A stretch of 64,000 bases of DNA. Origin: Nostoc sp. NMS7 (GTDB lineage: Bacteria > Cyanobacteriota > Cyanobacteriia > Cyanobacteriales > Nostocaceae). The notes beneath the pieces were generated by a model that was not told the origin of the DNA, searched no databases, and saw only the letters and a program-made list of their open reading frames with translations. Made by a program: the position numbers and the translations under genes. Shown one piece after another: positions 1-64,000 of this stretch (its first letter is position 1; the number at the start of each line of letters is the position of its first letter). The stretch lies in assembly GCF_017115085.1 (NCBI RefSeq), contig NZ_JABXKJ010000148.1, forward strand, positions 1-64,000, in the 5' to 3' direction.

Positions 1-101
1 AACTCAAACAGCCGCGATTCTATCTCTTGGCTTGATGGGGCGGCGACGGTGACTTGATGCCGAAAATCTGGATTTCCTTGTTTTTTGCGTGGCTGACTCA
101 T
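1..101 (-). CDS. 5' end of a gene running off the window, possibly a transposase
   Basis: On the minus strand an ATG at 101 opens 33 codons that run off the left edge (MSQPRKKQGNPDF, then a stretch rich in A, S, E). A perfect 8-bp hairpin lies directly upstream at 109-128, as often seen ahead of transposase genes. The basic, short N-terminus reminds me of IS4-type cyanobacterial transposases, but too little is present to assign a family. The coding frame is reasonably likely; the function is a guess. Confidence 0.4.
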   Translation of the reverse strand, partial: MSQPRKKQGNPDFRHQVTVAAPSSQEIESRLFE

Positions 102-108
102 GGCTATT

Positions 109-128
109 CTCAACACAAGGGTGTTGAG
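109..128. promoter_or_regulatory. perfect 8-bp hairpin upstream of the edge gene
   Basis: CTCAACAC at 109-116 pairs fully with GTGTTGAG at 121-128 across a 4-nt loop. It sits 8 nt before the minus-strand start codon at 101. It could be a leader hairpin that limits read-through expression of a transposase, or part of a terminal inverted repeat. No T-run argues for a terminator. Confidence 0.35.
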
Positions 129-196
129 TTTAATCATTAAGTTTGACCCACTTGACAAGTTTCTATTTTTCTTAACTTGACACAAATGGCTTTTTG

Positions 197-240
197 GCCC
201 ACCCCACAAGATTGAATAATTTATTTCTTGGAAATCCCTT
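197..240. repeat. truncated copy of a GTGGGGTGGGC interspersed element
   Basis: GCCCACCCCAC at 197-207 is followed by an A/T-rich tail with TAATTTATTT and AAATCCCTT. The same arm plus tail recurs at 15230-15395, 51778-51867 and, more diverged, 63867-63960. Only the right half is present here. Confidence 0.6.
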
Positions 241-293
241 AGTCTGGATTTAATGGTGTGTTTGGCATCAGACTATGGTTAAAAATTAATAAC

Positions 294-1211
294 ATGGACT
301 TGCCAATTATTTACCACCCAGATTACGTTGCTCCATTACCTGATGGACATCGCTTCCCAATGTCTAAGTTCCGACAACTCTATGAATTGCTGTTAGCTGA
401 CGGCGTGGCGCAAACAGAACAATTTCACATTCCCGAACGTCCCCCACGAGAATTGATAGAGTTAGTCCACACTCCAAGCTATGTTCAAGCTTACTGTCAG
501 GGAACCCTAGACGCCAAAGCACAGCGTCGCATTGGTTTGCCTTGGAGTCCAGCATTAGCGAATCGTACCTGTGTAGCGGTAGGTGGTACGATACTCACTG
601 CTAAAATGGCATTAAGTCAGGGTTTAGCTTGTAATACTGCTGGTGGCACTCATCATGCCTTTCCCAGTTATGGATCTGGTTTTTGTATTTTCAACGATTT
701 AGCGATCGCCTGTCGCGTTTTACAAAAACTCGGACTTGTGCAAAAAATCTTGATTGTAGATTTGGATGTCCATCAAGGAGACGGCACCGCTTTTATCTTC
801 CAAGACGACGAGAGTGTTTTTACTTTCTCCATGCACTGCGAAGTCAATTTCCCTGGTACTAAACAAAACAGCGATTTGGATGTTCCTTTGCCAGTGGGAA
901 TGGAAGATAACGCCTATTTACAAACTTTAGCGAATTACTTAGCAGATTTATTGTCTAAAGTCAAGCCGGATTTAGTATTTTATGATGCAGGTGTTGATCC
1001 TCATATAGGCGATCGCTTGGGCAAATTAGCCCTTACCGACGCTGGCATTTTTCGCCGAGAAATGCAGGTTTTAAGTACTTGTATGAATAGCGGTTATCCT
1101 GTCGCTTGCGTCATTGGCGGCGGTTATGCTGATGATATGAAATCTTTAGTTTGGCGGCATTCCTTGCTGCATCGCGCCGCCAGTGAAGTTTACCAGCAGT
1201 ACAAACTATAG
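294..1211 (+). CDS. histone deacetylase family (HDAC/AcuC-like) hydrolase
   Basis: The 305-residue protein has the arginase/deacetylase-fold hallmarks. These are a tandem-His motif GGTHHAF near residue 120, the metal motif DLDVHQGDGTA near residue 160 (Asp and His zinc ligands), the second ligand region FYDAGVDPHIGD near residue 228, and the glycine-rich GGGYAD near the C-terminus. Family members remove acetyl groups from lysines or small amines in the cytoplasm; the substrate cannot be read from sequence. A GTG at 258 would add 12 residues, but family members usually begin close to the MDLPIIYHP segment, so I chose ATG 294. It stands alone, with the helicase gene 260 bp downstream on the same strand. 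Confidence 0.88.
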   Translation: MDLPIIYHPDYVAPLPDGHRFPMSKFRQLYELLLADGVAQTEQFHIPERPPRELIELVHTPSYVQAYCQGTLDAKAQRRIGLPWSPALANRTCVAVGGTILTAKMALSQGLACNTAGGTHHAFPSYGSGFCIFNDLAIACRVLQKLGLVQKILIVDLDVHQGDGTAFIFQDDESVFTFSMHCEVNFPGTKQNSDLDVPLPVGMEDNAYLQTLANYLADLLSKVKPDLVFYDAGVDPHIGDRLGKLALTDAGIFRREMQVLSTCMNSGYPVACVIGGGYADDMKSLVWRHSLLHRAASEVYQQYKL

Positions 1212-1471
1212 TCATTAAGTGAGCAATACTACCCAAAATCCTATGATTTTTATACGCAGATGAACGCAAAGATATGCAGAGTATTGCCAAATTTAATTGG
1301 TAGCGAATGGGACTAAAATAAGCTTTGCGCTCCTCTGCCCTTACCTCAGCGACGGCAGTCGCTTCTCCCAGGGGGAGACGCTGCGCGAACAAGTCGGGAA
1401 ACCCGCCCAACGCGCTGCCTTCCCTCTGCGTTTAAATTTAAACCCTATTTTGTCGGCAAAGGCATTACTGG
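1212..1471. repeat. spacer with a Nostoc-type interspersed repeat
   Basis: This gene-free stretch holds a G/C-rich palindromic repeat at about 1345-1425 containing GACGCTGCGCGAAC and GGGAAACCCGC. The same words recur at 33695-33720, 41920-41935 and 47960-47985. The first part (1219-1245, GAGCAATACTACCCAAAATC) resembles the sequence upstream of the second helicase copy near 7653, so the upstream region was duplicated with the gene. Confidence 0.5.
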
Positions 1472-4400
1472 ATGAACAAAGTCAAACTCAGAATCTACGA
1501 ACTAGCAAAAGAATTGAATTTGGATAGCAAGAAGCTATTAGTAATTTGCGAAAAGCTCAAAATTGCAGTCAAAAGCCATAACAGCACCATCTCAGAATCC
1601 GAGGCAGAAAGCATTCGTGTAGCGGCAAATAAACTAACAGCAAAATCCTCAAAAATTAAAATAAACTCTGAAGATTGGGGCTATATATTTATAGCTTCAG
1701 CAATTGATAGTTTTATCCGCCATCTGGAAGGTGAAACTGCCCTGAAATCATATCCCGAATTTAGAGAGCGGCGCGATCGCGCCAATGAGTTAATGTATGA
1801 ATGTGTTGGTAAAAAGCCTTCTCTATTTTATGTGCGTCGCAAAGGTGCAGGGAAAGAGTCAAGAGAAGAAATTTGGGATTTGACAATCGCAACAGACAGC
1901 GATGATTTTCAATTACCCGCAAGACTTGAGAAGCTCAGAAAAACATTAGGATTTAGAGCGGCTGTACAAAAAGATGGACGTGGCGGCTTAAAAATACTAT
2001 CGGCTCAGTTGTTACAACCCTCACGGGGATACGCTGATAGTTATGCTGTGCCTTGTCGCTTACGTTTGCTATCAAATCATCAGCATCATCTTCACATTCC
2101 GCCGGCGACATTGAAACGCATCGCTGCCGCGCCAGTTTGTGGCGATCATGTGCCTACAGAAGATCAGCTTAAAGCTTGGAAAGCGTTTTTGCAAATTGAG
2201 GAAAAAATTGCTAAAGCGCGTCAATTTTGTGTGCGTTATCTAAGTCATAACTATAACTTTAAAAGGCGAATCAGTTTTGAAATTGATGTAACTTCAGCCA
2301 CACTTGACGGCTTTTATCAAAATTCCCTCGATGTGGACAATTTCTGGGAACGAGCAAGACGGGCAAAAAACGAAGATTTGAAACTTTTTGAAACTGCTCC
2401 CATCGGAAAAAATTGGATTAATGGCCGCCAACTAGGGACTGTTGAAGAAGTTGATACCAACCGTTGTATTATTAGTCTCAGGCTAGAACGCGATTTAGCT
2501 GAACACATGGCAGCAGAACGTTATCAATTACCAGCTACCGGATTTTTATGTTTTGAGGCAGTTGGTGATATTCAGCAGATTCAACGTAAGAAAAAAGCTT
2601 TAGATGATTTGAATAACGGTTATACCCAGAATCCCTACTTGGGCAACTTTTTATTTGATGCTTCTCAGGCTAGACAAATCAAAACAACTATCGAACTTCA
2701 ACCACAAGATTTGTTGTTATCTTCTGCTAATCCTGGCCAGAAAGCAGCAGTAGAAAAGGTACTTGCCGCTAAGGATCTTGTTCTCATCCAAGGGCCACCG
2801 GGTACTGGTAAAACTACCGTAATTGCCGAGATTTGCTATCAAATTGCGCTTCGCGGTGGACGCACTTTAATTGCTTCTCAAGCAAATTTAGCAGTAGATA
2901 ATGCCCTGAGTCGATTAGTTCATAACCCAGTGATTCGGGCTGTACGCAAGGGGAGAGCCGAAAAAGTTGGGGAAGAAGGACAGCCATTTTTAGAAGATCA
3001 AGTGATTGGCAGATGGCTAGAAAATACAGCGAATGACTGCGAAAACAATCTGACTCAACGGCTCAAAAATATCGAAATTTTCAGTCAATTACTGGCATCA
3101 TCGCCAAGATTCACAGCCTACTTACAAGCCGAGGAAGAATTTAATCAGCAACAAAATAAATTCCATAAAAATAAGTTCAAAATAGAAGTAAACTTTAAAA
3201 ATCAAGAAACCTTTTACAACGAAACTGTAGACAAACAAAATCAGGTTGAATCACTAATTGTAGGTTTAGAAAACATTCTAAATACTGCACCAAATGTCAA
3301 CTGGCAATCTCCAGAAGTTACAGATTTTTTACCGCTTCTTAAGCCCTATACAGAAGGCAACACTTTAGTAGAAGAATTTTTAGCAAGTGTTCGTAAAGCC
3401 ATCAAATATACTGAAGAACTTGGCTTGGTGCTACCGACGGTTGGTGCTTTTGGTTTAGCGGTTTGGTTACGTGAAATAGCAACAGAAATTTCTGAATTTA
3501 AAACTGCTTTTACTCATGCTCAAGATGCAAGTGAAGCCATATCAGAAGTTGCAGCGCAGGTACAGGTTGTTAAACAGAATTTCGCCTCGTTAAATCAGCT
3601 ACAACCAGATTATCAGCAATATCTTACCAAGCTGCAAAATATTCAGCAAACAATCCAGATTTGGCAAAACCGTAAACGAGAAATTGATTATATTATCTCA
3701 GCAGTTAAAGAATGGAAGTCTACAGCATTTTCACATCTGTATCAAACCTTGAAAGATTGTCATCAATCAGGTTTACCACTAACAGAAAATTTAGCAGACT
3801 TACCACTAGGTTTGTTGATGTTTGCAAATACATTAAAATTACCAATAGTACCAAAAAATTATAATATTAACCTACTAGACTGGGAGCTATTGGCAAAAGC
3901 GATCGCTTATGAAATAGATGGAGGTTTTACTGATAGGCGGGGTAAACAGCATAATTTTAGCTATTTTTTACAACAAAATTTTAGTCAGATTCCAATGGTG
4001 CTATCAAAGAGCGATCGCACCCAATGGCATGAAACTTATCAACAGTTTAACAATTATCAACTACTTACCACAAAACAGCGAAAATTACTAGTTGAGAATA
4101 CCCAGGTTTTTTTAATTAGAATGCAAAAAACCTATGGTGGATCATGGGAATGGAATAACATTGATTCTACTCTCACCCAGCTTACACAAGAATTGCTCGA
4201 TACTATCCTTATAAATGCGCGTCAATGCGTTTTAAAAGTAAAAACGGAAACTGAACAACAGCTTCAGCATCTACAACGACAATTAAATGAACTTCAGAAA
4301 AATGAAATCAGCCAGCAGGAAATATCAATTACTCAAGCTGAGGTAGAAAAAGCGCAACAGGATGCTAATTTGCAACTTCGACAAGTTATTAATATCTTGC

Positions 4401-5947
4401 AAGAACTGAATCAAAAAAATATCCCTGCTCAATTACGTATTCTAGTTGAAAAATATCTCACAACACAATCAAATATTTGGGAGCAACCCCAAGAATTCTC
4501 AAAGCAAGTGCATTCTTGGGGAAATTGCATCAGTCAACTTGAAACCTTAATTTCATCATTAGAACCTTTTGCTGTATTGGAGATGATTAGAAATTCTCTA
4601 AATGAGCATTTATCAAAACTAAAAGAAGAAACTGAAATTTCCCTAGAACAGCTTCATAAATTACAAGTTAGTCTAGGTGAAATACAAAATAAATCACAAC
4701 CACAACCCTCAGAAAACTTAATAGAAGAAAGAAACTGGTGGTTGACAGAATGGCAAGGAATACCGGATAAATTTAAACCAGAAAATTCTGCTAGTGAGTT
4801 GTTTAATATAGAGTTATTACGCAGCATTAATATGAAGTTTGAATCTTGGCAACAGGAACTTCAAAAAGAAGAAAATTATCTTAACAAATATCAGATTTTT
4901 GTACAAGATTGGATCGGAAAATTAAGAAATCCAACTGAAGGCGACCGCGACGATTTAAGGCGTATATATTTAGACAATGCCAACGTTGTCGGTATTACCT
5001 GTGTTCAAGCTGCAAATAGAGGTTTTTCGGAAGAATTCAAATCCTTTGATGTCGTCATCATTGATGAAGTTAGTAAATGTACTCCACCAGAGTTACTGAT
5101 TCCAGCCTTAAAAGGTAAAAAATTAGTCATGGTAGGTGATCATCGACAATTACCACCCATGCTTGATACTAGCACTTTAGAAGAAGTTGCTCAAACAATT
5201 GGTAATACACGAGAAGAACTACAATTTTTAGAAGAATCACTCTTCAAAAGTCAGTTTGAATCTGCTGATGAAAGCATCAAACAAATGCTAACTACACAAT
5301 ATCGAATGCACCCATTTATTATGGGAGCAATCAATCAATTTTATGACGGTAAACTAGAATCTGGTATTTTGGAGCCGGATACAAAACGCGCACATCATTT
5401 AGCAGGCGAAATCATCCAAGAATCTCAACATCTTATCTGGGTAAAAACGCCTATCGAAAATCAATTTTTAGAGCAACGAAATGGAACTTCTTACTTTAAT
5501 ACTCAAGAAATTGATGCGATTGAATGTCTGTGTCAGCAGTTCGAGAATATTTGGGCTTCTAAAGTTGCTAATGGTGAACCAAAAAAAGAAATTGCCGTAA
5601 TTACATTTTATGGCGCTCAATTAAGAAAAATTGATGAACGTCTGCAATCTGAACTCTTTCCTTCACTAGAAATTCGTACTGGTACGGTAGACAGATTTCA
5701 AGGTATGGAAAGACCTATTGTAATTGTTAGCATGGTTCGTAATAATAGTAAAGGAGATGTGGGATTTGCCAAGAAGCCAGAACGGGTAAATGTTGCATTT
5801 TCTCGCGCTCAAGAACTGCTGATAATTGTAGGTTGTCATAATTTATTTACCCATCAATCAGGTAAAGTCGGAAGTATGTATTCCGAAGTTTCAAATATTG
5901 TAAGTCTTCATGGAGGTTTCGTTGATGTTTTTCGCCTCTTCAGCTAA
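1472..5947 (+). CDS. IF2_N-domain UPF1-like superfamily 1 helicase, intact copy
   Basis: A 1491-residue NTPase. Residues 3-55 ([17 protein letters not shown], then [14 protein letters not shown]) match the N-terminal domain of bacterial IF-2. SF1 motifs follow: Walker [10 protein letters not shown] near 441, motif II IIDEVSK near 1198, motif [11 protein letters not shown] near 1222, QYRMHP near 1276, [11 protein letters not shown] near 1404 and NVAFSRAQE near 1440. These are typical of UPF1/COG1112 helicases acting on RNA or DNA. About 750 residues of mostly helical, Gln/Glu-rich sequence separate motifs I and II. Residues about 60-235 are missing from the second copy. The nuclease partner expected downstream has been replaced by a hydrolase gene whose start overlaps this one. 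Helicase identity is certain; a role in phage defence is inferred from family and neighbours. Confidence 0.9.
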
Positions 5948-6563
5948 ACCTATCGATGACGAGTGTACTTCATTAAGTCAACGTAAAGGGATTTTGTTAG
6001 CGGTAGATTTACAAAATGGCTTTTTGATCACACCTGAATGTGAAGCGGTTGTGCCAAAGGTAGTTAATAATGCTAGTAAGTTTCATCAGGTTTGGGCAAC
6101 TCGCTTTTTTAACCGGAATCCTAACTTTTCACATCAACTCAACTGGAATGATATGGTTTTTGGACAGGAAACAGAGCTTTCTAAAACCTTAATTCCGCTT
6201 GTCAGTAAAACGTTTGATAAGCCTTCATATTCTCCAATTTCACCTAGCTTGCTCCATATATCCCGCTTTCTTTTTTCTCATGCTCATGCTCCTAGTTCTT
6301 TTGTGATGTCATCTGCCCTGCTCCAAGCACTGCAAAATAATGCTATTACTACAGTCGCAGTGTGTGGAGTTGATACATAAGCTTGTGTGATGGCTACATC
6401 TTTAGGACTCTTTGATGCTGGATTTCAGACGTTCGTAGTATCAGATGGCTGTGCTTCTAGTGGTGGGCAAGAATATCATGAAGCGGCGATTAAGATATTG
6501 AAACGCAATATTGGACAGAAATATGTGATTTCTTTTAGCGAATTACCTGCAATGTTGTCTTAG
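5925..6563 (+). pseudogene. isochorismatase-like cysteine hydrolase, broken by an in-frame TAA
   Basis: The frame encodes a cysteine hydrolase: LLAVDLQNGFL (catalytic Asp) near residue 29, a conserved Lys in the FDKPSYS segment, and ACVMATSLGLFDAGF (catalytic Cys) after the break. Codon 152 is TAA at 6378-6380, inside the normally continuous GVDT-x-ACV motif. Translation would stop just before the catalytic Cys, although the frame stays open to 6563. The first 12 codons ([12 protein letters not shown]) are not from this family; they copy the start of the HKD nuclease at 11962. The ATG overlaps the helicase end and sits behind GGAGG, so the hydrolase has captured the nuclease's translation start. 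Inactivation is the simplest reading. Confidence 0.8.
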
Positions 6564-6570
6564 TGTATAA

Positions 6571-6655
6571 GAGAGTGTTTGAAAAGTTATGAGCGGTAAA
6601 AATTTATGCTAAACGCTTCACCATGATGCAAATCATAGCAAGATAGATACTCGAA
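6571..6655 (-). pseudogene. C-terminal relic of an IS5-like transposase with its terminus
   Basis: Reading the minus strand from 6651, the frame gives SIYLAMICIMVKRLA and a stop at 6604. This resembles the last residues of IS5-family transposases. The following GAGAGTGTTTGAAAAG at 6571-6586 looks like an IS end. No other part of the element is seen. It lies between the broken hydrolase and the Uma2 gene, a place where rearrangement is independently evident. Confidence 0.4.
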
Positions 6656-6819
6656 TTATTTGAAAAGTGGTTTTGTTGTTAATGAAAGGCTTAGGTGAGA
6701 AACAGCAAATATAAAAAGGTGAGAAAAAATAATTTTTAAGCTCCTAGAAAGAAGTTACAATTAACAAACTGCCCTCCAAAACTGATTATTTCTCATTTAG
6801 AAACAGACTGGAGACTTTT

Positions 6820-7416
6820 ATGACCCCAGCAGCGATCGCTACACCCACAAAAGAATCACCCCTTTTGTTTGAAGGACTGACTTGGAGAGAATTCAAAGCA
6901 GTTGAGCAGTTATTAGACCGTCCAGGATATCGGCTGTCTTTCCTGGATGGTGTTTTGGAGATCCGAAGAATGCCTGGAGAACCCCACGAAACTGTTAAGA
7001 AGAGAATTGCCGCATTGTTAGAACTTTACCTACTCATGGCAGGGTTTGACTTTACTCCAACTGGATCAATGACCTTAGAAAATGAATCGGGTGCTGTCAA
7101 GCGAGAGGCGGATGAATCTTATAAACTTGCCCCTGGTAGAGTGCGTCCCGATTTGGCGGTAGAGGTGGTGTTTACCAGTGGCGGTATCAACAAACTAGAG
7201 GCATACAAGCGGCTGTTGATTCCAGAAGTTTGGTTCTGGGAAGATGGAGTGTTAGAAGTTTATCACCTACGGAAAGAAGGCAACGCACTTCACTATGAAA
7301 GGGTTTCTAGTAGTGAGGAGGTTAAAGGTATCGATCTGGATTTGTTGTTACGCTGCATTAATATGGTGAATCATGTTGATGCCATCAAGACTTTTCAGCA
7401 GGCGCTTCAAAAATAG
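6820..7416 (+). CDS. Uma2 family (DUF820) PD-(D/E)XK endonuclease
   Basis: The 198-residue protein shows the layout of the Uma2 family, abundant in cyanobacteria. An N-terminal helix-rich start is followed by FLDGVLEIRRMPGEPHE near residue 45 (conserved Glu/His), RPDLAVEVVFTSGG near residue 108 (catalytic Asp and Glu) and EVWFWEDGVLEVY near residue 137. The fold is a restriction-endonuclease-like nuclease; cellular roles are poorly known. The reading frame is full length. It sits between two fragments of the nuclease-gene start (5925-5960 and 7423-7497), so it may have arrived as cargo of the rearrangement that destroyed that gene. Confidence 0.85.
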   Translation: MTPAAIATPTKESPLLFEGLTWREFKAVEQLLDRPGYRLSFLDGVLEIRRMPGEPHETVKKRIAALLELYLLMAGFDFTPTGSMTLENESGAVKREADESYKLAPGRVRPDLAVEVVFTSGGINKLEAYKRLLIPEVWFWEDGVLEVYHLRKEGNALHYERVSSSEEVKGIDLDLLLRCINMVNHVDAIKTFQQALQK

Positions 7417-7422
7417 CTGGCG

Positions 7423-7497
7423 ATTTCTGCTAAACCTATTAATAATAATCTCAAGAATTTGGTATATAAAATTGAGGCAATATACTGGACAAATTAA
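7423..7497 (+). pseudogene. relic of the 5' end of a second HKD-nuclease gene
   Basis: Seven bases after the Uma2 stop the sequence can be read ISAKPINNNLKNLVYKIEA, then TAA at 7495. The intact nuclease gene at 11962 begins [20 protein letters not shown]. The match covers about 20 codons and has no start codon. It marks where the first module's nuclease gene once stood, or a third copy of its start. Confidence 0.65.
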
Positions 7498-7613
7498 CCA
7501 TCACCAAAGCTGACATTTTTCGTCGTAAATTTCTGTTTTGAGTGACTGTGTAGTATTGACAATACAGACTAGATAGTAATTTTATTTGATTTGTGAAAAT
7601 TGAAAAGCTTAGA

Positions 7614-7648
7614 TTCCCGATTTCTTAGAGAAGTCGGGAATTTTATTC
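7614..7648 (+). terminator. interspersed hairpin with T-rich tail
   Basis: TTCCCGATTTCTT at 7614-7626 pairs with AAGTCGGGAA at 7631-7640, then TTTTATTCTT. Near-identical hairpins occur at 33381-33413 and 39107-39145, each after a gene, so this is a dispersed hairpin family that can work as an intrinsic terminator. Confidence 0.55.
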
Positions 7649-7763
7649 TTGGTGGGTAATACTACCTAAAATAGGCAAAGCAGCAGAAATTTAAGATGTT
7701 GTTCCTTGCCAGCATTTGGGAATACTAGACTTGGAAACCTTTGTTAGTAAAGGCAAGCTGTGG

Positions 7764-10700
7764 ATGAACAACGCCCAACTCAGAATCTATGAGCTATCAA
7801 AAGAATTCAATTTGGAGAACAAAGAGTTACTAGCAATTTGCGACCAACTCAACATCGTAGTCAGAAGCCATAGCAGCAGGATTTCCGAATCTGAGGCAGA
7901 ACAAATCCGTTTGGCTGCTGAAAAACTTGCATCTAAAAAGGGGACACCGAAAAATGAATTAGGTATAACCAGTCATCAACCAAAGTCACCAGAGATTATC
8001 TCTCAAAATCGACTTGCTCCACTTCTCAGACAACAAATTTTGGAAATTCCTAAACCCATAATCTTTAGAAATCGTCTCTCTAACATACGAATTTGGGAAG
8101 TATTTTTACAGATTGAGGAAAAAATCGCTAAAGCACGCCAATTTTGTGTGCCTTTTTTCACCCACAATGGCTTCGGAAGACGGATCACTTTTGAGATTGA
8201 CGTAACCTCAGCTACTCTTGAGGGTTCTGATGAAAATTCCTTAACTGTGGAAAACTTCTGGGAACGGGTAAAACTAGCAAAAAGTGAAGAGATTAAGCTG
8301 TCCGAGACTACTCGCACAAGAGAAAACTGGCATAGCAGCCGCAATAAATTGGGAACTATTGAAAAAGTTGTCCCAAACAGTTGTACCATACGCGTGACGC
8401 TAAAAGACGATTTAGCTGACGATATGGCAGCAGGGCGTTATCAGCTACCAGCTACCGGATTTTTGTTTTTCGAGGCAGTTGGTGACATCCAACAGATTAA
8501 ACGCAAAAAAGAAGCCTTGGCACAATTAAAGCAGGGACGCACCCAAAATCCTTATTTGGGAAACTTCTTATTCGACGCTTCCCAAGCAAGACCTATCCAA
8601 AAAACTGTTGAATTGCGACCAGAGGATTTGTTGTTATCCTCAGCTAATCCTAGTCAGAAAGCAGCAGTAGAAATGGTGCTTGCAGCTGAGGATTTAGTTC
8701 TCATTTAAGGTCCGCCAGGTACTGGTAAAACTACCGTAATTGCCGAGATTTGCTATCAAGTTGCTATTCGAGGTGGACGCACTCTAATTACTTCTCAAGC
8801 CAATTTAGCAGTAGATAATGTCCTGAGTCGATTAGTTCATAACCCTGTAATTCGGGCTGTGCGAAAGGGAAACGCCGAAAGAGTTGGGGAACAAGGACAG
8901 CCATTTCTAGAAGATCGAGTGATTGGCACATGGTTAGAAAATACTGCTACTGACTGCGAAACAAATCTTGCCCAACGCCTCGATAATGTAAGAGATTTAC
9001 AGCAATTGTTAGCAGCATCAGAACGATTCACAACATACTTGAAAGTAGAAGAGGCATTTAAGGGAGAGCAGAATCTATTACAGACACGCAAAGCAAATTT
9101 AGAGTCAGCTTGTACGACCAAAAAAAATGAATACAATCAAGCTGCATCTCAACTGAGCGAGGTCGAATCTGTGAAAACGGCTTTGGAGGATTTGCTGAAT
9201 CAAGCACCTTCAATAGATTGGCAAGATCCAGCACTTCTTAATTTGTGGGCGGGTCTGAACAAATACACATCTACAGACGCTTCATTCCGAAACTTTGCTG
9301 CAAATCTTCGATTAGCAATTGATTTGGCTTCTGAACTTGGTATCGTTCGCCCAAATCACGGCTTATTTGGTTTAGCTGGTTGGTTGCAAAACACTGTAGC
9401 TTCTTGGATTACTGAAGTTCGCACAGCATTAGCCTACGCCAGTGATACAGCTATGGCAATGACCGAAGCGGAGTTAACTGCACAAACTTACACACAAAAT
9501 TCAGAATTTCTTGCTCGCCGAAAGTCAAATCACCAACAATTGCTTGCGAACCAGCAAAGTTTACAGCAAAGAATTAGGGATCTACATAACCGTGAATCTG
9601 AGGTCAGTTTAGCAATAAGTGACCTTGATATATGGCTATCTACAGCTAATTTAAATATCGTCAATGTATTGAAACAGTGCTTACAAAATCGTCAAGACTT
9701 TACAGTTGACTTAATCTCACTACCTTCGGCATTACAAAGCATGACGATGGAAGCTCAATATCTACCCTGGCAACAAAGTCTTGATCAGTGTAGGGTAAAA
9801 GTTAATCAGTTAATTCAGAAATACCATCAAAGGGATAGGGTATCCAGTCAGGTTAGTGAGATAAAAGATTTACTCGTGCGGGGGCGAAATATACTAGGTC
9901 ATCGCTCAATCAATGAAGCTGCTATTTCTCAGGTGAGCGTTAGTAAAGCGCTAGACCCTGTGGAATCCCTCATAAAGCTAAAGCAACTAGCACAACATAG
10001 CATTGATGACATTGAGAAACCACTAGGGGTCTGGGGTCGGATTATTGAATGGATGCTTGCGGTTGCTGTCAAGCATAAAAGTTTGGATTCCATAGCTCAA
10101 AAGTTACGTCCATATAGCCGCCGTTATAGTGCCGCGGTAACTCTTGAGGCTATTAGGAGACAAGCCCAGATTATATGTCAAACAGTGCAACCTGTTGAGA
10201 GTAAATCGGCTATCTCACAGATTACAGTGGAGGTGGCCAACGGCATGGTTACAAGTGCGCGTACATGGCTAAAGCAACTACAGACTGAAACAGAAAAGGA
10301 GCAAAAGCAGCTTCAGCAACAATTAAATGAACAGATGAGGTTGGCGGTTAATGAGCAACAAAAAATATCTGCTAATCAAGAGCAGCTAGAAACTTCTTGT
10401 AGTGAGGCTGACTTAAAATTAAAAAGAGCGATCGCACTCTTAAAAGAACTTTTTCCCTTCCCATACTTACCCGGTGAATTAAGACTTTTAGTGCAAGAAT
10501 ACCTCGATAATCCTTCAAATATTCTGACTGAGACACCACGATTTACAGCAAAAATACGCCACTGGGGAAATTGTACAAAACAACTTGATACTTTGATTCG
10601 CTTAATCGATCCTTTTGCTACACTTTCGACTAGCAAAGACTTGCTGATAGTTCGTATTACTAGCTTGCAGAAAACAACTGAAACTTACAAAAACCAATTT

Positions 10701-11984
10701 ATAGAAACTCAAAGCCAAACACAGCAAATTGTTGATAATTTACGGCAGCAATTAGAATATATATCAACTGAGCGAACTTGGTAGCAGTCAGTTTGGAAAG
10801 CCATTCCTAGTAAATTCAAGCCTAAACTTGATTCTACAGACTTGTTTAATCTGGACTTTTTACACACTATCAATACTCAGTTTAAATCTTGGCAACAGCA
10901 ACTCCAAAAAGATGAAATTTATCTCAATCGATATCAGCACTTTGTTCAAGATTGGATTGGAAAATTAAGAAAGCCAACTGAAGGCGATCGCACTGATTTA
11001 ACGCGACTAAATAATGCCAACGTCATTGGTATTACTTGCGTTCAAGCTGCAAATTACAATTTTTCACAAGAATTCAGATACTTTGATGTTGTCATTATTG
11101 ATGAAGTTAGTAAATGTACTCCTCCAGAGTTATTAATCCCAGCTTTGAAAGCCAAAAAGTTGGTTATGGTTGGCGACCATCGACAATTACCACCCATGCT
11201 TGACATGAAGACTTTAGAGGAAGTTTCTCAAGAGATTGGCAGCACAAATCCAGAACTACAATTATTGCAAGACTCACTGTTTAAAATTCACTTTGAAACT
11301 GCTAATGATAGTATCAAACAAATGTTAAATATTCAATATCGAATGCACCCCATAATTATGGGCGCAATCAATCAGTTTTATGATGGTAAACTAGAATGTG
11401 GTATTTTAGAGCCGGATACAAAACGCGCACATAATTTAGCAGGCGAAATCATCGAAGAATCTAAGCATCTTATCTGGGTAAAAACGCCTGGAAGTAATCA
11501 ATTTCAAGAGAAACTTACAGGAACTTCATTCTATAATATTCCAGAAATTAATGCCATTGAAATTTTGTGTAAGCAATTTGAGACTACTTGGGCTTCTAGA
11601 GTTGCTAATGGTGAACCAAAAAAAGAAATCGCCGTGATTACTTTTTTTGGTGATCAACTCAGAAAAATTGATGAGCGCCTGCAATCTAAACTTTTCCCAT
11701 CGCTGCAAATCACTACTGGTACAGTAGATCAATTTCAAGGTATGGAACGACCTGTTGTAATTGTGAGTATGGTTCGTAATAATAGTAGAGGAGATGTGGG
11801 ATTTGCCAAAAAGCCAGAACGAGTTAACGTTGCTTTTTCCCGCGCTCAAGAACTACTAGTAATTGTGGGTTGTCATTCGCTATTCACCCAGCAGGGTAGA
11901 GAAGTCGGGAGTATGTACTCCAATGTTTCAAACATCGTGCGTCTACATGGAGGTTTCATTAATGTTTCTCGCCTCTTCAGCTAA
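7764..11984 (+). pseudogene. second IF2_N UPF1-like helicase, interrupted by two in-frame stops
   Basis: A paralogue of the gene at 1472, with one frame kept over 1406 codons except for TAA at 8706-8708 (codon 315) and TAG at 10782-10784 (codon 1007). The first replaces the CAA (Gln) immediately before Walker A GPPGTGKT; the second replaces a TGG (Trp) kept in the intact copy. Both fit C-to-T or G-to-A transitions. All other parts remain: IF-2-like N-terminus ([17 protein letters not shown]), Walker [31 protein letters not shown] and NVAFSRAQE. The region matching residues 60-235 of copy 1 is nearly absent. ATG 7764 aligns with the copy-1 start. Recent inactivation is likeliest; recoding cannot be excluded. 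Confidence 0.85.
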
Positions 11985-13770
11985 ACCAATTGATGACAAT
12001 CTTAAGAAGTTGGTAGAGGAAATAGAAGCGCAAAGCCTTAGTTTATCAGTTTTAGCCGCGCGTCAATTCCGTTATAGTTTGCATCAAACTTCGGTAGAAG
12101 TAAATATCAAAGAACCCCGTCAGTTTAACGTACTCGAAGAATTTATTATTCGTGCTGCTATTGAATTTCAACCTCCGCCAACAGAGGATGAATTAGCCTC
12201 TGTACTTGGTCTTGATTCTATATTTATCCAAACTACTACTGCAACTCTTCGGACATTACAAACTCTATCAGCAACATCGCCACTAACAGTCACTCCTGAA
12301 GGTCGTTCATTCTATGAAAAAGGGTCTGTACCACAGCCCCCATATCCTGTACAGCTTAATGCTATTACAGACCCTTTAAGCGACAAAATCACCTTTCAAT
12401 CTGAATCCTTAAATGAGACAGTGATAAATTTGCCTGATTTGGCAGACTTTATAACTATTGATCATACAATTGCTGATATTGCTTCGTTACCGCTTGAGGA
12501 AATACAAAAAAGTATTCAGGTTTCAGCTTTAGCACTTCATGTCCCAGAAGAGGGAAAAATTGTTACTTCCTATAAAGTATTAGCTTCGACTCAAAAAATT
12601 GGGAGAAAGATATCGCTTTTCGTTATCTTCGATGCCCTTGAAGATAAATTGAGTATTCAAATCAGAAATGGAAAGCAAATTTTAGAGTCAGCATCCAACT
12701 GGTTAGAACTGCTACATACTGAAGGGAAAATATCTTTGCAAGCATTATGTAAATTGTCAACTGAAACCATCAATTTTGAACGTGAAGCTATTCTCAAGCA
12801 AAAAAACACTGAAATAGAAGCTAGACTCGAAAATATTCGCCAAAAAGTGCTAGAAACTCCCACAAAAGCTGCTGGAAAAGTAGTAGGTGAGGCTATACAG
12901 TTACGCGATAGACAAATTAGCCAAGCTTTTTCAGAAGTTTTAAATTCAGCTAAAAATCAGCTTCTAATTTATTCTCCTTGGGTTAATCAGGCAGTTGTCA
13001 ATGAAACATTTCTAGCTCTGTTACAGAAATTAGCTAATCGCGGAGTTTGGATTTTGATTGGACATGGAATTGCGCGGCGAGAAGAAGATGAAGATAAACC
13101 AATTCCACCAGAACTAGAGAAAAAACTTCGAGCGATAAAAACCCCTGATGGTTTACCATGTGTACAGGTTCTTTGGTTGGGTGATTCCCATGTCAAAGAA
13201 GTAATAGTTGATCAGCAAATCCATCTTTGTGGATCTCATAACTGGTTATCCTATCGCGGCGACTACCTACCACGAGGCGAGTCAGTTTATAAAGTTACAA
13301 TTCCCCATCAAGTTCAGGAAGCTTATGAATTTCTCGCTAATCGCTTCCAAAATCATGCTCAAAAATTATGGGAAAATGCTCTCGAAAACCGCGATTATAA
13401 ACTGGCTGTAGAGTGTTTATGTATGTGGGGTGCGCTAGGTATGGAAGATATTGCACTCCAAAAAATACAGCAAAATAACTGGCTGGAACTTTTGCCTGTG
13501 TGGTTGAATGTAGCACTTCAGGGGTTAAAGTCCAAGAATATACAAGCTGATTCAGCAAGTTTTAAAACGGCACTTTTGTTACTGAGTCAAGTTTCTATTG
13601 AAGAGGCTTTTATTGAGTCATTACAGCAGGGATGGCGGAAAGTTATCCGCGCGATCGCTACTAATAATCCTCAAACGGCTTTAAACTTACTGAGTGATGA
13701 TGTATGGGCGCAGTTTCTACGTCTCAATATTGCCCAAAAGAGTGATTCACCTGCTGATTTTATTCTGTAG
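11962..13770 (+). CDS. HKD (phospholipase-D-like) nuclease, partner of the IF2_N helicase
   Basis: A 602-residue protein. The C-terminal half carries one PLD motif: HVKEVIVD near residue 410 (HxK plus Asp), followed by CGSHNWLS. LLIYSPWV and GVWILIGHG precede it as in this fold. PLD nucleases normally dimerise to form one active site. The N-terminal 250 residues are unassigned; residues about 280-300 look coiled. ATG 11962 lies 8 nt after GGAGG and overlaps the helicase end by 23 bp, implying coupled translation. An upstream in-frame start at 11863 is not supported. No signal peptide or membrane segment is seen. The helicase-plus-PLD pairing suggests nucleic-acid defence; that role is inference. 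Confidence 0.82.
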   Translation: MFLASSAKPIDDNLKKLVEEIEAQSLSLSVLAARQFRYSLHQTSVEVNIKEPRQFNVLEEFIIRAAIEFQPPPTEDELASVLGLDSIFIQTTTATLRTLQTLSATSPLTVTPEGRSFYEKGSVPQPPYPVQLNAITDPLSDKITFQSESLNETVINLPDLADFITIDHTIADIASLPLEEIQKSIQVSALALHVPEEGKIVTSYKVLASTQKIGRKISLFVIFDALEDKLSIQIRNGKQILESASNWLELLHTEGKISLQALCKLSTETINFEREAILKQKNTEIEARLENIRQKVLETPTKAAGKVVGEAIQLRDRQISQAFSEVLNSAKNQLLIYSPWVNQAVVNETFLALLQKLANRGVWILIGHGIARREEDEDKPIPPELEKKLRAIKTPDGLPCVQVLWLGDSHVKEVIVDQQIHLCGSHNWLSYRGDYLPRGESVYKVTIPHQVQEAYEFLANRFQNHAQKLWENALENRDYKLAVECLCMWGALGMEDIALQKIQQNNWLELLPVWLNVALQGLKSKNIQADSASFKTALLLLSQVSIEEAFIESLQQGWRKVIRAIATNNPQTALNLLSDDVWAQFLRLNIAQKSDSPADFIL

Positions 13771-13968
13771 TATAGGTAACATATATTAGGATATTTTTCA
13801 TACTTCAATAGTAATAATTTTTTGGAAGAGAACTAATAAATCTGTCTTCCTGATTTCGTGTAAGTTGGCAATAAAATGATTCTTAACCTTTGATTGACTT
13901 AAAGATAGATACAGAAATTCGTCTTATTTAGATACAATTTATAGGCAGAGAGAGCCGAGGAGAACAAG

Positions 13969-15108
13969 GTGGTTTTATTAAAAGGCTTTGAAATAGAGAT
14001 ATACACTGGCACGCCTCAAGGTGAAATCGTCGGCCTCTCCGACAAGATTGTTGCAGATTTGGATGGATTTATGCGGGAGCCAGATAGCCGCAATGTCGAA
14101 TACATAACCGAACCATCCCCTAATTACGATAATTTATTGTGTGCTTTGCTGCGTCCCCGGCGAGAGTTGCGAAACTACCTCGATCGCTTGGGCAATTACA
14201 CTTTGATCCCAGGAAGTACTCTATCTTTGGGTGGGAGCGATCGCTTTCTGCGTTCCGATCCAGCAAACCCTTATCATGACTACATTGAGAACACCTACGG
14301 AACAAAAGTAGTCACCGCTAGCGTACATATTAATGTCGGCATCAGCGACCCAGAAGTATTAATGCGAGCGTGTCGGGTGATCCGTATGGAAGCACCTCTA
14401 TTTCTCGCCCTCAGCGCCTCATCTCCCTTCCTGGATGGGAAAACTACTGGCTATCACTCCACCCGTTGGGGACTCTTTCCGCAAACGCCTAGCCATGTGC
14501 CGTTATTTGCCAGCCACGCCGATCATATTCAATGGGTGGAAGATCAACTCGCTGCTGGAACAATGCAAAATATACGGCATTTGTGGGCATCAGTGCGCCC
14601 AAATGGCGATCGCCGTCCCTATGACTTGAATCGCCTAGAATTGCGAATTTGTGATTTAGTCACAGATCCCATTGCCTTGCTAGCGATTAGTGCCTTATTA
14701 GAAGCGCGTTTATTGCAAATAATCGAAAATCCCAGCATCGATCCGTTAACTCAAAGTACTTTCTCTGCTGAAGAACTCGTCACCCTGACTGCTGAGAATG
14801 AAGCTGCTGCTGCTGTTGGTAGTCTTGATGCTCATTTGAGGCATTGGCAAGATGGCAGAAGCATCTTAGCCAGAGATTGGATTTCTCAAATGTACCAAGA
14901 TGTTTGGGCGATCGCTAAACAACAAGGCTTTAGCTGTTTCCTTTCCCCTTTGCACAAAATCCTCCGCGAAGGCAATGAAGCTCAACAGTGGTTACAATTA
15001 CACGCAGTCGGTTTTGACAGCCAACGCGTCATCACTCAGGCGATTGTTGCCACCCAAGAACACGAAATCGAACTCGAAGACAAATTGTGTTCCTCTCTGC
15101 TGGCTTAG
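13969..15108 (+). CDS. gshA: glutamate--cysteine ligase, cyanobacterial type
   Basis: The 379-residue product matches the cyanobacterial glutamate-cysteine ligase family (GCS2-like), which joins L-Glu and L-Cys with ATP in the first step of glutathione synthesis. Recognisable segments are LLKGFEIEIYTGTPQGEIVG at the start, the EPSPNYD region near residue 48, a long central part with SASSPFLDGKTTGYHSTR near residue 150, and LNRLELRICD near residue 224. The start is GTG 13969, behind GAGGAGAA at 13957-13964. It stands alone, with 198 bp of A/T-rich spacer upstream. gshB is not in the window. Confidence 0.85.
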   Translation: MVLLKGFEIEIYTGTPQGEIVGLSDKIVADLDGFMREPDSRNVEYITEPSPNYDNLLCALLRPRRELRNYLDRLGNYTLIPGSTLSLGGSDRFLRSDPANPYHDYIENTYGTKVVTASVHINVGISDPEVLMRACRVIRMEAPLFLALSASSPFLDGKTTGYHSTRWGLFPQTPSHVPLFASHADHIQWVEDQLAAGTMQNIRHLWASVRPNGDRRPYDLNRLELRICDLVTDPIALLAISALLEARLLQIIENPSIDPLTQSTFSAEELVTLTAENEAAAAVGSLDAHLRHWQDGRSILARDWISQMYQDVWAIAKQQGFSCFLSPLHKILREGNEAQQWLQLHAVGFDSQRVITQAIVATQEHEIELEDKLCSSLLA

Positions 15109-15229
15109 AAGTTCTGCGTTAGCGTTGGCGTAGCCTCTCGTAGAGAAGCTCACCGTTGGCGTTCGCGTTAGCGTCTCTGAAAGAGAAGCCTCTCGTAGAG
15201 AAGGTATCGCTAAACTAGGGATTTCCCAC
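15109..15229. repeat. clustered GTAGCCTCTCGTAGAGAAG-type repeats
   Basis: Several overlapping copies of the words GCGTTAGCGTTGGCG, CCTCTCGTAGAGAAG and GCGTCTCTGAAAGAGAAG follow the gshA stop. Similar words occur at 41955-41975 (GTCTCGTAGAGAAGG). This is a palindromic interspersed repeat typical of Nostoc-group genomes, with no coding content. Confidence 0.55.
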
Positions 15230-15395
15230 AAATAAATTACTACTACTTGTGGGGTGGGCAGCGTTCGATGGTTCCTGAGCTTTGTCGAAGGACTGAGCGC
15301 TCACGCCGAAGTCTTGCCCGCCTTTGGTTGCTGGGCGGGCGAGACGCCCACCCCACAATAAATAATTGGATATTTTTTTATTTGTCAGTCCCTTA
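15230..15395. repeat. GTGGGGTGGGC inverted-repeat element
   Basis: The arms TTGTGGGGTGGGC at 15248-15260 and GCCCACCCCACAA at 15345-15357 face each other. Short flanks AAATAAATT and AATAAATAATT and the tail GTCCCTTA follow the pattern of the other family members. It fills the convergent gap between gshA and the dehydrogenase gene. No ORF is inside. Confidence 0.6.
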
Positions 15396-16370
15396 AAAAT
15401 TGTAAACTTCAGGGTTAACACAATCAGCCAAATGATCACCTGTCAATCCTGCAATTAAGTTAGCGATCGCCATTGTTGCCATTTTTGAGCGCGTTTGACG
15501 GCTGGCACTGCCGATATGAGGTGCAATAATCAGATTATCTAGGGTCAACAATGGGCTATCGCTGGGGAGCGGTTCTGGTTCTGTAACATCCACAGCTGCA
15601 CCGGCGATTTTACCATTTGCAAGGGCACGATACAGAGAATCTGGATCTACAATAGTTCCTCGTGCTGTATTGATCAAAATAGCCGATTGCTTCATCAACT
15701 CAAATTGGCGATCGCTAATAAGATGATAAGTATCATCAGCAGATGGCGTATGCAGTGTCACAAAGTCGGACTCTTCCAGTAAGTGTTCTAACGGATAAAA
15801 CTCCACACCTAGAGATTGTTCTAATTCTGGCTGGCATCGTTGCCGACTCGTATACAAAATCCGCATTTCAAAGCCTTTAGCACGACGAGCGATCGCTTGA
15901 CCAATCCGCCCAAAACCAACAATGCCCAAGGTAGCACCTGTAACATTCGGCCCCAATAACAAGTCTGGTTCCCAAGTCTGCCATAAACCTGCACGAGTAA
16001 ACCGATCTGCCTCCACTACTCGCCGTGCTGCTGCCATTAATAGTGCCCAGGTAAAATCTGCGGTAGCATCGGTTAATACACCAGGAGTATAACCGACAGG
16101 AATCTGCCGTGCCGTAGCGGCGGCAATGTCAATGTTATCGTAACCCACCGCCATTTGACTGATGACTTTGAGTTTTCCAGACTCTATCAATTGCCGATCA
16201 ATTTGGTCAGTGAGCAGGCAGAGCAATCCATCTATTTCCTTGACTTTTTCTAGTAAAATTTTGTGGGGAGGGGGTTGCCGTTCTGGCCAAACTTCCACAG
16301 TGGCGAGCGATCGCAGTTGCTCTAATTCAATGGGTAGACGACGAGTAATGAAGACTTTAGTTTGAAGCAT
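15393..16370 (-). CDS. D-2-hydroxyacid dehydrogenase (glyoxylate/hydroxypyruvate reductase-like)
   Basis: A 325-residue NAD(P)-dependent dehydrogenase. It has the dinucleotide fold GIVGFGRIGQAIARRAKGF near residue 145, and catalytic residues in order: Arg in NTARGTIV, Glu in VTEPEPLP, and His in APHIGSAS. VAVGYDNIDI lies at the usual position in the substrate domain. Such enzymes reduce glyoxylate or hydroxypyruvate, a likely role in photorespiratory carbon recovery, though the exact 2-oxoacid is not visible. The start ATG 16370 fits the family length. The gene's 3' end abuts the 15230-15395 repeat, so the last codons may overlap the element. Confidence 0.88.
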   Translation of the reverse strand: MLQTKVFITRRLPIELEQLRSLATVEVWPERQPPPHKILLEKVKEIDGLLCLLTDQIDRQLIESGKLKVISQMAVGYDNIDIAAATARQIPVGYTPGVLTDATADFTWALLMAAARRVVEADRFTRAGLWQTWEPDLLLGPNVTGATLGIVGFGRIGQAIARRAKGFEMRILYTSRQRCQPELEQSLGVEFYPLEHLLEESDFVTLHTPSADDTYHLISDRQFELMKQSAILINTARGTIVDPDSLYRALANGKIAGAAVDVTEPEPLPSDSPLLTLDNLIIAPHIGSASRQTRSKMATMAIANLIAGLTGDHLADCVNPEVYNF

Positions 16371-16464
16371 AGTTTTGGAAATAATTTAGGTTCTACCGCT
16401 CCCTTTATCTCAAACAAATAAATAATACCAATTCTGTATGAAGACGCGCTAAACCATATTTAAT

Positions 16465-16554
16465 AGGACTTACGCAAATGACACGTTGTAGGGACAATTC
16501 ATGAATTGCCCCTACCTGAAAATGACCGTTTCAGCTATTGTTTGCGTAAGTCCT
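16465..16554. repeat. MITE-like element with AGGACTTACGCAAA termini
   Basis: AGGACTTACGCAAA at 16465-16478 is mirrored by TTTGCGTAAGTCCT at 16541-16554. Inside is GGGACAATTCATGAATTGCCCC, itself a palindrome. Related copies or half-copies are at 24577-24682, 27497, 51368-51483 and 56660-56727. The rest of the 16371-16945 spacer is A/T-rich and shows no gene. Confidence 0.7.
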
Positions 16555-16945
16555 GTTTAAGTTGGAGCAATTCAGGCAGAGATCGTTAAAGCAGGAATCG
16601 CGTGACTTTTAGTCATCCGAGGTTTAAAATAATTCCAAATATATTGGCAAGCTTCTTTTATCCCAAATTACACTAATCCCCTGTCAGGGATCTCGATACA
16701 ACTGTAGACTTTTCAAACATCCTCTTAACGGGAAAGATCCGCTCTTCAAAGCAAAGCTATTACTAATAACTATAAAGCTTGTAGCGTATTTTAGTTAAGA
16801 AAGAGTCTTAATAGATTCCGCTAATTTAAAAGATTATCGAGAGAATTAATCCTTACAGCGTAAGAGTTTGATACATTTTCTTTGTATTTATTTGTGTTTG
16901 GAGTTATACATTAGAAATCATAGAACTTGATGTGAGAAATTATCT

Positions 16946-17851
16946 ATGACTTACGATAACCGCGCCGAAGTGCGAAAGGTTTTAATTATTACCCTATTGC
17001 TCAACCTGTTTGTACTGGGATTGAAAGCACTTGTGGGCTACTGGACAGGTTCTTTGAGTTTGCTAGCTGATGCCTTGCATAGTGTGACAGATAGTGCAAA
17101 CAACGTTTTAGGATTAATTGCGAGTAAATTTTCTTCTCCCCAACCCGATCGCGAGCATCCCTACGGACATCACAAATTTGAAGCAGTCGGAGCTTTAGGA
17201 ATTGCCTCATTTTTAGGAATAGCCTGTTTTGAAATTCTGCAAGGAGCAATCGAACGAATTCTCAAAGGTGGTGGTGAACCTGTGATCATATCACCACCGG
17301 AGTTGTGGTTATTACTAATTGTGCTGGGCGTGAATATTTTTGTCGCCTTTTACGAACGTCGTGTAGGTAGGCGGGTAGGTAGCTCAATTCTCATTGCTGA
17401 CGCGACACATACGATGAGCGATATTTGGGTGACAATCTCTGTAATTGCCGGTTTGATCGGAGTTTGGCTAGGTTATCAATGGATGGATTTGGTGTTAGCT
17501 TTTCCTGTCGCTTTGCTGGTATTTTGGAGTGGTTGGTCAGTTTTAAAAGAGAATTTGCCTTCGCTGGTGGATCAAATGGCGATCGCACCAGAAGCAATAC
17601 ATACGATCGCTACTTCTGTTCCAGGTGTAATTAACTGTCATGATATTGCCTCTCGCGGTGTTCTTGGTCGTCAAGTATTCATTGAAATGCATTTAATAGT
17701 CGATGCAACAGACGTAGAAACCGCCCACCAACTCACCGAAGAAGTAGAAAGACGATTAGAAGAACGGTTTCGTCCAGTCAGGATTTTAATTCATGTTGAG
17801 CCACCAGGATATAAGTCTGAGCAAATTAGCTTTGAAACTGGAGCTAAATAG
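16946..17851 (+). CDS. cation diffusion facilitator family metal exporter
   Basis: A 301-residue membrane protein of the CDF family, which exports divalent metals from the cytoplasm in exchange for protons. Two metal-site helices each carry HxxxD: ALHSVTDSANN near residue 47 and ATHTMSDIW near residue 157. This all-His/Asp pattern suggests zinc or similar metals. HPYGHHKFEAVGAL near residue 74 and a C-terminal cytoplasmic domain (HDIASRGVLGR, then HLIVDATDVETAH) are also typical. About six membrane segments are visible. The start ATG 16946 gives the normal family length. Confidence 0.9.
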   Translation: MTYDNRAEVRKVLIITLLLNLFVLGLKALVGYWTGSLSLLADALHSVTDSANNVLGLIASKFSSPQPDREHPYGHHKFEAVGALGIASFLGIACFEILQGAIERILKGGGEPVIISPPELWLLLIVLGVNIFVAFYERRVGRRVGSSILIADATHTMSDIWVTISVIAGLIGVWLGYQWMDLVLAFPVALLVFWSGWSVLKENLPSLVDQMAIAPEAIHTIATSVPGVINCHDIASRGVLGRQVFIEMHLIVDATDVETAHQLTEEVERRLEERFRPVRILIHVEPPGYKSEQISFETGAK

Positions 17852-17944
17852 TTATTCCGTAACTTGTGCGTAAGTCCTAACCAAAAATGATGTTGTAAAA
17901 CCTTGATTTCTGCATTTAAAAAATATGATCAAGAACATGTTAAC

Positions 17945-17971
17945 AATTCAAAATTCAAAATTCAAAATTCC
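17945..17971. repeat. heptameric tandem repeat (ATTCAAA)
   Basis: About four tandem copies of the 7-mer ATTCAAA lie at the end of the response-regulator gene. Heptamer arrays (STRR) are characteristic of heterocystous cyanobacteria. Confidence 0.7.
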
Positions 17972-18375
17972 AAATTAATCTGATCAGAAGCAACCAAATT
18001 TGCGACGATCGCAACTAGTTCTCCTGGATCAACTGGTTTAGCCACATGAGTCTGAAAGCCTGCTTCCAGGGCAAGGCTACGATACTCGCTATCGCTGTAT
18101 GCAGTCAAGGCGATCGCGGGAAGTTTTCCCCAAATATCAGGCTTCAGCGCCCTGATCTTGCGGATGAGGGTGTAGCCATCTTCACCAGGCATAGCAATAT
18201 CACAAATCAACACATCTGGTTGCAACTCAGGTAGTACTTTCAATGCTACCTCTGCCGATGCAACTGCCATGACGGTGGCTCCATCAGCTTCCAACACGGT
18301 AGTAATGTAAAAGCGGCTATCCTCATCATCATCAACTACGAGGATGTTTAAGCCAGCAAGGGGAACAGGTTTCAT
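17962..18375 (-). CDS. single-domain response regulator (REC)
   Basis: A stand-alone phosphoacceptor domain of 137 residues. It has acidic residues VVDDDED near residue 12, the phosphorylated Asp in LICDIAMPGEDGY, Thr in ALTAYSD, and the conserved Lys in VAKPVDPGE. No output domain follows, so it probably acts through protein contact downstream of a histidine kinase not in this window. ATG 18375 is preferred over 18399 because GGAGA lies 6 nt upstream of it. The heptamer repeat overlaps its 3' end. Confidence 0.9.
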   Translation of the reverse strand: MKPVPLAGLNILVVDDDEDSRFYITTVLEADGATVMAVASAEVALKVLPELQPDVLICDIAMPGEDGYTLIRKIRALKPDIWGKLPAIALTAYSDSEYRSLALEAGFQTHVAKPVDPGELVAIVANLVASDQINLEF

Positions 18376-18412
18376 AACATCTCCATTAACGTTGATCAAA
18401 TGAAAGTTATTT

Positions 18413-18514
18413 CTAATTAGCTGCTTGTTTTTTTCTCTCTAACCACACCATTGCTAATTTTACTGCGATCGCGCCTATTTTCCGAGAAAATAACTTAATT
18501 CGTCTAGCCATCAT
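18413..18514 (-). CDS. possible small basic protein upstream of the response regulator
   Basis: A 33-codon frame on the same strand ends 37 nt before the response regulator start. It encodes a very basic amphipathic peptide (MMARRIKLFSRKIGAIAVK, ending LERKKQAAN). The frame stays open a further 11 codons upstream without a standard start. There is no clear ribosome site. I do not recognise it; it may be a small conserved protein or chance. Confidence 0.25.
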   Translation of the reverse strand: MMARRIKLFSRKIGAIAVKLAMVWLERKKQAAN

Positions 18515-18604
18515 CCATTTTGCGGCTAGTTGTTCGCTGGTATTAATAAACTATGGTGAAGATGCTTGAAAATATAGATATTGCTTTAAATGTGAGAGCC
18601 AACC

Positions 18605-18922
18605 ATGACTGAAGCCAAAGCTACCCCTACAGCCCGTCGGGGACGAATATTTCCTGAAATTCACTGGACAGAGGAACAAAAAGCGCAACGTGAAGCCGAA
18701 CGCGAAGCTTTTTACCAATGCTGTAAACCAGTATTTGATAAAGTTAAATCGGAATTAATTGAAACTCATTACAACTGGTATGTTACTGTTGAACCCGATA
18801 GTGGAGAGTATTTCGTCGATCAGGATTTAAAAGTGGTTTGGCAACAGTGTCGTGAAAAGCATCCTGGTAAAATACACCATACTTTCCAAATTAATGAGTC
18901 TGGGGCTTGCGGCACGATATGA
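18605..18922 (+). CDS. small cyanobacterial protein, partner of the aspartic protease
   Basis: A 105-residue soluble protein, charged near the N-terminus (EEQKAQREAEREAF) with the core HYNWYVTVEPDSGEYFVDQD. I do not recognise a named domain; similar short proteins accompany retropepsin-like genes in cyanobacteria. Its TGA overlaps the downstream ATG as ATGA (18919-18922), so the two genes are translationally coupled. ATG 18605 closely follows GAGAGCCAACC. Confidence 0.7.
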   Translation: MTEAKATPTARRGRIFPEIHWTEEQKAQREAEREAFYQCCKPVFDKVKSELIETHYNWYVTVEPDSGEYFVDQDLKVVWQQCREKHPGKIHHTFQINESGACGTI

Positions 18923-19281
18923 TAGAGGGTTTTTTTGATGATCAGGATGCCCTACTTTTCGAGATTAATTTCATAACATCCCATGGATTAGAATTAGCAG
19001 TTGATGCAATGTTGGATACGGGTTTTTCAGACTGGTTAGCAATTAATCACCAAGATTTAGACGCACTTGGTTGGACTTATTTTGACCAACAAACTATGCG
19101 TACTGCACGGGTAGATGTAAGATTTGATATCTACGCAGGTAAGCTAGGAATTGATGGTAGTGAATTCAACATTCCTATTCACGTTGGTAAAGATTTAACT
19201 GAAGTTTTACTCGGTCGTCAATGGCTAACTACTCGACGGTTGGTTGTTGATATGCCATCGGGTGAATTAACTTTGGGATAA
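18919..19281 (+). CDS. clan AA retropepsin-like aspartic protease
   Basis: A 120-residue protein containing the aspartyl protease motif MLDTGFSDWL (D-T-G) near residue 34 and a C-terminal LLGRQWL-type segment. The order and size fit single-domain retropepsin-like proteases that work as dimers. No signal peptide is seen, so action is probably cytoplasmic. The ATG at 18919 overlaps the previous stop; the frame extends to TTG 18907, but ATGA coupling favours 18919. The substrate is unknown; the coupled upstream protein is the obvious candidate partner or inhibitor. Confidence 0.78.
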   Translation: MIEGFFDDQDALLFEINFITSHGLELAVDAMLDTGFSDWLAINHQDLDALGWTYFDQQTMRTARVDVRFDIYAGKLGIDGSEFNIPIHVGKDLTEVLLGRQWLTTRRLVVDMPSGELTLG

Positions 19282-19330
19282 ATCAATACTTGCAAATAAA
19301 AAAGTATAGTTTAAGTTTGAAAAGAGAAAA

Positions 19331-19372
19331 AGCGCAGAGAGAATAGATGAACTCTCTGCGCTTGTTTGCCGT
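19331..19372. terminator. bidirectional terminator between protease gene and guaA
   Basis: AAGCGCAGAGAG at 19331-19342 pairs perfectly with CTCTCTGCGCTT at 19353-19364. A-rich sequence precedes it and T-rich sequence follows, so it can serve both convergent genes. Confidence 0.75.
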
Positions 19373-19377
19373 TTACA

Positions 19378-20997
19378 TTACTCCCATTCAATAGTTCCAG
19401 GCGGCTTAGAGGTGATGTCATAAACCACCCGATTCACCCCTTTCACCTCATTCACAATCCGAGTAGAAATTACTTCCAGGACATCGTAAGGCACTCTCGC
19501 CCAATCAGCAGTCATCCCATCTTCACTAGTCACAATCCGCAAAACAATCGGGTAAGCGTAAGTACGTTGATCCCCCATAACGCCAACACTACGAATTGGC
19601 AGCAATACAGCAAATGCTTGCCAGAAATCATGATACATCCCGCGTTGATTAATTTCTTGCCGCACAATTAAATCGGCATCGCGCAAAATGTTTAACCGCT
19701 CAGATGTGACTTCCCCTAGAATGCGAATTGCCAAACCAGGCCCAGGAAAAGGTTGGCGTTGGACAATCTCTTCTGGTAAACCAATGGAACGCCCAACTTT
19801 GCGGACTTCATCTTTAAATAGTTTCCGCAGTGGTTCCACCAATTTAAATCTTAGGTCTTTGGGCAAACCGCCAACATTGTGATGACTCTTAATTTTCACC
19901 GCTACCCGCTCACCAGTTTGGGGTTCAACGTTGGTGTCAGCAGATTCGATCACATCTGGATAAAGAGTCCCTTGAGCCAGATAGTCAAACTGACCGAGGC
20001 GCTTGGATGTTTCCTCAAATACGCTGATAAATTCGTGTCCGATGCGGCGGCGTTTTTCTTCAGGATCTGTAATCTGTGCGATCGCAGCTAAAAAGCGATC
20101 GCGAGCATTAACATACTCTACAGGAATGTGAAACTGCTCTTGAAACAGCTTTACCAATCGCTCTGGCTCATACTTTCGCATAAAGCCTTGATCGATAAAC
20201 ACGCAAGTCAGTTGGTCGCCAATCGCTTTATACAGCAAGAAGGCCAACGTAGAAGAATCCACTCCCCCAGACAGCGCCAACAGCACCCGCTTCTGTCCAA
20301 CTCTGGCGCGAATTTCTCGAATTGCGTCTTCGACAAAAGCCGATGTTGTCCAACTAGGTTCGCAATCGCAGATATGATAGACAAAATTACGGATTAATGC
20401 TATACCGCCAATAGAATGCACCACCTCTGGATGGAACTGAACGCCGTAAAGTTTCCGTTCATGGTTAGCAACCGCAGCACAGGGAGTATTTTCAGTATGT
20501 GCGAGCAATTCAAACCCTGATGGCATTTGGGTAACTGAGTCTCCATGACTCATCCACATGGTAGTGCCATCTTCAACGTTAGTCAGCAAATCTGTGGGAT
20601 CATCAATATATAATGATGCTTTGCCGTATTCACCTCGGTCAGCCTTTGCCACTTCTCCACCGAGTTGGTTTACCATCAGCTGCATCCCATAGCAAACACC
20701 TAAAATGGGTATTCCCAAATTCCAGATTTCAGGGTCACAATGGGGAGCGTGATCACCATAAACCGAACTCGGTCCACCAGAGAGGATGATTCCCTTCGGA
20801 TTGAGTTGGCGCAAATGTGCAGAAGTAGTGCGATAGGACAAAACTTCAGAGTATACTTGAGTCTCGCGGATGCGACGGGCAATCAGCTCAGAATATTGGG
20901 AGCCAAAGTCCAGAATTACAATCAATTGACGATCAAGCCGCCCAAAATTTTCTAATGTTTGAGGCGCTTGTTGTGTTGGTATCACCGCTGTATTCAT
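19378..20997 (-). CDS. guaA: GMP synthase (glutamine-hydrolysing)
   Basis: A 539-residue enzyme that converts XMP to GMP using ATP and glutamine. The N-terminal class I amidotransferase domain has the nucleophile in [10 protein letters not shown] and the His/Glu pair in GVQFHPEV. The ATP-pyrophosphatase domain has [13 protein letters not shown] near residue 245. The dimerisation domain ends with the family signature KPPGTIEWE. All catalytic elements are present. ATG 20997 adds a short leader before the amidotransferase domain. It is next to cbiD on the same strand, separated by 224 bp. Confidence 0.97.
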
Positions 20998-21221
20998 GAC
21001 GGGAGAGTTATATCTGTTAAGGGTAGATGCTTTGTGGTCTATGGTGATGCTATTATTCAGCCTGGGCAGGCTGATAATGGTATAGAGAGCCTTTACAAAC
21101 GCGAGTTTATGTGCGTTTGTCTAGTCCCTGAGTCGGAAATGGTATGAAAACGATAAACTTATCCGAAAGTGGTTACTTAAAAGACTATTTATTTGGATTG
21201 TTTACGATTAGTTATAATAAA

Positions 21222-22337
21222 TTAACATAATTTTCCTATCAACAGACCAGCAGTTTTACTCTTCACGATAATTTTGCGATCGCGGTCAAAAAGAATCGAG
21301 CCACAGATTGTTACTCCTGTGCCCCTTTCGCTATGGCTTTGAATGTATTCTTGAGAACGAACATCGATAGTTTCGGCGATCGCAGTGTAAACTTGATTTA
21401 CCCAATCACTACCAGTTTCAGCATCTAGCGATCGTAAATATGTTAGTGCTGCTTCGGCGGTCGCACTATTAAACACAACTTGGATATCTGGTGATTTTAA
21501 ACCAGCGATCGCACAGTGCGCGGCTAAAATTTCCCGGCGTCCATCAGCCAAGTAGTGATGGGTGTGAAAAATTCCCCCAGCCAATTTCATCAGCTTACCG
21601 TGATAACCAAATAATAAGATTTCTTTCACAGCCAGCACATCAGCTTCTACTAACATTGGACCGAGCCAGTTAGCAGTTTTGACCAATTGCTCAGGATTAA
21701 TTCCTAGTTTACGCGCCAAATCTAGGCCATTTTCCCCGATACAGAATACTAAACTCTCAAACCGACTAGCTTTATTTTGTAATTCGCTACGAAAAACTGC
21801 AAGTTGATCTGGTGTACTTAAGGGTTGAGAAATGCCAGTTGTGCCTAAAAGGGAAAGTCCTTCAACCACACCAAAGGCAGAATTTGAAGTTCTAACAGCA
21901 AGCGATCGCCCTTGGGGTAGAATAATCGTCACCGTGATTTTTTCCCCCGGTGCTAGCATTCGTTGCAAATTCTCTTGCAACAGCCTTTGAGCATAAGCAT
22001 AAATAGCCGCCTTGTCATCAGCATTTAATTGCCTGCCAATTCCTTCGCCTCCTTTAATAATTACAGCATCATCACCCTGTTGTCGCCATTCCACCAATGC
22101 CCAAATCGGTGTATCTTTAGTGAGGTCAAGATTATCACCGGGATCGCTGCGGGTGATTGCTAAAGCCATACTTTCAGATAGTCCTGCTACCTGTTCAATT
22201 GGGATTTCTGCAATTTGAGCGGGTTCAATCAAATCTACAGACGCGAATTTTAGGGGTTGGCGATCGCGTAACCAGTGTAAAGCTGCAAGAGCAGCAGCGA
22301 TTGCAAATACCGGGAGTGTGTATCCAGAACGGGACAT
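21222..22337 (-). CDS. cbiD: cobalt-precorrin-5B (C1)-methyltransferase
   Basis: A 371-residue enzyme of the anaerobic cobalamin pathway that methylates C1 of cobalt-precorrin-5B with S-adenosylmethionine. Signature segments are SRSGYTLPVFA at the N-terminus, VIIKGGEGIGR near residue 92, TSNSAFGVVEGLSLLGTTGI near residue 152 and LLFGYHGKLMKLAGGIFHTH near residue 243. Length and motif order are normal. No cobalamin riboswitch is evident upstream, where the hicA gene lies. Confidence 0.93.
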   Translation of the reverse strand: MSRSGYTLPVFAIAAALAALHWLRDRQPLKFASVDLIEPAQIAEIPIEQVAGLSESMALAITRSDPGDNLDLTKDTPIWALVEWRQQGDDAVIIKGGEGIGRQLNADDKAAIYAYAQRLLQENLQRMLAPGEKITVTIILPQGRSLAVRTSNSAFGVVEGLSLLGTTGISQPLSTPDQLAVFRSELQNKASRFESLVFCIGENGLDLARKLGINPEQLVKTANWLGPMLVEADVLAVKEILLFGYHGKLMKLAGGIFHTHHYLADGRREILAAHCAIAGLKSPDIQVVFNSATAEAALTYLRSLDAETGSDWVNQVYTAIAETIDVRSQEYIQSHSERGTGVTICGSILFDRDRKIIVKSKTAGLLIGKLC

Positions 22338-22507
22338 TTTGTAAATTTAAAAGTCAAAATAATTCTTCAAAAATAAAAACAGTTTCAAATGGTAATTTAG
22401 ACCTCAACTATAGCTTGCTTCCTTCAGGGTAACGGTAAAGTTGAGCCGATGCAGATACCCTCATATTCTCACCAAATAACCTCTCAGCGTTCGGTTCCAA
22501 CGCCGTG

Positions 22508-22690
22508 TTAGCCATCCTTACCAAGCATTTTGATGATGTGTTTGGCAAGCAGTTCTTTAATTTCTTGATGCCTTGGAACAGGTTGAGATACTTTCGTTCT
22601 TGGGTTCTGATACCAGTCATGTTTACCACCATGACAAATAAATACACAACCCATTTCTTCCAGGGGTTTAATCAAGTCCCGTCGTTTCAC
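22508..22690 (-). CDS. hicA: HicA mRNA interferase toxin
   Basis: A 60-residue dsRBD-like toxin. It has MKRRDLIKPLEEMGC at the start, catalytic His in GGKHDWYQNP and the closing PRHQEIKELLAKHIIKMLG. HicA cleaves mRNA when not bound by HicB. Its start overlaps the hicB stop by 4 nt (ATGA at 22687-22690), with the antitoxin first in transcription order. Confidence 0.9.
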   Translation of the reverse strand: MKRRDLIKPLEEMGCVFICHGGKHDWYQNPRTKVSQPVPRHQEIKELLAKHIIKMLGKDG

Positions 22691-22878
22691 GATCCCTCAA
22701 GTTGAGCCACTCTTCGGACATTGGGGATTGTGCCATTCGTTAATTCTTTGTAAATATCAGTTAAGTTCTCCTTCAATTCGTTTTCGGTTTCTGCCTGAGT
22801 CCAGTAGTCTGGATACTCCTGGAGATAGCCAAGCCACATCTCCTCATCTTGCCAGTAAACATATTTCTTGGTTGTCAT
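22687..22878 (-). CDS. hicB: HicB-type antitoxin
   Basis: A 63-residue partially RNase-H-like protein with the HicB pattern: Y/W-rich strand, then WLGYLQEYPDYWTQAET and ELKENLTDIYKEL. It would bind and block HicA. It is short and has no C-terminal DNA-binding domain, as in the smaller HicB forms. Its ATG overlaps a possible upstream small ORF. Confidence 0.85.
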   Translation of the reverse strand: MTTKKYVYWQDEEMWLGYLQEYPDYWTQAETENELKENLTDIYKELTNGTIPNVRRVAQLEGS

Positions 22879-23003
22879 CGGGTGAATGACTTATGAACTT
22901 CTCCAACTATGTCAACCATCTTATCAAACAGGGCGATCGCACTATCATAGTCGTCCAGAGTCCTACTCACTGAGCAAACTGTCAGCCTGCAATGGATACA
23001 CAT
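22875..23003 (-). CDS. possible 42-residue ORF coupled to hicB
   Basis: A frame starting at ATG 23003, or at GTG inside it, ends with TGA overlapping the hicB ATG. The C-terminal half (LDDYDSAIALFDKMVDIVGE) looks like a plausible amphipathic helix. I do not recognise it. It could be a third gene of the operon, a remnant of a longer gene, or chance. Confidence 0.3.
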   Translation of the reverse strand: MCIHCRLTVCSVSRTLDDYDSAIALFDKMVDIVGEVHKSFTR

Positions 23004-23050
23004 GGCGTACAGCTAATAGATATACCAACGCTATGCTTAAAGGCTTGCGG

Positions 23051-23293
23051 TTAGGGTGTGTCGCCCTCTGTGACTTGTGGCATTGACTCAATTAGTGCCC
23101 TTAGCACCTTATTGACTGATTCTGGTGTTGTAAAAACTTGAGCTACATCTTCATCTAGAACCACAACTTTTAGCAATTGCTTTCTACTTTGAGCAGCAAA
23201 GCGGTTAGGCTTCGCCTTTTTATAATCAAAGTGGTACTCAGCTAGAAGCTCGTCGTCTGAATTGTATGACTCCTCAAAAGGCGTTTTGCTCAT
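23051..23293 (-). CDS. BrnA-like antitoxin
   Basis: An 80-residue protein of the type that follows BrnT toxins in cyanobacteria: MSKTPFEESYNSDDELL, DYKKAKPNRFA and LKVVVLDEDVAQVFTTPESV. It would neutralise the toxin and may repress the operon. ATG 23293 lies inside the end of the brnT relic, the usual overlap for this pair; a start at 23302 is less consistent with the family. Its cognate toxin is disabled, so it is an orphan antitoxin. Confidence 0.75.
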   Translation of the reverse strand: MSKTPFEESYNSDDELLAEYHFDYKKAKPNRFAAQSRKQLLKVVVLDEDVAQVFTTPESVNKVLRALIESMPQVTEGDTP

Positions 23294-23408
23294 AATCTTC
23301 ACGCTTCCTTCGAGTGGCTAAACGGGCACTGATAATGCGAATGATAAACGAAACATCATGCTTCTCAAGGTTTAACGCTGCCTTCTTTGGGTTCCACTCA
23401 AATTCCAT
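23274..23408 (-). pseudogene. brnT: BrnT toxin with a large internal deletion
   Basis: A 44-codon frame begins MEFEWNPKKAALNLEKHDVS, the N-terminus of DUF497/BrnT, and jumps directly to RIISARLATRRKREDYE, its C-terminal helix. About 45-50 central residues, including much of the RNase-like sheet, are absent, but the frame is kept and still overlaps brnA. The product cannot be a working toxin. Confidence 0.8.
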
Positions 23409-23495
23409 GCAAAATTTTTTCTGCCACCTTGTCCTGGAGTTTAGCAAGGCTGTGACGATGCTCCATCAACAATCACAAAGTCACCCTTGCCACAA

Positions 23496-23515
23496 AATTA
23501 CGAATTACGAATTAG
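23496..23515. repeat. heptameric repeat (ACGAATT)
   Basis: Just under three copies of the 7-mer ACGAATT at the 3' edge of the next minus-strand gene. The same word recurs at 57728-57747. Confidence 0.6.
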
Positions 23516-23812
23516 TTAGACTCCCGCTCCTGATAATAGAGCTTCCATAGCTGACCAAGAAATTCCTTGTTGAATATAACGCGGGGCTTCAGGATTGTAA
23601 GGACTGGTTACTCGGTCAATGTTGAGGATGTTTGCCCCATCTGGCATAACTGGTACATCTGCATCAAATGCCGTTGGACGCATCAAAGAACTGGAAAAGC
23701 CTTTGAAAATAGCAATTGTATCTTGCTCATCGGCAATTTCCACCGTTACAAGTAGGACTTCTTGGCGGCGTTTAGCGGTGTATTCTTCCAGTCGCTTGCC
23801 AATGGAACTCAT
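23516..23812 (-). CDS. conserved cyanobacterial hypothetical protein
   Basis: A 98-residue soluble protein: MSSIGKRLEEYTAKRRQEV, LVTVEIADEQDTIAIFKGF, then FDADVPVMPDGANI. It reads like a well-kept protein widespread in cyanobacteria, but I cannot assign a function. It lies 37 bp downstream of the DUF3177-like membrane gene on the same strand and may share its transcript. Confidence 0.7.
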   Translation of the reverse strand: MSSIGKRLEEYTAKRRQEVLLVTVEIADEQDTIAIFKGFSSSLMRPTAFDADVPVMPDGANILNIDRVTSPYNPEAPRYIQQGISWSAMEALLSGAGV

Positions 23813-23848
23813 TTTTTTAAGAGTAGGGGTGTAGTGACGCAGCGACGG

Positions 23849-24445
23849 TTACTGTGGTGTGGCCGAGCGTCCCTGCTTGCCCAGCTTAATCAGAACAAAA
23901 TAGCTTAAGTAAAGCACATAAATTACTAAACTAGTTATGCCAAGAAAACCTAAGAACTCAGCCTTGCTATTAGCATGGAAATATTCTTTGAATAGCAATG
24001 GAGCCTCAAACCAGACGCTACAATAGGGAGTCTTTAGCGCATTGCTAGAAAAAGCACAAACCAAAAAAGGGATAAAAGCTAGTGTACCCAAAATACAATA
24101 AACAGTTGTAGCCCAGCGCCAAGAGGTAAAAAGAAATTTCAAAGAGCCACTGGTTTGATACTCAATTTCATCGTTGAGATCCACCCAGAACCATAGCGAA
24201 ATCGGGATCAAAATCCGAGCCATCAACCCAGAGATAAAGCTAACTGGATATTGGGCAATCATTAAGTAAATCGTGATTGCCACCAAGCTTGATATTCGCC
24301 AGTATATAGTCAATAAGCGTTGTATGCTTTCTGCTTTTTGTACAAATGCCCAAATCAGAAGAATTAGCGGAATAATTACCAGGAATAATACCGCCAGTCG
24401 GTAATCAATCCAGACAAAAGGGCGAAACCAAATATTATAGTCCAT
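23849..24445 (-). CDS. DUF3177-like membrane protein
   Basis: A 198-residue integral membrane protein with about five hydrophobic segments, starting MDYNIWFRPFVWIDYRLAV. The N-terminal segment and spacing resemble the cyanobacterial DUF3177 family. No catalytic motif is visible. ATG 24445 is preferred over 24457 by family resemblance. Function unknown. Confidence 0.65.
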   Translation of the reverse strand: MDYNIWFRPFVWIDYRLAVLFLVIIPLILLIWAFVQKAESIQRLLTIYWRISSLVAITIYLMIAQYPVSFISGLMARILIPISLWFWVDLNDEIEYQTSGSLKFLFTSWRWATTVYCILGTLAFIPFLVCAFSSNALKTPYCSVWFEAPLLFKEYFHANSKAEFLGFLGITSLVIYVLYLSYFVLIKLGKQGRSATPQ

Positions 24446-24576
24446 AGTTGTTCTCAAACAATAAATAAAAAAGAATTTAGAAGTCAGGAGTCAGAATAAA
24501 TCAACTAGGGTTTTATCCACTACCTGATTGTAGACCGCTTAATAAGGCAGGGATCTTAAACTCTTTCAGTATTTAG

Positions 24577-24682
24577 GCAAACAATAGCCGAAATCCTAAT
24601 TTTCAGATAGGGGCAATAGCCTGCGGTCAGCCTTCGTCTACATGAATTCCCCCTACTAGCGTGTAGTTTTGCGTAAGTCCTA
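24577..24682. repeat. degenerate AGGACTTACGCA element
   Basis: The right end TTTTGCGTAAGTCCT at 24667-24681 is clear; the left end is diverged. The core AATCCTAATTTTCAGATAGGGGCAAT matches the 56660 copy (16 of its bases contiguous or nearly so). It lies in the 24446-25077 spacer, which also holds a palindrome of GGGGCGTACA/TGTACGCCCC at about 24859-24884 and no gene. Confidence 0.5.
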
Positions 24683-25077
24683 CCTTTTATTTAGGAGTCA
24701 GTCGGACTCCAATTCATCCTGAATTCTTTTTGATAATAGTTTAATCAAAGCATAAAGCTCAGTGGTTAGCCTCAAGACTGCGCTCTAACTTCTTTCTCTA
24801 AGCAAGTGGCTCTCCAACTCATCCGATTTCACGAAATTTATACTACAAACAAGTTTATAGGGGCGTACAGATGTACGCCCCTATAGCTAATTGATTAAAT
24901 TTTAACCCTTAGACATTCCTAACTCCAGATATCTCACCAATTTTCCACCCGTTGGAGAAAATGATCAAATAGGAGAGTACTATTTTTGCCGGGAGTAGCG
25001 TAAAAGTGCGAAATCTCAGTAAGTAAATCCTGGTTGCTTGCTGACCAAAGGAACAGAAAATTTACTTGCCTCAATTT

Positions 25078-25323
25078 CTAGTCGTCATAAACCCGGCATT
25101 CAATTGCGTCTGGGTTATCATCACAATACTGTTCTAGAGAGTTTTTTGGCTTGCTTTGGCGTTTGTGGGAAGCTTCAGCTTGCAATTCCTCTACTGCATC
25201 CCAAGCAGCAGCACACTCTGGTGAGTTGCTACCGTTAATATCACAGACAGTACGCGCTTGTTCCACTTCTTCGTGGATTTTTTCTTGAATGTCGCTCTTT
25301 GCTGTTTCTTGGATGTTGGTCAT
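25078..25323 (-). CDS. cp12: CP12 Calvin-cycle regulatory protein
   Basis: An 81-residue intrinsically flexible protein with the CP12 pattern. ARTVCDINGSNSPECAAAWDAVEELQ gives the N-terminal Cys pair and the AWDxVEEL core, and LEQYCDDNPDAIECRVYDD gives the C-terminal Cys pair. In the dark CP12 links GAPDH and phosphoribulokinase into an inactive complex through disulfides. Both Cys pairs are present. ATG 25323 is the family start; the frame extends 14 codons further upstream without homology. Confidence 0.93.
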   Translation of the reverse strand: MTNIQETAKSDIQEKIHEEVEQARTVCDINGSNSPECAAAWDAVEELQAEASHKRQSKPKNSLEQYCDDNPDAIECRVYDD

Positions 25324-25339
25324 TGCTTTAGTCTCGTTG

Positions 25340-25480
25340 TGTGTTGGTGAACTACCACACACCAACCGCTAGGCGGTATAGTGTGGGCTTCCCAGTTCAT
25401 CGGGAATAGCCAAGAGAACTGTGTAATCCTGTTGGTCTTACATTCCCTCCAAGGGCAGAAGTCCTGGTTCCCAAGACCGA
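25340..25480. ncRNA. highly structured RNA-like relic, possibly an orphan TnpB/IscB-type guide RNA scaffold
   Basis: Nested pairings are visible: CCACAC/GTGTGG enclosing ACCGC-TAG-GCGGT (25355-25386); GGCTTCCC/GGGAATAGCC (25387-25412) whose loop CAGTTC can pair with downstream GAACTG (a pseudoknot); and GGTCTT/AAGACC (25434-25478) enclosing CCCT/AGGG. On the minus strand a frame reads RTSALGGNVRPTGLHSSLG and stops, resembling the tail of an IS605-type TnpB protein. A transposon-derived guide RNA is my best guess. Strand and family are uncertain; no protein gene of such an element is nearby. Confidence 0.4.
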
Positions 25481-26005
25481 AATTTTTGATCTTGCAATAT
25501 ATACCTATTAGCTTGGTTTTCGCTTACGGCATTGATGGTCAAGATGTTTGATCATACCAAAATAAAGTTCGTTTTTCCATGTTTTTCCCACCCGCTTTAT
25601 ATCTCGCCACTGATTCTGAGTACATAATTCAGTGGGGAACTTCCGGTGTAAAATTTAATACTAGTATAGAAGAACTTCACAAATGGCAGTTTTTGGCTTT
25701 ATTACTAACCATTCTAACCATTTAGCTGATCATAAGTTAGTGTTTTAGCCGATTGATTTCTAACCAACACAACAAAATGCTGCATCTATGATGCATTTAG
25801 CTTTATTTTTTAAGATTTTGTGGAATCAGTAGTAGAGATAAATAATCATACAATATATTGAGATGCATATATTTAAGGAATGACGACCCCAGTTTTTTGG
25901 GATGCAGGAAACAAAGGGCTGGCGTCAATTCTTGTAAAATGTAATTCTTCCCAAAATAAAAAATCAAAACCTACTAGCCTAAAAAGAGAAAGAAGCTCAA
26001 AACTC
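25481..26005. other. A/T-rich spacer before the FIST gene
   Basis: No convincing gene. The last 126 bp (25880-26005) are an in-frame N-terminal extension of the FIST gene that I consider untranslated. Confidence 0.4.
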
Positions 26006-27241
26006 ATGGCAGACCAAATGCAGTGGGCAAACGCCCTATCAACCCGTCATTCTTTGGAAGCCGCCGTTACAGATGTGGTGGAACGAGCTGTCTCATCGTT
26101 AACAGCACCTGCGGATCTAGGACTGGTATTCATTTCGTCTGCTTTTACGAGTGAGTATTCCCGACTGTTACCTTTGTTAGCTGAGAAACTTTCTGTGCCA
26201 GTGCTAATTGGCTGTAGTGGTGGAGGTGTGATTGGGACAACAGTTAGCGGAGAAACCCAAGAACTAGAAGCTGAACCAGCTATCAGCTTGACTTTAGCAC
26301 ACCTTCCAGGGGTGAAGATTCAAGTCTTTCATGTTGTTGCTGAAGAATTACCTGATTTAGACAGTTCACCAGATACTTGGCTTGATATGATCGGTGTGCC
26401 AGCATCACCGACACCCCAGTTTATCTTACTGTCTAGTTCCTTCGCTTCTGGAATCAACGATTTGTTGCAGGGGCTGGATTTTGCTTATCCAGGATCAGTG
26501 ATCGTAGGGGGACAAGCTAGTGGTGGGGGAATGGGTGGTCGTATTGCCCTATTTTGTAACGATGCCGGCGGTGAGGAAGACCAAAGCCTGTATCGTGAGG
26601 GCACTGTTGGTATAGCTTTGACTGGCAATATTGTTTTGGAAACGATTGTCGCCCAAGGATGCCGACCGATTGGCAAACCATTGCAAGTCACAAAAGCCGA
26701 TCGCAATATTATTCTGGAGTTAGATGAGAAAGTACCTCTGATGGTGTTGCGAGATTTGATTGCCAGTCTCACCGAACAAGAACGTATTTTAGCACAGCAT
26801 TCTCTGTTTGTTGGTGTGGCAATGGATGAATTTAAGCTGGCTTTGCAGCAAGGAGACTTTTTAATTCGGGGTATTCTTGGGGTCGATCCAACAGCTGGGG
26901 CGATCGCAATTGGCGATCGCGTCCGTCCTGGTCAAAGGCTGCAATTCCACATCCGCGATGCCCAAGCTTCTGCTGAAGACCTAGAATTACTCCTCCAAAG
27001 TTATCAACACAAACGAGAATCTGAACCCTCTGCCGTAGCTGCCTTGATGTTTTCCTGTCTGGGGCGAGGTGAAGGACTATATGGTAAACCCAATTTCGAT
27101 TCGGAACTATTTCGGCGCTACCTTAACGATATTCCTGTAGGCGGCTTTTTCTGTGGCGGTGAAATCGGCCCTGTTGGTGGCAGAACGTTCTTACACGCCT
27201 ACACTTCAGCATTTGGAATTTGTCGCCAAAATCAGTTATAA
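26006..27241 (+). CDS. FIST-domain sensory protein
   Basis: A 411-residue protein covering the FIST_N and FIST_C domains, thought to bind small ligands such as amino acids and pass signals. Visible are DLGLVFISSAF near residue 34, VPVLIGCSGGGVIG near residue 64, GSVIVGGQASGGGMGG near residue 165, a long middle part and GGFFCGGEIGPVGGRTFLHAYTSAFG at the C-terminus. No kinase or cyclase output domain is fused. ATG 26006 (MADQMQWANAL) is chosen because the 42 residues from ATG 25880 look non-homologous and basic, but 25880 has an AAGGA just upstream, so the start is not settled. Confidence 0.82.
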   Translation: MADQMQWANALSTRHSLEAAVTDVVERAVSSLTAPADLGLVFISSAFTSEYSRLLPLLAEKLSVPVLIGCSGGGVIGTTVSGETQELEAEPAISLTLAHLPGVKIQVFHVVAEELPDLDSSPDTWLDMIGVPASPTPQFILLSSSFASGINDLLQGLDFAYPGSVIVGGQASGGGMGGRIALFCNDAGGEEDQSLYREGTVGIALTGNIVLETIVAQGCRPIGKPLQVTKADRNIILELDEKVPLMVLRDLIASLTEQERILAQHSLFVGVAMDEFKLALQQGDFLIRGILGVDPTAGAIAIGDRVRPGQRLQFHIRDAQASAEDLELLLQSYQHKRESEPSAVAALMFSCLGRGEGLYGKPNFDSELFRRYLNDIPVGGFFCGGEIGPVGGRTFLHAYTSAFGICRQNQL

Positions 27242-27272
27242 AAAACTCCACCCACAAGGGGATGGAGTTTTT
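27241..27272 (+). terminator. terminator hairpin after the FIST gene
   Basis: AAAAACTCCACCC pairs with GGGGATGGAGTTTTT around ACAAG, overlapping the TAA. A sister hairpin with the same words is at 48103-48135. Confidence 0.65.
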
Positions 27273-27358
27273 GGGCATGGGGAATGGGGCATAGGGCATG
27301 GGAAAGAAGTTACCTGTTTGGACTATGCCCTATGCCCCAAGGGTTGGGACGGCTATCC

Positions 27359-27489
27359 AGCCCTTTCAAGGTGGTGAAATTTGGAACGAAGATTGGTTAT
27401 TTCAACCTTCAAAAAACCCAAAATCTGAGCCGGGATTCAAGATGGCAGCACTAAAACAACGTATCTTCGTTTGTCACCTTGAAAGGGCT
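27359..27489. mobile_element. 131-bp MITE-like element with perfect 15-bp inverted termini
   Basis: AGCCCTTTCAAGGTG at 27359-27373 is the exact complement of CACCTTGAAAGGGCT at 27475-27489. The interior is non-coding. I see no clear target duplication. No other copy of the termini is in the window. Confidence 0.6.
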
Positions 27490-27556
27490 AGTATTCAGGA
27501 CTTACGCATTGACAATAAATACCAAATAGGTATCAGGTGAAAAACCACATCTTTCG

Positions 27557-27586
27557 TAGGGGTTTAGCATGCTAAACCCCTACAGC
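27557..27586. repeat. 28-bp perfect palindrome
   Basis: GTAGGGGTTTAGCA is followed by its exact complement TGCTAAACCCCTAC. It lies 50 bp after a half copy of the AGGACTTACGCA element (27497), so it is probably the interior of a diverged member. Confidence 0.55.
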
Positions 27587-27739
27587 ATTGTCTATTTACG
27601 ACCAAAAGATAATTAATAAAAGCCGGAAACAACCTATTTTGATTGAGGCATATCATGATGAATTTGTACAGTGGTTAAGTACTAGTATTTTTATTGGTTA
27701 GCGATCGCCTAAAATCTTCTCAATAAGTAGGCGATTGAG

Positions 27740-27838
27740 ATGGAAACATTATTCTTGACAAGATGTGTTTACCCTGCGGCTATAGCTGTTTGTTTAGCAT
27801 TTAGCTGTCCTTCTATATTTGCAGATATATCGAGATAA
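27740..27838 (+). CDS. possible 32-residue hydrophobic peptide
   Basis: ATG 27740 opens METLFLTRCVYPAAIAVC, then LAFSCPSIFADISR and TAA. It looks like a bare signal peptide or single membrane segment. No ribosome site is obvious. It lies 230 bp before kdpA. The remaining 27587-28070 spacer is A/T-rich and probably holds the kdp promoter; I could not pick boxes with confidence. Confidence 0.2.
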   Translation: METLFLTRCVYPAAIAVCLAFSCPSIFADISR

Positions 27839-28070
27839 ACACTCTAAATATTTGTATATATAGACAAATATATTCCTTGTATAGGGTAGTTTAAATATGA
27901 ATTTATACCTTGTGTTCTTGAGCAAAAAGCTCGATGATTAATTGAGAAAGCTCATAGCTATAGGTTAGTTAATCATAATGCTGCTATACTTCATTGTTTT
28001 TTCTGATTCATCGCCAGAAAATATCTGATATTCATCTGAAATTTATTCATGTCGGAGTTCGACTAATCCA

Positions 28071-29816
28071 ATGCTACAAGGATGGATTCAAATTGCATTA
28101 ACGCTACTAATTATAGTAGTGATAACTCCATTTTTTGGGAAATACATGGCTCGTGTATTCCTAGAACAAAGTACTTTTCTCGACGTGATTTTGAATCCGC
28201 TTGAACGAGTGCTTTATTCTTTGGTTGGCGTTCAAACCCAAGAAAATATGACGGGTTGGCAGTATGCGCGATCAATACTGTACAGCAATGTAGTCATGGC
28301 GTTGCTGATTTTCTTCGTGATCGCAAATCAGGGATGGCTACCCCTTAACCCAACCAAGATAGGCGCCCCAACCTGGGACACCATAGTACACACTACAATT
28401 TCCTTTATTACCAATACCAACCAGCAGCACTATTCTGGTGAAACTTACTTGAGCTACGGTAGTCAAATGTTGGGGCTGGGCTACCACATGTTCACCTCGG
28501 CTGCAACGGGCATAGCAGTTGCGATCGCCTTTATTCGAGGCTTGACGGGTAGACCTTTGGGCAACTTCTATGTAGACCTAATTCGCTCGATAACCCGAAT
28601 TTTGCTGCCGATTAGTATTGTCGGCGGGATCGTTTTCATGGCCCTTGGTGTGCCAGAAACCTTGGCAGGACCTGCGGTGTTTCCGACTTTAGAAGACCCT
28701 AATATTAGTCAGGCGATCGCTCTTGGCCCAGTTGCCCACTTTGAAATTATCAAACAGCTAGGCGAGAATGGCGGCGGCTTTTTTGCGATCAACTCCGCAC
28801 ACCCCTTTGAAAATCCCAACGCATTTTCTAACTTAATTCAGATCGTGGCAATGCTTTCGATTCCCACGTCCCTGATCTTTACCTATGGCTTGTTTGCAAA
28901 TAACACCAAACAAGCCTGGCTACTCTACGGCATGGTCGGTGTAATTTTTGTCGGATTTTTGATTGTCACCGCCATTGGGGAATATAACGGCAATCCGGCT
29001 GTAAATGCGCTTTTGGGCAGTCAGCAAGTGAACCTAGAGGGTAAAGAAGTCCGCTTTGGTTGGGCACAATCTGTACTGTTTGCCGTAAGTACAACTGGTA
29101 CTATGTGCGGCGCTGTCAACAGTTTCCACGACTCCTTCATGCCCGCCGGCGGTTTTATTTTTCTCTCTAATATGTTCCTGCAAATCATGTGGGGCGGACA
29201 GGGTACAGGAACAGCTTACTTGTTTGCCTATAGCATCCTGGCGGTATTCGTCACTGGTTTGATGGTGGGACGCACGCCAGAATTTCTGGGACGCAAGATT
29301 GAAAAGCGTGAGGTTGTGCTTGCAAGCTTCCTGATTTTGCTGGTTCACCCCATCGCCATTTTGATTCCAGGGGCGATCGCCTTAGCTTTTCCTGACCAAC
29401 TGGCAGGGATTAGCAATCCTGGGTTTCACGGCTTTTCTCAAGTAATTTACGAATATGCCTCAGCTGCTGCCAACAACGGTTCTGGCTTTGAAGGTTTAGG
29501 CGATTCACAACCTTCTCCGTTAGCGATCGCTACGGGGACAAAAACTACTGCAACCGCCCTCTGGTGGAATCTAAGTACCTGCTTCAGTTTACTAGCCGGA
29601 CGCTATATTCCGATCATTGGTTTGTTGTTGTTAGCAGATAGTATGTCTCGCAAACAAGCTGTTCCCTACACGACTGGTACATTGCGAACTGATACCGGAT
29701 TATTTACAGGTGTCACCGCAGGCGTGATTTTAATTCTAGGCGCACTTACATTTTTCCCAGTATTAGCATTGGGTCCCATCGGTGAAGCCTTTTTTATCGC
29801 CAAAGGTATTGGGTAG
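28071..29816 (+). CDS. kdpA: potassium-transporting ATPase subunit A
   Basis: A 581-residue inner-membrane subunit that forms the potassium-selective pore of the KdpFABC pump. The four pore-loop filters are normal: [11 protein letters not shown] near residue 119, [19 protein letters not shown] near residue 238, [16 protein letters not shown] near residue 346 and [13 protein letters not shown] near residue 466. About ten membrane helices are seen. It is first in the operon kdpA-kdpB-kdpF-kdpC, with a 397-bp repeat-filled gap before kdpB. Kdp operons are usually induced by potassium shortage through KdpDE; no kdpD or kdpE lies here. Confidence 0.96.
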
Positions 29817-29928
29817 GGAGTGGGCTTGCCGTGAGCGTAGCCGAATGGGAATGGGCTTGCCGTGAGCGTAGCCGAATGGGAGTGGGGGGATGAGGGGGAC
29901 AAGGAAAATTAGAGGCTGATTCATCTAT
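29817..29928. repeat. 31-bp direct duplication after kdpA
   Basis: The unit TGGGCTTGCCGTGAGCGTAG (first 20 bases) followed by CCGAATGGGA occurs twice in tandem at 29821-29881, directly after the kdpA stop. Confidence 0.7.
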
Positions 29929-30189
29929 CCACCTCGGAACTCCGTTCATCCACCTCGGAACTCCGTTCATCCACCTCGGAACTGGATTCATCCACCTCGG
30001 AACTGGATTCATCCACCTCGGAACTGGATTCATCCACCTCGGAACTGGATTCATCCACCTCGGAACTGGATTCATCCACCTCGGAACTGGATTCATCCAC
30101 CTCGGAACTCCGTTCATCAACTTTGGAACTGGATTCATCCACTTCGGAACTGGATTCATCCACCTCGGAACTCCGTTCATCCACCTCAA
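29929..30189. repeat. 21-bp minisatellite, about 12.5 copies, between kdpA and kdpB
   Basis: The unit is TTCATCCACCTCGGAACT plus either GGA or CCG. Twelve units contain GGAAC; the last is cut short at CACCTC. Units 10 and 11 carry point changes (CAACTTT, CACTTC), the rest are nearly identical. Because 21 is a multiple of three, open frames of 7-residue repeats appear on the minus strand, which I take as by-products. The array ends 24 bp before the kdpB start. Confidence 0.92.
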
Positions 30190-30213
30190 AGACTCATGCC
30201 CAAAATTTAATAT

Positions 30214-32355
30214 ATGCCAACTACTACTGATTCTCCTTCAGCCCGGACTGCATCTGGAACTCGTGATTCGCGCAGGCACACGCCCAAAGCGGATTTGCGG
30301 GGACTTTATCAGAGAGCAATTCGGGAGTCATTTATCAAGCTCGATCCTCGAATTACCGTCAGAAACCCAGTTATGTTTGTTGTTTGGGTGGGGACGATTG
30401 TCACCTTTCTAGTCACCCTTAACCCAAATCTGTTTGGTACAATCCAGGCAGATATGAACCAACAACGCGTCTTAAACGGGTTGATTACCTTTATTCTGTT
30501 TTTCACACTCCTTTTTGCCAACTTTGCCGAAGCCGTAGCTGAAGGACGCGGTAAAGCCCAGGCTGATTCACTAAGAACGACGCGATCGGATACGATCGCT
30601 AACAAAATCCTCCCTGATGGTTCGATAGTAAAAGTCAGTTCTACGGAACTGCGGCGGGGGGATTTGGTGCAAGTGGTTGCAAATAATATGATTCCCGCCG
30701 ATGGGGATGTAATTAAAGGTATCGGCTCAGTGGATGAGTCTGCAATTACCGGGGAATCTGCTCCTGTATTGAAGCAACCGGGTACAGATATTGCCAGTTC
30801 GGTGACAGGCGGTACACGCCTACTCTCTGACGAGTTGACAATTCGCATTAGTGCTGATCCTGGTCAAGGCTTTATTGATCGGATGATTGCCTTGGTAGAA
30901 GGGGCACAACGCACCAAGACTCCCAACGAAATTGCCTTGACAGTATTGCTAGCAGTACTAACACAGGTGTTCTTGATTGTGGTGTCAACAATACCTCCCT
31001 TTGTGGGCTATATTGCCAGCTTTATCAGCACAGCCTTTGGGGTTGAGGCGGGAAACAGTTTGCGTGCAGGTGCTAGCGTTGCCATCCTGATTTCGCTACT
31101 CGTAGCTTTGATTCCCACAACTATTGGTGGTTTGCTCAGTGCGATCGGCATCGCAGGTATGGACAGGGTTGCCCAGTTTAATGTCATCGCTACCTCTGGT
31201 CGAGCAGTAGAAGCTTGTGGTGACATCAATACGCTGGTGCTAGATAAGACAGGCACGATCACCTTGGGGAACCGCATGGCTGATGAGTTTATTCCCCTGA
31301 ATAATCACTCACTAAAAGACGTGGCGCAAGTCTCCCTAGCTGCTAGCTTGTTTGACGAGACCCCAGAAGGCAAATCAATTGTAGTTTTAGCAGAAAAGTG
31401 CCAGGCTGCGGTAGACTTTAACAGTGACAAAGCCGAAGGTGTGGAGTTTTCGGCAAAAACCCGCATGAGTGGCACAAATCTACCCGATGGCAAACAAATT
31501 CGTAAAGGAGCAGTGGATGCCATTAAAGGGTTTGTCCGTTCCCGTGGCGGAGAAGTTCCTGATGATACAGACGCAGCTTATGAGCGCGTTTCCCGATTAG
31601 GAGGTACGCCCTTAGCTGTCTGCCAAGATGCCGAGATTTATGGTGTCATCTACCTCAAAGATATTGTCAAACCTGGTCTGCGGGAACGATTTGACCAACT
31701 CCGCCGCATGGGTGTTCGCACTGTTATGCTCACAGGTGACAACCGAATTACCGCTTCGGTAATTGCCGAAGAAGCTGGGGTTGATGATTTCATTGCCGAA
31801 GCGACTCCAGAAGACAAAATTGAAGTGATTCGCTCCGAACAATCTCAGGGTAAACTGGTGGCAATGACCGGAGATGGTACTAACGATGCCCCTGCCCTAG
31901 CTCAAGCAAACGTGGGTGTGGCAATGAACTCTGGGACACAAGCTGCTAAAGAAGCCGCTAACATGGTGGATTTAGACTCTGACCCCACGAAGCTAATTGA
32001 CCTAGTAACCATCGGAAAACAGTTGTTGATTACTCGTGGAGCATTGACAACATTCTCGATCGCTAACGATATTGCTAAATATTTTGCGATCATTCCCACG
32101 ATCTTTGCAGCTGCTGGAATCGGCGCACTGAATATTATGGCATTAAAGAGTGCCCAATCTGCGATCGTCTCGGCGCTGATTTACAATGCCTTGATTATTC
32201 CGGCATTAATTCCGCTAGCACTCAAAGGGGTAAAGTTCTTGCCTTTAACAGCAGATCAACTCCTACGTCGCAACATCTTGATCTATGGCCTTGGTGGAAT
32301 CGTTGCTCCCTTCATTGCCATCAAACTGATAGATATTATCTTACCTTTGTCTTAA
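30214..32355 (+). CDS. kdpB: potassium-transporting ATPase subunit B (P-type ATPase)
   Basis: The 713-residue catalytic subunit of Kdp. It has the actuator motif TGESAPVLK near residue 183, the phosphorylated Asp in [11 protein letters not shown] near residue 344, a nucleotide-binding domain, and the hinge motif [20 protein letters not shown] near residue 552. A basic cytoplasmic N-terminus (about 45 residues) precedes helix 1, longer than in many bacteria. The start follows the minisatellite directly; no strong ribosome site is apparent before ATG 30214. Partner genes kdpF and kdpC follow within a few bases. Confidence 0.97.
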
Positions 32356-32361
32356 TTTACT

Positions 32362-32631
32362 ATGAAAGCCGTTCAGAACCGACGCACTATCGTTGCATCC
32401 CAAGTATTAGAAGAAATAACTGAAATCTGGTGTCAATGGCGTAGACAAAAGCTGCCACTGTATTTGTTCCTGGCAATGTGTTTCAATCTAGTGGTTGCAC
32501 CTTTAGTCTATGCAGCCACTGGTGAACAACTTTCCCGCAGTCAATCTTGGGGATTGGGGCTGTTAGGACTGGTGACAGTAGGGCTTTCCATCTATTTATT
32601 TTTTGTAATGTTTGTACCGGAGAAATTCTAA
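32362..32631 (+). CDS. kdpF: KdpF-like small membrane subunit
   Basis: An 89-residue protein with two membrane segments. The second (GLVTVGLSIYLFFVMFVPEKF) matches the KdpF pattern, in which a single helix ends in a PE-F motif; KdpF stabilises the pump by contacting KdpA. The N-terminal 50 residues with an extra helix are typical of the cyanobacterial form, called kdpG in some strains. The stop overlaps the kdpC ATG by one base. Confidence 0.8.
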   Translation: MKAVQNRRTIVASQVLEEITEIWCQWRRQKLPLYLFLAMCFNLVVAPLVYAATGEQLSRSQSWGLGLLGLVTVGLSIYLFFVMFVPEKF

Positions 32632-33269
32632 TGAGTTTTGCACGCGAAGCCAGCAGAGCTGTTCGTTCTACATTGGTACTCTGGATAATCGGCGCAATTA
32701 TTTATCCTTTGGCGATGATTGCCATTGGGCAAACTGTGTTTCCGTTTCAAGCAAACGGTAGTCTTTTGAAAAATAGCGCCGGTCAAGTTGTCGGTTCTGC
32801 CTTAATTGGTCAACCTTTTACTAGCGATCGCTATTTTAACAGCCGTCCCAGCACCACCAGCTACAGCACAGCCGATCCCAAAAAAGATGATGCGGGAGTT
32901 TTGAAAACTGGGGTTTCTGGTGCTAGTAACTTGGCTCCCAGTAATCCCGCATTACTGGAACGCATCAAAGGTAAGGATGATCCAGATCCCACCAAAAAAA
33001 TTGAAGGTGACTTGAATCGTCTGAAAAAAGCAGGTGTGCAACCGACTGGCGATCTACTCTATACCTCTGGTTCCAGCCTTGACCCCCATATTACCCCCGA
33101 AGCTGCGATCGCCCAAATTGCACGAGTAGCTAAGGCGCGAGGATTTCAGCCGAGCCAACTGGAAACTTTGATTGCTCAAAACACCGATGGTCGCTTTCTT
33201 GGCATCTTTGGTGAGCCTGGAGTGAATGTGTTGAAGCTGAATTTAGCTCTCGATCAGACTAAGAAATAA
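32631..33269 (+). CDS. kdpC: potassium-transporting ATPase subunit C
   Basis: A 212-residue subunit with one N-terminal membrane helix (STLVLWIIGAIIYPLAMIAI) and a periplasmic domain showing GSALIGQPFTSDRYFNSRPS and SGSSLDPHITPEAAIAQIARVA, both typical of KdpC. KdpC is needed for complex assembly and tunes ATP affinity. ATG 32631 overlaps the kdpF stop; the upstream in-frame extension is inside kdpF and is ignored. Confidence 0.96.
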   Translation: MSFAREASRAVRSTLVLWIIGAIIYPLAMIAIGQTVFPFQANGSLLKNSAGQVVGSALIGQPFTSDRYFNSRPSTTSYSTADPKKDDAGVLKTGVSGASNLAPSNPALLERIKGKDDPDPTKKIEGDLNRLKKAGVQPTGDLLYTSGSSLDPHITPEAAIAQIARVAKARGFQPSQLETLIAQNTDGRFLGIFGEPGVNVLKLNLALDQTKK

Positions 33270-33380
33270 AGGCATGGCAAATAGCGAAAAGGGAGTTTTG
33301 CTGATTACTGCTACGCCTCCTATTCGGAATGCTTATCTATAGCAATCCTTAATGATTACTTAAAATCGGAAAGTTTAGAT

Positions 33381-33413
33381 TCCCGACTTATTAAATAAGT
33401 CGGGGATTTTTTT
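33381..33413 (+). terminator. terminator hairpin downstream of kdpC
   Basis: CCCGACTTATT pairs with AATAAGTCGGG at 33383-33403, followed by GATTTTTTT. It is the same hairpin family as at 7614 and 39107, and has the strongest T-run of the three. Confidence 0.8.
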
Positions 33414-33454
33414 GTTAACGAATAATTAAGTAGCGTAAGTCCTGATCGATATCA

Positions 33455-33510
33455 AAACCTCACCCCCAACCCCTCTCCTTAGTAAGGAGAGGGTAGAGAA
33501 AGCACAGGTT
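33455..33510. repeat. CACCCCCAACCCCTCTCC repeat
   Basis: CCTCTCCTTAGTAAGGAGAGG is a near-perfect palindrome within CACCCCCAACCC context. Related sequences are at 54105-54145 and 55868-55915. Confidence 0.55.
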
Positions 33511-33620
33511 TATCGGTGTGAGGTTAAGCTGTATCTCACTGCTATATATAGGACTAGTATTTAATTTTTGAAATACACGTAGTGAACCCTTTAGGCTAAA
33601 ATAGTGCATTAGACGTAGAC

Positions 33621-33741
33621 GTAGGTTGGGTGGAGCAAAGCGCAACCCAACTGATTATCAGGATGTTGGGTTACGCAAAGCCTCCAACGCCACTTGCTAC
33701 AACGCGGGAAACCCGCGCAACGCAGTGGCTCCCCAACCTAC
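33621..33741. mobile_element. inverted-repeat element with GTAGGTTGGG termini
   Basis: GTAGGTTGGG at 33621-33630 is mirrored by CCCAACCTAC at 33732-33741. Inside is the GGGAAACCCGCGCAACGC word of the Nostoc repeats. The spacer around it (33270-33979) contains no gene; 33820-33975 is very A/T-rich. Confidence 0.6.
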
Positions 33742-33979
33742 AATTTTTTTGCAACATTTTGGACTAGACAGTCCACTACAAGACTACCGAGATTTTTTCA
33801 GAAATCAAATATGATTCCTATATCAAAACTATATCTCTAAATATATGCCTCAAAAGGTAATAAATAAACATATATTTGATTTATTTAATACATTTTATAT
33901 ATCCTCAAAATATATCTAAAAAAAACATATTTTTTCTATAGAATATTGGACAATACTATTAGAGTTAAAAAATATTTTT

Positions 33980-34345
33980 GTGTTAAAAGACAAAAAAGCT
34001 TTAGAACCAAGCCTGTTTGGTGTTTTAATCCAAGTTAATAGTGTTTATTGTGGCATTCATTTAACTGAAATTCAATTACCCGATCAATGCGTTTTTCTAG
34101 GAATTTTACGAGAAAGTCAAGTCATTTCCGCAACAGACAATCCCGCAATTTTTGCTGGAGACTATATCTTAGCGATCGCAATCCATCCCATGATGGTTCC
34201 GGCTCTCAAAGTAACTCTCAAGAAAATTCATTCTGTTTACTATTCCCTCAACAGTTGCTTGCTGGAAGCTCGACCAACAGCCTGCCAATCTGTTGATTCA
34301 GATGATTCAGAAGTTCTAGCTAATTTCCCTTCCACATATTATTAG
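33980..34345 (+). CDS. stand-alone RCK_C (TrkA_C) domain protein
   Basis: A 121-residue protein whose middle (GIHLTEIQLPDQCVFLGILR, then NPAIFAGDYILAIAIHP) matches the RCK C-terminal ligand domain that regulates potassium channels and transporters. No NAD-binding RCK_N half or membrane part is present, so it may be a free regulatory subunit or a remnant of a larger channel. The start is GTG 33980 with weak signals. It lies between kdpC and the orphan kdpA, and the next gene begins 4 bp after its stop. Confidence 0.7.
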   Translation: MLKDKKALEPSLFGVLIQVNSVYCGIHLTEIQLPDQCVFLGILRESQVISATDNPAIFAGDYILAIAIHPMMVPALKVTLKKIHSVYYSLNSCLLEARPTACQSVDSDDSEVLANFPSTYY

Positions 34346-34349
34346 ATAG

Positions 34350-34856
34350 ATGAACATTTACTTCTTCTCTTATCATGCACCTGACCCGAAGATGATTAAA
34401 GATTTAGGTACTGCAATTACAACTCAATTTAAGGGCGAAATTAGCGATATTTACTCTAAAGGCAATCTGATATTTTTTACCGAAACTCTGTTTCTGGGTG
34501 GGCAAAGAATTAGAGCCAGCCATACTATTCCCACAGAATCGATTGTGATTGTTGAAGCTCCACCCATATTACAAGGGGATTGGTTAGCAGCAGAAGTTTC
34601 TACACTTTTGGTTACTAATATGAAGCCAGAAACTACGGCTTGGGGTGCCGTTGTCCTCAACTATTGCGGATTAATTAAGATTCATCAGATTAAAGTTATC
34701 ACCTCTCCTTGGAGCAGCCACACCGAGACTGAGGCAGATAGTGATCAGGTAACAAGTAAAGAAAAGTTGCAACTAACTAATTCTTCTGGTTTATTTTCAA
34801 TAGCAAATATCTTCAAAAACTGGGGATGGAAACCAAGCAAAGCTGTATCTCGCTAG
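34350..34856 (+). CDS. unknown protein in the potassium cluster
   Basis: A 168-residue soluble protein: MNIYFFSYHAPDPKMIKDLG, SHTIPTESIVIVEAPP and ILQGDWLAAEVSTLLVTN. I do not recognise a family. It starts 4 bp after the RCK_C gene and is probably cotranscribed, so a role in potassium regulation is possible. Confidence 0.6.
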   Translation: MNIYFFSYHAPDPKMIKDLGTAITTQFKGEISDIYSKGNLIFFTETLFLGGQRIRASHTIPTESIVIVEAPPILQGDWLAAEVSTLLVTNMKPETTAWGAVVLNYCGLIKIHQIKVITSPWSSHTETEADSDQVTSKEKLQLTNSSGLFSIANIFKNWGWKPSKAVSR

Positions 34857-34924
34857 TTTCTAAAGATGTTCAATTGGAGATGACCTTTATTAAATGTGAG
34901 TTCGACTAACTAAAGGTTTTTAAT

Positions 34925-35323
34925 ATGCATATTTCGGACTTTTTCCGACTTGATGTATCAGCCCAAAAAAGTGTTCATCAGTCCACCCTAATTGAAGCAA
35001 TCGTACCTAAGACAACAGTTAATTATCCAAAACCACAGCAGGGAGACATTCCCTTTGTAGCAGTGTTTTTGGCTCACATTTCCTTCATGATTGTTTGGGG
35101 AATTGTCGTTTTTATCGTTTCATCTGCCTCGAAATCGGTACAAGATGCAGCCCAAAATGCGGTACAAGATAAAGACGAAATACTAAGCATCAAAGATTTA
35201 CAGCAACAACCCTGTAAAAACTGCCAATTTTTTAACAACAACAACTATCTAAAGTGTGCAGTACACCCTTCCACTGCTCTAACTAAAGAAGCACTAAATT
35301 GCTCTGATTATATGTCTAAATAG
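34925..35323 (+). CDS. unknown single-pass membrane protein with a C-terminal four-Cys cluster
   Basis: A 132-residue protein. One membrane segment (FVAVFLAHISFMIVWGIVVF) lies near residue 50, followed by a linker and the pattern CKNCQFF, KCAVHP and LNCSDY. This is a small Cys cluster seen at the end of several cyanobacterial proteins; it could bind metal. The 25 bp before it (34886-34910) resemble the leader just upstream of kdpA at 28042-28069. Function unknown. Confidence 0.6.
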   Translation: MHISDFFRLDVSAQKSVHQSTLIEAIVPKTTVNYPKPQQGDIPFVAVFLAHISFMIVWGIVVFIVSSASKSVQDAAQNAVQDKDEILSIKDLQQQPCKNCQFFNNNNYLKCAVHPSTALTKEALNCSDYMSK

Positions 35324-35377
35324 AGTTCTTCTACCTATAATAGGTGAGTTTCCCGCTACACCTATAGCGATCGCTTT

Positions 35378-37093
35378 ATGCCAATCCCCAGTATGCTCCA
35401 AGGCTTTGTGCAAATCTTTCTCACCCTATTCTTGGTTGTGGTGTCAGTACCAATACTAGGACGCTACCTAGCTGAAGTCTTTTTGATGCAAAGAACCTGG
35501 CTCGATCCAGTGATCAACCCATTGGAGCGTTTAATTTATCTCCTCATTGGTATTGAACCGCAAGAGAGCATGACTGGAAGAGAATATGCGATCGCTGTCC
35601 TACTCAGCAATACAGCAATGGCAGTTTTAGCCCTGTTGCTGCTGGTATTTCAGAGTTCACTACCGTTGAATCCTACTAATTTAGGAATGCCCACTTGGGA
35701 TACAGCATTACACACCACCATTTCTTTTTTGGTTGCGGCAGATTTACAACACTATGTCCCAGAAAGCACAATGTCCTACCTGAGCCAGATCACAGCCTTG
35801 GGCTTCTTAATGTTTGTTGCACCTGCTACGGGATTAGCGGTGGGAATTGCCTTCGTTCGTGCCTTAACAGGTAGACCTTTGGGCAACTTTTATGTAGATT
35901 TGACTCGCTCGATGACGCGAGTGCTGCTACCCTTGGCTATTGTGAGTACGGTGTTGTTGATCTGGGGTGGTGTACCCGAAACCCTTGCTGGGCCTGTAAA
36001 TATTACCACATTAGAGGGAGCAACTCAGGCGATCGCTCGTGGCCCGATTGCCCACTTTGAAAGCATCAAAATGCTAGGTGAGAACGGTGGAGCCTTCTTT
36101 GGTGGCAACTCTGCTCATCCTTTTGAAAATCCCAATGGCGGCACCAATTTGCTACAAGTGGTGGCAATGTTGCTGGTTCCCACAGCATTACTTCATACCT
36201 ACGGTATCTTCATCGGTAACTTAAAACAGAGTCGCCTACTGTTCTGGATGGTGTTCACCATTTTTGTAGTCTTAATTGGTGTGACTGCCGTAGGTGAATA
36301 TCAGGGCAATCCCGCCGTCAATGCCCTGTTGGGTAGTCAGCAGCCCAATTTGGAGGGTAAAGAAGTCCGGTTGGGCTGGGCGGAAACTGCGTTATTCGCC
36401 ATCACTACAACAGCAACTATGACTGGTTCTGCTAACGGTATGTTCGACTCGTTAATGCCGTCTGGTGGATTTTGTGCTTTGCTCAACCTGTTTTTGCAAG
36501 TGATCTGGGGAGCGATGGGCACTGGTGCCGCTTCTTTGGTCGTGTATATGTTTTTGGCAGTGTTCCTGACTGGCTTAATGGTGGGACGAACGCCAGAGTT
36601 TTTGGGACGAAAAATCGAGAAATGGGAAATTACCCTAGCAAGTGTAATTATTCTGATCCATCCGCTATTGATTTTGCTGCCCAGTGGTATTACCCTAGCT
36701 TTTCCTGACCAACTTTCAGGCATGAGTAATCCTGGCTTTCACGGGTTTACACAAGTGATTTATGAGTATGCATCGGCAGCGGCCGGCAACGGTTCCGGTT
36801 TTGAAGGCTTGGCAGATACCCAACCCGCCCCCACTGCTTTGTGGTGGAACCTGACAACAGCATTTACCCTCTGGATGGGACGGTTTATTCCGATCATTGT
36901 TTTGTTACTGCTAGTAGATAGTCTGTCATCCAAGCAATCTGTACCTCCCTCAAGGGCAACCCTAAGTACAGATACCAAATTATTTACCAGCGTGACTGCC
37001 GCCACTATTTTGATTTTGGGAGCATTGACATTTTTTCCGGTTTTGGTTTTAGGGCCTGTTGCTGAAGCCTTCCAAATCGCCATCGGAAAATAG
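35378..37093 (+). CDS. kdpA: orphan second KdpA with altered filter loops
   Basis: A 571-residue KdpA paralogue, similar along its whole length to the gene at 28071 but without its own kdpB or kdpC. The filter loops differ. The first, TNTN in active KdpA, is VAAD near residues 118-121. The second is [11 protein letters not shown] instead of [11 protein letters not shown]. The third is [16 protein letters not shown] instead of [16 protein letters not shown]. The fourth is AAAGNGS instead of AAANNGS. The remaining fold segments ([30 protein letters not shown]) are kept and the frame is intact. It may be an alternative pore with another selectivity or a regulatory subunit. Confidence 0.92.
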
Positions 37094-37171
37094 CACAATT
37101 ACAGCACTCCGATAACCTTTGACTAATTCCTAATTCGTAATTTTTTGAGTTAAAAAACTAGGTTTTTGATC

Positions 37172-37438
37172 ATGAGTAAATTAATGGCACAGTCCAATTA
37201 TGAAGATAAAAATAGCTTTCTCTACCCTCGCAGTAGCTACTACGGTGAATTTAAGCCAAAGAACTTAGTATTTAACGCCAATCTCCAAGAATTTGCTCAA
37301 AAAGTTGGCTACATCAGTAGTTTAGAAACGGCTGGAAAACTATCTCCTGAAGAAGCTTTCGGTAAAATTGAAGTCCTCTGGAAAGAGTTGGAGCGTAGTA
37401 AAAATAAGCTGGCAATCGGTAACGATGTATCAGTTTAA
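37172..37438 (+). CDS. small conserved cyanobacterial protein, function unknown
   Basis: An 88-residue soluble protein: NSFLYPRSSYYGEFKPKNLV, then FAQKVGYISSLETAGKLSPE and a Lys-rich end. It reads as a conserved cyanobacterial family, but no function is known to me. ATG 37166 is an alternative start two codons earlier. It sits 78 bp after the orphan kdpA, possibly in the same unit. Confidence 0.65.
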   Translation: MSKLMAQSNYEDKNSFLYPRSSYYGEFKPKNLVFNANLQEFAQKVGYISSLETAGKLSPEEAFGKIEVLWKELERSKNKLAIGNDVSV

Positions 37439-37553
37439 TTGAGTTGAATAATCTTGATGGAAGTGCAATAACAGCGATGCAGTGATTAGTAAGCTGATAA
37501 CATTTAAACATTTGAAGTGTTGAAACTTCATTTTATAAACCTGAACAGATTTT

Positions 37554-39014
37554 ATGAAACAAAAAGAGACGATATTTGTTATTCCGACTCATCGATTGAG
37601 AGATGTAGCACAGACCATCGAAAAATATGATGAGAATTTCTGGGCAAATGGTCATGCTTTAAAAATTATTGTATTTGATGATTCCAGCATTGCCAACCAC
37701 GAGAAATATTACCCAATTTTAGAACAGACTAAGACTGTCAATGACCTGTTTTATGTCGGACCCCAACAGAAAGAGGAATTTATTACATTTTTAAATGAAA
37801 GACTGCGCGATAAGAAACTAGAATCATTAGTCAAAAACTTATTCCGACCTAGTTATGGAGGAAATCGCAACTTCACACTGATGTATACCCTTGGTCATTT
37901 AATGGTTAGTGCAGATGACGATATGCGACCAGATGCATTAATTGAAACTAGCCCAGAATCTTTAACAGGCGATGAAATATGTCGAGGTAAATTAATCAAG
38001 TCAAATCAGCAAGGCGGCTACATCCATAAATCTTTTGACTTACTCACAGCTTTTAGTGATGTTCTAGGTCAAAAAGCCTGCCATGTACCGGAAAACTTCG
38101 AGGCTGGAGAATTGGTTGTTGATACAGCAATGGATTTAGAAACCAATACGACTAAGGGTTACTTTCGGGAAAATAGTCTCTTATTACAACAGGGAAGAGT
38201 ATTGAATAATGCGATCGTCAAGATTGCCCAGACTTTTCGCACAGGAACTAATGATATCGATACACTTGATTTTATTCAAATGTATCTCAATGATGAAAAC
38301 CAAATAAGTCCAAATGACCTAAATGATTTTTATATTCTTACGAATTTTCGACCTGTTATTACTAACAAAAACTGGAGAATGGATTGTGGAGTCGCTGGAT
38401 ATGATAATCAGCTAGGTTTACCACCATTTTTTCCAACTAGGCTGAGGTTTGAAGATTATATTTACAGGATTTGGATACAGCAAGAGGGGATTGTGGCTGC
38501 ACACGTTGATGCTGTCCAAAACCATATAAGAAATAACTATATGCGTAATCCTCTGGCTAGTGAACTCTTTAATGAGGAAATATGTAGCCTGCTGAAAAAG
38601 AAGATTAAAAGCAGTGTTTATCATCTTGATGACCTGGGAATCAAGTTTGATTACTCTGGCGAGGTAACGTTGCTAGACTCGGAAGAAATCCTGGAAAAAA
38701 TCTCTGCTATCCACAGCCAAGTAGTCAAAGCTTCAATGTCTACCCAGAATGAAGAACGTAAGCAGTCCATGCAATTTTTTGCTGAGAACTTATCGAGAGC
38801 ATTTTATGGGTTTGAACCAGACTTTTTTCAGCAAAATGTTTCCAGAATTATCGATGATGTCATTAGCCAATTTCACGGTTCTCTAGAAATATGGCCAACT
38901 CTAGTGGAAATCTGTTACTTTTACAAAGATAAAAAAGATTTACCGCAAATCAGGGTTAAGAATAAGAAGGTAAAGTCTAGAAATGGCACAAAATCGAGCG
39001 AAATTATTGTATAA
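37554..39014 (+). CDS. GT-A-type glycosyltransferase-like protein
   Basis: A 486-residue protein with a nucleotide-sugar-transferase start (ETIFVIPTHRLRDVAQTIEK), IIVFDDSS near residue 42 and the metal motif LMVSADDDMRPDA near residue 121, the DxD of GT-A enzymes. RLRFEDYIYRIW near residue 300 could be the catalytic acid region. The C-terminal 150 residues are helical and unassigned. Acceptor and sugar cannot be read. A 66-nt relic of a closely related gene lies at 43412-43477 beside the peptide-export locus, hinting that the two belonged together. Confidence 0.72.
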   Translation: MKQKETIFVIPTHRLRDVAQTIEKYDENFWANGHALKIIVFDDSSIANHEKYYPILEQTKTVNDLFYVGPQQKEEFITFLNERLRDKKLESLVKNLFRPSYGGNRNFTLMYTLGHLMVSADDDMRPDALIETSPESLTGDEICRGKLIKSNQQGGYIHKSFDLLTAFSDVLGQKACHVPENFEAGELVVDTAMDLETNTTKGYFRENSLLLQQGRVLNNAIVKIAQTFRTGTNDIDTLDFIQMYLNDENQISPNDLNDFYILTNFRPVITNKNWRMDCGVAGYDNQLGLPPFFPTRLRFEDYIYRIWIQQEGIVAAHVDAVQNHIRNNYMRNPLASELFNEEICSLLKKKIKSSVYHLDDLGIKFDYSGEVTLLDSEEILEKISAIHSQVVKASMSTQNEERKQSMQFFAENLSRAFYGFEPDFFQQNVSRIIDDVISQFHGSLEIWPTLVEICYFYKDKKDLPQIRVKNKKVKSRNGTKSSEIIV

Positions 39015-39106
39015 ATGTGACCTTTGGCAAACAAGCCATCTGCAAGACTTTACGATTCTTCATCCCCAAAAATTTTCTTAGACATATAGCAATCCTATTT
39101 AATTCA

Positions 39107-39145
39107 GATCCCCGACTTCTTCAAGAAGTCGGGGATCTTGTTTCT
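39107..39145 (+). terminator. terminator hairpin after the glycosyltransferase gene
   Basis: GATCCCCGACTTCTT pairs with AAGAAGTCGGGGATC, then TTGTTTCTT. Same family as 7614 and 33381. The rest of 39015-39475 shows no gene. Confidence 0.75.
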
Positions 39146-39475
39146 TACGAATGATTCAGGATTGCCATAGCATACATTAAATAAAAAATAACGAATCACA
39201 GAGGAGCGGAGGACACCGAGAGAAGGAAGAAATGCTTAACTGAACTGTATTGCCTTATGTTAGGATATTTGACATACACTAGGAACAAGATTAACCAAAA
39301 AAATCTGGAAATAGTCATTGAGAAGTACCTGCAAAACCAGAATCAATAACTGCCAAGTGCATGACAGCATCATTTATTAACATAGATAGAACCAAAAAAA
39401 TTAAAGTAGCAGATAACTTATCTAGGTGCTATTCTAAGCGTAAAAACGTTCTATGTAGTAGTTAATTTAGTATGT

Positions 39476-41641
39476 ATGCAAACATTAATTATTGATAACT
39501 ATGACTCTTATACTTTTAATCTTTACCAGATGATTGCCGAGGTAAATGGGGAACTACCTCTGGTAATTCGTAATGATCAGCTTAACTGGGATGAATTGAA
39601 AAAAATTGCATTTGACAACATTGTGATTTCACCTGGCCCCGGTCGTCCAGAAAGGTCAGAAGATTTTGGAGTCTGCCGACAGATAATTGAGAATGTGAAT
39701 GTGCCTTTGCTGGGAGTTTGTCTGGGACATCAAGGACTTGGCTATCTACATGGTGGAAGAGTGATTCATGCACCGGAAGTTCGACACGGTAGACTCAGTA
39801 AAATTTATCATAATAATTCCAAATTATTCCAAGGCATTCCCAGTCAGTTTTCTGTGGTGCGCTATCACTCCTTGATAATTGCGGATGAATTACCTGAGTG
39901 CCTAGAAAAAATTGCTTGGACTGAGGAAGGATTGGTGATGGGATTGCGTCATCGACATCTACCTTTTTGGGGTGTGCAGTTTCACCCAGAGTCTATCTGT
40001 ACAGAATATGGACAAACATTACTAGAAAACTTTAGAGATATCACGCTGCAATTTATAGATAAATCGTCAAGAAGTTCAGAAAAGCGGTATTGGACTGGAT
40101 ATGGATTTATTGCTCCTCCTATTGATGAACCTTGCCAAGAAGAGGAAGAGAAGTTTGAAGTTCATAGCCGCAAACTGGATATTTGCCCGAACACAGAACA
40201 AATATTTGTCCATTTATTTCGGCAAGCAACAAATGCCTTTTGGTTGGACAGTAGCCGCGTGGAATCCGGTTTATCTCGCTTCTCGTTTATGGGCGATGGG
40301 AACGGGGAAAACAGCCTCTTGGTACGCTACCATACCCAAACCCAAGAACTGACGATCGCACATTCAGATTGTGTTACCTATCGCCGCGAAAGTATTTTCG
40401 AGTATCTCAAACGAGAAATTCACCTCCGAAGTTGCCAAGCTGATGATTTACCATTTGATTTTAACTGTGGATTTGTGGGCTATTTTGGCTATGAACTCAA
40501 GGCATCTGGATCGTCATTGGTACATTCTTCACCATTACCAGATGCAATTTTCTTATTTGCCGATCGCATGATTGCCATCGATCATCAAGAACAGTGTGTT
40601 TATTTGCTGCAATTAATCAAAAAAGGACAAACACAACAGTTAGAAACTTGGTTTGATACTATCCAACAACAACTCGAAACTCTGACTCCTCTTTCTCCCC
40701 TTGTACCTCAAGGAAATAGTCAGCCAGTCAAGTTTCATTTAAGTCGTACTTACCAGACTTACATTAATGATATTCACCATTGCTTAGAGGAAATTTATGA
40801 AGGGGAAACCTATCAAGTTTGCCTCACAAATCAGCTTTATACTGATATAACCCCCGATCCATTAACGTTCTACCGGACATTACGTAGGCTCAATCCAGCC
40901 CCCTATGCGGCATTTTTGCGCTTTGGTGAGATTGCGATCGCCTGCTCATCTCCAGAACGATTTCTGCGGATTGATCAGCAGGGTTGGGTAGAAACTAAGC
41001 CGATTAAGGGAACCCTGAGACGCGGAAAACTCCCTGAAGAAGATTTTATCCTCAAAGAACAGCTACGCAACAGCGAAAAAGATAGGGCTGAGAATCTGAT
41101 GATTGTCGATCTATTACGCAATGATTTGGGACGAGTTTGTGAAGTCGGTAGCATTCACGTACCGAAGTTAATGGATGTAGAAACCTATGCAACGATGCAT
41201 CAATTGGTAACAACTGTACGTGGGCATTTGCGGCCAGATTTAACAGCAATAGATTGCGTGCAGGCTTCATTTCCCGGAGGCTCGATGACAGGTGCGCCCA
41301 AACTCAGAACCATGCAAATTATTGATCGATTGGAACAAGAAGCGCGGGGAGTATATTCAGGAGCGATCGGCTTTTTGGGATTGAATGGTTCAGCCGATTT
41401 AAATATTGTGATTCGCACTGCTGTTCTGACTCCTAATCAAACTTCTATTGGTATTGGTGGCGGAATTGTGGCACTTTCCGAGCCGGAGATAGAGTTTCAA
41501 GAAACGCTGCTGAAAGCGGAAGCCTTAATTCATGCGATCGTTCTCACAATGCACGGGACATTTGAGCCAGACAGGTATGATATTGTAGGAGTAAAATCAA
41601 AGACTACGGATAGTTGTAAACCTATTGCAAAAATACTTTAA
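39476..41641 (+). CDS. pabB: aminodeoxychorismate synthase, fused PabA-PabB
   Basis: A 721-residue fusion. Residues 1-190 are a class I glutamine amidotransferase: DNYDSYTFNLYQ, SPGPGRP, nucleophile in LLGVCLGHQG, and GVQFHPES. Residues about 230-700 are the chorismate-binding domain, with ETKPIKGTLRRG, EDFILKEQL, ENLMIVDLLRNDLGRV and GGSMTGAPKLRTM. The Lys in PIKGT is characteristic of PabB, whereas TrpE has Ala there, so the product should be 4-amino-4-deoxychorismate for folate rather than anthranilate. All catalytic residues are present. No pabC lyase is adjacent. The fused form also occurs in pathways making p-aminobenzoate-derived metabolites. Confidence 0.88.
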   Translation: MQTLIIDNYDSYTFNLYQMIAEVNGELPLVIRNDQLNWDELKKIAFDNIVISPGPGRPERSEDFGVCRQIIENVNVPLLGVCLGHQGLGYLHGGRVIHAPEVRHGRLSKIYHNNSKLFQGIPSQFSVVRYHSLIIADELPECLEKIAWTEEGLVMGLRHRHLPFWGVQFHPESICTEYGQTLLENFRDITLQFIDKSSRSSEKRYWTGYGFIAPPIDEPCQEEEEKFEVHSRKLDICPNTEQIFVHLFRQATNAFWLDSSRVESGLSRFSFMGDGNGENSLLVRYHTQTQELTIAHSDCVTYRRESIFEYLKREIHLRSCQADDLPFDFNCGFVGYFGYELKASGSSLVHSSPLPDAIFLFADRMIAIDHQEQCVYLLQLIKKGQTQQLETWFDTIQQQLETLTPLSPLVPQGNSQPVKFHLSRTYQTYINDIHHCLEEIYEGETYQVCLTNQLYTDITPDPLTFYRTLRRLNPAPYAAFLRFGEIAIACSSPERFLRIDQQGWVETKPIKGTLRRGKLPEEDFILKEQLRNSEKDRAENLMIVDLLRNDLGRVCEVGSIHVPKLMDVETYATMHQLVTTVRGHLRPDLTAIDCVQASFPGGSMTGAPKLRTMQIIDRLEQEARGVYSGAIGFLGLNGSADLNIVIRTAVLTPNQTSIGIGGGIVALSEPEIEFQETLLKAEALIHAIVLTMHGTFEPDRYDIVGVKSKTTDSCKPIAKIL

Positions 41642-41761
41642 CCGCCAGTAACTTAAGTCACTGGCTAATAGCATACCTCATACCAATTTGAAAAAAGAAT
41701 GCGACACATGGTAAATGTTATAGAGAGGTAGCATCTAGGGTAGGGTGAGTAATAGTAGGGG

Positions 41762-42050
41762 TAACACATATCGATATCGAAGAAAGTGTCAAAGAACTCG
41801 AGGCGTTGGTACGTCAACAGAATAATGCACGACGTTAAAGTTCGGTTACAAGCGCTTTACATGATTAAAAATCAAGGTATGAGTGTGTGTGCGTAGCTTG
41901 CCGCCGTACCACTTCCCTACGGGACGCTGCGCGAACGTGGAAGCAAGCTACGCGAAGCGTCTCGTAGAGAAGGCATCGCTAAAATACTTGGGAAGCATCG
42001 AAGCACGGTGCAGCGGTGGCTAGCAGATTTCAGAGCGTATGGCAGACGTC
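41762..42050 (+). pseudogene. N-terminal relic of an IS630-like transposase split by a repeat
   Basis: Conceptual pieces in order are HIDIEESVKELEALVRQQNNA; after a frameshift KVRLQALYMIKNQGMSV; and, after an insertion, IAKILGKHRSTVQRWLADFR. Together they give the helix-turn-helix start of IS630-type transposases. A G/C-rich Nostoc repeat at about 41890-41975 separates the last two pieces. The catalytic domain is gone. Confidence 0.65.
41890..41975. repeat. palindromic Nostoc repeat inside the IS630 relic
   Basis: GCGTAGCTTGCC near the left and GGCAAGC-like AAGCAAGCTACGC near the right face each other around CCCTACGGGACGCTGCGCGAA. The same central words occur at 1370 and 47962. It interrupts the transposase frame. 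Confidence 0.6.
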
Positions 42051-42074
42051 GCGGTTTCACAGCAAGGAGTTTGA

Positions 42075-42638
42075 ATGAGGAAACTTATCGCAGACCTATT
42101 CGTGTCGCTTGACGGCTTTGCATCAGGTGCTGATGAGAAGGCGTACTTTGGATACGACGGCCCTGACCTCTCAAGCTGGATACAAAGGGAAATAAGCCAG
42201 CCACAGGTCATACTTATGGGACGCAACACATATGTGATTCTCGCTGGATATTCAGCCACAGCCACTGACTCGGCTAGTGTCCGAATGCGGGAGTTGCCCA
42301 AGTTAGTCTTTTCAAATTCTCTCGATGAGCTGCTCACTTGGAGTAACACCAAAGTGATTGCGGGCAACTTAGAGCAGCAGATTCGTCTACTCAAACAACA
42401 GACTGGAGATCCAATCCGTATCTTCGGTAGCCTTCAATTGGTAAAGGGCTTGATGCAACTTGGTCTCGTTGATCGGTTGCGACTACTGGTCTTCCCATTA
42501 ATTCTTGGAGATGCTGGACTGGAGCCAATATATGCCGGGTTTCAGAGAACTGCGCTCCATCTCGCCGAGACGCAAACTCTTGATTCGAGACTCATCCTCC
42601 TTGAGTACGAACCCGAAAATGATATCACTAGAGACTGA
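42075..42638 (+). CDS. RibD C-terminal/dihydrofolate-reductase-fold protein
   Basis: A 187-residue protein beginning KLIADLFVSLDGFASGADE, with QVILMGRNTYVIL near residue 45 and IRIFGSLQLVKGLMQLGLVDRLRLLVFPLILG near residue 116. This is the pattern of the RibD_C family with a DHFR-like fold that binds NADPH. The natural substrate of these stand-alone proteins is usually unknown. AAGGAG at 42063 sits 7 nt before ATG 42075. It lies between transposase and AraC debris. Confidence 0.85.
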   Translation: MRKLIADLFVSLDGFASGADEKAYFGYDGPDLSSWIQREISQPQVILMGRNTYVILAGYSATATDSASVRMRELPKLVFSNSLDELLTWSNTKVIAGNLEQQIRLLKQQTGDPIRIFGSLQLVKGLMQLGLVDRLRLLVFPLILGDAGLEPIYAGFQRTALHLAETQTLDSRLILLEYEPENDITRD

Positions 42639-42725
42639 TATAGATTCAGTGTCGAAGGAATTTTGTCACCGTGTTCAGGATCGCCTAACAAATCCCTTGC
42701 TTTGCATTTTATTTAATCCACGTTC

Positions 42726-43199
42726 CTAAGCGCGGAACTGGCTGGGTGAAACACCAAAATGGCGCTTGAAATGGCGGTTAAGGCGGCATTTGAGTAAATA
42801 CTGATGTGGTGTTAACCCGGTCGATTGTTTAAACAAACGGCTAAAGTAATAAGGACTCATCTGCACCATTTCAGCCATAATCATCAGGCTAGGATTCTGC
42901 GCCGAATGCTGGTGAATATATTCAGTCACTTGTCCTAATCGAGCCTGTGATAATCCATCAGAATAGCTTGCAATTTTGGGCTTTTGGGTCAAGTAGTGCT
43001 GTAGTAAATGAGCAGAAAGTGCAGTTGCCATTGACTCGGTGTAGAGGCGATCGCAGACATTCTCAGACTCAAGATTTACTTTTAGAGCAATCCCAATTTG
43101 ATAAATTAACGGGTCATTTAACTTGAACCAATTTTTGAAATGAATTCGTCGCTGGCAGCATCAAGTATTAACGGCTGTTCTGTAGTCATGATTCTTCTA
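42726..43199 (-). pseudogene. AraC-family regulator with two internal deletions
   Basis: The minus strand starts MTTEQPLILDAA at 43199, then, after a frame change, continues NWFKLNDPLIYQIGIALKVN into MATALSAHLLQHYLTQK and the first HTH half (MSPYYFSRLFKQSTGLTPHQY). After LLKCRLNRHF it jumps to KRHFGVSPSQFRA. Compared with the usual layout, most of the N-terminal ligand domain and the second helix-turn-helix are missing. A 101-codon frame remains open from 43031, but it could not bind DNA normally. Confidence 0.75.
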
Positions 43200-43411
43200 C
43201 TGGCTGTTGAAATCTTACCAAATTAAACAAATACTTGGGTTACAAATAGCACTCCTTCTTACCCATTGATATCTATCTGGAGTTAGGATTGTGCAACGTT
43301 TGCTCGCAAAAAATTCTCCGCATCCCTACTCACAACTCTGCGGAATAGCTTGATATCACAATACTCCAGACAGTTTTAAGTTGAGTCAATATTTAATTTC
43401 GCTAGATGTCT

Positions 43412-43477
43412 AATTATTTGCTAATAATTTACCCTGAGTATTTTATGGTTTTGAACCCGACTTTTTTCAGCAAAACG
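43412..43477 (+). pseudogene. 66-nt relic of a glycosyltransferase paralogue
   Basis: By eye, 55 of 66 bases match 38773-38838 inside the glycosyltransferase gene, including a 21-base exact block. The relic reads FYGFEPDFFQQN like the gene, with a stop upstream. It ends 7 bp before the hlyD stop, on the opposite strand. The remaining 43200-43411 spacer shows nothing else. Confidence 0.8.
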
Positions 43478-43483
43478 AAAACA

Positions 43484-44986
43484 TTAGAAATCTGCAATTA
43501 GTCGCGCCTTCCTGAGGAAGAATTGCAATACAGTCTCTTCACGGGAAATGATATCAACCTTACCCTCCATTCCTAATTGAATGTGACACTGATTTTTACC
43601 TTTACCTAAAATCAGATTTTCCGGTTCAATTGTCACTTCGTAGTAACTGCCAGCCGTTGGAGCTTGCCGACTAACAGACGTGTCATTAGATGAATTGCTA
43701 TTATTCTTTTGAGGAGTAATTGCATCTGGAGAAATCGCTTCGACTTTGCCCTTGAGCGTACCATAATCGGGGTAAGGACAAGCGCTGACCCGCATTTGGA
43801 CTTTTTGACCAATTTTTAACTTATTCTTATCTTCAGATGCCACTGCTGCTTTTAAAACCTGAGCGACATCGCTAGGAACAATTTGCACCACTTCCTCGCC
43901 AGCCCGGAGAGTTTGACCGGAGTTTCGGAGATTAAGTTGAGAAATAATCCCATCAGCAGTAGCTGTAATCGTGGTTTGACTTAAGTCGGTTTCTATTTGT
44001 TTAAGTTCGCTGGTATCCCGTTCTAGCTGTTTCTCAAGTTCAATTTTTTGTTTAACTAGGGCTTGGCGATCCTTTTCTAAAGTTGCTTTGTTGCTTTCTC
44101 CTGTGGCTTTTTCTTGGGCAATTCGCTCGGTAGCAATAGCAACACCAGCATTACTGGGGTTGAGCGCAGTTTTGGCACGTTCCCGTCTTGCTACAGTAGC
44201 GGATAGTGCTTGTTCTAAGCGTTCAATCGTTTGTTTTTGGGCTGCAACAACGCCTCTTTGCCCTTCCACTGATTGTTCTTGCTGTTTCACAAGCAGTTGG
44301 GCTTCTTCAAATTGGTCTCTAGATAGGGCACCAACTGCGGCTACGGTCTGATAACGGTTTTCTTTGGATGTAGCTGCACCCAAAGCTGCTTCGGAGGCAC
44401 GGAGATTTGCTTGTGCTGTTTTTAGCTGTTCCTTACCTACCTGCAATTCTCTTTGAGAAATTCTGATATTGGCATCAGCTTCTTCTAACTCGGAAACAGT
44501 AGTAATTTTTTTGTCTTGATATTCTCGGTAGCGACCGCTCAATTCGGCTTCGGCACCTGTAATAATCCGGTGAATGCGGTCGGTTTCGGCGCGAATCTGG
44601 CTGTTAAAGGCTTGAATCTGGGCATAGGTTTGCACCAGTTGTAATTTACCTTGTTGGATATTAGTTTGCAGTTGACTTTTTTTAGTTTGCAGACGGGAAT
44701 CGTCAATGGTTGCGATCGCATCTCCCTTTTTCACAACTTGATTTTGTTTGACATAAATCTGCATTACTTGACCTTCGGTTGTGGCTTGCACAACCCGCAA
44801 TTCACCGATGGGACGAACAACCGCCTGTCCTTTGACTGTGACTTTATATTTAGCGATCGCCGCAACCGGAATTGCTAAACTGAGAATGCCCAGGATAATC
44901 ATCCCACCAAAGGTAGTCCAACGACTAAGTGGTGGTAAAAATTCGTTTGTTTGAATTGGGGATACAAAATCTGTCTTGCTAACCAT
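43484..44986 (-). CDS. HlyD-family membrane fusion protein of a peptide exporter
   Basis: A 500-residue periplasmic adaptor. It has an N-terminal membrane helix near residue 30, a biotinyl-lipoyl-like domain (VVQATTEGQVMQIYVKQNQVVKKGD) near residue 85, a long coiled hairpin (about 105-330, rich in Gln/Glu/Lys), the returning half (TITATADGIISQLNLRNSGQ) and a C-terminal beta domain. It links an inner-membrane ABC exporter to an outer-membrane channel; no TolC gene is here. It lies 31 bp downstream of the peptidase-ABC gene in the same operon. Confidence 0.9.
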   Translation of the reverse strand: MVSKTDFVSPIQTNEFLPPLSRWTTFGGMIILGILSLAIPVAAIAKYKVTVKGQAVVRPIGELRVVQATTEGQVMQIYVKQNQVVKKGDAIATIDDSRLQTKKSQLQTNIQQGKLQLVQTYAQIQAFNSQIRAETDRIHRIITGAEAELSGRYREYQDKKITTVSELEEADANIRISQRELQVGKEQLKTAQANLRASEAALGAATSKENRYQTVAAVGALSRDQFEEAQLLVKQQEQSVEGQRGVVAAQKQTIERLEQALSATVARRERAKTALNPSNAGVAIATERIAQEKATGESNKATLEKDRQALVKQKIELEKQLERDTSELKQIETDLSQTTITATADGIISQLNLRNSGQTLRAGEEVVQIVPSDVAQVLKAAVASEDKNKLKIGQKVQMRVSACPYPDYGTLKGKVEAISPDAITPQKNNSNSSNDTSVSRQAPTAGSYYEVTIEPENLILGKGKNQCHIQLGMEGKVDIISREETVLQFFLRKARLIADF

Positions 44987-45017
44987 ACTTTAGTGCAGTA
45001 TTAAAGAAAAATATAAT

Positions 45018-47237
45018 TTAATTAATAGTAGCAGGCTTGTTGTTAAGGTAGGAACCAGAAGTTGCGATCGCTAAATCATTTTTTGATGTCACAATATCAT
45101 CTAAGAAATTTAAATGCTCGCCTTTGATTTGACGCAACTCTTCTGGTGTACCTTGAATTTGTAAGCGTCCTTGTTCAAGCATTACAATCCAATCGGCTCG
45201 CTGGATGACTTTTGGTCGGTGACTAATCATAATAGTAGTTTTACCCCGGCGATGATAAAGCAATTGATCTAAAACTTGTGCTTCGCTTACCGAGTCGAGG
45301 GCACTTGTCGATTCATCTAAAATCAGAATCGGGGGTTGAGTAACTATTGCCCTAGCGATGGCTAACCTTTGCCGTTGTCCCCCAGAAATATTCGCACCAA
45401 ATTCTCCTAAAATAGTTTGATATTTATCCGGTAGTTTGCTGATAAACTCATCTGCACCAGCAATCTGACAAGCTTCGACAATACTTTCAAAACTCATATC
45501 AGGATAGCTAAACCGGAAATTATCGATAATTGAACGACTCCAAAAATGTGGTTCTTGGGGAATTAACACTATTTGTTGTCGCAGACATTCTAAAGACAAG
45601 TCTTGCTGGTTGTAAAGACCATAACGAATATTACCGGACTGGCTTTTGTATAAACCAGTAATTAATTTCGCTAGGCTACTCTTCCCGCACCCAGATTTAC
45701 CAATTAAAGCAATTACTTGACTACCGCGAATAGTTAGGGAAAAATCTGACAAGAGATCAACTCTACCTGCATGATGGAAGTTGAGTTGAGTACAAGTAAT
45801 CTCTGCATCCCCAGGAATTTCTGCCCAAGGCTTTTTAAAATCATTTTCATCTTCTGGAGTAGCATCAATCACTTCTGTTAAGCGTTGAATGACTATTTGA
45901 GCGGTAATAAATTCATCAAGTAAGCCAATGGCAGAACTTAGAAAGCCGAGAAAGTTACCACTCAGTCCGTTATACGCAATTAATTGCCCGATACTTAGAG
46001 TCTGATTAATTACTAAGCTGCTACCTATCCAGAGGATGCCAATATTAATGAAAGTGGAAAGAACACCGACGATGGTACTGCTGTAAAGTCCTAATTTCAT
46101 CGTACTCCAAGCCAAGTTAGCCAGTCGACCGTAATTCGCCTGGTACTCTTCCCAAGCTTGGGGTGTGGCTTGAGTAGTTTTTAAGACTTGGACACCACGA
46201 AAGGTTTCCACCAGAAAGCCTTGATTTTCTGTACCCGAAACAATCATATTCCGGGTTTTCTGGCGGATAGCTGGTAAAAACAGCAAACTAACAGCCGTAA
46301 TCACCAGAAAAGCGGCGATGGAAGCGAGAGTCAGTTCCCAGCTGTAGAACAGCATTAAAGCTAAGGAAACTAAAGCAATAAAAAATTGGCTGGGTAAACC
46401 GAGGACAATTTGAGAAACAAGATTATTGATGGCATGAACATCAGAAATCCGGCTAACAACTTCTCCACTGCGTCGGGCTTCAAAGTACGAAAGAGGCAAA
46501 TGTAAGAGTTTGCGTCCATATTCCAGAATTAGCCCTAATTGTAATCTTTGCCCAAAGTGACCAATTAGATGAGATTGCACTAAACCAATCACACTTCTAA
46601 TCAGGTTCATGGTTATCACCCCAATTGCTACAGTCGTTAGCAGTTGGGTATCTCCTCGCACTAACACATCATCCGTCAGCAGTTGCATCATAAACGGAGT
46701 CGCCAAAGAAAGAATTCCAATGGCGATGTTGATCGCGATCGCTTGGGCAATAATAAAACGATAGGGGTAAATTCTTTGGATATAACGCCCAATACCAGCG
46801 ATTTTATCAGACTCTTGGTGATAAAAGCGACTGTCATCAGGACTCAGAAGTAACATCACGCCATTACCCCAACCCGCCATTAACTCTTGTAGCGTCAGAT
46901 AGCGAATGCCAAGACCAGGGTCGACAATTACGTATTTTTTGCCTTTTTGACCGTATAACACTACCCAGTGGTTGCCTTTCCAGTGAATAATCGCTGGTAG
47001 GCAGATTTGGTGTAATTGTTCGATGAGTTGGGGAGTAGCTTTGACTTGGCGGGCATTAAATCCCAGTGTTTCCGCTCCCCGCTTCAAGCCCAATAAGGAC
47101 GTACCTCGTGAACCGGTACTTACTGCTTCTCGGACGCGGTTGAGGGTAAAGGTGCGTCCGTAATGTTTGGCGATTGTGGCAATGCAAGCAGCACCACAGT
47201 CTTCTTCACTTTGTTGAAGAACAATCTGGTATTTCAT
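45018..47237 (-). CDS. C39-peptidase-containing ABC exporter
   Basis: A 739-residue transporter. Residues 1-140 are a C39 cysteine protease that trims double-glycine leaders: QSEEDCGAAC with catalytic Cys14, His in HWKGNHWVVLYG and Asp in IVDPG. Six membrane helices follow (about 160-440). The ATPase domain has LIGKSGCGKSSLAKL (Walker A), ISGGQRQRLAIARAI (signature) and ILILDESTSALD (Walker B), then the H-loop MISHRP. ATG 47237 is preferred over an upstream TTG at 47249. Substrates are very likely the two precursors encoded just upstream in the operon. Confidence 0.93.
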   Translation of the reverse strand: MKYQIVLQQSEEDCGAACIATIAKHYGRTFTLNRVREAVSTGSRGTSLLGLKRGAETLGFNARQVKATPQLIEQLHQICLPAIIHWKGNHWVVLYGQKGKKYVIVDPGLGIRYLTLQELMAGWGNGVMLLLSPDDSRFYHQESDKIAGIGRYIQRIYPYRFIIAQAIAINIAIGILSLATPFMMQLLTDDVLVRGDTQLLTTVAIGVITMNLIRSVIGLVQSHLIGHFGQRLQLGLILEYGRKLLHLPLSYFEARRSGEVVSRISDVHAINNLVSQIVLGLPSQFFIALVSLALMLFYSWELTLASIAAFLVITAVSLLFLPAIRQKTRNMIVSGTENQGFLVETFRGVQVLKTTQATPQAWEEYQANYGRLANLAWSTMKLGLYSSTIVGVLSTFINIGILWIGSSLVINQTLSIGQLIAYNGLSGNFLGFLSSAIGLLDEFITAQIVIQRLTEVIDATPEDENDFKKPWAEIPGDAEITCTQLNFHHAGRVDLLSDFSLTIRGSQVIALIGKSGCGKSSLAKLITGLYKSQSGNIRYGLYNQQDLSLECLRQQIVLIPQEPHFWSRSIIDNFRFSYPDMSFESIVEACQIAGADEFISKLPDKYQTILGEFGANISGGQRQRLAIARAIVTQPPILILDESTSALDSVSEAQVLDQLLYHRRGKTTIMISHRPKVIQRADWIVMLEQGRLQIQGTPEELRQIKGEHLNFLDDIVTSKNDLAIATSGSYLNNKPATIN

Positions 47238-47262
47238 TTTCAAGTGCAATTATTGGGGAGAA

Positions 47263-47294
47263 AATTAAGTCGGGTCAAATGACCCGACTTAATT
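47263..47294. terminator. perfect inverted repeat downstream of precursor gene 1
   Basis: AATTAAGTCGGGTCA is followed by TGACCCGACTTAATT around AA. It lies between precursor 1 and the exporter gene; it may partly terminate transcription so that precursors are made in excess. A copy is at 48483-48514. Confidence 0.6.
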
Positions 47295-47419
47295 GAGCCT
47301 TTGGCTTGTCAGTTCAGACTTTTGACAGCTTGGCTGACGCGCTAAAAAGTCATTGCGCTTGCCTCGTAACCCATTTGCAATCTGTTTGAGAGATTCAAAA
47401 CAGTAAATCTGCTTCAAAT

Positions 47420-47776
47420 TTACCCAACTTTATACAGTTCTATGTCGTATGGATTGCCCTTAGTGGAGTTGTTGTCTCGGAAGGCATATACTCCCCCATT
47501 GGCCAAATTGTATGTTTTATATTGTGTGTAGCCATTTCGACCGTCAGCGTCAAATTTAATAATTCCTCCGCTGTAGGCAGTCCATATAGCATCACCAGAA
47601 TAAGGTTTTGAGGCATACCCTGGTGATTTTGTACCATCGAGATAGTAGGAGACATTGTATTTGGTTTGGTTTTTAACCTCAAACACCTCGTATCCACCAG
47701 TAATTGTTTCCCCAGCTTGTTCGTCAAGTTCTTCGACCAAACCCAAGCCTTGGAAGATGTCTTGATTGTTTGACAT
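47420..47776 (-). CDS. double-glycine-leader secreted peptide precursor 1
   Basis: A 118-residue precursor. Leader residues 1-28 (LGLVEELDEQAGETITGG) end in Gly-Gly, the C39 cleavage site. The 90-residue core starts YEVFEVKNQTKYNVSY and includes GGIIKFDADGRN and GNPYDIELY. It has no cysteine and many aromatic, Gly and Asn residues, suggesting a small folded beta protein rather than a modified peptide. No modification enzyme is nearby. AAGGAG 8 nt upstream supports ATG 47776. It could be a bacteriocin-like toxin or a signal; I do not know the core family. Confidence 0.82.
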   Translation of the reverse strand: MSNNQDIFQGLGLVEELDEQAGETITGGYEVFEVKNQTKYNVSYYLDGTKSPGYASKPYSGDAIWTAYSGGIIKFDADGRNGYTQYKTYNLANGGVYAFRDNNSTKGNPYDIELYKVG

Positions 47777-48482
47777 GATTTTTCTCCTTAATTTAAATTG
47801 AGTTAAGGCAGAGATATTTGCATAAATCTTGCCTGACGTCATTGGTAGATAGTTGAGATACAGCAGAATTCAGAATTCAGAAGTAAAACAGCCTTTAAGA
47901 CTTAGGTTGTGTACTTCATCAATTTAAATTCATTGAAAGCGGCGGGAAACTCCATCCCCTCCCTACGGGACGCTGCGCGAACGTGGGTGGAGAGGGATAG
48001 CACTTCGGCCGCGCTCAGTGACCACCGCCTTGCCGATGAGCGTCATTAGTCAAAAGTCATTGGTCATTTGTACTAATGACTAATGACTAATGACTAATCA
48101 CTAAAAACTCCATCCCCTTGTGGGTAGAGTTTTTTATCTGTATTATGTAGTATTTCATGAAATTAATCGAAAGATTGTTAAGAAAAAATAAATTTAACAG
48201 TCAAATCATGCAGAGCTAAGTAGTAAGACTTACGCATCATATATGTGTATTATATACAATTTGGGCTTTTGAGCTATGCGTAACACTTAAAACAGTAAAT
48301 ATGCGATTAAATCAGCGTTGCAGTCAGCACCGGAAATGTGCATTTTTTATAACCCATATTATGGTCATTTTGTACAGTGTGTAAGTCATAAAATTCATAG
48401 ATTTTTTTAAAATTTAACAATCAAATCATCCAGAGCTAAGTAGCCTTCTTTTATTACTCTCATGAGAAAATATTGGTGAGAA
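47777..48482. repeat. spacer between the precursor genes with inserted repeats
   Basis: It holds a G/C-rich Nostoc repeat at about 47940-48050 (CCCTACGGGACGCTGCGCGAAC), a heptamer array CTAATGA x3 at 48073-48098, and a hairpin AAAAACTCCATCCCC/GGGTAGAGTTTTTT at 48103-48135. The last 300 bp are A/T-rich. No gene was seen. Confidence 0.6.
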
Positions 48483-48514
48483 AATTAAGTCGGGTTATTT
48501 GCCCCGACTTAATT
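48483..48514. terminator. inverted repeat downstream of precursor gene 2
   Basis: AATTAAGTCGGG pairs with CCCGACTTAATT around TTATTTGC. It is the duplicated counterpart of 47263-47294 and is followed by the same 130-bp trailer before the precursor stop codon. Confidence 0.6.
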
Positions 48515-48639
48515 GAGTGTTTGGCTTGTCAGTTCAGACTTTTGACAGCTTGGCTGACGCGCTAAAAAGTTATTGCCCTGGCCTCATAACCCATTTGCAG
48601 TATGTTTGAGAGATTCAAAAGAGTAAATCTGCTTCAAAT

Positions 48640-48993
48640 TTACCCAACCCTATAGAGGTCTATATCGTATGGATTACCAGGAGTCCTTGTGTTGTATTGA
48701 AACTCATATGTTGCCCCATCGGCCAAATTGTATGATTTGTTCTGCACATAGTTGTTTCTACCGTCAGCGTCAAATTTAATGATTCCTCCGCCATAGGCAG
48801 TCCATACAGAAGAAGCTCCCGGTTTTGCAAACTGTGCGAGAGTTTTTGTACCATCGACACTGTAGGAGACATTGTATCGCGTTGTGTTTGTAACGATAAA
48901 GACCTCATATCCGCCAGTAATTGTTTCACTAGCTTGTTCGTCAAGTTCTTCGACCAAACCCAAGCCTTGTAAGATGTCTTGATTTTTTGACAT
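48640..48993 (-). CDS. double-glycine-leader secreted peptide precursor 2
   Basis: A 117-residue paralogue of the precursor at 47420. The leader (LGLVEELDEQASETITGG) is almost identical, while the core (YEVFIVTNTTRYNVSY and onward, with GGGIIKFDADGRN and GNPYDIDLYRVG) differs at many surface-type positions. No cysteine is present. AAAAGGAG precedes ATG 48993. It is first in the operon precursor 2, precursor 1, exporter, HlyD. The difference in conservation suggests that the leader is held by the shared peptidase while the cores diverge. Confidence 0.82.
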   Translation of the reverse strand: MSKNQDILQGLGLVEELDEQASETITGGYEVFIVTNTTRYNVSYSVDGTKTLAQFAKPGASSVWTAYGGGIIKFDADGRNNYVQNKSYNLADGATYEFQYNTRTPGNPYDIDLYRVG

Positions 48994-49529
48994 GATTTTT
49001 CTCCTTTTTAAATTTAGTTAAGGCAGAGATATTTGCATAAATATTGCCTTACCTCATTGGTACGCGGTCAGTAATGTTACTTTTGGCAATGAGCTATAGA
49101 TTAAATTAGAAGTTAAGGTTACACATCGACCTTTTGTGCTTGTTTGCATGCAGTTTTGACACCTGGAGAATGCACGAATGCGATCGCCTAATTGCAGAAA
49201 ACTGCATAATGAAAAAATATTCGCTGTGCTGAATAAAAAAGCAATACTTCGGCAAGCTCAGTAACCATAATCGGACTGAGCATCAAATCAGTTCCGACTA
49301 CTGAGTGCTGAGTAGGAAGATTTATAACTAGTACTTCTTACTCAGGACGAGCTAAACCCTAGCTATCCAGTACTCAGCACTCCTGAAGATTCTTCATCCA
49401 GAAAAATTTTGTGAGACATATCTTAGTTGACTGCAATCTGGTAAGATTTCCAACAAGTAGAAAAACTGCTTGTTCTCTTTTTCTTGAACCCAGGTATTTC
49501 GGGTATTTTTTGGGAAAGGAAAATCAAAA
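48994..49529. other. divergent spacer between precursor gene 2 and the porin gene
   Basis: The first 90 bp copy the leader upstream of precursor 1 (GGCAGAGATATTTGCATAAA), so the promoter was duplicated with the gene. The rest is A/T-rich with partial direct repeats (TACTGAGTGCTGAGTA, CAGTACTCAGCACTC). No gene was seen. Confidence 0.45.
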
Positions 49530-51245
49530 ATGTCTCATCTATTGTGGAAAACTCTGGTACTAACTCCAGTAGTTTTGGGAGTGACGGTGTTGCTTTCTAC
49601 TAGGGCTATGGCTGCTAAAGTAGCAGGCTCTTCTGAAGATACAAAGGCATCAATAGCTTCTGCTGCTTCAGTATTCATTCAAACAGAGCAACCAAAAGTT
49701 AATCAGCAGTTGGTTGCCCAAAAGACTGATGATAATAACATTTTAGAAAAGGTTAACCGCTACACCAGCGAAGGCAAGAACCAGAATTCACTCTCTCAAG
49801 TTACGTCAGTTTCTCAGTTTTCTGATGTACAGCCGACTGACTGGGCATTCCAAGCTTTGCAATCCCTGGTTGAACGCTACGGGTGTATTGCTGGATACCC
49901 CGATAGCACTTACCGTGGCAACCGAGCATTAACCCGTTATGAATTTGCCGCAGGTTTGAATGCTTGTTTAAATCGAGTTAATGAACTGATTGCGACATCA
50001 ACTGCTGGCTTGGTGTCAAAACAGGATTTGACGACCCTCCAGCGTTTGCAAGAGGAATTCTCGGCAGAATTAGGAACTCTGCGTGGTCGAGTAGATGCTG
50101 TAGAAGCACGAACTGCAGAACTTGAAGCAAATCAGTTTTCTACTACAACCAAGCTAGTTGGTGAAGCAATTTTTACTGTCAGCGACAACTTTGGCAACAA
50201 CAACAACAACAACAATACTGTTTTCCAAGACAGGGTGCGTTTAGACTTGCAAACCAGCTTCACAGGTAAAGATACTTTGCATACTAGGCTGGCAGCTGGT
50301 AATGCAAATCTTTTGGGTTTACCAAATGGCACATTTGAAGGAACTCAAACCATTAGCGTCTCTCCTACTACCAACAACGGTGTTGCTATAGACTGGTTGG
50401 CCTATTACTTCCCCATTGGCAACTCCCAAGTTTATATAGCTGCTAGTGGAGGTATTCAGAGCGATTACGTTCCTACCGTCAACCCATACTTTGAAGATTA
50501 TGATGGCGGTAACGGTGCTTTGTCTACCTTTGCTTCTGAAAGCCCAATCTATCGGATTGGCGGCGGTGCTGGTATCGGCGTTAACTTAGCCTTTGGTAGT
50601 GGTGGCGGTGGCTTTGAACCTTCATTAACCTTGGGTTACTTAGCATCTCAAGCGAATAACCCTGGTCTAAATACGGGTTTATTGGAGGGGAACTATGCTG
50701 CTTTAGGACAGTTGAACTTAAAAATAGGCGATCGCATCACCTTAGCTGCAACTTACGTCCACGGTTATCATAATGGTGGTACTGTTTTATTCGATGCAGG
50801 CTCCGCGAGTACAACAACTGGTATAGTCGGTACTGCACAAGCTAACTTTGTCGGTGCTGGCAATCCATATTCAAGTAATTCCTACGGTTTGGAGGCTGCT
50901 TTTAAACCTAGTGACAAACTTTCGATTAGTGGCTTTGCGCTTTACAGTCAGATCACAGGCGTTGGTGCTAATGATGATAGTGAAGTTTGGAGTTATGGAC
51001 TTGGGGTAGCCCTGCCCGACTTCGGTAAGAAGGGCAACGTTTTAGGACTTTTCGCAGGTATTGAACCTTATGTTGGAGGTAACACTGGTGATGAACCATA
51101 CCACTTTGAAGGTTTCTATAAGTTTCGTGTAAGCGACAACATTTCTATTACTCCTGGGGTAATTTGGTTAACCAATCCTGGTCAACTTCCTGGCAACAAC
51201 GATGATGCAATCATTGGTACGCTGAGAACAACTTTCACCTTCTAA
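49530..51245 (+). CDS. SLH-domain porin (OprB/iron-uptake porin type)
   Basis: A 571-residue outer-membrane protein. It has a signal peptide to about residue 29 (VLLSTRAMAA), one SLH domain near residues 93-150 (FSDVQPTDWAFQALQSLVER, then ALTRYEFAAGLNACLNR) that tethers it to the cell wall, a short coiled segment near 165-195, and a C-terminal beta barrel ending in TLRTTFTF with a terminal Phe. It resembles cyanobacterial SomA/SomB-type porins. Poly-Asn near residue 226 is a surface-loop oddity. GGAAAGGAAAA lies upstream of ATG 49530. Confidence 0.9.
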   Translation: MSHLLWKTLVLTPVVLGVTVLLSTRAMAAKVAGSSEDTKASIASAASVFIQTEQPKVNQQLVAQKTDDNNILEKVNRYTSEGKNQNSLSQVTSVSQFSDVQPTDWAFQALQSLVERYGCIAGYPDSTYRGNRALTRYEFAAGLNACLNRVNELIATSTAGLVSKQDLTTLQRLQEEFSAELGTLRGRVDAVEARTAELEANQFSTTTKLVGEAIFTVSDNFGNNNNNNNTVFQDRVRLDLQTSFTGKDTLHTRLAAGNANLLGLPNGTFEGTQTISVSPTTNNGVAIDWLAYYFPIGNSQVYIAASGGIQSDYVPTVNPYFEDYDGGNGALSTFASESPIYRIGGGAGIGVNLAFGSGGGGFEPSLTLGYLASQANNPGLNTGLLEGNYAALGQLNLKIGDRITLAATYVHGYHNGGTVLFDAGSASTTTGIVGTAQANFVGAGNPYSSNSYGLEAAFKPSDKLSISGFALYSQITGVGANDDSEVWSYGLGVALPDFGKKGNVLGLFAGIEPYVGGNTGDEPYHFEGFYKFRVSDNISITPGVIWLTNPGQLPGNNDDAIIGTLRTTFTF

Positions 51246-51260
51246 AGGTTTACCGAAGAA

Positions 51261-51283
51261 GAATTCAGAATTCAGAATTCAGG
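51261..51283. repeat. heptameric repeat (CAGAATT)
   Basis: Three copies of the 7-mer CAGAATT directly after the porin gene. Confidence 0.6.
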
Positions 51284-51334
51284 AGCCGGAATGGATTCTG
51301 ACTCCTGAATAGAGAATCGAGGTTTAGAGCAAGC

Positions 51335-51367
51335 GATTTTAATCGTGATTTTAATCGTGATTTTAAT
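51335..51367. repeat. 12-bp tandem repeat (GATTTTAATCGT)
   Basis: Nearly three units, ending exactly where the AGGACTTACGCA element begins. Confidence 0.7.
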
Positions 51368-51483
51368 AGGACTTACGCAGAAGAGATCCCCCAACCCCCT
51401 TAAAAAGGGGGCTTGTAAGATTCCCCCCTTTTTAAGGGGGGCTAGGGGGGATCAAACTTTCAAGTTTTCAGTGCGTAAGTCCT
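51368..51483. mobile_element. AGGACTTACGCA MITE with a strong internal hairpin
   Basis: AGGACTTACGCA at 51368 and TGCGTAAGTCCT ending at 51483 are perfect termini. The interior is a second inverted repeat, AACCCCCTTAAAAAGGGGG facing CCCCCCTTTTTAAGGGGG. It sits between two related tandem arrays, as if inserted into one array. Confidence 0.75.
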
Positions 51484-51484
51484 A

Positions 51485-51624
51485 TTTAAGAAAAAAATCG
51501 TGACTTTAAGAAAAAAATCATGATTTTAAGAAAAAAATCGTGACTTTAAGAAAAAAGTCGTGATTTTAAGAAAAAAGTCGTGATTTTAAGAAAAAAATCA
51601 TGATTTTAAGAAAAAAATCGTGAT
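51485..51624. repeat. 20-bp tandem repeat, seven units
   Basis: Units start TTTAAGAAAAAA and end in TCGTGAC, TCGTGAT or TCATGAT. An eighth unit (51625) has diverged. No ORF is inside. Confidence 0.9.
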
Positions 51625-51777
51625 TTTAAGACGCAAAGCTTGGATATAAGACGCAATGAGTTGAAAAAGCAACGCTAGGGCATCTAAAATCGGAAATATT
51701 CAGATAAATCTCAATTTTTTAACTTAATTGCCATAATGCATAGCCAGACTACGAAACTTAAAAAGCAATGGTAATTT

Positions 51778-51867
51778 GTGGGGTGGGCAACATGAGCGCC
51801 TTTCTATACGGGCGCTCATGTTGCCCACCCCACAAGATTGGGTAATTTATTTGTTGGAAGTCCCTTA
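51778..51867. repeat. GTGGGGTGGGC element with a perfect 23-bp stem
   Basis: Bases 51778-51800 are the exact complement of 51811-51833, with a 10-nt loop TTTCTATACG. The tail has TAATTTATTT and GTCCCTTAA, as in the other family members. It lies just after the FUSC gene stop and may also act as its terminator. Confidence 0.85.
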
Positions 51868-51918
51868 AGTTGACACCAATGAGCATTGCTGTGCCCCTGC
51901 ATGGTCTATTTACTATTT

Positions 51919-53043
51919 TTATTTGGTAATCAGCGTACCTGCCATTTTTTGCAGTTTTCTGCCCACCTCTTCCATCGTGTAAAAGAATGTGAAAAACCGG
52001 AGTATCTCATCCATTGGATAATCTTGCTGTTTAATTTCTTCCAAGCGATTTAATTGCTCAGTGGCATTGGTGATTGCAACTTCCATTCCTGACAAAGATA
52101 AACTAGATTGGTGCAATTTCACAGCTGTTGCGAGGGTGAGCATTGCACTTTTAGTTTCTAGTGCCAGTTGGGTAATTTGAGGTGAAAGAATTTGCCAGAA
52201 AGTATCCTGCTGTCTAGCAAGTACGGTATGTTCCATTGTCAAGATGTGTTCCCAAATCCTGCGGATGAGAAACTCCCAGGCTTCATTCACCCGTTTTTCT
52301 GGCGGTTCGTTTGTCTGTCCCTGTCTGACTTCCTGCCATAGCGATCGCCCCTTGGTGAGTGAACTAATGATACTGATTTTCAACTTATCCACACGGGGGC
52401 GATCGTAGTTTCCTGTAAAGGCAGAGTCCACAACCAACTCATAAAACTGCTCCAAATCAGTTAACGTTTGCGACAAATTACGCCTCAGTTCGACTCCAGC
52501 CGAAGCAGGAAAAATAAAGTTGTTTACCAACAGTGCGACACCAATACCCAAGAGGGTTTCGAGCAACCTGCCCCAGGCGTACAGCCAAGGAGATTGGCTG
52601 TGACTCAAAATGACGATCGCTGACACATACCCCGCCAATTTTGCCGCCTCATTGAATTTCCAATAAGAAGTCAGAAAGATCGTCAAAAATACACTGATTC
52701 CCAGTGACCAGAAATTGGTACCCAATGCAACCGCAAAGATGGCTCCACCGATGGCACCAATCACAGTGCCAATTATTCGTTGAATTCCTAGTAACAAAGT
52801 GCTGCCATGAGTAGATGACATCACAATGATCGCGGCGATCGCTGCATAAAAAGGATACTCCCATCGTAACGCCTGAGCAACTTCAAAAGAAATTGCCGAT
52901 GCGATCGCCATTTTGAATGCCATCTTAGCTAGTACAATTGTTGAGATTCCATGCGGAGTAGCAGCCCAAGTTTTCAATGCTGTGATCATTCTCATCTGAG
53001 GCGATCGCCCTTTAGGTGGAAGGCCATTGGAGGGTTGTATCAT
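51919..53043 (-). CDS. FUSC/aromatic-acid-exporter-type membrane protein
   Basis: A 374-residue protein. The N-terminal half has six membrane segments with the FUSC-like HGSTLLLGIQRIIGTVIGA near residue 80 and a Trp/Tyr-rich loop. The C-terminal half is a helical cytoplasmic domain. Such proteins are linked to efflux of aromatic acids or related compounds; substrate unknown. Starts at 53043 (MIQPSNGLPP) or 52995 (MRMITALKTW) are both possible. It is divergent from pip, with 67 bp between the starts chosen. Confidence 0.8.
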   Translation of the reverse strand: MIQPSNGLPPKGRSPQMRMITALKTWAATPHGISTIVLAKMAFKMAIASAISFEVAQALRWEYPFYAAIAAIIVMSSTHGSTLLLGIQRIIGTVIGAIGGAIFAVALGTNFWSLGISVFLTIFLTSYWKFNEAAKLAGYVSAIVILSHSQSPWLYAWGRLLETLLGIGVALLVNNFIFPASAGVELRRNLSQTLTDLEQFYELVVDSAFTGNYDRPRVDKLKISIISSLTKGRSLWQEVRQGQTNEPPEKRVNEAWEFLIRRIWEHILTMEHTVLARQQDTFWQILSPQITQLALETKSAMLTLATAVKLHQSSLSLSGMEVAITNATEQLNRLEEIKQQDYPMDEILRFFTFFYTMEEVGRKLQKMAGTLITK

Positions 53044-53110
53044 GAATATCGGGTTTATTTGATTTATGCAAGCGATCGCAATCACAACATTACGTGATAA
53101 AATATCGAAA

Positions 53111-54058
53111 ATGCGAGAACTTTATCCAGCGATCAAACCTTATCTAGAAGGTAGTTTACAGGTTTCCAACCTTCATACGATTCATTTTGAAGAGTCAGGG
53201 AACCCGCAAGGTCAACCCATCGTTTTGCTGCATGGGGGACCGGGTGGCGGATGTCCAGCTTTTTATCGGCAATATTTCCATCCAGAAAAATGGCGGTTAG
53301 TGATGTTTGATCAGCGCGGTTGTGGTCAAAGTACGCCCCATGCAGAATTACGAGAAAACACCACTTGGGATTTAGTTAGTGATATCGAAAAACTGCGCCA
53401 ACATTTAGGTATAGAAAAGTGGGCGGTCTTCGGTGGTAGTTGGGGTAGCACTTTATCATTAGCCTACAGTCAAACCCATCCTTCTCGATGCACGGGACTA
53501 ATTCTGCGTGGGATCTTCATGCTCAGACAAAAAGAGTTGCGCTGGTTCTACCAAGAGGGTGCTAGCTATATTTTTCCTGATGCTTGGGAAGAATATTTAA
53601 AACCGATTCCCATAGATGAACGTGATGATCTGATCGCAGCATATTACAAACGCTTGACCAGTCCAGATTTAGAAATTCAATTAACAGCAGCGCGTGCTTG
53701 GTCAATTTGGGAAGGTAGTACAAGTAGACTTTTCTTAGATCCAGAACTCATGCAAAAGTTTGGCGAGAGTGAATTTGCTTCAGCTTTCGCACGTATTGAA
53801 TGCCATTATTTTATGAATCAGGGATTTTTGGAAACAGAAGATCAATTACTCTTAAATGTACACCGTATCCGCCATATTCCGGCTGTAATTGTTCAGGGAC
53901 GCTATGATGTAGTCTGCCCAATGATATCAGCTTGGGAATTACATCGCGCTTGGCCGGAAGCCGAATTTATAGTGGTTCCTGATGCCGGGCATTCGATGAG
54001 TGAACCAGGAATTCGTAGTGCTTTGATTGAAGCAACAGATAATATTAAATTCGGTTGA
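53111..54058 (+). CDS. pip: prolyl aminopeptidase (proline iminopeptidase)
   Basis: A 315-residue alpha/beta hydrolase that removes N-terminal proline from peptides. It has the oxyanion motif LLHGGPGGGCP near residue 40, MFDQRGCGQSTPH near residue 73, the nucleophile in FGGSWGSTLSLAY near residue 108, the catalytic Asp in QGRYDVVCP and His in DAGHSMSEPG. These are family signatures at normal spacing. ATG 53111 (MRELYPAIKPY) is the usual start; ATG 53066 would add 15 unrelated residues and reach into the promoter region shared with the FUSC gene. Confidence 0.95.
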   Translation: MRELYPAIKPYLEGSLQVSNLHTIHFEESGNPQGQPIVLLHGGPGGGCPAFYRQYFHPEKWRLVMFDQRGCGQSTPHAELRENTTWDLVSDIEKLRQHLGIEKWAVFGGSWGSTLSLAYSQTHPSRCTGLILRGIFMLRQKELRWFYQEGASYIFPDAWEEYLKPIPIDERDDLIAAYYKRLTSPDLEIQLTAARAWSIWEGSTSRLFLDPELMQKFGESEFASAFARIECHYFMNQGFLETEDQLLLNVHRIRHIPAVIVQGRYDVVCPMISAWELHRAWPEAEFIVVPDAGHSMSEPGIRSALIEATDNIKFG

Positions 54059-54104
54059 ATATTTAAATTTCTATAGCCTTTCCCAATCATATAAGGTACA
54101 TCAG

Positions 54105-54145
54105 AGCAAGCTCCTCGCTTGCGGGGAGGGGGTTGGGGGTGGGGT
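54105..54145. repeat. GCTCCTCGCTTGCGGGGAG repeat
   Basis: CTCCTCGCTTGCGGGGAG is followed by GGGGTTGGGGGTGGGGTT, a relative of the 33455 and 55868 repeats on the other strand. No gene is in the 54059-54292 gap. Confidence 0.5.
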
Positions 54146-54292
54146 TCTGGTACCTCGTATTTGTATCAGGGTTTGTGTGAAATGGTATTACACCTATACT
54201 AAAGTACACAACAATGCTAACCCTTGTGAATTTGGAAACTTACACTGTATATAAAGCATCAGTGTAAGTAGCTCACTAGAGAGAAAAAAGAT

Positions 54293-54934
54293 ATGCGAAT
54301 TCTAATTATGCAAAGCAGTATGTTGTTGCTCCTGACTGCGGTGACAACTGGCTGTGTCGGTTCTTCCTCTGTTACAAAACAGCCACAAGCCTTGCCAGCA
54401 AGTACTGAGCAGCCGACGAAGGAAACTGTGTTGACCTCAACACCTACACCGACTCAAAAAACTACAGAGAATTTTACCCCACAAGCCACTATTGCGACGA
54501 ATCCGACGCGCTGTGAAAATAGTCAATTGTCAGTGCGCCGAGTCTCAGAAGATGCTGGTGTTGGGAATGTTGCACTTACCTACGCCTTCACCAATAATGG
54601 CTCATCCCCTTGCACCCTCAACGGTTATCCGGGATTGGCACTACTGGATGCAAAAGGTCAGCCTTTGGAAGGGATTAAAGTTATCCGCTCCAAGGATACT
54701 TACTTTTCGAGTCAACAAACTCGACAAAAAGTAACTCTAGCTCCTGGAACACAAGCCTCATTTCAGATAGCATATAACCATATTAGTTCCCCAGAGAAAC
54801 ACTGCCCAATCTCTAGTAAAATTGAAATCACGCCTCCTAATAGTTACCAGCACTTTACCCTTACAGAACAAGTCAAGCCTTGTACGGGCAAAGTCAGAGT
54901 AACTCCGGTGCGAGCTGTTGATACTAAACCCTAG
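54293..54934 (+). CDS. DUF4232-type lipoprotein
   Basis: A 213-residue exported protein. A signal peptide ends in the lipobox LTAVTTGC, so it is anchored by lipid at about residue 21. A Thr/Pro-rich linker (to about residue 65) precedes a beta domain with RVSEDAGVGNVALTYAFTNNG and CTLNGYPGLALLDAKG, typical of DUF4232. Four cysteines in the domain could form disulfides. Function unknown. GAGAGAAAAAAG lies upstream of ATG 54293. Confidence 0.8.
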   Translation: MRILIMQSSMLLLLTAVTTGCVGSSSVTKQPQALPASTEQPTKETVLTSTPTPTQKTTENFTPQATIATNPTRCENSQLSVRRVSEDAGVGNVALTYAFTNNGSSPCTLNGYPGLALLDAKGQPLEGIKVIRSKDTYFSSQQTRQKVTLAPGTQASFQIAYNHISSPEKHCPISSKIEITPPNSYQHFTLTEQVKPCTGKVRVTPVRAVDTKP

Positions 54935-55035
54935 TAAATTTCTGTAATTTACTCAAAGACCCAGAAGAAGCATAAATTAGATCAAAGCCTCTGATAAGTT
55001 CACTATTGTACTATTCACAAAGGTTAAAAAATTCT

Positions 55036-55827
55036 ATGGAAGGAATTGATGTTGCCGATCAAGACGGCAGAGTAGATTGGACGGCAGTAAAAAACTCTGG
55101 TAAAACTTTTGCGTTTGTCAAAGCCACAGAGGGAGTTAGCATCAAAGATTCTGCTTTTGCTCATCACTGGCCGACCATGAAAGCTGCTGGTATTATTCGG
55201 GGTGCTTATCATTTCTTTCACCCACATACTTCTGACCCGGTTCAGCAAGCAAAAGAATTCTTAAAAACGCTGGGAAAATTAGAACCGGGAGATTTACCAC
55301 CAGTTTTGGATGTAGAGGTAAATGACAAAGTAAATAGCCAATCTGTAATTAATGCAGCTAAACTTTGGTTAGCAGAGGTAGAAAAAGCCCTTTTACAACA
55401 AACACAAAAACCAATTAAACCAATTATTTATACCTTCCCCAGTTTCTGGACAGAACTTGGCAATCCATCTGATTTTGCTAGTTATCCGTTATGGATTGCC
55501 CACTACGGAACTAAGAACCCAAGTATTCCTAGTGCTTGGCAGGGGCAATACCTAATCCATCAATATGAAGGTGATATATCTGGTGTACCAGGTGTTAGTG
55601 GTCGAGCCGATTTGAATCGATTTAATGGATTTCAGGTAGGAGATTCTGGGCTAAAAGTCAAACAATTACAACAGCAATTAACAAAGATTGGATTATATAC
55701 TAATGCCATTGATGGGCATTTCTCTGAGTCAGTTAAGGATGCAATTGTTAGTTTCCAAACATCAAAGGGATTGCAAGCTGATGGAATTATCGGTATAAAA
55801 ACTTGGGTAGCTTTACTATGGATTTAA
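55036..55827 (+). CDS. GH25 lysozyme with peptidoglycan-binding domain
   Basis: A 263-residue protein. Residues 1-190 form a glycoside hydrolase 25 barrel: MEGIDVADQDGRVDW (first Asp), FAFVKATEGV, GAYHFFHPHT and PPVLDVEVND (catalytic Asp/Glu). Residues about 200-263 are a PG_binding_1 module (GLKVKQLQQQLTKIGLY, then IDGHFSESVKDAIVSFQ). It should cut muramic bonds in peptidoglycan. No signal peptide is visible at ATG 55036, and the TTG 55006 extension adds none, so export must be by another route or it acts on lysis. It follows the lipoprotein gene on the same strand. Confidence 0.9.
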   Translation: MEGIDVADQDGRVDWTAVKNSGKTFAFVKATEGVSIKDSAFAHHWPTMKAAGIIRGAYHFFHPHTSDPVQQAKEFLKTLGKLEPGDLPPVLDVEVNDKVNSQSVINAAKLWLAEVEKALLQQTQKPIKPIIYTFPSFWTELGNPSDFASYPLWIAHYGTKNPSIPSAWQGQYLIHQYEGDISGVPGVSGRADLNRFNGFQVGDSGLKVKQLQQQLTKIGLYTNAIDGHFSESVKDAIVSFQTSKGLQADGIIGIKTWVALLWI

Positions 55828-55867
55828 GTAAGGAAGGTAGATTAAATAAAATGCAAAACTTCATCCT

Positions 55868-56040
55868 GTCTCTAGCTTTCCTCTCCTTTATAAGGAGAGA
55901 GATTGAGGGTGAGGTAAACCAGGGACATAAATTGTATGTTCTTTAATTCTAATTCCTGAGTGGGTGTGAATAATTAAAGGTTTGTAGTAAGCGGCTCCAG
56001 CGCTTACTACAAACCTTTAGTTAATTTTACATTGCGTAAC
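55868..56040. repeat. repeat-containing spacer after the lysozyme gene
   Basis: CTCTCCTTTATAAGGAGAG at about 55879-55901 is a palindrome of the 33455 family. At 55977-56024, AAAGGTTTGTAGTAAGCG faces CGCTTACTACAAACCTTT around GCTCCAG, a perfect 18-bp stem that may end transcription from both sides. Confidence 0.7.
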
Positions 56041-56068
56041 ATAGTTTGATTTAATCTTGCCCACTTAG

Positions 56069-56506
56069 TTAACATCGAAATGCACAAAAGTGAGATTTGA
56101 CCTCGAAAAAACCTTTAAGAATTCGTTTGAGTGAATTAAACTTAACCCGCCTGATAGCTTTAGGCACTTCTACCCACTGCCGTTTTCTTTTACTTGCTTC
56201 TGGATAATCTTCACTCAGCATCTCCACTGGTAACAAATACATCTTGACACAGTAACTTTTGCCTCGTTTGCGGTACTTGTAAGTGCCGAGTGCATTCGCG
56301 TCTACCTGCCCAATCACCCCTGCTTCTTCCCACGCTTCTTTGGCTGCTGAATCAGGCGAACTCATGCCATTAGGAATATGTCCTTTGGGAATTACCCAAT
56401 GTTGAAAGTTACGAGTCGTGATTAGCAAGATTTCAATTTTGCCATTGTTCACTCTATAAGGAATCACCCCAGACTGTTTAAACACTTTGCTGACTTTTCG
56501 ACTCAT
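56069..56506 (-). CDS. Nudix hydrolase with a non-canonical box
   Basis: A 145-residue protein. The Nudix region is GHIPNGMSSPDSAAKEAWEEAG near residue 43. The EAWEEAG part that binds the metal is intact, but the first Glu of the box is Met and the usual Arg is Lys. WVIPKGH and WVEVPKAIRRVKF match the diphosphoinositol polyphosphate/diadenosine-type subgroup, which often lacks that first Glu. The substrate is therefore probably a diphospho compound, not certain. ATG 56506 is full length. Confidence 0.85.
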   Translation of the reverse strand: MSRKVSKVFKQSGVIPYRVNNGKIEILLITTRNFQHWVIPKGHIPNGMSSPDSAAKEAWEEAGVIGQVDANALGTYKYRKRGKSYCVKMYLLPVEMLSEDYPEASKRKRQWVEVPKAIRRVKFNSLKRILKGFFEVKSHFCAFRC

Positions 56507-56659
56507 GTAATTTGCATCCTCTACAGTGTAGCTTTTTTGTATAATGTTTACTTCCGTAAGTCTAGAGCTGATACTGGATAAATATTGGTTAATTTTAGGT
56601 TATGAAAAAGTTAAAAAATTATTTTTAACTATAAGAGTTAATTATTCAAGTTTTTGATC

Positions 56660-56727
56660 AGGACTTACGCAAACAATAACTGAAACCCTGATTTTTAGGT
56701 AGGGGCAATTCATGAATTGCCCCTACG
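56660..56727. repeat. left-half AGGACTTACGCA element
   Basis: AGGACTTACGCAAACAATA is followed by the palindrome AGGGGCAATTCATGAATTGCCCCT. The right terminus is missing. Confidence 0.6.
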
Positions 56728-56767
56728 TGAATAAAGCGCAGCCTCACATAGAATTGGTATAACTTGA

Positions 56768-57724
56768 CTATTTGAGATTTTGGTAGATATACAGCGAAGA
56801 TATTATATTTAAATCTACTTCTTTACGCTCATCCTCATTAGTATTTTTAAACAGGATTGTAAACGCACCTGCACCTAACCTATCTTGAGGAAACATCCGA
56901 TAACAAGGCATTGTAGTTAAATGCGACTGATATTTGGCTAAATTAGGAATTTCTATTGGCTGAAACTGGGGAAAGCGTTCTAAAAACCATTCACAAACTT
57001 GCTCATTTTCTTCGGGTGAATATGTGCAAGTCATATAAGCAAGATAGCCTTGTGGTGAAACAATTTTAGCAGAGTTAGCTATAATGCGCTTTTGCCGATT
57101 TGCACTCTTATTAATAGCTGTTGGGTGAAAACATCCGGGTGCTTTTTCACCTTTAGCAAGTAAAGATTGTCCAGTACAAGGAGCATCTACTATTACTAGA
57201 TTGCTAGAGCCGGGAAACATTTGGGCAAATATACTCGAATCTCGATTAACTACTGCATTAGGGCTAATCTGGCAACGCTTCAAATTAGAAATTAGCATTC
57301 CCAGACGTTTGCCAATGACTTCATTACTGATCAGTAAGTCTGGTTGTAAAGCTTTCCAAGCAAAGATACTTTTACCTCCTGGTGCGGCACACATATCAAA
57401 AACTAAAGGCACTGACTGAGGAATAGCTAACAAAGTAGTAGCCGCAAACACCGAAGAAAAATCTAAACAATAGAAATATCCTTTTTGATGCAAGGGATGC
57501 TGACCGGGTTTTTCTCCTAGATATAAGCGGTCTATAAATTGTGGTTGCCAATATGTTGGTCTTTCCAGTGCCAAAGGCGAAATATCTGGCTTTTCTTGAC
57601 ACCAAAGAATACTGGGTGAAAAAGGCTGAGGATTGATTAAAGCCTCAATAAATTTTTCTTGTTCATCTAGATTAGTGAACAACCGCCGCGAGACTTTAAG
57701 TAATAAATTAGAAGGTTTTTCCAT
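56768..57724 (-). CDS. NOL1/NOP2/Sun-family RNA m5C methyltransferase
   Basis: A 318-residue SAM-dependent enzyme. It has the SAM motif VFDMCAAPGGKSIFAW near residue 108, VIVDAPCTGQSLL near residue 175 (first catalytic Cys) and AYMTCTYSPEENEQV near residue 228 (second Cys). These mark cytosine-5 RNA methyltransferases of the RsmB/RsmF type. The N-terminal domain is short and the RNA target (rRNA or tRNA) cannot be told. No PUA-like tail is seen. Confidence 0.9.
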   Translation of the reverse strand: MEKPSNLLLKVSRRLFTNLDEQEKFIEALINPQPFSPSILWCQEKPDISPLALERPTYWQPQFIDRLYLGEKPGQHPLHQKGYFYCLDFSSVFAATTLLAIPQSVPLVFDMCAAPGGKSIFAWKALQPDLLISNEVIGKRLGMLISNLKRCQISPNAVVNRDSSIFAQMFPGSSNLVIVDAPCTGQSLLAKGEKAPGCFHPTAINKSANRQKRIIANSAKIVSPQGYLAYMTCTYSPEENEQVCEWFLERFPQFQPIEIPNLAKYQSHLTTMPCYRMFPQDRLGAGAFTILFKNTNEDERKEVDLNIISSLYIYQNLK

Positions 57725-57727
57725 GTT

Positions 57728-57747
57728 AATTACGAATTACGAATTAG
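57728..57747. repeat. heptameric repeat (ACGAATT)
   Basis: Just under three units directly upstream of the methyltransferase start, the same 7-mer as at 23496. Confidence 0.6.
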
Positions 57748-57881
57748 TAACTTGTATCAGAATCAAAATAAAACTGTTACAGAAGAACAATGTAATTAAG
57801 GCTTTTGGCTTCATACTCAAAATATAATGACCGCCATTGGGATCGCAATGGCCAAGCTACCCCACTGCACCGGAGAAGGTC

Positions 57882-59300
57882 ATGAACTTAGATAATTTTC
57901 CGCAAAAATTACGCAAAGAAGCACACCTATGGAGGGATGAAGGATTAATTAGTTCTTCGCAGTATGAGCAAATAGCAGAACGTTATCAATTTAAAAACCT
58001 GGAAGCTGCTGCACGCGATCGCAATAAAGCGATCGCGATTGGTATCGGCGGCATACTTTTATGCTTAGGCATAATTACCTTTGTAGCCGGAAACTGGCAG
58101 GGAGGGTCACGAGAAATCAAATTTATTCTGCTGATAAGTTTATTTTTTGCGATCGCCATCACTGGTTTTTACACCTGGAGGCCACCTGAAGGAAAGAAAC
58201 CAGAACGAAGCAAACGCTTACTGGGAGAAGGATTACTAATTTTAAGCGCCTTCATTTTCGGTGCAAATTTACTGCTGATAGCCCAGATGTTCAATATTGC
58301 CGGTTCAACTTCCCAATTGTTTCTCGTCTGGGGGTTCGGTGTTGTGGTGATGGCCTTCAGTTTGTGCTTAAATTCTTTAGGAATTCTGTCAATTGTTCTC
58401 GTGGAAATCGGGTACTGGACTGGATTAGAAGACTTGTGGTACGCTTCAGGTGAGTTAACTTGGTCGCGGTTCGTGGTGCAGCATCTACCTTTGTTGGCAT
58501 GGCTGGTGTTTGTACCCTTAGCTTACTTGTGTCGATCGCGTTGGATTTTTGGTCTAGCAGCCTTTGTTTTTGCTAGTTCCTTACAAGCTAACCTTAATCC
58601 CCTACCACTGCTGAATTATGCTGATATAGCGCCTTGGGTGGCATCTTTTGCTTTTGCACTCCCACCTGCATTATTCTGGAGTTATGATGATCTGCTGTTT
58701 CCAACCATAAATTACAGGTTGTTTCAATCCCTGGCTCGGAATTTAGCGTTGGTAAGCTTCGGCATTGTCTTTTACATTCTGTCTTTTCGTTGGGTTTGGG
58801 AATCTCCAAATTATGGTTATAATCAGCCAACGAATATCACAAACTTGTTCGGGTCTCTGCCAATCATCGATTTGGGAATTCTCAGCGGCTTGGCGGTATT
58901 GCAATGGTTGTTTCTACTCCGCCAAAGAAATAACCCACCGCGTCGGGAAGTGATTTTCACGACTGCTATCATTAGTACCTTTCTTGTCTTTATTATCCTA
59001 CTACCTTTTTGGCATCAAACTATCAGCCGGATTGATGAACTTGGTGTTTTTATTTTCAATGTACTTCTAGCAACATTAGCCTGGGGACTAATTCAAGAAG
59101 GATTGAAATTAAGCAACAGAAGTTCCTTTTGGGGCGGTATGCTGTTATTAACACTGCAAATTATCAGTCGCGTGCAAGAGTACGATACGGACTTACTTTT
59201 CAAGTCGCTGGTGTTTGTCTTGTGTGGTTCTGCTTTAATTAGCGCTGGACTCTGGTTTGAACGCCGCCTACCTGGTGGTAGCTCTACAAGTAAAAAGTAG
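57882..59300 (+). CDS. DUF2157 membrane protein
   Basis: A 472-residue protein. A cytoplasmic N-terminal helix pair (LRKEAHLWRDEGLISSSQYE) is the DUF2157 signature. About eleven to twelve membrane helices follow, the first including GIGGILLCLGIITFVAGNWQ. Function is unknown; in many bacteria it is paired with a GDYXXLXY protein, as here with the gene at 59441. GGAGAAGG at 57872 decides ATG 57882 over 57837. Confidence 0.85.
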   Translation: MNLDNFPQKLRKEAHLWRDEGLISSSQYEQIAERYQFKNLEAAARDRNKAIAIGIGGILLCLGIITFVAGNWQGGSREIKFILLISLFFAIAITGFYTWRPPEGKKPERSKRLLGEGLLILSAFIFGANLLLIAQMFNIAGSTSQLFLVWGFGVVVMAFSLCLNSLGILSIVLVEIGYWTGLEDLWYASGELTWSRFVVQHLPLLAWLVFVPLAYLCRSRWIFGLAAFVFASSLQANLNPLPLLNYADIAPWVASFAFALPPALFWSYDDLLFPTINYRLFQSLARNLALVSFGIVFYILSFRWVWESPNYGYNQPTNITNLFGSLPIIDLGILSGLAVLQWLFLLRQRNNPPRREVIFTTAIISTFLVFIILLPFWHQTISRIDELGVFIFNVLLATLAWGLIQEGLKLSNRSSFWGGMLLLTLQIISRVQEYDTDLLFKSLVFVLCGSALISAGLWFERRLPGGSSTSKK

Positions 59301-59440
59301 GGCAAAATCGGAAGTCAGAATTCAGAAATCTGTCGATGATCATAATCTCTGTGCGTCAAAATTTTTAAAGTTTCTCTGCGTTAGTCCTAATCTCATTACT
59401 TTTGGCCTCTTCAAGACCTCTGCTTTTTAGGACTACGCTC

Positions 59441-60151
59441 ATGACTAATAGTTCTTCTGAATCTAAAAATAAACCCTTGTCTCCCGAAGCCGAATTTTCC
59501 AATAAGGTGACTTTTCGGGATTACTTAATTGCGACTGAACAAAAATCGAATAAACCCTTACCTTTTTGGCGGTTAATAGTTCCTCTGGCGGTGCAAACAG
59601 GGCTAATTATGGCAGTACCAGCCCAAGCGGTTTATACAGATGTGGCAGGCAAAACGGTGATTTTGCAAACCGTACCTGTAAACCCTAACGATGTACTAAA
59701 TGGTAACACCTTAGCGTTAGATTACAACATATCTCGTACTGCAAATTTGAGCAGACTACCTGGTTGGCAAACGTTAGTCAGCAAAGGTCGTGGAAGTGGC
59801 AGAAGATTGCCTGAAGGAACCAACATCTACGTGATTTTGCAAGAGCAACTATCCTTTAGTCGCGGTGTTCCTAGAGCTTGGAGACCGTTGCGAGTAAGTA
59901 GCGATCGCCCTACAACTCTTAGAGCTAACCAAGTCGGCTTAAAAGGTGTTTATCAGAATGGTTCTGTTAACTACGGCTTAGAAACATATTACATCAAAGA
60001 AAACCAACGGCGGCAGATTACCAACGACTTGCAAGCCCAACGCGCCCGCAGAGGACAGCTACCACCGATTGTAGTGAAGGCGAAAGTAGATCCACAGGGT
60101 AAGGCGGTGCCAGTTAGTATGTGGGTGCGCGATCGCAACTATCGCTTTTAG
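59441..60151 (+). CDS. GDYXXLXY-domain protein, partner of DUF2157
   Basis: A 236-residue protein with one membrane segment near residues 47-65 (LIVPLAVQTGLIMAVPAQA) and an extracytoplasmic domain. The name-giving motif is degenerate here: NGNTLALDYNIS instead of GDYxxLxY. EGTNIYVIL and KGVYQNGSVNYGLETYYIKE fit the rest of the family. It follows the DUF2157 gene by 140 bp and probably forms a membrane complex with it. ATG 59441 is preferred over TTG/ATG alternatives upstream by family length. Confidence 0.78.
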   Translation: MTNSSSESKNKPLSPEAEFSNKVTFRDYLIATEQKSNKPLPFWRLIVPLAVQTGLIMAVPAQAVYTDVAGKTVILQTVPVNPNDVLNGNTLALDYNISRTANLSRLPGWQTLVSKGRGSGRRLPEGTNIYVILQEQLSFSRGVPRAWRPLRVSSDRPTTLRANQVGLKGVYQNGSVNYGLETYYIKENQRRQITNDLQAQRARRGQLPPIVVKAKVDPQGKAVPVSMWVRDRNYRF

Positions 60152-60313
60152 ACCGTTAGACATAGGAGTGAAAATGACGTAGGCACAATTGAAGAATTCT
60201 GCCTACCAAGGATTTCCGGCAACGCATAGTTAATTTCAGCAAATGTCTAATCGAATTCTTGGCTAGACAAACGAGAGCTACATCTCCGGGCTAATGGAAA
60301 ATCAAACTTTTTT

Positions 60314-60345
60314 AACCCGCTCCGAACTTCGGAGCGGGTTTTGTT
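60314..60345. terminator. strong bidirectional terminator
   Basis: AACCCGCTCCGAA pairs perfectly with TTCGGAGCGGGTT around one base, with a T-rich run after it and an A-rich run (as TTTTTT on the other strand) before it. It serves the GDYXXLXY gene and the convergent stress-protein gene. Confidence 0.9.
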
Positions 60346-60381
60346 TGTGTAGATGCGGTTTCTAACCGCCGATTTAACCTG

Positions 60382-60789
60382 CTAAGGCACAATCAGCACT
60401 GGGCAGGGGGAAAGGTTAATCACGCGAGTAGTCACACTATCATCCGCTCCTTCTTCAGTCAAGCCTAGCCCCCGACAACCCATAATAATTAAATCAGCCC
60501 CGATTTCATCAGCGACATCGCAGATAGTAAAAGCTGGTTTACCTTGCCTTTCCAGGATTTCGGATTGAATTCCTTGCCCAGAAAATAAAGATTGAGCATT
60601 TTCCAGCAGTTTGGCAACTACCTGTGGTGACACCATCGGATCTGCACTAGGCGCGTCTTTTGGTGGTTCTTCTACCACAGATAGCAGCACCAAGCGACTG
60701 GCATACTTTTTGACTACGTTGGTAACTACGTCAGCAGCTTCCCGCGTTTCCCGGCTTTGATCAATAGGAAATAGTACTGTCTTAAACAT
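60382..60789 (-). CDS. universal stress protein (UspA family)
   Basis: A 135-residue single-domain protein. It starts MFKTVLFPIDQSRETREAAD, has SRLVLLSVVEEPP near residue 33 and the ATP-loop region LIIMGCRGLG near residue 102, then SVTTRVINLSPCPVLIVP. The loop has GxxG followed by a ten-residue gap and Ser, close to the ATP-binding type. ATG 60789 gives the family start; 60798 adds three residues. Confidence 0.9.
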   Translation of the reverse strand: MFKTVLFPIDQSRETREAADVVTNVVKKYASRLVLLSVVEEPPKDAPSADPMVSPQVVAKLLENAQSLFSGQGIQSEILERQGKPAFTICDVADEIGADLIIMGCRGLGLTEEGADDSVTTRVINLSPCPVLIVP

Positions 60790-60878
60790 TTCTGTCACCT
60801 GGGCACCCCTGACTCCGGTAAAATCTGGATGGTTCTACTTTCAAAACAATAACAAAAAGGTAATCAGGAGAGTTTGGT

Positions 60879-62081
60879 GTGTCCAAAAAAAGTTTAGCAA
60901 GTTTATCTTCGGCTGATATCTCTGGGAAACGTGCCTTAGTGCGGGTTGACTTTAATGTGCCTGTGGATGATCAAGGCAACATTACCGACGATACTCGCAT
61001 TCGCGCCGCTCTACCAACCATTAAAGATTTGACGCAGAAGGGTGCTAAGGTCATTCTCGCCAGCCATTTTGGACGTCCCAAGGGTGTGGATGACAAATTA
61101 CGCCTAACTCCGGTTGCCAAGCGTCTCTCGGAGTTACTGGGGCAAGAAGTGATTAAAACTGATGACTCTATTGGCGATGAAGTTGCAGCTAAAGTTGGCG
61201 CGTTGCAAAATGGACAAGTCCTGTTACTAGAAAATGTCCGCTTTTACAAAGAAGAAGAGAAAAACGATCCAGAATTTGCGAAAAAATTGGCAGCTAATGC
61301 TGATTTTTATGTAAATGATGCTTTTGGTACTGCACACCGCGCCCATGCTTCAACTGAAGGTGTGACTAAATTCCTCAGTCCTTCTGTGGCTGGATATTTG
61401 GTTGAGAAAGAATTGCAATATCTGCAAAACGCTATTGAAAATCCCCAACGTCCTTTGGCAGCAATTATCGGCGGTTCCAAAGTTTCCAGTAAAATTGGCG
61501 TGATTGAAACGTTACTGGAGAAGTGCGATAAGCTGATTATCGGCGGTGGAATGATTTTCACCTTCTACAAAGCCCGTGGTTTGAATGTCGGTAAGTCATT
61601 GGTAGAAGAAGACAAGCTAGAATTGGCGAAGTCTTTGGAAGCTAAGGCTAAAGAACGGGGTGTTGCTTTATTGCTTCCTACAGATGTGGTAGTAGCAGAT
61701 AACTTTGCCCCAGATGCGAATTCTCAAACCGTTAGCATTGAGAATATCCCAGATGGTTGGATGGGTTTGGATATTGGCCCAGACTCAGTAAAAGTTTTTC
61801 AAGATGCCCTTGCAGATACCAAAACGGTAATTTGGAACGGCCCAATGGGTGTGTTTGAGTTTGATAAGTTTGCAGTAGGTACAGAAGCGATCGCTCATAC
61901 CCTCGCCGAAATTAGCAAAACTGGCACAACCACCATTATCGGCGGCGGCGACTCAGTAGCGGCTGTGGAAAAGGTTGGTTTAGCTGACCAAATGAGCCAC
62001 ATCTCCACCGGCGGCGGCGCTAGCTTGGAGTTACTTGAAGGCAAAGTATTGCCTGGAATTGCGGCTTTAGATGATGCTTAA
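60879..62081 (+). CDS. pgk: phosphoglycerate kinase
   Basis: A 400-residue enzyme of glycolysis and the Calvin cycle that transfers phosphate between 1,3-bisphosphoglycerate and ADP. Signatures are [20 protein letters not shown] near residue 20, ASHFGRPKG near residue 61, [15 protein letters not shown] near residue 112, [14 protein letters not shown] near residue 196, [14 protein letters not shown] near residue 320 and [11 protein letters not shown] near residue 353. Length is normal. The start is GTG 60879, behind CAGGAGAG at 60864-60871. Confidence 0.97.
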
Positions 62082-62104
62082 TAGCCATCTTTAGAATTAT
62101 GTAT

Positions 62105-62124
62105 AGACGTTACGTGTAACGTCT
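62105..62124. terminator. palindrome downstream of pgk
   Basis: AGACGTTAC is mirrored by GTAACGTCT around GT. It lies 23 bp after the pgk stop. T-run is weak, so terminator function is only likely. The rest of 62129-62329 holds no gene I can support. Confidence 0.5.
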
Positions 62125-62329
62125 CTACATTAAATAGGGGAAGAACTGTGTTTCATTGGTTTTAGAATCAATGTCGTATGGTTCTAGAATCAGTCACGGA
62201 TGGCTAGAAACCCACGCTTACCAGCAAGCGGCCAGAGCCAAAAGAGCAAGGCAGAGGGCTTGTCTATGGCGTTGTCTGGCACTACGTCGAGGGTCTGGCA
62301 AGTTGACAAAGGCTTTTATAATAGCTATT

Positions 62330-63706
62330 TCACAGAAAAGTGAAGTTGTTACTATCAAGTGTGAGATCCACTACCCCCACCACAACACCGATGATCTCAT
62401 TTTGCTCTGCTCCCAGTTTATCTAAGAATATTCGTGTGTTGCTTCCAACAACTTGTAGGAGATAATCCTGTGAAGATCCTTTAAGTTGAATTACATCTTG
62501 GCTAGAGTCGAAGTCATTAATAATAGCCAAGTCCCCAAAACCAAAATTCGTACTGTTGTTATCGTCGTAGAAAACATTTTCAGCGTCCCCCAGCACAAAT
62601 GTATCTGCCCCAGCCCCGCCAGTCAAATTATCAGTTTCCCCTAATCCAGGTGGAAACGGACTACCAGGAAAAACACCGATGAGGATGTCGTCTCCAGCCC
62701 CGCCATTGAGTACGTCATTGCCCGGTCCACCTTGTAGGCTATCATTGCCGTCCTCACCATTGAGAATATCATCGCCGAAATTACCGTCGAGCGTGTCATT
62801 GCCGGCTCTGGCATTCAGAGTGTTGTTAGCAGTATTAGCAAACAGGAAGTTGTCAAGACTGTTACCTATGCCGTAGATGTTGCTAGTTCCCGTCAGCCTC
62901 AGATTCTCTAGATTGACACCCAGCACGTAGGGGATAGAAGACCGGACGATATCTGTACCTGAATTAGCCGCCTCCGTAATCGTGTCAGCAGCACCGTCAA
63001 CAATGTAAGTGTCGTCGCCTGCTCCCCCATTCAAACTGTCACGACCTAAGCCCCCATCAAGTGTGTCATTGCCTTTATTACCAGATAATTGGTTATTTTG
63101 GTTGTCGCCAACAATGATGTCATTTGCATTTGTACCGATAATATTATCAAAGTTGACCGCAGTAAATGACAATGTTCCCAAACCAGGAATGTTATTGGCA
63201 GCCAAACTTTGGGTTTGCAGATTAACGGTGATAAATACCCCAGGCGAAGATTGGGATGCATCTATGGTGTTGTTGGCAACATTAGCATTAGCAATAATCT
63301 TTTCTATTTTAAAGAGTTGGTCTTGCCCCAATTTCCCAGCTTTTTGAATGGTTCCTACACCTGACAAGGTAATGGCTTGACCTAGTTGACTGTAGTCTGC
63401 GGTATTAATCCCATCTCCACCATCAATGCCGTCGTTACCCTGACTGCCTTTGAAGGTGTCACTGCCTGCACCACCTACTAGAATGTCGTTTCCTGTGCCC
63501 CCATCAAGTGTGTCATTGCCATCTCCACCGCTTAGACTGTCGTTCGCCGTCCCACCTGCAAGGGAATCATTACCAGCCAAACCATTCAAGGTATCGTTAC
63601 CGGAAATAGTATTGGCATTACCACCACTAGCCCAACCAACTATTGTGTCATTTCCGAAAGTCCCATTTCTCGTATCAAAACCTGTAGTGCCGAAAATAAA
63701 TGCCAT
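62330..63706 (-). CDS. RTX-type calcium-binding repeat protein
   Basis: A 458-residue acidic protein built mainly of GGxGxDxLx nonapeptides in at least three blocks: about residues 35-95 (GNDTLNGLAGNDSLAGG), 205-235 (GNKGNDTLDGGLGRDSLNGG) and 290-345 (ARAGNDTLDGNFGDDIL). These roll up into a calcium-binding beta helix. No enzymatic domain is visible. Such proteins leave through type I secretion with a C-terminal signal; the exporter at 45018 is of a different kind. ATG 63706 follows an AGAGATAA stretch. Function is unknown, possibly surface or matrix. Confidence 0.9.
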   Translation of the reverse strand: MAFIFGTTGFDTRNGTFGNDTIVGWASGGNANTISGNDTLNGLAGNDSLAGGTANDSLSGGDGNDTLDGGTGNDILVGGAGSDTFKGSQGNDGIDGGDGINTADYSQLGQAITLSGVGTIQKAGKLGQDQLFKIEKIIANANVANNTIDASQSSPGVFITVNLQTQSLAANNIPGLGTLSFTAVNFDNIIGTNANDIIVGDNQNNQLSGNKGNDTLDGGLGRDSLNGGAGDDTYIVDGAADTITEAANSGTDIVRSSIPYVLGVNLENLRLTGTSNIYGIGNSLDNFLFANTANNTLNARAGNDTLDGNFGDDILNGEDGNDSLQGGPGNDVLNGGAGDDILIGVFPGSPFPPGLGETDNLTGGAGADTFVLGDAENVFYDDNNSTNFGFGDLAIINDFDSSQDVIQLKGSSQDYLLQVVGSNTRIFLDKLGAEQNEIIGVVVGVVDLTLDSNNFTFL

Positions 63707-63866
63707 ATTATCTCTGGTGAATTTCTCACTAATACGTAAATTGAGTCTCGGTCAAAGAACTATTTATCAGTTCAATCGATATTACTTGCCTTTTGCATAA
63801 TCAAAGGCAAGAAAACATTAATTATTTGGTTAGGAACTTCTAAAGAAAAAAATATCCAACTATTTA

Positions 63867-63960
63867 TTGTGGGCTGACCTGAAAAGCCCGCCGTTGGTTG
63901 CGGGTGAGCAAGACGCCTACTCTACAAAATTAGATAATTTATTTCATGAAAATCCCTTAA
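63867..63960. repeat. diverged GTGGGGTGGGC-family element
   Basis: TTGTGGGCTGACC and GGCGGGTG-like segments (here CGGGTGAGCAAGACGCC, CTACTCTACAAAA) flank the core, then TAATTTATTT and AAATCCCTTAA as in the other copies. The 63707-64000 spacer shows no gene. Confidence 0.5.
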
Positions 63961-64000
63961 TTAATTACCGGAATGGTAAGTAATTATGTCAAATATCGGG

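What the first reader, a model, noticed from the sequence alone, without database searches (positions are those of the whole stretch)
1472..13770. Candidate defence module: IF2_N-UPF1-like helicase plus overlapping HKD nuclease, tandemly copied
Seen: two very large SF1 helicases with the same unusual architecture, the second directly overlapped by a PLD-motif protein gene with its own GGAGG. Known: COG1112-type helicases together with PLD nucleases make up Mokosh phage-defence systems. Inferred: this is a related but distinct type, because it carries an IF-2-like N-domain, has a roughly 750-residue helical insert between motifs I and II, and shows no kinase. Tandem duplication, decay of one copy and swapped partner genes fit a defence locus under turnover.
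Basis: partly seen in the sequence, partly recalled or inferred. Interest (0 to 1): 0.85.

Follow-up and report, generated by a model that had tools for sequence, protein, structure and literature searches.

The report
Mokosh-like helicase with swappable effector partner
In filamentous cyanobacteria a very large RNA/DNA helicase is paired with a small adaptor protein whose killing part can be a nuclease, a DNA-modifying toxin or nothing at all, and the helicase often carries a copy of the front end of the cell's own translation factor IF-2; it looks like a kinase-less cousin of the Mokosh anti-phage system, but antiviral activity has not been tested.

Summary
Observation mostly confirmed. HelA (1472-5947, 1491 aa, intact) and HelB (7764-11984, two nonsense stops) are SF1 UPF1-like helicases with IF2_N and a helical insert; HelB overlaps a PLD-family gene (11962-13770). 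PADLOC: HelA = MkoA (6.6e-115), PLD protein = MkoB (3.2e-25). No kinase or NERD found, so Mokosh-like, not Mokosh type I. The pair is real: the same 32 of 292 cyanobacterial genomes, and 57 of 99 Nostocaceae, match both. Corrections: (1) not a recent tandem duplication: cores 79% identical, inserts 29%, and HelB's insert type occurs elsewhere. (2) HelB's first 106 residues match the start of infB, linker included. (3) At the usual site (HDAC-like gene to GCS2) the pair is inherited vertically among housekeeping genes. (4) The true partner swap lies elsewhere: the adaptor half is fused to DarT instead of PLD in five loci, two inside BREX operons; of 84 partner ORFs 34 keep the nuclease motif and 38 lack the nuclease domain. 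Best reading: a helicase-adaptor-effector defence family, possibly domesticated in Nostocaceae. New variant of a known kind; function untested.

The parts
1472..5947 (+). HelA: intact 1491-aa SF1 UPF1-like helicase with IF2_N
   Evidence: w 0.136, 0.166, 0.183 against three same-genus orthologues
1484..1618 (+). IF2_N domain of HelA (residues 5-49)
   Evidence: Pfam PF04760 5.5e-11; 72% identical to the host's own IF-2 over 58 residues (that gene is IF-2 by TIGR00487)
1652..2167 (+). N-terminal alpha/beta domain (residues 61-232), absent from HelB
2792..2815 (+). motif I (GPPGTGKT) of HelA
2957..4927 (+). helical insert of HelA between motifs I and II (alpha type)
   Evidence: model; types
5925..5960 (+). 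remnant of a partner-gene start overlapping the HelA stop
   Evidence: read from the translation; 77% to the intact partner over the first 22 residues of the fragment
5961..6564 (+). isochorismatase-like fragment, stopped at 6378
   Evidence: Pfam PF00857 4.7e-05, under the curated cut-off
6820..7416 (+). Uma2 (DUF820) gene; also matches PADLOC candidate PDC-S17
7417..7479 (+). second 21-residue remnant of a partner-gene N-terminus
   Evidence: tblastn E 0.002
7764..11984 (+). HelB: pseudogene of a beta-type helicase, stops at 8706 and 10782
7764..8081 (+). infB-like 5' end of HelB (106 codons, with infB linker)
   Evidence: nt identity to infB of 20 genomes 73-84% (nt 1-180) and 64-79% (181-318); HelA only 38-48% in the second part
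9186..10812 (+). beta-type insert of HelB (approximate limits)
   Evidence: 29% to HelA, 51% to G019
11949..11953 (+). GGAGG ribosome-binding site of the partner gene
11962..13770 (+). MkoB-like partner: adaptor (residues 1 to ~290), PLD domain, helical C-terminus
   Evidence: PADLOC MkoB 3.2e-25; model pLDDT 85, pTM 0.59
13189..13212 (+). single HKD motif (H409-K411-D416, numbered from 11965)
258..1211 (+). left flank of the conserved site: histone-deacetylase-like gene
   Evidence: 86 of 99 Nostocaceae
13969..15108 (+). right flank of the conserved site: GCS2 glutamate-cysteine ligase family gene
   Evidence: 98 of 99 Nostocaceae

Best explanation
The locus encodes a kinase-less Mokosh-like pair: a UPF1-like SF1 helicase and a partner made of an adaptor half (perhaps winged-helix) plus an exchangeable effector. 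Most likely working (inferred): the helicase is sensor and motor on invader RNA or DNA, its long, type-variable coiled-coil insert contacts target or regulator, and the adaptor docks the effector on the helicase so that engagement releases it. The effector is a PLD nuclease here (cuts nucleic acid) and, in a sister branch, a DarT ADP-ribosyltransferase, with an ADP-ribosylglycohydrolase gene beside it in 3 of 5 loci. The IF2_N tag, shared with host IF-2, probably tethers the complex to initiating ribosomes or serves as bait. In Nostocaceae the pair settled between an HDAC-like gene and GCS2, is inherited vertically there, and the nuclease has come or gone several times while helicase and adaptor stay under purifying selection. 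In Nostoc a second, beta-type helicase (HelB) stands beside HelA and is decaying in many strains. Shown: architecture, relation, pairing, effector exchange, infB-like HelB start, selection. Inferred: defence, docking, tethering.
For: MkoA/MkoB matches. The same 32 of 292 genomes match both; in 99 Nostocaceae 57 match both, 1 the helicase alone, none the partner alone, broken genes included. 62 of 75 helicase ORFs have the partner ORF within 400 nt on the same strand, 56 overlapping by longest ORF. Adaptor-DarT fusions: DarT Pfam 2e-18, 1.2e-17, 6.7e-21 in three loci, 9.2e-16 on plasmid pC052_C and 5.8e-21 beside a helicase fragment in G348; BREX genes on both sides in Nostoc sp. C052 and in Anabaenopsis elenkinii. 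Helicase and PLD partner on two plasmids (Aulosira laxa, conjugative; Cyanobacterium sp. HL-69). infB-like start; an intact HelB with IF2_N in L291. Purifying selection. Helical insert. Partial fold matches to PLD, NucT and TrmB proteins.
Against: The common site is housekeeping, not an island. Only 34 of 84 partner ORFs keep an HKD nuclease, so the nuclease cannot be essential to whatever is conserved. Helicase and partner are lost or broken in some genomes (G068, G302, G339). DarT forms are few, their helicases are long-branched, and the hydrolase gene is adjacent in 3 of 5. The winged-helix call rests on weak, below-cut-off Pfam hits and a poor overall fold match. No activity data; docking, substrate and the role of IF2_N were not tested.
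Confidence: 0.58

Rival explanations
1. Domesticated helper: in Nostocaceae the helicase and adaptor have become a housekeeping RNA-surveillance or translation-coupled helicase (UPF1-like in kind), tied to ribosomes by IF2_N, with the old defence nuclease in the course of loss.
For: Vertical inheritance at one site, helicase dS close to HDAC and GCS2 dS; 38 of 84 partner ORFs without nuclease domain, 6 of them with the C-terminus kept, 8 parsimony changes of nuclease state in the main clade; helicase w 0.09-0.26; nearest solved structures SMUBP-2 and UPF1; IF2_N as in host IF-2.
Against: 27 of 62 linked HDAC-GCS2 sites have no helicase between (hand tally), so it is not essential; intact PLD partners stay under purifying selection; the DarT branch lies in BREX in 2 of 5 loci.
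Confidence: 0.27
2. An ordinary Mokosh system, already covered by existing models and merely divergent.
For: PADLOC MkoA and MkoB models ring.
Against: No kinase, no NERD; the kinase-bearing control covers PDLC03920 from 6 to 1105 and has Pkinase 2.6e-39, while HelA's best stretch covers 721-1082; effector exchange and IF2_N were not seen in the one control.
Confidence: 0.1
3. The window locus is a decaying relic without function: HelB broken, HelA without its own partner.
For: HelB has two stops and HelA only a partner remnant behind it; in G068 the helicase is a fragment and the partner frameshifted; in L258 HelA is a fragment and in L251, L257, L259 and L285 no HelA was seen in the stretch held.
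Against: HelA and the PLD partner stay under purifying selection among same-genus genomes, w 0.14-0.18 and 0.18-0.22, even where they lie 1.3 Mb apart (G125); a whole HelA frame is seen in 14 of 28 Nostoc-type loci, 9 more being cut by the locus edge.
Confidence: 0.05

Closest known systems
Mokosh type I (MkoA/MkoB)
   Same: SF1 helicase plus a PLD protein with a matching N-terminal half; PADLOC models ring for both
   Different: no kinase and no NERD; IF2_N or another N-terminal tag; partner often without nuclease or with DarT; overlapping genes, often at one fixed chromosomal site
Mokosh type II (MkoC)
   Same: helicase and PLD parts both match MkoC
   Different: two genes instead of one fused protein
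DarTG
   Same: DarT domain in the sister branch
   Different: DarT is the C-terminal half of the adaptor protein, tied to a helicase; where a hydrolase gene lies next to it, it is an ADP-ribosylglycohydrolase (PF03747). A DarTG2 embedded in a type I restriction operon is known (PMC12255303, passages seen)
Auxiliary effectors embedded in BREX (survey PMC12839542)
   Same: effector module placed between pglX and pglZ
   Different: the part of its section 35 that I read lists nucleases (HKD-DNase among them); a find in its main text for DarT, ribosyl, ADP-ribos and Mokosh gave 0
UPF1 / SMUBP-2 helicases
   Same: helicase core, E about 1e-35
   Different: about 650-residue helical insert between motifs I and II, and IF2_N

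Membership tests
Mokosh type I | MkoA-type SF1 helicase | tested here: met
   PDLC03920 6.6e-115
Mokosh type I | MkoB partner with PLD nuclease next to the helicase | tested here: met
   PDLC03922 3.2e-25, profile 16-433 of 610; single HKD. In the window the adjacent helicase is the broken HelB; 34 of 84 partner ORFs overall keep HKD
Mokosh type I | protein kinase domain in MkoA (recalled as part of the type; in the control it lies within model PDLC03920) | tested here: not met
   no kinase at E 0.1; positive control L348 shows Pkinase 2.6e-39
Mokosh type I | NERD domain (listed for the type in PMC10952713, passage seen) | tested here: not met
   no NERD at E 0.1; the control L348 showed none at 0.001 either, so this is weak
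Mokosh type I | protects against phage | not testable with these tools
Mokosh type II | helicase and PLD in one polypeptide | tested here: not met
   two genes
DarTG (sister branch only) | DarT domain | tested here: met
   PF14487 in 5 adaptor loci
DarTG (sister branch only) | DarG macrodomain antitoxin (recalled) next to DarT | tested here: not met
   adjacent gene is ADP_ribosyl_GH PF03747 by Pfam in 2 loci and by 86.6% identity in a third; in the other 2 no such gene is adjacent and their neighbours were not scanned for a macrodomain
Defence-island gene | enriched beside defence genes | tested here: inconclusive
   PLD and short forms: no family shown matched more than 4 of 111 flanking ORFs (111 of 142 candidates scanned, 12 loci incl. 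the DarT forms left out beforehand); DarT forms: 2 of 5 loci in BREX; the window's Uma2 gene matches candidate PDC-S17

The most novel reading that the evidence does not exclude
A general helicase-adaptor platform in which one adaptor plugs different effectors (PLD nuclease, DarT, none) onto a UPF1-like helicase, and which uses a captured copy of the host's IF-2 N-terminal domain, taken or renewed at least twice (an older form in HelA, a separate one with infB linker in HelB), to couple the system to translation initiation, as tether or bait. In Nostocaceae it has turned from defence into a translation-linked nucleic-acid surveillance machine.
Probability: 0.25. Interest if true: 0.78.

Novelty: new variant of a known kind. 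Interest (0 to 1): 0.55.

Why it matters
It would show that Mokosh-like systems are modular, with one helicase-adaptor core and exchangeable effectors, and that a defence-type helicase can take up part of a host translation factor. It gives natural nuclease-less, nuclease and DarT versions with which to ask what the helicase alone does.

Tried and rejected
Recent tandem duplication: rejected; in a core-only tree HelB and G019 join with weak support (47), so a mosaic origin of HelB is possible but not shown. Stop-codon recoding in HelB: not pursued, since HelB has only two stops and beta-type frames are open in L283 and L291. Isochorismatase as a new partner: rejected, a broken fragment. Clustering of inserts by single-linkage BLAST lumped 75 of 76 and was replaced by column identity. 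Foldseek with the HelA 1-1199 model gave mostly coiled-coil look-alikes at E<=0.001 (SMC-type, MukB, PrgA), with TM at most 0.11, of no meaning for function. No phage record matched the partner. The plasmid helicase of Aulosira laxa is annotated as IF-2-domain-containing, but Pfam finds no IF2_N in it at 0.001. The genome-contig scan used an HKD-containing pattern, so its HKD share (72 of 78) is biased and was not used as a frequency. One unneeded locus (L087) was fetched.
Full report
What is there. HelA (1472-5947) is an intact 1491-aa SF1 helicase with IF2_N at its start and motifs I and II far apart. A model of residues 1-1199 (mean pLDDT 75, pTM 0.35) makes ~496-1152 almost wholly helical. 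HelB (7764-11984) is the same kind of gene with TAA at 8706 and TAG at 10782 in an otherwise open frame. The partner gene starts at ATG 11962 behind GGAGG and overlaps HelB's stop. PADLOC calls HelA MkoA (6.6e-115) and the partner MkoB (3.2e-25).

The pair. In 292 genomes of the phylum (drawn evenly, own genome included), 32 match the helicase at E<=1e-60 and 32 the partner at E<=1e-15, the same 32. In 99 Nostocaceae 58 match the helicase and 57 the partner; one (G350) has only the helicase at these limits. Broken genes are among the matches (G068, G302, G339). Of 75 helicase ORFs over 1100 aa, 62 have a same-strand partner ORF within 400 nt, 56 of them overlapping by longest ORF. In 78 named loci found through the partner, 40 have the helicase C-terminus within 150 nt; of the other 38, 24 are Nostoc-type loci (one search list) in which HelB is lost, broken or out of the stretch held.

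The site. Tallied by hand, the HDAC-like gene and GCS2 lie within 20 kb on one contig in 62 genomes; 35 have the helicase (in G327 a part of it) between them, 27 do not (7 of these have a helicase elsewhere). Seven of the empty sites were fetched and show no helicase or partner remnant at E 0.01. dS of helicase, partner, GCS2 and HDAC are close in most pairs, for example G000-G167 0.315, 0.321, 0.298, 0.287; exceptions are the G334-G331 partner (0.594) and G292-G314 (helicase 0.825, GCS2 0.617). This speaks for vertical inheritance there. Of 10 proteins in and around the window locus only the Uma2 gene rang in PADLOC at 1e-5 (PDC-S17, 8.7e-74). Of 111 flanking ORFs at other loci no family shown matched more than 4 at 1e-20; those with 3-4 are PD-T4-6, mad6, MkoA and C3a189 models, which a kinase alone also rings (control); mad3 matched 2; 11 of 36 families were not shown.

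HelA and HelB. Their cores are 79% identical, residues 600-1100 29%; HelB and G019 are 75% and 51%. For pairs of 70-80% core identity within one insert type, insert identity averages 52% and is never under 36%. In the whole-helicase tree HelB joins G019 (support 100), in the insert tree too (100), in the core tree weakly (47). Of 28 Nostoc-type loci with 8 kb upstream of the partner, a beta-type HelB frame is open in 2 (L283, L291) and broken in 4 (L245, L251, L258, L286), a C-terminal helicase stub remains in 5 (L244, L252, L257, L274, L289), in L264 HelA itself abuts the partner, and in 16 nothing was seen. HelA is a whole frame in 14, cut by the locus edge in 9, a fragment in 1 (L258) and not seen in 4 (L251, L257, L259, L285). 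The side-by-side arrangement is thus shared by several strains and the two types differ by their inserts.

IF2_N. 22 of 76 helicases carry it (G296 also has it, on a split contig). The host gene used for comparison is IF-2 (TIGR00487, 832 bits). HelB's first 106 codons match infB including the infB linker: 64-79% nt identity at nt 181-318 to infB of 20 genomes against 38-48% for HelA; best G191 (79%) and G019 (77%), the host's own 70%. In a 60-column tree HelB's IF2_N falls among infB, HelA's in its own clade, but few forks are resolved and one origin of all is not ruled out. The same infB-like start is found in L245, L251 and L291, with the following helicase domain kept in L251 and lost in L245 and L291; in L283 the tag is missing. 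Pfam confirms IF2_N in L291 (1.2e-8) and L251 (5.4e-12) and not in L283. Gene conversion from infB is an alternative to a fresh fusion. Other members carry a different ~220-aa N-terminal tag (read from the sequences; no Pfam family over its cut-off in four of them) or none. Two literature searches listed 3 papers and 1 paper, none about an IF2_N helicase by title and abstract start; not opened.

Effector states. Of 84 partner ORFs at 88 loci, 34 keep adaptor plus PLD with HKD, 1 has H-x-R (G326), 6 keep adaptor and C-terminus without the PLD domain, 33 only the adaptor (one of these, G068, is a piece of a frameshifted gene, hence 32), 3 have DarT and 7 are other fragments. On the tree nuclease presence needs 8 changes in the main clade and 9 overall (DarT forms and G350 scored as without); direction was not tested. 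Short partners are under purifying selection (w 0.13-0.31 in 6 pairs), helicases 0.09-0.26, long partners 0.17-0.41.

DarT branch. Adaptor-DarT fusions occur in G229, G353, G365, on Nostoc sp. C052 plasmid pC052_C and, with a helicase fragment, in G348: 5 loci. An ADP-ribosylglycohydrolase gene is adjacent in G229, G353 and C052, not in G365 or G348. In C052 and in G353 (one locus of which equals Anabaenopsis elenkinii CCIBt3563, NZ_CP063311.1, by 180 of 180 exact 50-mers) the module lies between pglX and pglZ of a BREX operon. G157 has DarT plus the hydrolase without helicase or adaptor in the stretch held. Searches for helicase, DarT, BREX and related terms (listings of 3, 4, 0 and 8 of 26) showed no paper describing this by title and abstract start; of these I opened PMC12839542 (outline, finds, first part of section 35) and PMC12255303 (passages). 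The library is open-licence only and the founding Mokosh paper is not held, so its features are recalled. Of PMC11291487 I saw passages, which say that Mokosh degrades viral transcripts.

Reading. The adaptor is the shared element, the C-terminal effector is exchangeable, the helicase is the constant motor. That pattern, the Mokosh relation, the plasmid copies and the BREX placement favour defence in origin. The fixed site, the selection on nuclease-less forms and the IF2_N tag leave open that in Nostocaceae it now serves RNA or translation surveillance. Mechanism beyond anatomy is inference.

Noticed in passing
window 28071-37093: Two kdpA-like genes (28071-29816 and 35378-37093) with kdpB and kdpC-like genes between, named by recall from the translations: an apparent partial duplication of the Kdp potassium pump.
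   Followed up: no
window 43484-47249: ABC exporter that begins like a C39 peptidase, next to an HlyD-like gene: possible peptide (bacteriocin-type) export pair; read from the translations only.
   Followed up: no
window 197-239, 15217-15259, 15346-15378: Copies of a GCCCACCCCACAA-type repeat, one pair inverted (43 nt, 84%), flank the whole HDAC-helicase-partner-GCS2 block.
   Followed up: no
L167 5821-6699, L170 6278-7156: A 292-aa gene, by recall a bile-acid-symporter-like protein, sits between helicase and PLD partner in G356 and G303; a like gene lies near the partner in G278 and G068.
   Followed up: no
L344 9159-11198: DarT fused behind a cold-shock domain, next to the ADP-ribosylglycohydrolase gene, without helicase in the stretch held: another DarT architecture.
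   Followed up: partly
L083, L229, L230: A kinase-like gene (by its sequence) lies on the other strand upstream of the helicase in three related genomes; Mokosh type I has its kinase fused to the helicase.
   Followed up: no
G000:C137:62682-63224: The window's own genome has a DarT domain inside a 1975-aa open frame.
   Followed up: no
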